IMG/VR virus record: IMGVR_UViG_3300024339_000067
Coordinates: 1 to 26,867 of that record
Strand: one strand, 5' to 3'
From: a virus
Length of the DNA stretch: 26,867 bases
Positions 1 to 26,867 of the stretch are shown here, in pieces. Positions within the stretch are counted from its first letter, which is position 1. Every line of letters starts with the position of its first letter. The position numbers and the translations under genes are program-made. The notes under the pieces were generated by a model. It searched no databases. It saw only the letters and a program-made list of their open reading frames with translations, and was not told where the DNA came from.

Positions 1-1
1 C

Positions 2-463
2 AAGTACCTTGAATGTACCGTTGCGGGTACTATTGCGACATTGAGTGGACAGGCGTATGGAACGTGGGAGTGGGATATGTTGAAAGGTGCGGATGGGAAC
101 GCTACAGCTATCTTATTTATAAAAGATGATATTGGTAATGGTGGCTCTGGGAATGGGTATGATTTCCTTTTTGATAATACAGAGGCAATACGATTTAGAG
201 AAATATCCTCTGGGACTCCGACAAACTTATTCACGACTTCTGCCTCTTATATAAATATTAATCAGGTCTATCATTGCAAGGTAACAAGAACCAAATCAGG
301 AATTTTTAATATTTGGTTGGATGGAGTTTTAATTGTTGCAGGTGGGTCAGGTTCAAACCCCGTTACAGACACGACTCATACAACCTCTGTATTTACCGTA
401 CTTGATAACGATGCAGGGGATCGGGTGGCTAATTTTACATATAAGGATGAAATACAACAATGA
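2..463 (+). CDS. Tail fibre / receptor-binding protein, C-terminal part (5' truncated)
   Basis: The frame is open from the left edge, so this is the last 153 residues of a longer protein; a TTG at 41 is in frame but need not be the start. The fragment is rich in Gly, Thr, Asn and aromatic residues, with alternating short strands (GTWEWDML, AILFIKDD, YDFLFDN, HCKVTRTKSG, FNIWLDGVL). This pattern is typical of a concanavalin/LamG-like beta-sandwich, a fold common at the tips of phage tail fibres. The stop (TGA) overlaps the ATG of the endolysin gene by four bases, so it belongs to the same late transcription unit. The receptor-binding role is inferred from fold type and position next to the lysis genes; no catalytic motif is visible. 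Confidence 0.6.
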   Translation, partial: KYLECTVAGTIATLSGQAYGTWEWDMLKGADGNATAILFIKDDIGNGGSGNGYDFLFDNTEAIRFREISSGTPTNLFTTSASYININQVYHCKVTRTKSGIFNIWLDGVLIVAGGSGSNPVTDTTHTTSVFTVLDNDAGDRVANFTYKDEIQQ

Positions 464-885
464 GAATAAGACCGCATGTACTTAAATCAGAAGCAGAATG
501 TGATTGTGGCTGTGGAGCAATGCCATATGATAAGTGGCTTGATGTAGTAGAGAAGTTCATAGTTGAGTGTAACTTTAGTATACCCATTAGTAGTATGGCC
601 AGATGTAAGGCTTATACAGCTAAGATAGGTAGTAAAGAAACAAGTGCTCATAGGTTTTATAAAGATACAGACATACATTGGGTTACTAATGGTAACTCTT
701 TCGGAGCAGCAGATTTAAAGTGTAGAGACAGTGGTAGACGTATGATCGTTGTTACTACTGCTATAAATCTGATGAAAAAAGGACTAATTAATAACATAGA
801 AGTATGTGACAGACATATACACATAGCATACGTCCCGAAGGGACATAAACACTACATGAAAATGTATTGGGGTAGGAGCGTATAA
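460..885 (+). CDS. Endolysin, M15-type zinc peptidase
   Basis: 141 residues, matching single-domain M15 (D-Ala-D-Ala carboxypeptidase-like, Peptidase_M15_3) endolysins that cut the peptide stems of peptidoglycan at lysis. Visible signatures are an N-terminal CDCGCG (15-20) typical of the phage M15_3 group, SAH (H64) as first zinc ligand, GAAD (D85) as second, and DRHIHI (117-122) with H121 as third ligand and D117 as probable catalytic acid. The distance between H64 and the GAAD motif is longer than the usual SxHxxGxAxD, so there is a short insertion of about 15 residues. There is no signal peptide, so release depends on a holin, and a good candidate lies about 700 bases downstream. It overlaps its neighbours on both sides (ATGA and TAATG). 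Confidence 0.85.
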   Translation: MRIRPHVLKSEAECDCGCGAMPYDKWLDVVEKFIVECNFSIPISSMARCKAYTAKIGSKETSAHRFYKDTDIHWVTNGNSFGAADLKCRDSGRRMIVVTTAINLMKKGLINNIEVCDRHIHIAYVPKGHKHYMKMYWGRSV

Positions 886-1136
886 TGGACGATAAAGGTA
901 ATGGTTGGGGTGAATGGAAGAATCATGTTCTATTGGAATTGAGTAGAATGAATGATAAGATAGAAAAGAGTGATGGAAAGAGATTGGAATATGAAGCTAA
1001 GAGTACCGAGCAACGTAATAAGATGTCTAATCAGATTACAGCCATAAAGGTTAAATCTGGTGTATGGGGGGCTATTGCAGGGTTAATCCCAGTTTCTGTA
1101 TTATTTATGTGGCTTTATATAAAGAATGCTCCGTAA
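885..1136 (+). CDS. Small C-tail-anchored membrane protein, lysis-associated
   Basis: 83 residues. Residues 1-57 are charged and probably helical/coiled coil; residues 58-79 form one hydrophobic segment (GVWGAIAGLIPVSVLFMWLY), followed by a short polar tail. This layout resembles XhlA-like haemolysin/antiholin proteins that sit beside holins. The start codon overlaps the endolysin stop (TAATG), placing it in the lysis cassette. It could be an accessory holin, an antiholin or a spanin-like component. No lipobox or signal sequence is present, so a classical two-component spanin is unlikely. The family assignment rests on topology and context only. Confidence 0.65.
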   Translation: MDDKGNGWGEWKNHVLLELSRMNDKIEKSDGKRLEYEAKSTEQRNKMSNQITAIKVKSGVWGAIAGLIPVSVLFMWLYIKNAP

Positions 1137-1167
1137 GTTACACCAGTTGTAAATAAAAGGAAAAACA

Positions 1168-1584
1168 ATGAAGAAAAGTAAATTACCTAATTATCCAGTC
1201 AAACCCAACAAACAAGTTGACAAGATGGTAATACCAGAGTTCGACATAGAGTACAAAGAGTTTAATTGTACTTTTTGGTTGAGCTTTAAGAATGTTCCTA
1301 TGTCACCTAAGGATGTCGTAATAGCATTCAATCTCGATAGTAATGGAGTAGCAGGAGCAGCAAGTAGGATGATCTTTCCACCGACTAAGCAAGCTGTATT
1401 CCCTATGATGGTCCAATTAGAAGATGTAATGGGAAGAGCAATATTCTATTATTACTCAACAAAGAAGAACGCAATATATGTATTTGATGCAATAGATTGT
1501 TCTTCTAATGGTATGTATGGTACACCAGATGCCCCATATAAACTTAGTGTTGACGATGCAGTTAAATTAGAGGATAAAGCATAG
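1168..1584 (+). CDS. Hypothetical protein in the lysis region
   Basis: 138 residues with no membrane segment and no motif I recognise. After a basic, Pro-rich N-terminus (KKSKLPNYPVKPNK) the body has alternating hydrophobic strands (FNCTFWLSF, VVIAFNLD, MMVQLED, AIFYYYSTKKNAIYVF), suggesting a small beta-rich domain. The start is supported by an AAGGA element about six bases upstream. It lies between the one-TM protein and the holin candidate. A small virion or tail-associated protein is possible, but nothing in the sequence proves it. Confidence 0.6.
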   Translation: MKKSKLPNYPVKPNKQVDKMVIPEFDIEYKEFNCTFWLSFKNVPMSPKDVVIAFNLDSNGVAGAASRMIFPPTKQAVFPMMVQLEDVMGRAIFYYYSTKKNAIYVFDAIDCSSNGMYGTPDAPYKLSVDDAVKLEDKA

Positions 1585-1585
1585 T

Positions 1586-1933
1586 ATGTTTCTGAAGACA
1601 GCATTAGGACTCATAGGTCAGTTGGGAAAGACATTCCTTGACGGTAAGATAGCTAAGGGCAAAGCTAAAGCCACAGCTATGGAAAATTGGGACGTAGCAG
1701 CACAATTAAACTCCAATACATCTTGGAAGGACGAATGGTTTGTTATACTATTCTCGATCCCTTTAGTTATGTGCTTCATCCCCCCTATGGTTACCTATGT
1801 TGAACAAGGCTTTATAGCCTTGGAGATGATGCCAGATTGGTATCAGTATATGTTGTCAGCTATGGTAGCTGCTTCATTCGGAGTTAAATCTGTTACTGGT
1901 ATCATGAACAAGAAAAAATCTAATATAATATAG
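1586..1933 (+). CDS. Holin candidate (resembles GTA_holin_3TM family)
   Basis: 115 residues. An amphipathic N-terminal helix (1-30, Lys-rich) is followed by the segment SWKDEWFVILFSIPLV leading into TM1 (about 51-70), a short loop with EMMPDWYQ, TM2 (about 86-106) and a basic tail (MNKKKSN). The order 'W-K-D-E-W, TM, loop, TM, basic tail' is what I remember for GTA_holin_3TM proteins of gene transfer agents and phages of Gram-negative bacteria. It would form membrane lesions that let the M15 endolysin reach the wall. It starts one base after the preceding gene ends and has only a weak upstream Shine-Dalgarno (GAGGA about 11 bases away), so translational coupling is likely. Confidence 0.65.
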   Translation: MFLKTALGLIGQLGKTFLDGKIAKGKAKATAMENWDVAAQLNSNTSWKDEWFVILFSIPLVMCFIPPMVTYVEQGFIALEMMPDWYQYMLSAMVAASFGVKSVTGIMNKKKSNII

Positions 1934-1940
1934 GAACCCT

Positions 1941-2837
1941 ATGAAAGATACAAAATGCCCTGAATGCTTAAGTGATAGTTGGATACCGAAAGGTTATCGT
2001 GACTTAAAGCATGGTAAAATGAAAAAAGTAAAGTGTGAATGTGGTCACATGTACTCATTCCCAATAGAGACACATCAACCTAATATCCTGTTTCTTGATA
2101 TAGAGACAGCACCTATTAGTGCAGATGTCTGGTCACTATGGAAACAGAATGTAGGTATCAATCAGATACGTGAGAATGGTTACGTTCTCTGTGTATGTGG
2201 TATCATGAATGGCGAGGTACTTGAAACATCCTTACCAGAGTTTGATAAAGCATATAGACGTGATAACGAGAATGACTTCGAAGTAGTCACTGAAGTATGG
2301 GAATGGTTAGATAAAGCAGATATAATAATTGGTCATAACGTGTGGGACTTTGATCTCAAAACATTGAATGGTAGATTCTTATATCATGGCATGTTACCAC
2401 CGAGTCCATATAAGATATTTGATACTTTACGTACTGCTAGAAACAGATTCAGACTACCATCAAACAAACTAGACTATCTTGCTCAGTTCTTAGATGTCGG
2501 TAAAAAGATGGACACAGGTGGACACGAACTATGGACTGGTTGTAGAGAAGGTGACTTAGAAGCTTGGGATCATATGATTGACTATTGTCACCACGATGTT
2601 GAGATACTCCGAAAGGTTTACCTTAAGCTATTACCTTGGGCTACTAATCATCCTAATATGGCACTGTACGGTGGTGGATGTAAGAACTGTGGTGGTACAA
2701 ATCTGACACTTCTTGATAAGACAGCAAAGACAAACGTTAACGAGTTCTTTGCCTATAGATGTGATGACTGTGGACACATAATGAGAGATAGAAAAGCAAT
2801 AAAGGGCAATGCTCACGCATTGACATCAGTAATATAG
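1941..2837 (+). CDS. DEDDy 3'-5' exonuclease with N- and C-terminal zinc ribbons
   Basis: 298 residues. The central RNase H-fold exonuclease (about 48-232) shows the four-acid signature: FLDIET (D53, E55), GHNVWDFD (D138) and YCHHD (Y215...D219), the last being the YxxxD form of DEDDy exonucleases (RNase_H_2 / DnaQ-like superfamily). It should remove nucleotides from DNA or RNA 3' ends using two metal ions. It is flanked by a zinc ribbon at 6-35 (CPEC ... CECGH) and another at 247-277 (CKNC ... CDDCGH), an uncommon arrangement that may serve nucleic-acid binding. It sits among lysis and tail genes, away from the leftward replication genes, so a role in DNA processing late in infection or in virions is possible (inference). 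Confidence 0.8.
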   Translation: MKDTKCPECLSDSWIPKGYRDLKHGKMKKVKCECGHMYSFPIETHQPNILFLDIETAPISADVWSLWKQNVGINQIRENGYVLCVCGIMNGEVLETSLPEFDKAYRRDNENDFEVVTEVWEWLDKADIIIGHNVWDFDLKTLNGRFLYHGMLPPSPYKIFDTLRTARNRFRLPSNKLDYLAQFLDVGKKMDTGGHELWTGCREGDLEAWDHMIDYCHHDVEILRKVYLKLLPWATNHPNMALYGGGCKNCGGTNLTLLDKTAKTNVNEFFAYRCDDCGHIMRDRKAIKGNAHALTSVI

Positions 2838-2843
2838 GAACAT

Positions 2844-5800
2844 ATGCCTAAACAATTACACGAAGTAAAAACGTTCAATAGAGGGACCATTTTAAATGCG
2901 TCCCTCTCTGACATCCCAGAAGAAGCTGCTACGCACTCTAAGAACATAGATGGAGCGAAGGGTAATGGGAGATTAGTATCAATAAATACCGACAGAACGT
3001 TAAAGACAACATCAAATGCTATATCAGATGCTTTTTTACTTGGTAATGAAAACTCTGATATGGTAGTACTTACTGATCAATCAACTGTGGGAATAGTACA
3101 TGATCTGTATGATGGTGATATTGATGGAGCAGTAGATACATTATTGACCCTTCCTGATCCTGCTCAGAAGATGTCTGCTGTGGTACGTAACGATATTGCT
3201 TATATAGGTATGGGCAAAGAAGTAAGTCCTAAGTGGGTTGGTACTCCTAAGTACACGCAGTTTAGTAATACATCTGTCGGCAATATATGTGTAGATTCAG
3301 AAGTAAATAACAACTCTTTATTACCTTCATTGGACAAGATAGTATCGTTTACTGAAACGACAGATTGGTTGGCTGCTATTCATGTTGGTGGAACAGAGAT
3401 GTATAAGTTTGCAGTTAGTGCCACAGATACACTTGCTGCTACAGTAACAGGATTTACTAATATTAGGTCAATATGTAAGGGTCCTGCTGGGTTCTTTTTC
3501 TTATTAGAAAAACTACCGGGGTCATTTGTTATCCGTAAGATATACGATGGTACTGGTGCTACATTTGGTGATATAGCTAGTACATGGATACTCCCTATTG
3601 CGTCTGGCATACCTACAGGGGTAGAATACTCTGACATTATAGTACCACAAGATGGTGCTGACAACTTCTTATGGGTAGCATGTCATGGGACAGATTTTGT
3701 TCCAGCAATCACGAATGAATTTCTATTTAATTTTGATACTACAAGTGATGTATTTGATAATGTAATTACGTTATCTAGTATAACTCCAAAGCAAGAAGGT
3801 GGTGTTGCTCCGGGTGATTGGGCGAGATATGAATCAACTGGTGTAGAGATTGAAGATGAATATGGTCCGGGAGATTGGCAGTTAAATTGGGAAGATATAA
3901 TTGCGACTGACACTCCTTTTTCAAAAACTATTAGGTTTTCATTAACTGATTGTGGTGCTGGTTATGCTGGTTGGTATTGTCAGATAGCCGATCAATTAGT
4001 TAATCAAGATAATGGTCAATATGACGTTACAATCTATCCTGTTATGGTTGAACTATATGGGACTCTCAGTTATCATACTAGATTAGGTTGTTTGTTTGTT
4101 ATAGCAGAGGCTGAGGCACTTAATCATATAGGTACTCATTATAGTGTCAGTACTAACTTTGAAGATTTATTAAGTATACACAATGTATTCGTAAAGAATG
4201 TAAGTGGCTTAAAGTTATTCTTAGCAAGGAATAAAATAGTAAATAGATATACAACCTCTATTGTAGTGGGAAATGCTGATGGGTCAGACAACACGATGGG
4301 AGTCATAGCTGGTAACACTTCTCATGGATTTTCTAACGTAGGTGTCTGGAACTATGACACTACTCCATTACTAAGTATACCTTATCTTAACTCGGGTTGG
4401 GGTGGTTACGCTTCATTAGCTGATGGTTTCGCTGATAACACAGCTCCTACAGATGAGTATGATTCTACTAATATATCTGTCGGAGTTGGTAATAGTGCCA
4501 ATCCTTCTGATTTCAGTGCTAGTGGGACTGATTCGTATTTTTATAAGATAGCCCTTGTTTATGATGGTTATCAAGAGTCACCATTAACACAAGGATTAGG
4601 TGTTGTACCAGCTACAAGTGCAAATACTAAGGATGTCACACTAACTATAAGTGATATCACTAAACTTGATCCACGTATAACACATATAAGCGTCTATAGA
4701 GCCTCTGGTACGTTTGCATCAGCAGAAGATAGTTCTTATGAACTAATTAAATCTGTCAGTATGACTGATACTGGATGGACAAGTGGATATGCTTATGCAT
4801 TTGTAGACGATAAAGTAACTAATGTATATGGATCATATGAAGCAATAAATGGTATATCAGAAGAGCTTGATAGGACTATTGTTAATTATACTGTATCGAC
4901 AGATTTAAATGGTTTCTTATTCGTAGGTGATGCTATGATAATTGATACCTCAGAAGATGCTAGTAATTACATATTCAGAAGTAAAGCTGGTAAATATAGT
5001 ATCTTTGATTGGTCTAATGACTACTTAGTGCTTCCAGAGAAACCAATAGCACTATCATCATACTTAGGAAGGTTGTTCGCATTTACTAGTAATACGATGT
5101 ATCGAATTAACCCAGATAATCTATATATAGAAGATAGCTATGTAATAGGAGAATTATATGGAGAGAAGGCTGTTATTTCTAACGATTATGGTATGTGTTT
5201 CGCTACTAATACTGGTATCTATTTATATGACGGTAAAAGTCTTAGCCCTATAAGTAAGCCTATTGATAGGGCCCCTGATGGGGACACTACTAAAATGGGT
5301 TGGTTAGATGTACATAAAAGAGAGGTAAAAATAGCTTTTGATGTACAGCGTAAGGCTTTCTATGTCTACTTTAAACCTGTATTTTATCTGACGAATGACT
5401 TTATACCATTGTTTTCAGGATCAGGTAATGACGATATGGTTGTTATCCCTGAATCAATAAGAAATTACTCTGGTTCTAATAAAACAGCTTACGAGATAAA
5501 AGTTATGGCAGGGGCAACTCAAGCTACTGGTAATATATCATTTTCTGGACAACCTAGTGGTAGTGACACAATAGTACTAAATGGGATTACATTTACATTT
5601 AGAGCTGGGGCATCGACTATTGCAACAGATATAAGCATACAAGGAAATCTGTCAGATACTTTAGTAGAGGCTGCAAGTGTTTATAATCTGATAACAACTG
5701 GTGCTGTTAGTTTAGCTACGGCTTCATCTGATGCGACTAGATTGTTACTTACCTATGATACAGATAGCTACAAAGGTAACTCATACAAGTTAGATGCTAG

Positions 5801-6515
5801 TGGTTGTTCAGTGGGAACAGCTAGTGGTGCTTATCTTACAGGTGGTGTATCAGACCTTTATAAGATATCTACTGATGGTGGTTCTAGCTATGATGATAAC
5901 AGTGGTGCAGGATACAGAACAAGTGAGATATCATCTGGTATAGTAGGAGATTTAAGGATAGTATTTGGAGCTGATAATGGACATACAGTAGATGACAATT
6001 GGGCATTTACAATATATGTGTCAGACCCTAATATATGGGTATACTCATTAAACGAGCAGAGATGGGACTTATGGGGCACATACGATCTATCTAATGTATT
6101 AGTAACCCCAAAGAGAGGTCTACCTGTTTTAGTAGATTCTACTGGTATAATCAAAGAAATAACTGGTCAAGAAGATACTTACAGGGAATGGCTATGGGAG
6201 TCCAAAGTATTCGATATGGGTGCTGGTAGTGTACAAAAGAGGTTGAAGTCATTGTACTTCCCTAATATAGTTGGCGAAGCCTCATTGAATACAAATTTAA
6301 AGGTTAAAGGTGGTGAAATACCAACATCCCTTTCAACCCTTACATTAGCAACAACTACTACAACTGGTAAGTATTCTATAGCAGGCGCTAATAGAGTCGC
6401 TAGATATGCACAGGTAGTTATTGATTATATAAGTGGTAGTGTAACAGATGCTAATATGTTTGGTCATTACACTGACTACATTGGTCTGGTATATCGTTTA
6501 AAGGCTCTTAGATAA
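2844..6515 (+). CDS. Large tail/nozzle protein (beta-propeller-like stabilisation protein)
   Basis: 1223 residues, beginning after a short TAGGAAC spacer. The first 850 residues have repeating beta-strand blades with aromatic and Asp/Gly turns, e.g. around 720-800 (SSYLGRLFAFTSNTMYRINP, then MCFATNTGIYLYDGKSLSPI). This pattern is typical of phage nozzle/head-tail stabilisation proteins of podoviruses (T7 gp12, P22 gp10 and the crAss-like stabilisation protein). Residues about 896-1003 form a separate module with SGSDTIVLNGITFTFRAG and repeated Ala/Ser/Thr turns, a domain I recall from other phage tail proteins. The C-terminus (about 1066-1223) returns to beta structure. It is expected to form the tail tube/nozzle through which DNA and internal proteins pass. 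Assignment to a specific family is by pattern, not search. Confidence 0.65.
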   Translation: MPKQLHEVKTFNRGTILNASLSDIPEEAATHSKNIDGAKGNGRLVSINTDRTLKTTSNAISDAFLLGNENSDMVVLTDQSTVGIVHDLYDGDIDGAVDTLLTLPDPAQKMSAVVRNDIAYIGMGKEVSPKWVGTPKYTQFSNTSVGNICVDSEVNNNSLLPSLDKIVSFTETTDWLAAIHVGGTEMYKFAVSATDTLAATVTGFTNIRSICKGPAGFFFLLEKLPGSFVIRKIYDGTGATFGDIASTWILPIASGIPTGVEYSDIIVPQDGADNFLWVACHGTDFVPAITNEFLFNFDTTSDVFDNVITLSSITPKQEGGVAPGDWARYESTGVEIEDEYGPGDWQLNWEDIIATDTPFSKTIRFSLTDCGAGYAGWYCQIADQLVNQDNGQYDVTIYPVMVELYGTLSYHTRLGCLFVIAEAEALNHIGTHYSVSTNFEDLLSIHNVFVKNVSGLKLFLARNKIVNRYTTSIVVGNADGSDNTMGVIAGNTSHGFSNVGVWNYDTTPLLSIPYLNSGWGGYASLADGFADNTAPTDEYDSTNISVGVGNSANPSDFSASGTDSYFYKIALVYDGYQESPLTQGLGVVPATSANTKDVTLTISDITKLDPRITHISVYRASGTFASAEDSSYELIKSVSMTDTGWTSGYAYAFVDDKVTNVYGSYEAINGISEELDRTIVNYTVSTDLNGFLFVGDAMIIDTSEDASNYIFRSKAGKYSIFDWSNDYLVLPEKPIALSSYLGRLFAFTSNTMYRINPDNLYIEDSYVIGELYGEKAVISNDYGMCFATNTGIYLYDGKSLSPISKPIDRAPDGDTTKMGWLDVHKREVKIAFDVQRKAFYVYFKPVFYLTNDFIPLFSGSGNDDMVVIPESIRNYSGSNKTAYEIKVMAGATQATGNISFSGQPSGSDTIVLNGITFTFRAGASTIATDISIQGNLSDTLVEAASVYNLITTGAVSLATASSDATRLLLTYDTDSYKGNSYKLDASGCSVGTASGAYLTGGVSDLYKISTDGGSSYDDNSGAGYRTSEISSGIVGDLRIVFGADNGHTVDDNWAFTIYVSDPNIWVYSLNEQRWDLWGTYDLSNVLVTPKRGLPVLVDSTGIIKEITGQEDTYREWLWESKVFDMGAGSVQKRLKSLYFPNIVGEASLNTNLKVKGGEIPTSLSTLTLATTTTTGKYSIAGANRVARYAQVVIDYISGSVTDANMFGHYTDYIGLVYRLKALR

Positions 6516-6730
6516 TGATTAGTAAGAAGAGAGCTCCACACACACCAGATACAGATATGTTACGTATAGTACAACAGATTTATGATGACCTCAATGAACT
6601 AATAAATGCTGTAAATCAGTTCACAAGTGTTGGTAATGAAGGTCGTGGAAAGCCGGGAAACATAAGGGTCACGGATAAGGGTTTAGAATATAGAGACAAA
6701 ACAGGATGGCATCGTGTATCAGATGCATAA
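6515..6730 (+). CDS. Small virion-associated protein
   Basis: 71 residues. The first half is helical (MLRIVQQIYDDLNELINAVN, heptad-like), followed by a compact GKPGNIRV and YRDKTGWHRV ending. Short proteins with a helix plus a 'GxxGdirv ... GW' tail are common near phage tail fibre and nozzle genes and are often trimeric connectors; this is a memory-based comparison. Its ATG overlaps the stop of the 1223-residue protein by one base, implying coupled expression. Its TAA is in phase with the next gene (see findings). Confidence 0.6.
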   Translation: MISKKRAPHTPDTDMLRIVQQIYDDLNELINAVNQFTSVGNEGRGKPGNIRVTDKGLEYRDKTGWHRVSDA

Positions 6731-6739
6731 GGAGGTTAT

Positions 6740-7258
6740 ATGTCATTAGGAGCAATACTACAAGGAGTTGGAGCTGCTGGGAGTTTATTTGGAGCTTTCA
6801 ATCAAGGTCGTAAGTCCTTTCAAGGTGTAAACATGGCAGGACTTAGAGGCGATCTAAGTGACATGAAAAGGTTAGGACAAGGGTTCACTGATATAGGTAG
6901 TGACCAGAACACACAACTACGTAGTCTGATCATGAGTATGGCAGCCAATGGTGCTGCACAAGGTAATATGCTTAATCAGCGTAATATAGCCCAAGGTGGA
7001 GGCTTAAGTGGTATAGCCAACGCTAACAACCTAGCTAATGTTAATAGAGCCCAGAATCAAGGCTCACAGAACTTTTTAGGAGCATTCCAACAGAATCAAG
7101 GCTTAGGTGCAAGTCTGCTTAGTAGATACGGAGAGAACATGGCACAAGCTAGAATCAGTAATACTGCTATGCGTAATCAAGATAGACAGGCAAGTGCAGG
7201 TATGTTTGGTAACTTAGGACTAGGAATGCTAAAGAACTTAATACCACAAGGAGACTAA
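6740..7258 (+). CDS. Gln/Gly/Asn-rich internal virion protein candidate
   Basis: 172 residues starting five bases after a strong AAGGAGG site. The N-terminus is a hydrophobic Gly/Ala helix (LGAILQGVGAAGSLFGAF). The middle is rich in Gln, Asn, Gly and Ala (GGGLSGIANANNLANVN, RAQNQGSQNFLGAFQQNQG), and the end is hydrophobic again. This resembles small inner-core or ejection proteins of podoviruses (e.g. the T7 gp14 type), which insert in the host envelope during DNA entry. It is the first of three small proteins that precede the giant RNA-polymerase-like protein, supporting an internal-virion function. No enzymatic motif is present. Confidence 0.6.
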   Translation: MSLGAILQGVGAAGSLFGAFNQGRKSFQGVNMAGLRGDLSDMKRLGQGFTDIGSDQNTQLRSLIMSMAANGAAQGNMLNQRNIAQGGGLSGIANANNLANVNRAQNQGSQNFLGAFQQNQGLGASLLSRYGENMAQARISNTAMRNQDRQASAGMFGNLGLGMLKNLIPQGD

Positions 7259-7260
7259 CT

Positions 7261-7872
7261 ATGGCTTTAGATTTTGATGTATTAACAGACCAACAGAACA
7301 GATATGGTAATCCAGTACAAGAGCTTGGTGGCTTATTAGGTCAGTTACTTGGTAAAGCAGGTAATAAAATAGAAGGCAGTGAAGGTTATGAGAAACTATT
7401 AGGTGGATTAAAAGAATCTGGTGGGACACTAATGGACTTCTTTAAACATATAGGTGGTAAATTTAAGGGTGGAAATGGTATTGTAGAAACAGATAAACCT
7501 GAGTTCAACGATAATCTATTTAGAAGTAATAACCCTTTTGTTGCTGCCCTTGAAGGCCAGAAAAGAGAAAATACTTATAAACCTCCTTATGGAGCTTACG
7601 GGCAAGTACAACAGTCCAGATTTAACGAGTTTACAGGTGGTGGAAATATTCCAGAACATGGGGCTAATCCTAATTCTAATGCTGGTCCTTTTGGGACACC
7701 TGAAGATATGTTATCAACTTTACAACCAGTTGGTGACTCACCTCCTTCCTCTCCAACTACAGGAGAAGACCCAACAAGTTTCTTAGAAATGCTTTCTAGG
7801 TTACAAGCTGGTAATCAAGGTGGTGGTCAGATTTTTGGTACAGCTCCTTATCAATCTCAACCTAACTACTAA
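7261..7872 (+). CDS. Low-complexity internal virion protein candidate
   Basis: 203 residues with an AAGGAG site seven bases upstream. Residues 20-70 are Gly/Leu/Lys-rich (QELGGLLGQLLGKAGNK, GGKFKGGNG). The rest is Pro/Gly/Asn/Ser-rich and probably disordered (PYGAYGQVQQ, GEDPTSFLEML). No known domain is recognised. Its place between two Gly/Ala-rich proteins and upstream of the giant protein suggests a virion-internal or ejection role. The reading frame is supported by third-position AT bias and tight spacing; the alternative frame at 7538-7786 is a shadow. Confidence 0.6.
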   Translation: MALDFDVLTDQQNRYGNPVQELGGLLGQLLGKAGNKIEGSEGYEKLLGGLKESGGTLMDFFKHIGGKFKGGNGIVETDKPEFNDNLFRSNNPFVAALEGQKRENTYKPPYGAYGQVQQSRFNEFTGGGNIPEHGANPNSNAGPFGTPEDMLSTLQPVGDSPPSSPTTGEDPTSFLEMLSRLQAGNQGGGQIFGTAPYQSQPNY

Positions 7873-7881
7873 GGAGATATT

Positions 7882-8934
7882 ATGCCATTAAACTTTCCTA
7901 ACCAACAAAACTTCTTAGCTCAGTCATTACTGAATATGCCAGCTCAGTTCCAACAGACTGAGTCTGATATAGCACGTAAGAAGGCACAGATACTCTCTGG
8001 CTTAGAAGAGAAGATGTTAGCAATGACTACATCTGATGAAGCCAATGTATATCCTTCAAGGGACGAATGGTTCGCTGCTTATAGACGTAAGTCTAATGAG
8101 ATGGGCGTACAGAATGCAGCTCCTAGTGATATACTAGGTATGTATGATGCGTATTCACAGGAACATACACGACAGAAGGTAGATAAGCTGAACAAGTATA
8201 TGTATGATAATCGTGCTGAGAAACCAAAGAAGATAACTAAGGCTCTAAATAATGATCCTGCTTTCCAAGAATGGTTTGGCAGTATCTCCCCTGAGATGCA
8301 GATGGGTGTTATGCAGAATACTGGATATGATCCCTATACTGAAAATAGTAAGGGGCTATTAGGCTCTTCTTTAGCGGTTCCTATAGGTGTAGGTGGATAC
8401 TATGGTGGTAAGTATGCTTTGAACAAGTTCAAGGATGCCAGATTAAACACACTTAAAACATCCCCTGAGTTTGCTACAGCAGAAGAAGCATTGGCTAATG
8501 CACAGAAGAAACTAGACAACGTTAAACCAAAATCTAAAGCAGCTACTAAAAGAGGTTATGCTAATACTGTTAAGAATGCTAAAGCTAGACTTGCAGAGAT
8601 GGAAGCAGGAGCTAGTGGTTTCGGTAAAGCAAGTACTATATTAAAGAGTAAAGGTGCTGCCTTTGCTGCACCATTTGCAGGTAAAACAGTAGGTGAGTTC
8701 GTAGGTGGTGAAGCTGGTGGTATAGCTGGTCAAGCAGCTGGTGCAGGTTACTTAGGTGCTCGTACTGGTAAGTCCTTTATGAAGTTCCTAGCGGGTAGGT
8801 TCCCACAGATAGCAGCTAAAGCAGGTGCTACAGCAATGTTAGACTCCCCCGGTGTCCCAATAATGGACGTGGTAGGGTTAGGTATCGCTGCTAAAGATAT
8901 ATATGATGCTTATCAAGACTTTCAAAATCTATAA
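7882..8934 (+). CDS. Internal virion / ejection protein candidate with Gly/Ala-rich membrane-active tail
   Basis: 350 residues after a clear AAGGAGATATT leader. Residues 1-150 are polar and helical (ARKKAQILSGLEEKMLAM; YSQEHTRQKVDKLNKYMYD). Residues about 160-180 are Gly-rich and hydrophobic (LLGSSLAVPIGVGGYYGGKY). Residues about 190-245 form a Lys/Ala-rich coiled-coil region. The C-terminal third is Ala/Gly-rich (FVGGEAGGIAGQAAGAGYLG) and could insert in membranes. Helical ejection proteins with such tails are typical of podovirus head cores. It immediately precedes the giant protein, with which it may be packaged and injected. Function is inferred from composition and position. Confidence 0.6.
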   Translation: MPLNFPNQQNFLAQSLLNMPAQFQQTESDIARKKAQILSGLEEKMLAMTTSDEANVYPSRDEWFAAYRRKSNEMGVQNAAPSDILGMYDAYSQEHTRQKVDKLNKYMYDNRAEKPKKITKALNNDPAFQEWFGSISPEMQMGVMQNTGYDPYTENSKGLLGSSLAVPIGVGGYYGGKYALNKFKDARLNTLKTSPEFATAEEALANAQKKLDNVKPKSKAATKRGYANTVKNAKARLAEMEAGASGFGKASTILKSKGAAFAAPFAGKTVGEFVGGEAGGIAGQAAGAGYLGARTGKSFMKFLAGRFPQIAAKAGATAMLDSPGVPIMDVVGLGIAAKDIYDAYQDFQNL

Positions 8935-8947
8935 ATAATGAGGTGAT

Positions 8948-11900
8948 ATGAGCCCTTTCAATGCGGTTCTCCCAGAAGACCAAATACGCTCACAAATAGA
9001 AGCGTATAAAAGAAACCCGAAAGCATTCACACCAAGGATGCTTTCTTTTTTACAACAACAAGCAGATGCAAGTAATGTACCGTTTGATGATGGTGCATTT
9101 GATATAAGTGATAGTATCCAACAAGCTGTTGCAGGTGTAGTAGAGGGTTTCACAACTATATCAATCAAGGATCAACCTACTAATGAATACGAAGCTATTA
9201 TTAGGAATGTCGGTCATTTGGTCGGTTTCGCACCGGGCATACTTGCAGGACCAGCAAAGCTGGCAGGAGCAAGTTCTAAGACAATAGCTAAGATAGCAGC
9301 TCTAGGTGAAGCTAGTATACCAATGCGTGGTGCTAAGTTTGCTACGGGTAAAGCTAAGTCATTAGTAACCCCTGCTGTACAGAGAGCTCTAAAGGGTAGA
9401 CTAGCTACTAGTAAGATGGCTACGGACTTCTTAAAGTCTGGTAGAGTAGCTCATATGGCAGAAGGTGCATTCCATTTAGGTACTGCTTCAGCTATATCTT
9501 CATGGAAGGGTGGCATAGAGGAAATGGCTCATAGCCTCGGTTCTGGTGCCGTATTTGGTGGTGCCTTTAGGGCTATAGGTAACTTGGCATTAACAGGCGA
9601 CAAAACGGCAGATGTGGCTATAAGAACTGTAGCAGGTAGTATGTTCCAAGGGCTACAAAGTACCCTACAAGGCGATACAACCCCTACACAGGTGTATAAC
9701 TACCTAATGGGTGCTTACTTCGGTGGTAAGGAAACTAATTGGAAAGAAGCAGCTACCAACAAGTTCGTAGTGGACATGCGTGAGAAGGCTACTAATGATC
9801 CTGTATTCAGAGCTAAGATGGACCCAAGGGATATACCAGAGTTCTTTGAGAAGACTCCTGAACTACAAACAATGATAATGAAGAGAGCTCATGATACTTG
9901 GGGTACACGTAGCAAGGTGCTTCAAAGAGTTCTATATGATATAGTAGATAAACTTGGTGTTGAATTTGCAGCGGGTAAGTCAGAAGAACAATACGTTCCA
10001 GAGAACTATAAAGCCACAGGTGAGATTACCAAAGAAGGTAATAAGATATATCGTTTAAGTGAAGAGTATGTTAAAGCGTTCGACTATTTCGGTGTTAGTG
10101 GTGGAGCTACAGGTGCTGATACAGCATTTAATAGGATAGGTAAAGAGTTAAATATGCCAGTCCTTAACTATTCATTTGAGGGTAATGCTCATAACGCTAG
10201 AAAAGCAGGTAGCCTTGTAAGGATACTTACACAAACAGAATTAGAAGCAGCAGATAAAGCTCTTGGTAAGGCTAATGCAACCTTGGGTAGGCATTTCAAT
10301 GCTGACATGGACAACACCTTTAGTATAAACCTCCTAAGAAGAAACTATTCAATAGTTAAATCTGCTGATACGATATTTGCAGTGGGCACTCTATATAAAA
10401 AGGGTAAAGCAAGAGTAGCCAGTGGTGGTACAGGTTGGGGTGTACAGATGGCTATAGATATGCAGAAGCCAGTACGTTTTTTTGACCAAAGAGCGAACAA
10501 GTGGTTACAATTTGACAAGAACTTAGGTGACTTTGTAGAGATGTCTAAACCTCCTAAACTTACGCCAAGGTTTGGTGGTATTGGTTCTCGTGACCTCCAA
10601 GCTAATGGTGAGAAGGCTATCCGAGATTTAATGGAAAAAGCTTCTACAGAGCCTAAATCAATTAAGCCATCTAAAAGTACCACTACTGAAAGAAACGTCC
10701 GTGATGACACCGCTAAGGCTCTCAGATTGGAGATTATAGCTGAGAATAGGGCTGCATATGAGAAAGCTCTGAATCCTGTGGATCACCCATATAAAGTAAA
10801 AAAGGGTAAGTCTACTAAGATACGTAAGGGTGGTACTGATATAGTCCCTGCTTGGGTAGATCATGATAAGAAAATAATACATCTTGACCCTGAAGAGTTA
10901 GCAAGAAAGTTTGAAGATAAGGCATGGACTAAGCCTAAAGTAAAGGGAGTTAAAGCTCTATCTGAGAATGAGTTTAATACTTTAGATGAATGGGTAGACT
11001 TTGTAATGTTCCATGAGTTGTCTCATATAGAAAATAGACGGAATCCCGGTGAGACTCAGGCAGACTATGAGAATAGGATGAATGACAATGCCCTTACAAA
11101 GATGGACATAAAGAAGCAATTAAAAGCATTAGATCGTGAAGAAGCTATCTTAAAGTTAGATAGAACCACAGAAGATATGAATAATGACACACCCTTACCA
11201 GAGAATGAACCCGGAATAGAATATAACAGGAATCTAGGTAAGAAGTATATAGGATTTGTTAAAAGGTTTATGATGCCTCTAGTAGAAGATGTACCCTTTG
11301 AGAACAAAGTAAATAAGATGAATGAGATTGGTGACTTCGTCTATAAAGAAGTTATTGACAAGCTACGTGTTGGCACAACAGACAACAGATCATATGAAGT
11401 GGTAGATGCCATTAAAGAGAAGTATGACTTAGTACTTGAGCAAGAAGCAGCAGGACAACTACGACAATGGATGACATCTATGAATACTGGGGTTAATATG
11501 CGAATGCTTACTGTGGGTACCACTACTAATTATAAAATAAAGTTTATGAATGAGAAGAACCCCACTACTAAGGCTGGTAACAGGAAGATGCTTAGAGAAC
11601 CTAAAAGGGTGATAGAAGAGGTATGGGAGAATAACGGTGGAGAAGGTTCAAACCTGTCATTGCTGGATCATGTAACAGTGAAAGATGAGAACGGTAGGCT
11701 CAAGGACATATCAGTTTCTGAATATAGAGAGAATGGTGGATTCTTATTTGGTAGAATGGGTTATGAGACTGTTATAGATGGGAATGGCAATGAATACCAA
11801 AGAGCTGTAAACTGGACTCCTGAACATTATAACGTTAAACTAGCTGAATGGATCAATCAGATGGATAAAGCTGGTTACTTCAATTATGGCGGCCGAAGTG

Positions 11901-14900
11901 ATAAAGATCAATTGTACTTCGTTAAGTATCATCCTAAAGCCAGAGACTACAAGCCTTGGGTTAAAACGTTGAAAGCAGATATGCTTAAAGCTGGTGTCTT
12001 AAAGGAATACGAAGCTCTAAGGGATATGTATCTTAAGAAGTTCACTAATGCTGATGCAGAGACACATGATAAAGCCTTTGTTAGTACTGTACTCTATGAA
12101 CTAGAGAACAATGGTATGGAATATTCATCAGAGAACGTAAAAGCACTCCTTGGACCGGGATTCATCAAAGATGCTATACAACAGAACAAAAGACAGGCTA
12201 TCTGGTTTACTAATAGTTGGAAAGCTGATAAGAAATATATCAATAGCCTATTAGGACGTGGTGAGGATGATAACTTTAGGTACATTATAACACCTACAAT
12301 GAAGGATAAATTCAATCCAAATGAATTTATAGCTAAAAGTACTGAAAGAGAAGAACATAATGATGGTGGAGCCTTAATCACAGAAAAGCTAGCTAGAGCG
12401 TTGAACCTTGATGGTGGTTTCCCTGAGAGTGGGCAAGTAAAGACCTTTGATGTAGACCCTAATGCAGAACTTGGAGCTCTATTGAACAAGGGTATGTACC
12501 ATATAGTCACTCCTGAAGGTGCCAAAGCTATGGATGCAGCTGGTATTGACATTATATTTACTGATACAGTATCCAAACAAATGGGTAAACGTAAGATTAC
12601 TGAGATGAGTCTTGGTGAGAACAATGAAATGATACTAAAAGGTGGGGAACAATACGAAATAGACCCCGGTAATATCAGATATAACTACAGTGTAAAACAA
12701 GATAGTCACTTCTTTGATGCAGGACAATTCCCTAAACAGGCTACTGTTAGTGTAAATGAAGGGGGTTATGCACCATTTAGTCCTGAGTTAGTAAAAGAGT
12801 TCAAAGAAACAGCCCTACAAAGGACTATGCAAGGCTCTGAAGAGAGTAATGCTGTGCTCGATGAGTACATTGTTAATCCAACTAATAAGAATATATCCAA
12901 AGTAGTCAAGAATATGAGTGATATCTCATTATTAAGGGTTGCAGAGATGTTACTAGCACCGGGACATGAGAATCTGTCTCATCAGTTGTACAGAGAGATG
13001 CTTAAAGTAGAACGTGACACTAATCAGGATGACGTTAATGAGGGTTTGATACGTGAAGAAGATGCTAATACGAGTATAGACGTTATAACAGAGTTTGATA
13101 CAGCCGTTGATAGGATGACATCTGCCTCAATGAGAACAAAAGGGCATAGTCTGTCTGTATTCCTACATAAGCATGTAAATGATTACAGAGAACAAGTCCT
13201 GAGTAACTACTTCGTTAATAGAATTAGCAAACCTAAGTTCATCAATTCAGGTGCCTCTAGGATTAGAAACTATGATATGTGGCTACAAAAGAAGTTCCCT
13301 GAACTAAATACTGATGATAGCTTGTTTATGCTAGGTGAGAGGTATAGAGACATGCCATTTAAACATAGTATAAAAGGTCTCAGAGCAAGGACTCTGGGTG
13401 AGTTCTGGGATAAGTATAACGATCCATCTCTAAAGAAACTAAGACCTGAAATGGAGAAGTACTTGAACGCATTGGTTATACGTGTACCAATTAGTGCTAG
13501 ATCAGCTTTAACTAAACAGATATTTCATGGGTTTACCACTATAAATGATCATGGGGTTGTCTTACACAGTAGAACTATGAGTAGAGTTGATGGTGCTGAC
13601 CTTGATGGTGATAAAATACAGTTCTTCTTTGGTAATGATAAAGAGGGGTTAAAGAACTCTACTATAGATGCTTTTGAAGCTAATAAGAATGAGTTCATGG
13701 TATATCGTAATGATAAAGACTTTGTTATATCACAAGAGGAATACAACTCTAAATCTGATGTAGCTAAGAAAGAGTGGCACCCATTCCTTGAGGGCACTAA
13801 AGACAGACGTATTATGGTTGGACCCAAAAGAGAGAATACTTATCGTGACATACTTACTACTGTACCAGAGAAGGGTACCGAAGATGTGATGACAAGTCCA
13901 ATAACCAAATGGATGCCTCTTATGCGTACACAGATATCAGCTGCTGCTGTGGATGGACGTAATATGCTTGGTCCTGCTGTAGTAAACAAACAGATATTAG
14001 AAGCTACTCATACTACTATGCTTAAGAAGGGTGGTAGAGATACATTTACTATCACACGTAAAACTGGTAGAGATCAAACAACAGAGGGGGACTATAAGTG
14101 GGCTAGATACGCAAAAGATGGTTATGAAGTCTCAAGCCAAGGGGATAAACGATTTAGTGCTTTTCATGCTAAATTAAATAGCGGGGAAACTATTGAAGCG
14201 GCTTATCAACGATTAAAAGGCTCTGGTAAAGGTAAACCATCTATACATAAAAACTTTAATTATTGGGATACATATTTAGGGTTATGGAGGCAATGGGCTA
14301 AAGAAAACCCAACTCTTCTTTCGGAATTAGGGAGAAAGGCAGAAGGAAAAACACTAACAGATAAATTTGCTAATACTAAGAATAATCAGGCTCGTGCTTT
14401 AGCTACAATATTAGGTGGTGCAGTGAAGACAGATGTCCCTGAAATGGAGACCCTTAGTGTCCTTATAGAGCCACGTACAGAGCCTGAATGGCTACAGTAC
14501 CAACGTGAACTAATGGCTGCTCAAATGGCATTTGGTTCTGACCCTATGGATGTATTCGGATTGAAATCAAGAGATGAATGGGCTGATCTTGCATGGGATG
14601 CTTTCTTTAGAGTGAAGACCATAAGAGACTTAGATGGCAATACTAGAGACAAGGTAGTCCTTGGGCCTCATGAAAAGAAACGTGGCTTATATGGTACAGC
14701 TCGTAAGACTAACAATGCTTTGTATGGTCGTAATAATAAAACCAAAAGGAAACATACCGCTATCGAAAGGAATGTACTTCTTGAAGAAGGAGTAAGGAAT
14801 GTTAGTGAAGAAGAGAGTGGCAGTCCTTTGTTTGATATAGGTAGAGCAGTATTCTCTATGGACTTCAGTGATAACATTATAAGAAGGCTTGATTCAAAGA

Positions 14901-17900
14901 AACTGGTTAATAAGACAGCTGAGTATCAGAAAGCACTAGAAGAACTTGATCCTATCAGATTAGGTCTAAATAGAAAGAGCTTAAAGTTCGATGTACCAGA
15001 GCTTACTAAGGTTGCTATTGAGTATAAAATATTCGATAGAGGCGAGATAGTAGCCATAGCTAGTAATGATGTAAAGTTTAAGAAGTTTGTTAAAGAGGCT
15101 TACCCTAAGAATGCAGAGAGTCTCCTTAAAAGACATACTACTAAGGAAGAACGACTTGTACTATTAGATAGAGCACGTAGAGAAGCCAATGACTTCATTA
15201 GTAAGCATATTACTAATATAAACACTACTGTACTACTTAAGAAACTATATGATGCCTCTGAGGACGGTTTATCACGGTTATCTATGATACATGAGTTCGT
15301 AGAAGATATGAAACATAATAGTTACCTCAATAAGATTGAACGAGATCAACTTAAAGGTGCTATAGAAGAAGTACTTGATATGTCTAAAGAATCTTATCCA
15401 GAGTGGACTAAAGCTTCCCTAGAAGGTGAAGCTAAAGAAGAACGATCAAGCATACTGGACCAACAAGAGATAGACCAGAAGATACGTGACTTTAGAAGGA
15501 ATGCTAATCTGACGGATATAGAAAACAAAGCGTTAGACTACCTCATGCTAGGGTCACTTAATAAGGGTGAACTTGAACTAATAGCACGATTAGAGGCCAT
15601 GCCAGAGCAAACCCAAGCTATAAGTGATGCTAAGTATCTTGCTAAGGGTGCTGCTATGAGAACAAGTATGACTAAGCTTGGTTATGATAGTACTGCTATA
15701 CCAGCTAAGAGTGTAGAAGAGTTTATTGGTGGATACAAGGAGTTTGCGAATGATTCATTTACTGATAATCTGTCTGTAAAAAAAGGTGAAGAGGATAAGA
15801 TTGCTAATAAGGTGGCTAATACTACTCCTTCATACATTACACCAGATTCTATTGATAACGATGTAATGATAAAGCATATCACTGGTATGGAAGGCATTGT
15901 TAAGCCTGAAGGTACTGTAGAAATACCTAAGCATATGCAAAGTGCTATGACAGAGCTTATAGATAACGTCAGATATTATGGTGAATCATTTGTTAAAGGG
16001 TTCCCTGATGTAGTAGCTGGTATACTTGGTAAAGAGTATAGAGCTATGAACTTTGAGGATGTTACTATACTTAATGACTACTTCAAAGATATACGAAGAG
16101 GTTCATTCTGGCAGAGGTTCTTTAAAGAGGATACCGCAGAGCTTAAAAAGCGTTATTATAACCTGTTTCCTGAAGCAGTAGATAAAGAGCTATCAAAGTA
16201 TAATATGTTTGTACAGAATGCTAGAGCTGAGATACTTACTAAAGAAGGTACCTTACGTACTGCTAATATAATCAAACCGGGAAACATTATTGTAGCCGTT
16301 CAGGATTGGATTGGTAAGATGCAAGATCAATCAATCAATATGAGTGAGGGTATTATAGCTGACTTAGGAAAAGAGTTCCAGTTCCTATCTTCATTCCCAG
16401 AAGGTGAACCCCTACGTCAGATGGCTATACAACAGATGCATCTAAACTTACGTCAGACTATCTTTGCTAGTGAATCAAAGGATATGAAACAGAAACAGAT
16501 GGAGATAGGTGCACATCAAAAGAGATATGATGATACTTCTTTAAAGTATGGTTATGATAAACTAAAGAATAAACGATTTACTCTTACACTTGAGAATGAA
16601 GAAGGTGAAATGGAACGTGGTGAATATACTGGTGAGTTCGTAGTAGATAGAATTGTTAAAATTTATGCTAAATTCAATGAGAAGATGTATAAGCTACTCA
16701 ATGGTGACGATAAAGGTATTGCTGATTATATATTAACTGCATCTGATCCAGAGACAGGAGATGTACGAGTAGACTGGAATAAATTTATAAAGGATATGAT
16801 GAGTGACTTCTATCTGGGTAAGCCAATCAATACTAATCTGGGAGTCATAGGATTACACAGAATTGGGAAGAGTTCTCTTATTGATCAGGCTACTGATGTA
16901 GAGCTAAAGAAAGAGTTACGTAATATAAAAATACAAAAGGAAGTTGGCAGGTTCCCTGCTAATGGTTATTGGCCTCATTTGATTTTGGAAAAGGGGGAAA
17001 TAACTAAATTAATGAGTCAGAAGATAAAAGAACTGAATGAATCTACTGAGCTTACAGGTAAAGAGAAACGAAAAGAATACCAGAAGCTTGTATATAAGAA
17101 CAAATCCCTTACAGGGGATTGGTCCTTTGATGATATGGATTTCTACTCAAGTGCTGATGCATTAGAAGCTATGAAAGAGGTTGGTGATAAGAAGGTTATA
17201 TCCGATGAAAAGATGAAGTTATTTAATGCTACTGAACGTATAGGTAACATGATGACACGGGAGTATAACTTAGAAGGTTTTTCAACAGATGCTAGTGCTT
17301 ATGAAACCTATGTACGTAATGTTGTTAATGTATACTTTAGACAGATGTCACAGATACTTTCTCGTTATATGGTCAATGACTTTACCAAACGTAATGTACA
17401 CACTATGGGTACTCAACTAACTAATAAATGGTCTAACTTCCTTAAGCTATACATACAGGGTGCTCTTGGTAACGCAGAACACATACCAGAGTACATGCTC
17501 AATGACCCTGATATGAAACTAAAGGGTACCCCTTATAAGGCATGGTCTGATAGTCAGGTCAAGAAGCGAATGAATGGTATACGTCAGAAGCTTGGTATAG
17601 GTGATAAGAATCTGCCTGAAGAATTACAAGGTATAGACTACCATCAGTTACGTCATTGGTCTAATATAGAGGCTCAATACGAGCTTGCTACTTTACTTGC
17701 ACATCCTAAGACAGCAGTAGCTAATGTATTCGGTGGTGTCATGCATACAGTAGAATCTACAGGGCTGTCTAATCTGATGAGAGCTAGAGATATAGAATGG
17801 TTGAGTACACATATCAACCCTAATTGGACAAAAAGAGAAGATATATGGGACTTTGTAGTTGGACATGGAATACTACCAGATTTCATGAAGTATGAGATAG

Positions 17901-18820
17901 GACTACATCCTACACTACGCAAGGAACGTAACAAAGAGTTTATGACTGAATTGATAGATAAGTTCAGCTCTAAGACTCCTGATAAGAAGTCATTATTAGA
18001 ACTACAGAAGAAGTATGGAATATCTGATTATATCGTTAATGTAGCTGCTAAGTTTATGAGTGTTCCTGAGAAACATCTTAGACAGGATGCTTTTATGGCT
18101 CACTATGTACAGGCATGGAAACACTTTGGTGGTGCTATTAAAGACCCTAATCATCCATTCCTTATTGAGATAGCTAAAAAGGGTGTGAAAGCTACGCAGT
18201 TTTTATACTCAGCTCCATTTAGACCGTTGTTTGCAAGGAGTGCTCTGGGTAAGGTGATGACACGTTTTCAGTTGTGGTCATGGAACTCAGTAGCCTTTCG
18301 TAATAACATCAATGCAGAGGCACGTAGATATGGACTTCTTCCGGGATCAGAACAGCATAAAAGGTTTATACGTACAGCTCAGATAGATATGTTTGTATTT
18401 GCCTTGGCTAATGTGTTTGCTTATTCTTTATTTGAACAGACATTACCAGCTCCTTGGAATTGGTTACAGGATACATCAGATTGGGTATTCGGAGATGAGA
18501 AGGAACGTGACAGAGCGTTCTTTGGCTCATGGCCTACAGGGTTAGCCCCATTGCAGATGGTAACACCTCCTGTTGCAAGACTACTTCCGGGAAGTATAAA
18601 GGCACTTATAGATGACGATTGGAGTAAGCTAGCCAAGTATCAAGTATACACTATGCTTCCATTTGGGAGGATTGTGAGAGATTTAGCAGGTCCCGGTAAT
18701 CTGATAGAAAGCCCAATGAGGCTACTTGAGAAGACTACTGGTTTCCCATTAGTACAGCTACAACGTGAGGTATCTCAAGCAAGAAAAGAACGTGAAGAAA
18801 AGAAAGCACTGACCCCCTAA
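8948..18820 (+). CDS. Giant virion polyprotein with double-psi beta-barrel RNA polymerase core (putative virion RNAP)
   Basis: 3290 residues; ATG preceded by GAGGTG. Modules in order: hydrophobic/Ala-Gly N-terminal segments (about 89-122 and 172-215); a SLOG-like nucleotide-binding domain (about 375-570: SGGATGAD, GGTGWGVQMA, FGGIGSRD); a metallopeptidase-like HELSH at 689-693; a region around 1231-1263 (KGGEQYEIDPGNIR ... GQFPKQ) that may be the beta-like barrel; and the beta'-like catalytic barrel with RVPISAR, VVLHSR and DLDGD at 1551-1555. The last matches the NADFDGD metal-binding motif of cellular beta' and the DxDGD of single-chain RNAPs (crAss-like gp66, YonO, QDE-1). Then follow an inserted domain (about 1715-1822), a long helical region, and a C-terminus with a hydrophobic segment (about 3146-3175). 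Known virion RNAPs are injected with DNA and transcribe early genes; that role here is inference. It was not tested whether polymerase activity is intact. Confidence 0.8.
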   Translation: MSPFNAVLPEDQIRSQIEAYKRNPKAFTPRMLSFLQQQADASNVPFDDGAFDISDSIQQAVAGVVEGFTTISIKDQPTNEYEAIIRNVGHLVGFAPGILAGPAKLAGASSKTIAKIAALGEASIPMRGAKFATGKAKSLVTPAVQRALKGRLATSKMATDFLKSGRVAHMAEGAFHLGTASAISSWKGGIEEMAHSLGSGAVFGGAFRAIGNLALTGDKTADVAIRTVAGSMFQGLQSTLQGDTTPTQVYNYLMGAYFGGKETNWKEAATNKFVVDMREKATNDPVFRAKMDPRDIPEFFEKTPELQTMIMKRAHDTWGTRSKVLQRVLYDIVDKLGVEFAAGKSEEQYVPENYKATGEITKEGNKIYRLSEEYVKAFDYFGVSGGATGADTAFNRIGKELNMPVLNYSFEGNAHNARKAGSLVRILTQTELEAADKALGKANATLGRHFNADMDNTFSINLLRRNYSIVKSADTIFAVGTLYKKGKARVASGGTGWGVQMAIDMQKPVRFFDQRANKWLQFDKNLGDFVEMSKPPKLTPRFGGIGSRDLQANGEKAIRDLMEKASTEPKSIKPSKSTTTERNVRDDTAKALRLEIIAENRAAYEKALNPVDHPYKVKKGKSTKIRKGGTDIVPAWVDHDKKIIHLDPEELARKFEDKAWTKPKVKGVKALSENEFNTLDEWVDFVMFHELSHIENRRNPGETQADYENRMNDNALTKMDIKKQLKALDREEAILKLDRTTEDMNNDTPLPENEPGIEYNRNLGKKYIGFVKRFMMPLVEDVPFENKVNKMNEIGDFVYKEVIDKLRVGTTDNRSYEVVDAIKEKYDLVLEQEAAGQLRQWMTSMNTGVNMRMLTVGTTTNYKIKFMNEKNPTTKAGNRKMLREPKRVIEEVWENNGGEGSNLSLLDHVTVKDENGRLKDISVSEYRENGGFLFGRMGYETVIDGNGNEYQRAVNWTPEHYNVKLAEWINQMDKAGYFNYGGRSDKDQLYFVKYHPKARDYKPWVKTLKADMLKAGVLKEYEALRDMYLKKFTNADAETHDKAFVSTVLYELENNGMEYSSENVKALLGPGFIKDAIQQNKRQAIWFTNSWKADKKYINSLLGRGEDDNFRYIITPTMKDKFNPNEFIAKSTEREEHNDGGALITEKLARALNLDGGFPESGQVKTFDVDPNAELGALLNKGMYHIVTPEGAKAMDAAGIDIIFTDTVSKQMGKRKITEMSLGENNEMILKGGEQYEIDPGNIRYNYSVKQDSHFFDAGQFPKQATVSVNEGGYAPFSPELVKEFKETALQRTMQGSEESNAVLDEYIVNPTNKNISKVVKNMSDISLLRVAEMLLAPGHENLSHQLYREMLKVERDTNQDDVNEGLIREEDANTSIDVITEFDTAVDRMTSASMRTKGHSLSVFLHKHVNDYREQVLSNYFVNRISKPKFINSGASRIRNYDMWLQKKFPELNTDDSLFMLGERYRDMPFKHSIKGLRARTLGEFWDKYNDPSLKKLRPEMEKYLNALVIRVPISARSALTKQIFHGFTTINDHGVVLHSRTMSRVDGADLDGDKIQFFFGNDKEGLKNSTIDAFEANKNEFMVYRNDKDFVISQEEYNSKSDVAKKEWHPFLEGTKDRRIMVGPKRENTYRDILTTVPEKGTEDVMTSPITKWMPLMRTQISAAAVDGRNMLGPAVVNKQILEATHTTMLKKGGRDTFTITRKTGRDQTTEGDYKWARYAKDGYEVSSQGDKRFSAFHAKLNSGETIEAAYQRLKGSGKGKPSIHKNFNYWDTYLGLWRQWAKENPTLLSELGRKAEGKTLTDKFANTKNNQARALATILGGAVKTDVPEMETLSVLIEPRTEPEWLQYQRELMAAQMAFGSDPMDVFGLKSRDEWADLAWDAFFRVKTIRDLDGNTRDKVVLGPHEKKRGLYGTARKTNNALYGRNNKTKRKHTAIERNVLLEEGVRNVSEEESGSPLFDIGRAVFSMDFSDNIIRRLDSKKLVNKTAEYQKALEELDPIRLGLNRKSLKFDVPELTKVAIEYKIFDRGEIVAIASNDVKFKKFVKEAYPKNAESLLKRHTTKEERLVLLDRARREANDFISKHITNINTTVLLKKLYDASEDGLSRLSMIHEFVEDMKHNSYLNKIERDQLKGAIEEVLDMSKESYPEWTKASLEGEAKEERSSILDQQEIDQKIRDFRRNANLTDIENKALDYLMLGSLNKGELELIARLEAMPEQTQAISDAKYLAKGAAMRTSMTKLGYDSTAIPAKSVEEFIGGYKEFANDSFTDNLSVKKGEEDKIANKVANTTPSYITPDSIDNDVMIKHITGMEGIVKPEGTVEIPKHMQSAMTELIDNVRYYGESFVKGFPDVVAGILGKEYRAMNFEDVTILNDYFKDIRRGSFWQRFFKEDTAELKKRYYNLFPEAVDKELSKYNMFVQNARAEILTKEGTLRTANIIKPGNIIVAVQDWIGKMQDQSINMSEGIIADLGKEFQFLSSFPEGEPLRQMAIQQMHLNLRQTIFASESKDMKQKQMEIGAHQKRYDDTSLKYGYDKLKNKRFTLTLENEEGEMERGEYTGEFVVDRIVKIYAKFNEKMYKLLNGDDKGIADYILTASDPETGDVRVDWNKFIKDMMSDFYLGKPINTNLGVIGLHRIGKSSLIDQATDVELKKELRNIKIQKEVGRFPANGYWPHLILEKGEITKLMSQKIKELNESTELTGKEKRKEYQKLVYKNKSLTGDWSFDDMDFYSSADALEAMKEVGDKKVISDEKMKLFNATERIGNMMTREYNLEGFSTDASAYETYVRNVVNVYFRQMSQILSRYMVNDFTKRNVHTMGTQLTNKWSNFLKLYIQGALGNAEHIPEYMLNDPDMKLKGTPYKAWSDSQVKKRMNGIRQKLGIGDKNLPEELQGIDYHQLRHWSNIEAQYELATLLAHPKTAVANVFGGVMHTVESTGLSNLMRARDIEWLSTHINPNWTKREDIWDFVVGHGILPDFMKYEIGLHPTLRKERNKEFMTELIDKFSSKTPDKKSLLELQKKYGISDYIVNVAAKFMSVPEKHLRQDAFMAHYVQAWKHFGGAIKDPNHPFLIEIAKKGVKATQFLYSAPFRPLFARSALGKVMTRFQLWSWNSVAFRNNINAEARRYGLLPGSEQHKRFIRTAQIDMFVFALANVFAYSLFEQTLPAPWNWLQDTSDWVFGDEKERDRAFFGSWPTGLAPLQMVTPPVARLLPGSIKALIDDDWSKLAKYQVYTMLPFGRIVRDLAGPGNLIESPMRLLEKTTGFPLVQLQREVSQARKEREEKKALTP

Positions 18821-18853
18821 AATGGTACACGTTTTACCCACTAAGGTGAGCAA

Positions 18854-18933
18854 AATAGCCCCGTAGAGGCGATATCTTTTGTTAGAGGTATGTTACCCTG
18901 CCTGAATCATAAAAGGGGCTAGGATTGGCTATT
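18854..18933. ncRNA. Structured RNA candidate at the convergent junction
   Basis: Immediately after the giant gene, AGCCCC (18857-18862) can pair with GGGGCT (18915-18920), enclosing AGGC/GCCT (18867-18870 with 18900-18903) and GGTA-TGT-TACC (18887-18897). A competing helix, AATAGCC (18854-18860) with GGCTATT (18927-18933), shares the 5' strand, so the two closing stems exclude each other. No open frame covers it. It may be the 3' end or terminator region of the late transcript. There is no poly-T tract, so it is not a standard intrinsic terminator. Confidence 0.4.
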
Positions 18934-18984
18934 ATGGAAAATTGCAGTTATTTTATATTCTCTTAAATAATTAGTATTTACAAC

Positions 18985-19008
18985 GCAAGTTCCCCGAAGG
19001 GAACCTGC
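18985..19008 (-). terminator. C(UUCG)G tetraloop hairpin at the 3' end of the leftward block
   Basis: On the minus strand the stem GTTCCC-TTCG-GGGAAC, extended by GCA/TGC with one mismatch, carries the ultrastable C(UUCG)G tetraloop. It lies downstream of all leftward genes and faces the late block. CUUCGG hairpins are known in intergenic positions of phage T4 transcripts, where they help end or protect mRNAs. There is no U-tract after it, so it may act as a 3' protective structure or factor-assisted terminator. Confidence 0.5.
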
Positions 19009-19035
19009 ATTGCTACTAACCTAACAAGAAGGTAA

Positions 19036-19101
19036 TGACCAGAGGAGGAAGCAGGAATCGAACCTACCTAAACAGCCCAACCGTGATACCCCCAATGGTC
19101 A
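19036..19101 (-). ncRNA. tRNA-like element lacking an anticodon arm
   Basis: Read leftward, this 66-nt element closes with TGACCA/TGGTCA, a 2x2 mismatch, then GGGGG/CCTCC, giving a long acceptor-like helix. Inside are a small D-arm-like hairpin (ACGG-TTGGG-CTGT) and a textbook T-arm: GTAGG-TTCGATT-CCTGC (19051-19067) with the canonical seven-base TTCGATT loop. Only about 21 bases separate the acceptor strand from the T-stem, too few for both a D-arm and an anticodon arm. It could be a tRNA relic, a tRNA mimic bound by processing enzymes, or a 3' end signal. Confidence 0.5.
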
Positions 19102-19102
19102 A

Positions 19103-19131
19103 TAGTGTTTAAATCTCTAAAAAAAACACTA
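19103..19131. other. Hairpin after the last leftward gene
   Basis: TAGTGTTT (19103-19110) and AAACACTA (19124-19131) form an 8-bp AT-rich stem with a 13-base loop, just past the stop of the last leftward gene. It could help separate mRNA from the tRNA-like element. The T-run on the minus strand falls in the stem and loop, not after it, so it is not a classical terminator. Confidence 0.3.
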
Positions 19132-19140
19132 CTTCAATGT

Positions 19141-19326
19141 TTATGCACTAGGAGTTATATCGGGAGATGATGGTTCATCTACTCCTAGGAAGTTTGTTAG
19201 TACTTGTGATGCTTTTGATGTGTCTTCTTCTTTAGTTTGAGCACAGTATTTTACTCCTTTACTCATCAACCATAAGATGTCGACATAGTCTTCTGGTGTT
19301 AATTCGATTTTGATTGATTTACTCAT
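19141..19326 (-). CDS. Small hypothetical acidic protein
   Basis: 61 residues from the ATG at 19326, which overlaps the TGA of the upstream gene (ATGA); an in-frame TTG 15 bases earlier is less likely. The sequence starts MSKSIKIELTPEDYVDILWLM, followed by a helical region with one Cys and a Pro/Ser/Asp-rich tail (DEPSSPDITPSA). No domain is recognised. It is the last protein-coding gene of the leftward unit. The overlap with its neighbour supports translation. Confidence 0.6.
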   Translation of the reverse strand: MSKSIKIELTPEDYVDILWLMSKGVKYCAQTKEEDTSKASQVLTNFLGVDEPSSPDITPSA

Positions 19327-19763
19327 TTCAGGAACCCCCAACTTTTAGCTATTTTTATTGGATTAAACATGTCTTTGGTCATTTCTTCAGCCATCTTATC
19401 AAAACACACCTTGCATTGAACTCTTCGTTTATGACCAAAGAATCGAGAACCACAATCAACACAATTATTTAAGTAGTTACCATTTTCATGTGGAAAGTCT
19501 TCTACCCAATTCTTAGGGTCCATCTCAAGAGGTGTTATAGGATCACAATCATCATCAATTAGAGTGTATGTAACTCTATATTTAGCGATATTGTATTTCT
19601 TTTTATCCTTGAATATACCATGACAGTTTGCATGTCTCGCATGAGAAACACTTTCGAAGTCGTATTCATCACAACATGCTCTACTATAACTTCCTGTAGG
19701 TTCACCTGTTTCTTTGTCGATTATGCGAAAAACCACTAAAGGTTTTTTTTCATTTGGTTTCAT
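19323..19763 (-). CDS. Zinc-finger-containing hypothetical protein
   Basis: 146 residues. The N-terminal half (VVFRIIDKETGEPTGSYSRA) begins with a beta-strand region containing an E-T-G turn, then a segment with clustered Cys/His (CCDEYDF, HARHANCHG). The C-terminal part has a zinc-ribbon-like set (NNCVDCGSRFF ... VQCKVC, about 111-131). It is probably a nucleic-acid- or protein-binding early protein; no enzymatic motif is seen. Its start overlaps the TGA of the 46-residue zinc-ribbon gene upstream (ATGA), so the two are likely coupled. Confidence 0.6.
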   Translation of the reverse strand: MKPNEKKPLVVFRIIDKETGEPTGSYSRACCDEYDFESVSHARHANCHGIFKDKKKYNIAKYRVTYTLIDDDCDPITPLEMDPKNWVEDFPHENGNYLNNCVDCGSRFFGHKRRVQCKVCFDKMAEEMTKDMFNPIKIAKSWGFLK

Positions 19764-19900
19764 TCTATGTCTCCTTGTAAAAGTTCATCTTGTATTTGTT
19801 GTTCGTACATTATGTTTTCGTAGTAGGTATCTTTCCCAGTGCATATAACACAGGCTTGGTCATCTGATATGCTTGACCCACATATTAAACAGGTAGCCAT
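19760..19900 (-). CDS. 46-residue zinc-ribbon mini-protein
   Basis: This short gene fills the gap between its neighbours. It begins MATCLICGSS and contains CxxC at 4-7 and CVIC at 17-20, the four ligands of a treble-clef or rubredoxin-knuckle-type zinc site, followed by an acidic/Gln-rich helix (YEQQIQDELLQGDIE). The ATG overlaps the TAA of the upstream gene by one base, and its TGA overlaps the next ATG (ATGA), strong evidence for a translated, coupled gene. Function unknown. Confidence 0.7.
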   Translation of the reverse strand: MATCLICGSSISDDQACVICTGKDTYYENIMYEQQIQDELLQGDIE

Positions 19901-20184
19901 TACATCCCTACCCATATTAGGTTATCCTTTAACCATTTAGGTATACAAATTGTACTACCAATATGCTTAGTCTGTGATCGAGGTATCCACGTTTGAATCC
20001 TTACATCTCTAATAAGAAATGCTTTTTTAGTGCTATGTACTATTTTACCTCTAATCTGAACGAAAGGACTTGGTTTCCATTTATCTTTGTATGGATATCC
20101 TGAAAAGGATAATCCTTCTTGGTCTACTTGTCCATCATACAATGAATCCATTGCGTCTTGTGCGTGATCAAATATATCACTCAT
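19900..20184 (-). CDS. Hypothetical protein, beta-rich
   Basis: 94 residues. An acidic N-terminus (MSDIFDHAQDAMDSLYDGQ) is followed by a beta-rich core (VQIRGKIVHSTKKAFLIRD, then IQTWIPRSQTKHIG) that looks like a small OB- or SH3-like barrel, and a C-terminal IPKWLKDNLIW. Short phage proteins with an 'I..T.KA.L......WIP.SQ' pattern are frequent, and I believe they are of unknown function. It overlaps both neighbours by one base (TAATG), so it belongs to the leftward operon. Confidence 0.6.
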   Translation of the reverse strand: MSDIFDHAQDAMDSLYDGQVDQEGLSFSGYPYKDKWKPSPFVQIRGKIVHSTKKAFLIRDVRIQTWIPRSQTKHIGSTICIPKWLKDNLIWVGM

Positions 20185-20630
20185 TAGTATCTTCCCCCTT
20201 TACTTAGTTTACGCATGGTATATACGTGTAACTCTTCTGTGAATTTACCCACTGTTATCATGAGTAACATAAAATCTGATTCAGTTAATGGTCCTTTAAT
20301 TGTATTACACCGTTTACATATGAAATGTAAGTTCTCTGGTGTAGAAGGACCACCCTTTGTTATTGGTACGATATGATCCATAACCATAATCTTATACGTT
20401 AATATGTTTGTACAGTATTTACACTGTTGTCCGTAACATTCTATAAACTTTTCTATAAGCTCTGCTTGTGTTATGTTAAAGTCTACGTTATTGTCTTTAC
20501 TTCGCTTACGTAATGATGATCTTAATGAGTTCAATTTACGTGTTACTTTTGTGTACGTTCTTAACGTGTAATGCTTATGTATGGGAGAGATCACTTCTAG
20601 TAACCTCTCCCTATAGATAGATCGTTTCAT
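20184..20630 (-). CDS. HNH endonuclease
   Basis: 148 residues. The C-terminal half is a classic HNH nuclease: CKYC (70-73), MDHIVPITKGG (84-94, catalytic D85-H86), PENLHFICKRCN (99-109) with the second zinc pair C105/C108, and N109 plus K112 completing the beta-beta-alpha-metal site. The N-terminal 60 residues are basic and helical and probably bind DNA. HNH proteins in phages act as packaging-associated nickases, homing enzymes or host/competitor DNA nucleases. Here it sits inside a compact operon of small genes, with no obvious intron or intein. A free-standing homing role is possible but not shown. Confidence 0.85.
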   Translation of the reverse strand: MKRSIYRERLLEVISPIHKHYTLRTYTKVTRKLNSLRSSLRKRSKDNNVDFNITQAELIEKFIECYGQQCKYCTNILTYKIMVMDHIVPITKGGPSTPENLHFICKRCNTIKGPLTESDFMLLMITVGKFTEELHVYTMRKLSKGGRY

Positions 20631-20632
20631 TG

Positions 20633-20896
20633 TTATGGTATTATATTATCTTGTATATAATCATCAATACGTTGAAGCATTTTTTTTAGTGCTTTAGGAC
20701 GATGAATAATGTTACTTGACATAGCACTATCTTCTCTCCACCAAATACTGTAAAGTTTCCCATTCTTAAATTTAACAGTTGCTGATACATTTGCGTCTGT
20801 AAACTTTACTTCTGTACTTATAATTGTCGTTTGTTTTGGTTCCTTAAGTTTATCATGAGTATCTTGTAGAACGATATCTTTCTTATTTCCAAACAT
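20633..20896 (-). CDS. Hypothetical protein
   Basis: 87 residues with an AAGGAAG site before the ATG. The first 30 residues are polar; the middle is a beta-hairpin-like stretch (ISTEVKFTDANVSATVKFKNG) followed by KLYSIWW and a C-terminal helix (ALKKMLQRIDDYIQDN). I recognise no family. It lies one to two bases from genes on both sides, directly downstream of the RNA ligase, and may be co-regulated with it. Confidence 0.55.
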   Translation of the reverse strand: MFGNKKDIVLQDTHDKLKEPKQTTIISTEVKFTDANVSATVKFKNGKLYSIWWREDSAMSSNIIHRPKALKKMLQRIDDYIQDNIIP

Positions 20897-20897
20897 G

Positions 20898-21800
20898 TTA
20901 TCTTCCTTTCTCGTTCTTTTCTACTAAAACAGATTTAAGTAACTCTTTGTACATCAAAGCTGTCTTAGCTCCAATTGCTCTGTTAGCTACCTTAGACTTC
21001 ATTATTTCACCTTCTGCTTCTGCCTCTACGTCTGCTATCATAGCTTTGATAACGTTACCAGTGTCTGTTATGTCATAATCTGGGAACTTATCAAGTACAT
21101 GAGTAAGTCGCATTGGTGTAACCCATTCGTCAGCAATAGCTTTAGCTTCTGTTAATAAGACGAAATCTTTCTCATTCACTTCTCGTTTAGTAGAAGTCTC
21201 CATGAAAGCATCGTTCTTATGTTTAGCTTGGATACGAGAACCATTGTTTCTAACAAGAGCTATCACAGGTCTAAGTACAACCCCTTCTCTCATTTTAGGC
21301 TCTTTTATGCCATTCCTAACAGCCTGTACTGATGATTTGTCTCTTTCAGCGTTGATAGCTTCCAGAGTGCATGGTATTTGTGCGTAGTCAACAAACTCTA
21401 TACCAAAGTCTCTACAGAAATGGTCAGCAACTGATGTCATTAAGAACATGTTATTAATTTTCACATCGAATGCTACAAACTTCAGTTCTTTTCCATAGGT
21501 CTCTGACATCCTTTGTTGCTTACCTCCGTAGGCTTCACCATATATAACAGCTGTGTCGAATGTGGTTACACCATCTTCTTTTTTGTGTGGAAATTTGTTA
21601 GAGAAATCAGATTTAAGTTTAACTAAATCGAATAACTTACTAAACCTTAAGTGATCTTCTCCACCACTGAATATCTTTACTTGGTTGCCATCCCATTTAA
21701 TATGTGCAGATGTACCATGTATCTTTTCCATTGCATAACACTCTTTGAATAAGAGTATTGTCTGATCTTTATAAAGGTTATTTATTTTCATGTAACCCAT
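20898..21800 (-). CDS. RNA ligase (Rnl2-like nucleotidyltransferase)
   Basis: 300 residues. The covalent nucleotidyltransferase motifs are in order: motif I EKIHGTSAHI (25-34, with K26 the lysine that takes AMP), YGEAYGG (87-93), motif III FVAFDVK (108-114), motif IV REGVVLRP (171-178) and motif V RIQAKHKN (189-196). The short EK-x-H-G-T form of motif I is typical of RNA ligases (RNA_ligase / T4 Rnl2 type), not DNA ligases. Residues 200-300 are a helical C-terminal extension. The ATG is preceded by GGAGGGATA. It seals nicks or breaks in RNA using ATP. The gene lies immediately downstream of the tRNA cluster, suggesting tRNA repair against anticodon nucleases or tRNA processing. Confidence 0.85.
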   Translation of the reverse strand: MGYMKINNLYKDQTILLFKECYAMEKIHGTSAHIKWDGNQVKIFSGGEDHLRFSKLFDLVKLKSDFSNKFPHKKEDGVTTFDTAVIYGEAYGGKQQRMSETYGKELKFVAFDVKINNMFLMTSVADHFCRDFGIEFVDYAQIPCTLEAINAERDKSSVQAVRNGIKEPKMREGVVLRPVIALVRNNGSRIQAKHKNDAFMETSTKREVNEKDFVLLTEAKAIADEWVTPMRLTHVLDKFPDYDITDTGNVIKAMIADVEAEAEGEIMKSKVANRAIGAKTALMYKELLKSVLVEKNEKGR

Positions 21801-21830
21801 TATCCCTCCTTTTGTTAGTTAATTATTATG

Positions 21831-21903
21831 TAGGCTTGGATGGACTTGAACCACCAACTTTCACCTTATCAGAGTGATGCTCTTCCAATTGAACTACAAG
21901 CCT
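21831..21903 (-). tRNA. tRNA-Ile (anticodon GAU)
   Basis: A 73-nt canonical cloverleaf on the minus strand: acceptor AGGCTTG/CAAGCCT, D-stem GTTC/GAGC, anticodon stem TCACT/GGTGA with loop CTGATAA (anticodon GAU), variable AAGTT, T-arm GGTGG-TTCAAGT-CCATC, discriminator A. CCA is not encoded. It is the last tRNA of the cluster, 31 bases before the RNA ligase start. It would decode AUC/AUU; AUA, frequent in these genes, is not obviously served by this anticodon. Confidence 0.9.
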
Positions 21904-21911
21904 TTAGTGTA

Positions 21912-22021
21912 TAGAGTGGGCAGGATTCGATACCTGCAAGGTGCATTTAAACTTTGGGCGACCTCTTTAAGATTATTTTTAAAGCACCGAGGTCATCACG
22001 TCTATCTTCCGCCACCACTCT
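21912..22021 (-). tRNA. Atypical tRNA-Leu(UAA)-like gene with anticodon-loop insertion
   Basis: 110 nt closed by a perfect acceptor (AGAGTGG/CCACTCT), with a Leu-type D-arm (GCG ... AGA-CGT). Stem GACCT/AGGTC flanks what would be an anticodon arm, but its loop is 25 nt. Removing about 18 nt leaves CTTAAAG with anticodon TAA, fitting a class II tRNA-Leu of normal length. The T-stem GCAGG/CCTGC has an eight-base loop (TATCGAAT) in place of seven, and the D-loop lacks the usual GG. In the insert, GGTGC-TTTAAA is complementary to TTTAAA-T-GCACC in the variable region. It may be a tRNA needing removal of the insert, a decayed tRNA, or a tRNA-like RNA with another role. Confidence 0.5.
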
Positions 22022-22029
22022 AAACTCGT

Positions 22030-22054
22030 GTGAGGGTTACATGCTTACCCTCAC
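22030..22054. other. 8-bp hairpin between tRNAs
   Basis: GTGAGGGT and ACCCTCAC form a perfect 8-bp stem with a nine-base loop, in the 77-base spacer between the UUA-anticodon tRNA and the Leu-like tRNA. It may guide processing of the polycistronic tRNA transcript. No T-run follows on either strand. The rest of the spacer (22055-22098) shows nothing I can name. Confidence 0.4.
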
Positions 22055-22098
22055 TACTTATTTCAGGCAATCCAATTTAGCCTTTGCATGAGCACTTG

Positions 22099-22173
22099 AG
22101 ACAGAGGTTGGACTTGAACCAACGACCTCCCACCCTAAAGGCAGGCGCTCTCTCCAAACTGAGCTACTCTGTC
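22099..22173 (-). tRNA. tRNA with anticodon UUA (predicted UAA/ochre suppressor)
   Basis: A regular 75-nt cloverleaf on the minus strand: acceptor GACAGAG/CTCTGTC, TA, D-stem GCTC/GAGC, anticodon stem CCTGC/GTGGG (two wobble pairs), seven-base loop CTTTAGG, variable AGGTC, T-arm GTTGG-TTCAAGT-CCAAC, discriminator T. Standard numbering puts T34-T35-A36 as anticodon, which pairs with UAA and by wobble UAG. Other registers break the anticodon stem. G37 after A36 is unusual. The charging amino acid cannot be told from sequence; the D-arm/anticodon-stem segment resembles tRNA-Ala. It is first in the cluster, eight bases past the previous gene. Confidence 0.75.
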
Positions 22174-22180
22174 TAGTTTA

Positions 22181-22957
22181 TTAGTACAGATCAGGAAAGT
22201 GACAAATATCGTCATTGAAGCCACAATCAGGACATTTTAATTCACCTATATCTCTTTTCATTTCATGAAACAATATTGTTCCACAATCACCACATGTTAC
22301 TACGTTGATATTAGTCATTCTTTTGATTTTAGCTACTAACTCTTTCTGTGTTTTTTGAGGTGGTTGAGGTCTATTCCAAGGTGTTAGTACTTGAACTATT
22401 ATGTAGTCTGGTCCTAGAAATGCAGGAGGGTCAAGGTTCTCTTTAAACCTGTCCAAACTAATACAATATTTCCCTTTAGCGTCTACAAGTATGTTACCTT
22501 TGACTTCTCTTACTGTTCCATTAGCATACTTGATTATCATGCCATCTCTTAAGTCTGATTTTGTCATTTGAGTTTCCTCTGTTATGTGTTCGATGTCATT
22601 ATAGTATACATAGAAAGTTATAAGCCTAGGATGATTGGTAATGTTATCTTTATACAATCCTTCACAGAAATAGCTTCTTTTTATTACATCACCAATTCTC
22701 TTTATTTCTACTACTAGCCCTATATCAAACCTATGATTATGATTACGTGCTATTATCCTTACTTTGTCACCAACTTTAAACTGTGGTGTTAAAGTCATTT
22801 CATCTTCTATACAACAGAATGTGTCACCTGTATTATCTTGTTGTATATGCCAGTGTTGAAGTTTAATATTATCGTATTTATGTACTATTTTTCCTACTCT
22901 TGAGGCTTGCTTAAGATAACTGAATCTTACGTTATCCCCCACTTTGTATCGTGTCAT
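22181..22957 (-). CDS. SH3/KOW-like repeat protein with C-terminal zinc ribbon
   Basis: 258 residues from the ATG at 22957, which overlaps the upstream TAA (TAATG); an in-frame TTG six bases earlier is less likely. Residues 1-120 contain repeats built on a 'KVGDxVR' beta-strand (YKVGDNVRFSYLK; FKVGDKVRIIARNHNHRFD), a pattern of KOW/SH3-like or hypermobile 'DxV' barrels. A third similar unit occurs around 135-165 (LRDGMIIKYANGTVREVKG). The C-terminus (about 224-247) is a zinc ribbon: CGDCG ... CPDCGF. A nucleic-acid- or RNAP-binding role is plausible, but this is inference from the folds. It lies directly before the tRNA cluster. Confidence 0.6.
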   Translation of the reverse strand: MTRYKVGDNVRFSYLKQASRVGKIVHKYDNIKLQHWHIQQDNTGDTFCCIEDEMTLTPQFKVGDKVRIIARNHNHRFDIGLVVEIKRIGDVIKRSYFCEGLYKDNITNHPRLITFYVYYNDIEHITEETQMTKSDLRDGMIIKYANGTVREVKGNILVDAKGKYCISLDRFKENLDPPAFLGPDYIIVQVLTPWNRPQPPQKTQKELVAKIKRMTNINVVTCGDCGTILFHEMKRDIGELKCPDCGFNDDICHFPDLY

Positions 22958-23169
22958 TACCAATTACCTCTAGAGTTAGTTTTGTTTTTTGGGGCATTTA
23001 GAAATATAGTAAGTCCAACAGATATAATTACTACTGGTATGAAAAACATACCTGCACCATATCCATGTTCATACGTCACTGGTGAATTTACAAATGCGTG
23101 TGCGAATTGAACAAATAGTCCAAAGAATACCATGCTGATTAACATTAATATCGTTCCGATTGTTCTCAT
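22957..23169 (-). CDS. Small two-TM membrane protein
   Basis: 70 residues. Residues 4-25 are hydrophobic (TIGTILMLISMVFFGLFVQF, followed by AHA) and could be a TM helix or a cleavable signal peptide. Residues about 40-58 are a second TM segment (MFFIPVVIISVGLTIFLN), and the tail is basic (PKNKTNSRGNW). No family is recognised. It is part of a run of small early genes coupled by overlaps; host envelope modification or superinfection exclusion are possible roles but unproved. Confidence 0.6.
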   Translation of the reverse strand: MRTIGTILMLISMVFFGLFVQFAHAFVNSPVTYEHGYGAGMFFIPVVIISVGLTIFLNAPKNKTNSRGNW

Positions 23170-23176
23170 AGGTCTC

Positions 23177-23542
23177 CTAACCTGTTATTAAGTTTGATAA
23201 GTATTCTATTAAGAATATCTTTGGTGCTATTAGTATTTTTAACCAATCAATTGCTGATATTACTATAATTAATGGAAATAGTCCAACGAATATACCTAAA
23301 ATTAGTATAATAAGTGGAGCTTCATCGTTATTTTCTTTGATTGCTTGTTTCATTAGTGTCACAATTACTACTATAACAGTAATAAGTAATACTAATCCAA
23401 TGATAAACCATATTAAGTTTACTGCGAATTCCCAAGCAAGTACTTGTTGTAGTACTATTGGTGTTTCTTCTATTACAAAATCTTGTATTGTAGTAAGATT
23501 TGTTAATAAGCTTTCATAAGCTTCAATTAGTTTCTGTTCCAT
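23177..23542 (-). CDS. Small two-TM membrane protein
   Basis: 121 residues. An amphipathic N-terminus (1-37) is followed by TM1 (about 39-64, VNLIWFIIGLVLLITVIVVI), a short charged loop (KQAIKENNDEAP), TM2 (about 76-98) and an amphipathic tail (DWLKILIAPKIF). No motif points to a function. Its start lies 20 bases inside the upstream gene's 3' end, typical of this packed operon. It is not next to lysis genes, so a holin role is not favoured. Confidence 0.6.
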   Translation of the reverse strand: MEQKLIEAYESLLTNLTTIQDFVIEETPIVLQQVLAWEFAVNLIWFIIGLVLLITVIVVIVTLMKQAIKENNDEAPLIILILGIFVGLFPLIIVISAIDWLKILIAPKIFLIEYLSNLITG

Positions 23543-23762
23543 CTTTACCCCTATTTAAGTTGTATTGTTTTATTAGTTTAAGGTTCTTTTCTTTTAGTAT
23601 TTCATGGTCATCATATGTCAGCATTGCTGTACATGTACCACAACGAACATTGTATGTCTCTCCTGCGACCTTTACTTCTTCACCACAGATATAGCAGTAC
23701 ATCCACTTTAATCGCAGTATATTAGTTTGACTAAATCTGATACGTCGCTTCTTGGGTTTCAT
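23523..23762 (-). CDS. Basic zinc-ribbon protein
   Basis: 79 residues. A strongly basic start (MKPKKRRIRFSQ) precedes a four-cysteine zinc ribbon: CYICG (about 23-27) and RCGTC (about 40-44), then a helical Lys-rich tail. This small architecture is common in phage nucleic-acid-binding or transcription-modulating proteins, but no named family is claimed. The ATG overlaps the TGA of the upstream gene (TGATG), so translation is coupled. Confidence 0.6.
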   Translation of the reverse strand: MKPKKRRIRFSQTNILRLKWMYCYICGEEVKVAGETYNVRCGTCTAMLTYDDHEILKEKNLKLIKQYNLNRGKDGTETN

Positions 23763-24010
23763 CAGATATTAGAGTCGAATACTATTGTGCCATTGTATGG
23801 GTAAAAATAGCTCTTTAACCATGTTTTACTATAATATCCTATTCCCCATTGACCATTAGAAACCACGACCCCTTCAAAATGTGTTCCCCTAGGAACATCC
23901 GTAATAAGAATGATAGTTTTATCTTTACTATGCTTTGACCTTACTATTTGGCCTTTTTTTATGTGGTCTTCGGGTTCTTTTATGATCTCGTTTACTGTTA
24001 CACTTAACAT
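23762..24010 (-). CDS. Small beta-barrel-like hypothetical protein
   Basis: 82 residues starting MLSVTVNEII. This start is chosen because AAGGAG lies at the right distance (AAGGAGTACATTATG). The frame is open further upstream (ATG at 24076 and a TTG), but that would translate through the stable hairpin at 24030-24096. The body (KGQIVRSKHSKDKTIILITD, then GVVVSNGQWGIGYYSKTW) looks like an SH3-like barrel similar to sequences in the 22181-22957 gene product. No catalytic motif. Function unknown. Confidence 0.55.
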   Translation of the reverse strand: MLSVTVNEIIKEPEDHIKKGQIVRSKHSKDKTIILITDVPRGTHFEGVVVSNGQWGIGYYSKTWLKSYFYPYNGTIVFDSNI

Positions 24011-24029
24011 AATGTACTCCTTGTAAGTT

Positions 24030-24096
24030 AAGGGTTGAGTGGAGATTATGAAGGACAGCGTAGCTGTGTATGTCATAAAAAGTACACCCAACCCTT
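24030..24096 (-). promoter_or_regulatory. Three-tier hairpin in the 5' leader of a small early gene
   Basis: AAGGGTTGGGTG pairs with CACTCAACCCTT (12 bp). Inside, TTATGA pairs with TCATAA (6 bp), and at the tip ACAGC-TAC-GCTGT forms a 5-bp hairpin. On the minus strand the outer stem has only a G-U wobble; on the plus strand the same position is an A-C mismatch, which supports an RNA made leftward. It sits just upstream of the AAGGAG site of the 23762-24010 gene. It may be a processing, stability or translation-control element. Confidence 0.5.
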
Positions 24097-24104
24097 GTGG
24101 TTAA

Positions 24105-24272
24105 TTATTTGTAATCGTTTCCATCTATACGTACTTCTAATCTGAGACCTACAAAGCCTATTGATAAGGCACATTGAGGGTCTGCTTCTATAGGCCATGC
24201 TATACTGAATTGAAATAACTGAAACAATGTAATTACTACGCCATTGTCTAGTTTCTCAAATTTAAATATCAT
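24105..24272 (-). CDS. 55-residue hypothetical protein
   Basis: A short gene whose ATG overlaps the TGA of the Gp157-like gene (ATGA). It reads MIFKFEKLDNGVVITLFQLF..., a predominantly beta-strand sequence ending in GLRLEVRIDGNDYK. The open frame, the coupled start and the position between two real genes support translation. No known domain is recognised. It is followed by the stable hairpin at 24030-24096. Confidence 0.6.
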   Translation of the reverse strand: MIFKFEKLDNGVVITLFQLFQFSIAWPIEADPQCALSIGFVGLRLEVRIDGNDYK

Positions 24273-24793
24273 GATCTACGCACTTTTTGTAAACGATACA
24301 TCTTGACTCCTTTAGGGAAGTCCTTCTTTTCTGCGTAATTCTTTATACATATCTTTCTTAACATGCTAACATTTGGTTCTTTGGTTGTCTTTGTTCGCCA
24401 GTAGATATCCTCTAATACGTCAGGGTCTACATGGGTTTTACCAAATGTTTCATAAATCTTATATCGTGCCGTCTTCGTTTGTAGAATACCATCTGTTCCG
24501 ATAGTATTTATAGCCATTGGTAACAGGACTTCATCAAAATATGATTTCGTCTTGTTTATAGATTTTAATCTGTTTCTCATACGTTCAACTTCTTTTTTGT
24601 GCACGTCTAACTGTGCTGTCATTACGGCTATTTCTTCGTTTATTGTCATCACAAAGTTGTCCACGTTATCAACCTTTATAGCGAGTCTCTTTCGAGCTAC
24701 ATCTAAATCTGATTGAATCTCTGGATCATCTGGTTCTAACAATAGATCATTTTCTAAATCAATGATTTCGTTTATTTGTTCTTTTGTTGTCAT
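24269..24793 (-). CDS. Gp157-like coiled-coil protein
   Basis: 174 residues. A long helical/coiled-coil N-terminal half (IAVMTAQLDVHKKEVERMRN, continuing to about 90) is followed by a short C-terminal domain with the pattern 'G-x-L-Q-T-K-T-A-R-Y-K-I-Y' (GILQTKTARYKIYETFGK) and a V/I-D-P-D segment. This organisation matches the Sipho_Gp157 family, early phage proteins found beside replication and recombination genes and of unclear biochemical function (linked in one Streptococcus phage to resistance by the host). It sits one base from the primase-helicase gene, consistent with a DNA-replication-related role. Confidence 0.65.
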   Translation of the reverse strand: MTTKEQINEIIDLENDLLLEPDDPEIQSDLDVARKRLAIKVDNVDNFVMTINEEIAVMTAQLDVHKKEVERMRNRLKSINKTKSYFDEVLLPMAINTIGTDGILQTKTARYKIYETFGKTHVDPDVLEDIYWRTKTTKEPNVSMLRKICIKNYAEKKDFPKGVKMYRLQKVRRS

Positions 24794-24794
24794 C

Positions 24795-26561
24795 TTACTC
24801 CTTTATCATTCTAAATGATGGAGTCCATCGGAGCTTTGTCTCAAATAAATCACCATCGGTGTTTTTAAGTAGTTCCATTGTCTTGTGAATACTATCGGCT
24901 CGTCCATTAAGTCCGAGTACCTTACGTGATGCGTTTTCTATAGCACCACTACCTTTACCTGCATATAAGTCTATTACTTGCTCTCTACTGTAGTTTCTGG
25001 ATATCTGTGTTAATTGTATAATGATAATGTCCATTGCTACTGCTATCTTTGATAGCTCATGACTTATATACTTTATCTGTTCGTATTCACCTCTTGCTGT
25101 TTTGGGAGTCTCTACAAGGTCTATATAATCTACTATAACTAGACTTGGATTCAACTCTCTTATCTTGTCTTGTATTTGTGGTATTAAAGGAGCAACAGTC
25201 TGTATATTAATATGACTTACTCTATCTTTGTATTCTTCGAATACTGCTTCGTAGTTATTCTGTATCTGTTCCTTAGAGGTACCACTTACTATCTGTAGGT
25301 TCCTCCTGTGCATGTACCATCCTGAGAGCTCTAAGGATAGGTACAGCGTAGACATAGTCGCATTTTGGTCTATAGTATCAGTACTTGCATTATAGCCTAG
25401 AGCTATGTTCTGAGCTACGGTTGTTTTACTTGCACCAGTAGGTCCAAATATAGTTACTAACTCACCCGGATATATTACTACATCTTTACCAGTCAGACCA
25501 TACAGTTTACTCAGGTCTATAGTTCTACCATCAAAGTTACCTGTAAATCTGGCGACTAATGCTTTCTGTAGTTCATCTGAGTTCATTACGTCTATAGTAT
25601 AATCTTTCCTTTTAAAATACATGCAACTTGTCTGACAATGTGCAGTCATAAGCTTATCTATACAACTGTATTGATAGCCACCATTGTACACACTTTCTAC
25701 TTGTTTTAGTATTTCTTCTTCTTCTAAGTTGTTGTTATTCCAGTGTAATAGAGCAACTTTACAATAATCTGATGGGATACCATGTCTCCTGAAATGACTC
25801 GCAACACGTAGTAATACATTGTGCCTTGTCCCTTCTTTGGGTCCACGATTTAACATAGCTTGTATGCATGGTACTATTTTATATGGTTCTACAACTTTCT
25901 TAGATATCTCTCTTATTTGTGGTACTTCAAAGTCTACCAGATGTTTAAGTTCTCCATTGCCATCTAAAGCAAAAGCCCAATTATTCTTCTCTGTTATTGT
26001 TTTAGCAGATTCAAATATATCTTTAACTTGCCCATAAAGAAATGTAGACATCTCTAAAGGTATCTTATGAAGTCCTGTTTTCTGGTTGATTGTGTATTGT
26101 ACCCTGTAGATACCACTTCGCATAAGTATACTAATATCAGCACTTGGGAATGCCTTCTTAATACTATTCTTTACTTGAAATGGTAAATCCTTTGATCCTT
26201 TGAAGCCAAAGAGCTTGTTACTTAATTGTATGTGATAACCAGTACCACTAAAATATACTCCAATATCATTCTTGTCTACGTCACTATCCAGTAGTTCCAT
26301 AACTATGGCACGAGCTTTATTCAATGTGAGTATATCAGTATTCTTCTCTTTGTCTATATCTAGTATTATATGATCTATGTATCTCATGCCAAAGTAACCT
26401 TTAACAGATTTATTCTTTAACATCCAATCCCTACCTTCTTCATCATATAGATAGGTACTTCTATATAAAGGTACTAATGGATTCAACTTTTCGATCATCT
26501 CTGGTTTAGTGAGAGGGACCCCTCGGTTAAAAGGAGTCCCTTCTGCAACTTCTAGGTACAT
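24795..26561 (-). CDS. AEP primase-helicase fusion (PrimPol + RecA/DnaB-like ATPase)
   Basis: 588 residues from the ATG at 26561 (one-base overlap with the upstream TGA; a TTG at 26564 is also in frame). The N-terminal archaeo-eukaryotic primase (AEP) domain shows motif I IILDIDKE (D68, D70), motif II SGTGYH (105-110) and a motif III candidate IPLEMS (about 167-172). Residues 245-318 are a helical PriCT-like region ending in a Cys cluster (C300, C309, C313: YSCIDKLMTAHCQTSC). The C-terminal RecA/DnaB-like helicase has Walker A GPTGASKTT (373-381) and Walker B LVIVDY (D478), with a later glutamine-rich IIIIQLTQISR sensor region. It should synthesise primers and unwind DNA at the fork in one chain. 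No TOPRIM/DnaG domain is present. Confidence 0.85.
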   Translation of the reverse strand: MYLEVAEGTPFNRGVPLTKPEMIEKLNPLVPLYRSTYLYDEEGRDWMLKNKSVKGYFGMRYIDHIILDIDKEKNTDILTLNKARAIVMELLDSDVDKNDIGVYFSGTGYHIQLSNKLFGFKGSKDLPFQVKNSIKKAFPSADISILMRSGIYRVQYTINQKTGLHKIPLEMSTFLYGQVKDIFESAKTITEKNNWAFALDGNGELKHLVDFEVPQIREISKKVVEPYKIVPCIQAMLNRGPKEGTRHNVLLRVASHFRRHGIPSDYCKVALLHWNNNNLEEEEILKQVESVYNGGYQYSCIDKLMTAHCQTSCMYFKRKDYTIDVMNSDELQKALVARFTGNFDGRTIDLSKLYGLTGKDVVIYPGELVTIFGPTGASKTTVAQNIALGYNASTDTIDQNATMSTLYLSLELSGWYMHRRNLQIVSGTSKEQIQNNYEAVFEEYKDRVSHINIQTVAPLIPQIQDKIRELNPSLVIVDYIDLVETPKTARGEYEQIKYISHELSKIAVAMDIIIIQLTQISRNYSREQVIDLYAGKGSGAIENASRKVLGLNGRADSIHKTMELLKNTDGDLFETKLRWTPSFRMIKE

Positions 26562-26867
26562 CAAAATGAATCAGGATCACTTTGTGTTTGACTTGGTGCG
26601 TCTTTGACGGTTGGTACATGTTCTATCAGATATCCCTGTGACTTTAGGTACTTAATTCTGTCTGCTAACTTAGCATGACCCTCAGCTGTATCTGCAAAGA
26701 TATGTGTGTGCACCTCAGTAAATGCTCTTTTACGTCCCTTACTCCATTTCTTATAGAAATAAGCAACGTATGGGTGTTTTTCTGGTTTACCATCATCATC
26801 TACATTGCATAATGCAGTGTAAAGATAGTTTTGAATGTTAGGTATGGCTTCTCCATTACTGTCTACC
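26561..26867 (-). CDS. Hypothetical early protein, C-terminal part (truncated by window edge)
   Basis: The minus-strand frame is open to the right edge and ends at a TGA overlapping the primase start, giving 101 visible residues. They include NIQNYLYTALCNVDDDGKPE, a basic stretch YKKWSKGRKRAF, then HIFADTAEGHAKLADRIKYL and an acidic tail ending SDPDSF. A polar/acidic tail ending in Phe is seen in single-stranded DNA-binding proteins, and the position before the primase-helicase would suit that, but the visible part gives no firm family assignment. Confidence 0.55.
   Translation of the reverse strand, partial: VDSNGEAIPNIQNYLYTALCNVDDDGKPEKHPYVAYFYKKWSKGRKRAFTEVHTHIFADTAEGHAKLADRIKYLKSQGYLIEHVPTVKDAPSQTQSDPDSF

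Follow-up and report, generated by a model that had tools for sequence, protein, structure and literature searches.

This locus raises the question of whether the giant protein encoded in the window (the whole stretch of viral DNA analysed, 26,867 nucleotides, IMG/VR record IMGVR_UViG_3300024339_000067) contains a genuine RNA polymerase (RNAP), and what the phage would use it for. The gene (8948..18820, + strand, ATG to TAA) is the last of the late/virion operon and encodes 3290 amino acids. The predicted metal-binding motif DLDGD, residues 1551-1555 (13598..13612, +), is the only DxDxD in the protein; by composition, about 0.06 DxDGD motifs would be expected in a protein of 3290 residues. RVPISAR (residues 1512-1518) and VVLHSR (1537-1542) lie 39 and 14 residues upstream of D1551, in the order, and at about the spacing, of what we take to be their E. 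coli beta' counterparts, NRAPTLHR, LHP and NADFDGD. The sequence-only reading, which had noticed this arrangement, was correct in its reading frame, coordinates and residue numbers. The DLDGD motif with its two upstream elements is beyond chance, since at least 153 homologous loci exist and all three aspartates are present in each of 73 copies not chosen by the motif. The 3290-residue protein has no Pfam match and no PDB sequence match, and PHROGs recognises two accessory domains only (residues 373-520, SLOG/DprA-like, and 1716-1822, phrog_9995).

An AF2 model of residues 950-2149, based on 65 sequences, has a pLDDT of 84 and a pTM of 0.82. Its best PDB match in Foldseek is 6VR4, the virion RNAP gp66 of the crAss-like phage phi14:2 (E 2.9e-8), followed by QDE-1 (1.4e-5); the size and divergence of the chains keep the TM-scores low (0.29 for gp66). 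VIA-align gave Z-scores of 15.2 for QDE-1 (481 residues, 4.8 Å), 13.9 for plant RDR2, 12.7 for P74-26 gp62, 12.4 for gp66 (668 residues, 4.5 Å) and 10.7 for P23-45 gp64. These five matches all span model residues 1 to about 1026 (residues 950-1975 of the protein), the model being aligned over its residues 1-1028 to residues 540-1186 of QDE-1 and 617-1804 of gp66; cellular beta'-type chains reach a Z-score of about 9, over the second half of the model only. By fold match, two DPBB domains are predicted in one chain, as in gp66 and QDE-1. The structure-model check suggested by the sequence-only reading thus returned two-barrel matches, not a model lacking the barrels. No nearest branch is claimed from structure, since the Z-scores of QDE-1, RDR2, gp62 and gp66 differ by only about 3.

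The predicted single-chain two-barrel RNAP module, delimited by the AF2 model, Foldseek and VIA-align, occupies residues 950-1975, approximately (11795..14872, +). The predicted DPBB-B core comprises residues 1139-1265 (12362..12742, +) and was placed using column counts, the strands of the model and collinearity with crAss-like RNAPs. Where readable, D1139, G1140 (the DG at 1139-1140) and Q1264 are invariant in the 65-row alignment, whose rows were selected for the DxDGD motif but not for any other column. The predicted strands of the first barrel region carry K1165 (12440-12442), K1181 (12488-12490) and K1210 (12575-12577, all on the + strand), each conserved in 55 of 55 sequences. The predicted DPBB-A catalytic block, R-V-P ... 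GADLDGDK (residues 1512-1562; 13481..13633, +), aligns to YRIPNQGQSS...GSDFDIDK of gp66, and DLDGD is located in the loop preceding model strand 607-613. Further downstream, the pattern P....S..A..GR..LG.AV (residues 1657-1693; 13916..14026, +) forms a candidate bridge helix, corresponding to model helices 708-722 and 725-744; it has a weak hhalign match to DPLYQ..GGKSGVGITAN of gp66, not significant alone. The structural match continues to about residue 1975. An SDP motif (residues 1864-1866; 14537..14545, +) lies downstream of the candidate bridge helix, with D1865 present in 62 of 62 sequences. Against crAss-like profiles, the region after DxDxD matches weakly and not significantly; bridge helix and trigger loop are therefore candidates placed from the structural match and their location rather than from sequence similarity. 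The module also houses a mobile domain, phrog_9995 (residues 1716-1822; 14093..14413, +; E 2.6e-28), inserted between two model strands downstream of the candidate bridge helix. Outside the giant-protein family, ORFs matching phrog_9995 occur in jumbo and N4-like phages; within it, the insertion is common to one relative only (L062) among the matches listed.

A profile of the family was compared by hhalign with a profile of 13 crAss-like RNAPs, gp66 included. The alignment scores 62.9 (P 1.1e-5) over 426 collinear columns that start at the KR motif, take in the lysine region and extend to DxDxD; the highest control scores were 21.6 (reversed), 25.9 (column-shuffled) and 28.6 (block-shuffled). 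The score is still 50.8 with the DxDxD part omitted, and removal of the window-specific insertions gives a P of 3e-6. As judged from these profiles, the similarity of the family to the Crassvirales RNAPs is significant. It appears with the crAss family profile only: gp66, gp64 and gp96, each compared as a single sequence, gave no significant score. A PDB sequence search with the family profile gave no credible match. The sequence-only reading had attributed DxDGD to gp66 and regarded DFDID as degenerate, and here it was mistaken. The gp66 block is GSDFDIDK, the other 12 crAss-like RNAPs have DFDID, DFDVD or DYDID, and gp66 is a proven RNAP (PMC10770324, PMC7886860). DFDID is therefore no sign of decay, and the kept glycine of DLDGD alone is no evidence of activity.

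Direct searches of viral contigs with the window protein gave no match. Scanning 2.9 million viral contigs with a degenerate GADxDGDK pattern yielded at least 119 loci, of which at least 75 encode relatives of the window protein, several of them collinear over most of its length; in two pooled virome scans, the RNAP region was found at E<=1e-5 in at least 153 loci. Among the matches listed, the best identity is 31% in the RNAP region, 46-47% in the N-terminal and about 41% in the C-terminal region. Since the search pattern fixed GADxDGDK, its invariance in the first alignment is by construction, and conservation was re-measured. The ASCERTAINMENT bias was avoided by a second search using the upstream motif R-V-P-M-D-S-x-S-G-A only, which produced at least 76 new matches, 73 of them readable through the catalytic motif. 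DLDGD is present in 71 of these, DKDGD in one and DLDAD in one; the three aspartates are kept in 73 of 73 and the glycine in 72 of 73 copies, which include close relatives and do not represent independent events. In the DLDAD copy (L204), alanine replaces the glycine in an otherwise conserved context.

A set of 50,697 phage records gave no tblastn match to the RNAP regions of two relatives or to one C-terminus. The RNAP and C-terminal segments compared with PHROGs and Pfam matched no family there, and bacterial genomes, when scanned, yielded no relative that could point to a host. Structural matches in BFVD include a few unnamed proteins near the family (A0A516LW39, 22% identity, E 7.6e-51); members are deposited in databases, but under no readable name. 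The giant protein is a member of a large, widespread environmental phage family in which we found no cultured or annotated member. The family is apparently undescribed and belongs to uncultured, small-genome, podovirus-like phages.

Outside the RNAP module, the protein has a conserved N-terminal region (residues 1-330; 8948..9937, +), found in at least 81 relatives with up to 47% identity. It is followed by the SLOG/DprA-like domain (residues 373-520; 10064..10507, +; phrog_768, E 2.5e-8); residues 361-565, around this domain and upstream of the polymerase, are matched in at least 21 relative loci, and it is an optional accessory domain. The sequence HELSH (residues 689-693; 11012..11026, +) could be a zincin-like metallopeptidase site; its region has no Pfam match. 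As a family feature, HExxH at residue 689 was rejected, being absent from 12 of 12 relatives checked. At the other end, residues 2095-3290 (15230..18817, +) constitute a conserved helical region, a candidate ejection/membrane part, with 24-42% identity across 61 relatives. Its AF2 model (pLDDT 74.7) has no PDB match at E<0.001. The only structural matches longer than 200 residues are three T7-type core-protein (gp16) entries, with VIA-align Z-scores of 5.0-5.1 over 205-214 residues, below trust level. In hhalign, the score against a gp16 profile did not exceed those of shuffled controls, no tape-measure family matched this C-terminus, and a hydrophobicity scan showed one weak segment, residues 3144-3162.

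Upstream of the giant gene, the window encodes a 1223-residue tail protein and then virion-type proteins of 71, 172, 203 and 350 residues (2844..8934, +). Residues 863-1004 of the tail protein are related to a Rhodobacter phage tail tube protein, and the tail protein is found in contigs of 18 of 30 relatives. The giant gene closes the + strand operon; RNA ligase, HNH and primase-helicase genes are on the - strand. The same order is found in a 50-kb relative, G014, where a 1488-residue tail protein and four intermediate proteins precede an RNAP protein of 3058 residues (13045-22221), with convergent - strand genes including a primase-helicase beyond it; genes for TerL, the portal (phrog_156) and the major head protein (phrog_1328) follow farther on. 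Relatives of the G014 portal among the matches listed are from Vibrio, Shewanella, Pseudomonas, Salmonella and uncultured phages, one annotated as P22-like; none of the 15 portal matches listed is from Crassvirales. The nearest matches listed for the TerL of G014 are from Campylobacter, Faecalibacterium and Helicobacter phages. By its portal sequence, read from G014 as the window contains no portal or terminase gene, the lineage is not crAss-like. No T7-type RNAP was found in 23 related contigs, in a search run without a positive control.

Three further features of the window deserve mention. The late virion operon includes a gene (1941-2837, +; phrog_403, E 2.6e-89) for a protein resembling a DNA polymerase exonuclease subunit. 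The RNA ligase gene (20898-21800, -; phrog_548) adjoins two tRNA genes, and the ligase possibly repairs tRNAs cut by host defence. ARAGORN predicts a tRNA at 22098-22173 (-) whose anticodon, TTA, would decode the stop codon TAA; general read-through of TAA is unlikely, since most genes of the window, the giant one included, end in TAA, and the reading of the anticodon loop may be shifted.

We consider it quite likely that residues 950-1975, approximately, form a single-chain DNA-dependent RNAP with two double-psi barrels, of the gp66/QDE-1 kind, that is made late, packed, injected and used to transcribe the early genes. The polymerase itself is genuine and probably active. D1551, D1553 and D1555 of DLDGD would bind the catalytic Mg2+, and a lysine pair of the other barrel would contact the substrate, the best candidates being K1181 and K1210, with K1165. 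The giant protein would be made late, packed in the capsid with other ejection proteins and enter the cell together with the DNA or before it, so that its RNAP could transcribe early genes while phage protein synthesis has yet to begin. Packaging, injection and early transcription are proposed from the fold, the conserved catalytic residues, the position in the late operon and the analogy with phi14:2 gp66, P23-45 gp96 and the crAss001 cargo proteins (PMC10770324, PMC10172136).

A real two-barrel RNAP might instead, in the manner of P23-45 gp64 or YonO, be synthesised in the infected cell for middle or late transcription and do no more than share an ORF with a structural protein. Two-barrel RNAPs outside virions do exist, and P74-26 gp62 and P23-45 gp64 match the model almost as well (Z-scores of 12.7 and 10.7). 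However, in both the window and G014 the gene is the last of a tail/ejection operon and the RNAP shares its chain with long conserved regions on both its N- and C-terminal sides, while the known giant fusions, P23-45 gp96 and the crAss-like RNAPs, are virion proteins (PMC10770324, PMC10172136), making this alternative unlikely. That the fold is catalytically dead and has been retained as a structural or DNA-binding element of the virion is considerably less probable still. Such exaptations are conceivable, and among the best matches listed the flanks are better conserved (46-47% and 41%) than the RNAP region (31%), but the three aspartates are retained in 73 of 73 copies and the three lysines in 55 of 55, whereas identity elsewhere in the module has fallen to about 25-31%. 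Least credible is that the protein is not an RNAP and bears DxDGD by chance or as an acidic motif of another kind: the lack of Pfam and PDB sequence matches for the protein, and of a credible PDB match for the family profile, would fit, but predicted structure, profile comparison and conservation converge on one fold and already contradict it.

The preferred reading of an injected RNAP can be taken further. The C-terminal 1200 residues, approximately, might form a gp16-like envelope channel to which the RNAP is tethered, so that transcription would pull the genome into the cell, in a lineage of small podovirus-like phages whose crAss-type RNAP would be an independent acquisition. We regard this proposal as speculative and rather doubtful; if true, it would make the polymerase and the DNA-ejection machine one covalent unit.

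Injected two-barrel RNAPs are known from crAss-like phages, jumbo phages and P23-45, and the family described here adds a large environmental lineage to the phages with two-barrel RNAPs in virion-type proteins. The virion RNAP of phage N4 has a T7 fold and not a two-barrel one. With the N4 enzyme and other polyvalent proteins, the giant protein shares its predicted character of a giant injected polypeptide combining RNAP and accessory domains (PMC5512222). QDE-1 and plant RDR2, RNAi polymerases with the highest VIA-align Z-scores, differ in being eukaryotic stand-alone enzymes. P23-45 gp64 and P74-26 gp62 share the single-chain two-barrel fold and have a GADYDGD motif, but are stand-alone proteins (gp64 has 616 residues), and gp64 is undetectable in virions (PMC10770324). 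P23-45 gp96, a virion RNAP fused to the tail tape (PMC10770324), likewise has a two-barrel RNAP inside a giant virion protein, with a DFDGD motif; there the RNAP is N-terminal and has no clamp, whereas it is central in the 3290-residue protein, and a profile comparison with the N-terminal 1200 residues of gp96 showed no similarity at the motif.

Phi14:2 gp66 and the Crassvirales RNAPs share with the giant protein the single-chain two-barrel fold, the R-[IV]-P ... G-[AS]-D-x-D block and their nature as large proteins encoded among virion genes. They differ in the motif, DFDID in gp66 versus DLDGD, and the aligned identity is only about 10-14%. The suggestion that the RNAP gene organisation departs from that of crAss-like phages is only partly upheld: the lineage is not crAss-like by its portal, but several crAss-like records have the RNAP within single ORFs of 12-14 kb. 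A giant RNAP fusion is not what distinguishes this lineage, as it already occurs in crAss-like phages and P23-45. Crassvirales genomes are of about 100 kb, whereas the longer contigs of the relatives are mostly about 40-55 kb, so carrying a polymerase of their own is not a strategy of large phages only. Being outside Pfam, PHROGs and the records of cultured phages, genes of this family would pass as hypothetical in virome surveys; their detectable profile similarity to the crAss-like RNAPs helps to link divergent branches of the single-chain RNAPs.

What the first reader, a model, noticed from the sequence alone, without database searches (positions are those of the whole stretch)
22099..22173. 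Predicted ochre-suppressor tRNA (anticodon UUA) in a genome that mostly stops at UAA
The cloverleaf is clean and the anticodon register is fixed by stem pairing. By my count 17 of 28 gene ends here are TAA, 4 TAG and 7 TGA, and the long late genes lack in-frame stops, so the code is not globally reassigned. Recoding phages usually carry UAG or UGA suppressors; a UAA reader is rare. It could allow partial readthrough late in infection, be unused, or have a non-decoding role.
Basis: partly seen in the sequence, partly recalled or inferred. Interest (0 to 1): 0.75.

Follow-up and report, generated by a model that had tools for sequence, protein, structure and literature searches.

The report
Stop-reading phage tRNA, probably not decoding
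A virus of bacteria carries a transfer RNA gene whose code letters match a stop signal, but its genome shows no sign of reading that stop as an amino acid and a near-identical virus carries a different stop-matching version, so the gene more likely has another role or is decaying.

Summary
The tRNA is real: ARAGORN and Rfam place it at 22098/22099-22173 on the minus strand, anticodon UUA, 57 bits against a cut-off of 29. The code is standard: 16 of 26 tabulated genes end in TAA, and no stop lies inside the five genes that relatives share. Recoding is not supported. The tRNA also looks a poor decoder: its loop, CTTTAGG, has G37, G38 and a possible C32-G38 pair, whereas 92 of 95 phage amber tRNAs have A37 and none has C32-G38. 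The key new fact is allelic. A contig 99.65% identical over 5,193 bases carries anticodon UCA at the same place, and 12 of the 18 differences fall in 83 bases over the tRNA. The T stem keeps pairing through two double changes, while the anticodon stem gains a G-G mismatch. None of 27 differences between a UUA and a UCA contig touches a stop codon. The tRNA sits in an insert with a tRNA-like RNA, tRNA-Ile and an RNA ligase; relatives lack it. Best reading: an accessory, probably non-decoding tRNA in an RNA cassette. Its role is inferred.

The parts
22099..22173 (-). class I tRNA gene, anticodon UUA (22138-22136), loop CTTTAGG; no CCA encoded
   Evidence: ARAGORN, Rfam 57 bits
22108..22190 (.). 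tract holding 12 of the 18 differences between the window and L004, in which the tRNA becomes UCA
21913..22021 (-). 109-nt tRNA-like RNA: acceptor stem and T arm (8-nt T loop), long irregular middle; no ARAGORN call and no Rfam match at the cut-off
21830..21903 (-). tRNA-Ile, anticodon GAU
   Evidence: 64.9 bits
20898..21800 (-). RNA ligase gene (300 aa)
   Evidence: Pfam PF09414 E 1.7e-12 and PHROG 548 E 2.7e-28
20633..24091 (-). accessory insert between ORF 24269-24793 and the HNH gene: six small ORFs, two tRNAs, tRNA-like RNA, RNA ligase
   Evidence: its ORFs have no match in 75 of 75 relatives; the flanking primase and HNH genes are 321-1205 nt apart in 68 of 68 relatives that hold both

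Best explanation
Shown: a folded class I tRNA gene with a formal UUA anticodon lies in a phage that uses the standard code. A near-identical genome carries a UCA version at the same place. The whole cassette (stop-anticodon tRNA, tRNA-like RNA, tRNA-Ile, RNA ligase and small ORFs) is an insert that comparable relatives lack. Inferred: the tRNA is not used to recode or to extend proteins, and its anticodon arm is a poor or non-decoding one; it probably derives from a sense tRNA (phage tRNA-Arg(UCU) is the nearest body compared). Inferred with less support: the cassette counters host defences that cut tRNAs. In that reading the ligase repairs cut RNA, tRNA-Ile restocks a decoding tRNA, and the stop-anticodon tRNA is tolerated or serves as bait, since mainly its acceptor/T-arm half is kept intact.
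For: No internal or read-through stop in the five genes shared with relatives, 270 sense alignments. TAA is 16 of 25 gene ends here and 698 of 1161 in relatives without the tRNA. G37, G38 and C32-G38 in both alleles, against A37 in 92, G38 in 1 and C32-G38 in 0 of 95 phage amber tRNAs. UUA/UCA exchange without any change at a stop codon, 0 of 27 differences. T-stem double changes that keep pairs, anticodon stem G-U to G-G. Insert with RNA ligase and tRNA-Ile.
Against: Both known alleles read a stop codon; by simple counting 2 of the 9 single-base neighbours of UUA do so, so chance would give this about one time in five. 32 of 202 control loops also fold shut in silico, and 47 of 95 amber tRNAs have a stem mismatch. 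The closest ligase relative, LR745208.1, has no ARAGORN tRNA within 6 kb. There are no expression data and the host is unknown; only two alleles are known.
Confidence: 0.5

Rival explanations
1. Neutral relic: a former sense tRNA, perhaps tRNA-Arg(UCU), whose anticodon arm has drifted to a stop triplet and which is carried along in an accessory insert without function.
For: Nearest of 203 compared tRNAs is phage tRNA-Arg(UCU), 57 bases alike of 75. Atypical loop, G-G mismatch in the sister allele, absence from relatives.
Against: The T stem stays paired through two double changes and the acceptor and D arms are identical in both alleles; the fold scores 57 bits. These could predate the loss of function.
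Confidence: 0.27
2. Weak or conditional stop reading: UUA (or UCA in the sister phage) lets some ribosomes pass terminators of phage or host genes late in infection, for example to disturb the host.
For: Both alleles read a stop codon. Three gene pairs here are in frame across TAA or TAG with short spacers. A host-disturbing role has been proposed for unused phage suppressor tRNAs (PMC12386605, passages).
Against: No conserved read-through; TAA is not avoided; loop unlike phage amber suppressors; stop codons do not follow the allele. The in-frame pairs each have their own ATG.
Confidence: 0.18
3. Artefact: assembly error or later RNA editing, so that the mature tRNA reads a sense codon.
For: The tract differs sharply from its flanks, as a chimeric assembly could.
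Against: The UUA sequence is the same in two contigs that differ at 22 of 7,726 positions elsewhere, and the UCA allele keeps paired T and acceptor stems. No editing that would act here is known to me (recalled, not tested).
Confidence: 0.05

Closest known systems
Phage amber (CUA) and opal (UCA) suppressor tRNAs of recoded phages (codes 15 and 4)
   Same: Phage tRNA gene with a stop anticodon and a tRNA fold
   Different: UUA, no recoded genes, G37/G38 loop; phage amber tRNAs nearly always have A37 (92 of 95)
Stop-anticodon phage tRNAs without recoding: XacN1 CUA tRNAs (PMC5852040) and zeta crAss-like clade 8 (PMC12386605)
   Same: Stop anticodon, no read-through targets found, function unknown
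   Different: UUA instead of CUA; a UUA/UCA exchange within one species; RNA ligase in the same insert
Phage tRNAs proposed to evade anticodon nucleases by loop mutations (PMC10264068), and phage tRNA repair by RNA ligase (T4, recalled)
   Same: tRNA genes next to an RNA ligase gene; altered anticodon loop
   Different: Stop anticodon; host and nuclease unknown; I did not search for a partner end-healing enzyme

Membership tests
tRNA (Rfam RF00005) | covariance model score above the curated cut-off | tested here: met
   57 bits against 29
Recoding suppressor tRNA of phages | stop anticodon | tested here: met
   UUA
Recoding suppressor tRNA of phages | the matching stop codon lies inside conserved genes | tested here: not met
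   no internal stop in the five genes with relatives, 270 sense alignments
Recoding suppressor tRNA of phages | the matching stop codon is avoided as a terminator | tested here: not met
   TAA ends 16 of 26 genes; 60% in relatives without the tRNA
Recoding suppressor tRNA of phages | anticodon loop with A37 and open 32-38 (usual in 95 phage amber tRNAs) | tested here: not met
   G37, G38, C32-G38 against 3, 1 and 0 of 95
Recoding suppressor tRNA of phages | expressed, charged and active on stop codons | not testable with these tools
   needs RNA, charging or reporter data
Selenocysteine tRNA (ARAGORN label of the UCA allele) | 8-bp acceptor stem and long variable arm | tested here: not met
   7-bp acceptor and 5-nt variable loop
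Counter-defence tRNA and RNA-repair set | RNA ligase encoded with the tRNAs | tested here: met
   PF09414 and PHROG 548, gene 98 nt downstream of the tRNA-like RNA and tRNA-Ile block; only by annotation
Counter-defence tRNA and RNA-repair set | loop changed at a site cut by a nuclease of the host, with a protective effect | not testable with these tools
   host and nuclease unknown

The most novel reading that the evidence does not exclude
The stop-anticodon tRNA is a non-decoding bait in an accessory RNA-repair cassette. Selection keeps only its acceptor/T-arm half, its anticodon arm is exchanged between alleles in the population, and it works with the tRNA-like RNA and the RNA ligase against host defences that cut tRNAs. 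Phage 'suppressor' tRNAs without recoding would then be baits rather than code changers.
Probability: 0.15. Interest if true: 0.75.

Novelty: new variant of a known kind. Interest (0 to 1): 0.42.

Why it matters
Why some phages carry stop-anticodon tRNAs without recoding is an open question stated in print (PMC12386605, passages). Here one phage species offers a natural experiment: UUA and UCA alleles on almost the same genome with unchanged stop codons. That speaks against recoding and makes other roles directly testable.

Tried and rejected
Shifted register (UAG or CAG, Leu-like): rejected, because the anticodon arm is 17 nt with both stem sides fixed and a shift breaks the stem (read from the sequence).

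Global UAA reassignment: rejected. In one search, reading TAA as sense raised ORF coverage from 0.95 to 0.97 in the window and from 0.85 to 0.93 in L006, as removing any frequent stop may do; I ran no chance control for that.

Six in-frame stops flagged (at 24803-24808, in three alignments of 30-37% identity) lie upstream of the start codon of ORF 24269-24793 and were not counted as internal. One search, the unfiltered version of this test, was mostly antisense noise.

Xanthomonas phage X1 'tRNA-OTHER', whose loop also holds TTTAGG: considered as a relative, but its loop has another length, and a pattern covering both forms found only this species in IMG/VR. I treat the likeness as chance.

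A theta ribozyme beside the tRNA: no Rfam hit suggested one; not tested with a dedicated model.

More alleles: the scans found only the same two contigs (only one of them). In bacterial genomes the same acceptor, D and T arms occurred once, in a tRNA-Met of a Magasanikbacteria MAG, which I do not take as a source. RNA ligase against PDB sequences: no match at 1e-3. T4-like stable RNAs as a match for the middle element: looked for in L105 and not established.

Full report
OBSERVATION. ARAGORN finds two tRNAs in the window, Ile(GAU) at 21830-21903 and Stop(UUA) at 22098-22173, both on the minus strand. Rfam RF00005 agrees, with 64.9 and 57 bits against a cut-off of 29. The second has acceptor GACAGAG/CTCTGTC, D arm GCTC/GAGC, anticodon stem CCTGC/GTGGG (two G-U pairs), loop CTTTAGG, variable loop AGGTC and T arm GTTGG/CCAAC. 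The 17-nt anticodon arm fixes the register as UUA. The strand folds better than 197 of 200 shuffles. The window is a virus record of 26,867 bases classed as linear; its host is unknown.

CODE. Of 26 ORFs tabulated, 16 end in TAA, 4 in TAG and 6 in TGA. A mechanical count gives 16/4/5 of 25 here, and 698/240/223 of 1161 ORFs in 75 distant relatives without this tRNA, whose mean GC is 0.339 against 0.376 here. Proteins of those relatives gave 360 alignments to the window, 270 in the sense frame of five genes (from 42, 68, 21, 75 and 23 relatives). No stop lay inside a gene, and no alignment ran more than 45 nt past a gene end (six flagged codons upstream of one start are told under Tried and rejected). 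Only these five genes could be tested this way; the others have no match in the set. Three gene pairs are in frame across TAA or TAG with short spacers, each second gene with its own ATG.

ALLELES. Contig 3300037805_000236 (L003/L006) has the same UUA tRNA. Contig 3300024258_000165 (L004/L009) has UCA, labelled SeC by ARAGORN. The window and L004 differ at 18 of 5193 positions, 12 of them in 22108-22190. The chance of 12 or more in one given 83-base tract is about 2e-18, and about 1e-14 over all tracts; the tract was chosen after seeing the data. In tRNA numbering the changes are: anticodon base 35 U to C; pair 30-40 from G-U to G-G; pair 50-64 from U-A to C-G; pair 51-63 from U-A to A-U; pair 52-62 from G-C to G-U; two T-loop bases; and three bases in and just after the end of the upstream ORF. 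So the T stem has been kept by double changes while the anticodon stem has not. L006 and L009 differ at 27 of 14,890 positions, none in a stop codon. Exchange with a diverged relative is the simplest origin; a second cluster, 16 of 22 differences between the window and L003 at 19155-19444, suggests that mosaicism is usual here. The donor was not found.

LOOP. Two controls. First, 202 tRNAs with a full anticodon from 13 stretches of tRNA-bearing phages, fetched because they matched by BLAST and so not a random sample: none has a stop anticodon; of 43 with A36, 37 have A37, 5 G37 and 1 C37; 7 of 202 have G38; 1 has C32-G38. Second, phage amber tRNAs: a class I CUA pattern hit 82 viral contigs, of which 80 became loci; 77 of the 80 hold ARAGORN CUA tRNAs, 95 in all: A37 in 92, G37 in 3, G38 in 1, C32-G38 in 0. 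The window's tRNA has G37, G38 and C32-G38, and so has the UCA allele. Against over-reading this: 32 of 202 control loops also fold shut in silico, and 47 of 95 amber tRNAs have at least one stem mismatch. The nearest of 203 compared tRNAs is cyanophage tRNA-Arg(UCU), 57 bases alike of 75; for the UCA allele tRNA-Arg(UCU) and tRNA-Ala(UGC) are about equal.

RARITY. The UUA version of the pattern hit 13 contigs, one of them this species. Of the other 12, ARAGORN calls UUA in five, a two-base undetermined anticodon in six, and no tRNA in one. The pattern covers only class I tRNAs with GCTCAG...GAGC arms and a GGTTCRA T arm. In the held stretches of two of the five, L109 and L116, TAA is also the commonest gene end, 17 of 23 and 9 of 13. 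So this is rare but not unique.

SURROUNDINGS. Order on the minus strand: small ORFs, UUA tRNA, a 109-nt tRNA-like RNA (21913-22021), tRNA-Ile, RNA ligase (Pfam E 1.7e-12, PHROG E 2.7e-28), a small ORF, HNH nuclease. In 68 of 75 relatives both the primase-helicase and HNH genes are held, 321-1205 nt apart; here the distance is 4165 nt. The ligase and the six small ORFs of the insert have no match in any of the 75, and ARAGORN finds no tRNA in them. The cassette is therefore an accessory insert. The best ligase match among phages, LR745208.1 (48% identity), has no ARAGORN tRNA within 6 kb, which weakens a fixed partnership. A consensus scan found no promoter excess and no terminator-like site.

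MECHANISM. Shown: gene, anticodon, two alleles, standard code, insert. Inferred: poor decoding, from the loop and because stop codons do not follow the allele. Inferred with less support: a role against tRNA-cutting defences, from the neighbouring ligase and from the published proposal that phage tRNAs evade anticodon nucleases by loop mutations (PMC10264068, passages). Cas13a cuts uridine-rich anticodons (PMC11042736, passages), one way in which such a loop could be bait; for this phage that is speculation. A neutral relic is the main rival, weak stop reading the second.

KNOWN AND NEW. Stop-anticodon phage tRNAs without recoding are known: XacN1 has CUA tRNAs with no identified targets (PMC5852040, passages); zeta crAss-like clade 8 has CUA without suppression, and the authors ask why (PMC12386605, passages). 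Of suppressor tRNAs associated with theta ribozymes, 99.7% are amber (PMC10879173, passages). Other phage surveys speak of CTA and TCA (PMC11210395; for CTA PMC13037316; passages). A Sup-TTA tRNA is listed in a Lactobacillus plantarum genome (PMC5637513, passage). My searches showed me no paper on a phage UUA tRNA, but the library holds open papers only and I saw listings and passages, not whole texts. I file it as a new variant of a known kind: UUA, an atypical loop, and a UUA/UCA exchange on one genome backbone.

Noticed in passing
window 21913-22021 (-); L087 1152-1227; L089 495-625; L096 2309-2398; L099 6594-6668; L105 5315-5405: tRNA-like elements with a paired acceptor stem and T arm but an irregular middle, not called by ARAGORN, occur beside tRNA genes in several phages. 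A scan of 20 loci gave 12; 75 relatives without tRNAs (960 kb) gave none, and an acceptor-swap control matched 3.5% of T arms. Some may be ordinary tRNAs that ARAGORN missed.
   Followed up: partly
window 21913-22021 (-) and phAPEC8 JX561091.1 60069-60089 (L087): The T arm with an 8-nt loop (GCAGGTATCGAATCCTGC) is shared exactly over 21 nt with an unannotated tRNA-like element in a phAPEC8 tRNA array, and in many related records.
   Followed up: partly
window 8948-18820 (+): A 3290-aa ORF carries a DprA-like stretch (residues 373-520, PHROG 768), also matched in N4-like virion RNA polymerase records, and a PHROG 9995 stretch (1716-1822) with an ADLDGD motif; it may be a virion RNA polymerase or related internal protein (motif reading is mine).
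   Followed up: no
window 19155-19444: A second cluster of differences between near-identical contigs: 16 of 22 between the window and L003.
   Followed up: no
L006 4268-4270: Three adjacent base changes turn Cys into Asn between the UUA and UCA contigs.
   Followed up: no
window 2837/2844, 6730/6740, 7872/7882: Three late-gene pairs lie in the same frame, parted only by TAG, TAA and TAA and a few codons. Chance spacing explains this, but they would be the places to look for read-through products.
   Followed up: partly
L110, L111, L114, L115, L117, L118: Six viral contigs carry tRNAs with TTTA in a loop that ARAGORN reads as a two-base, undetermined anticodon.
   Followed up: no
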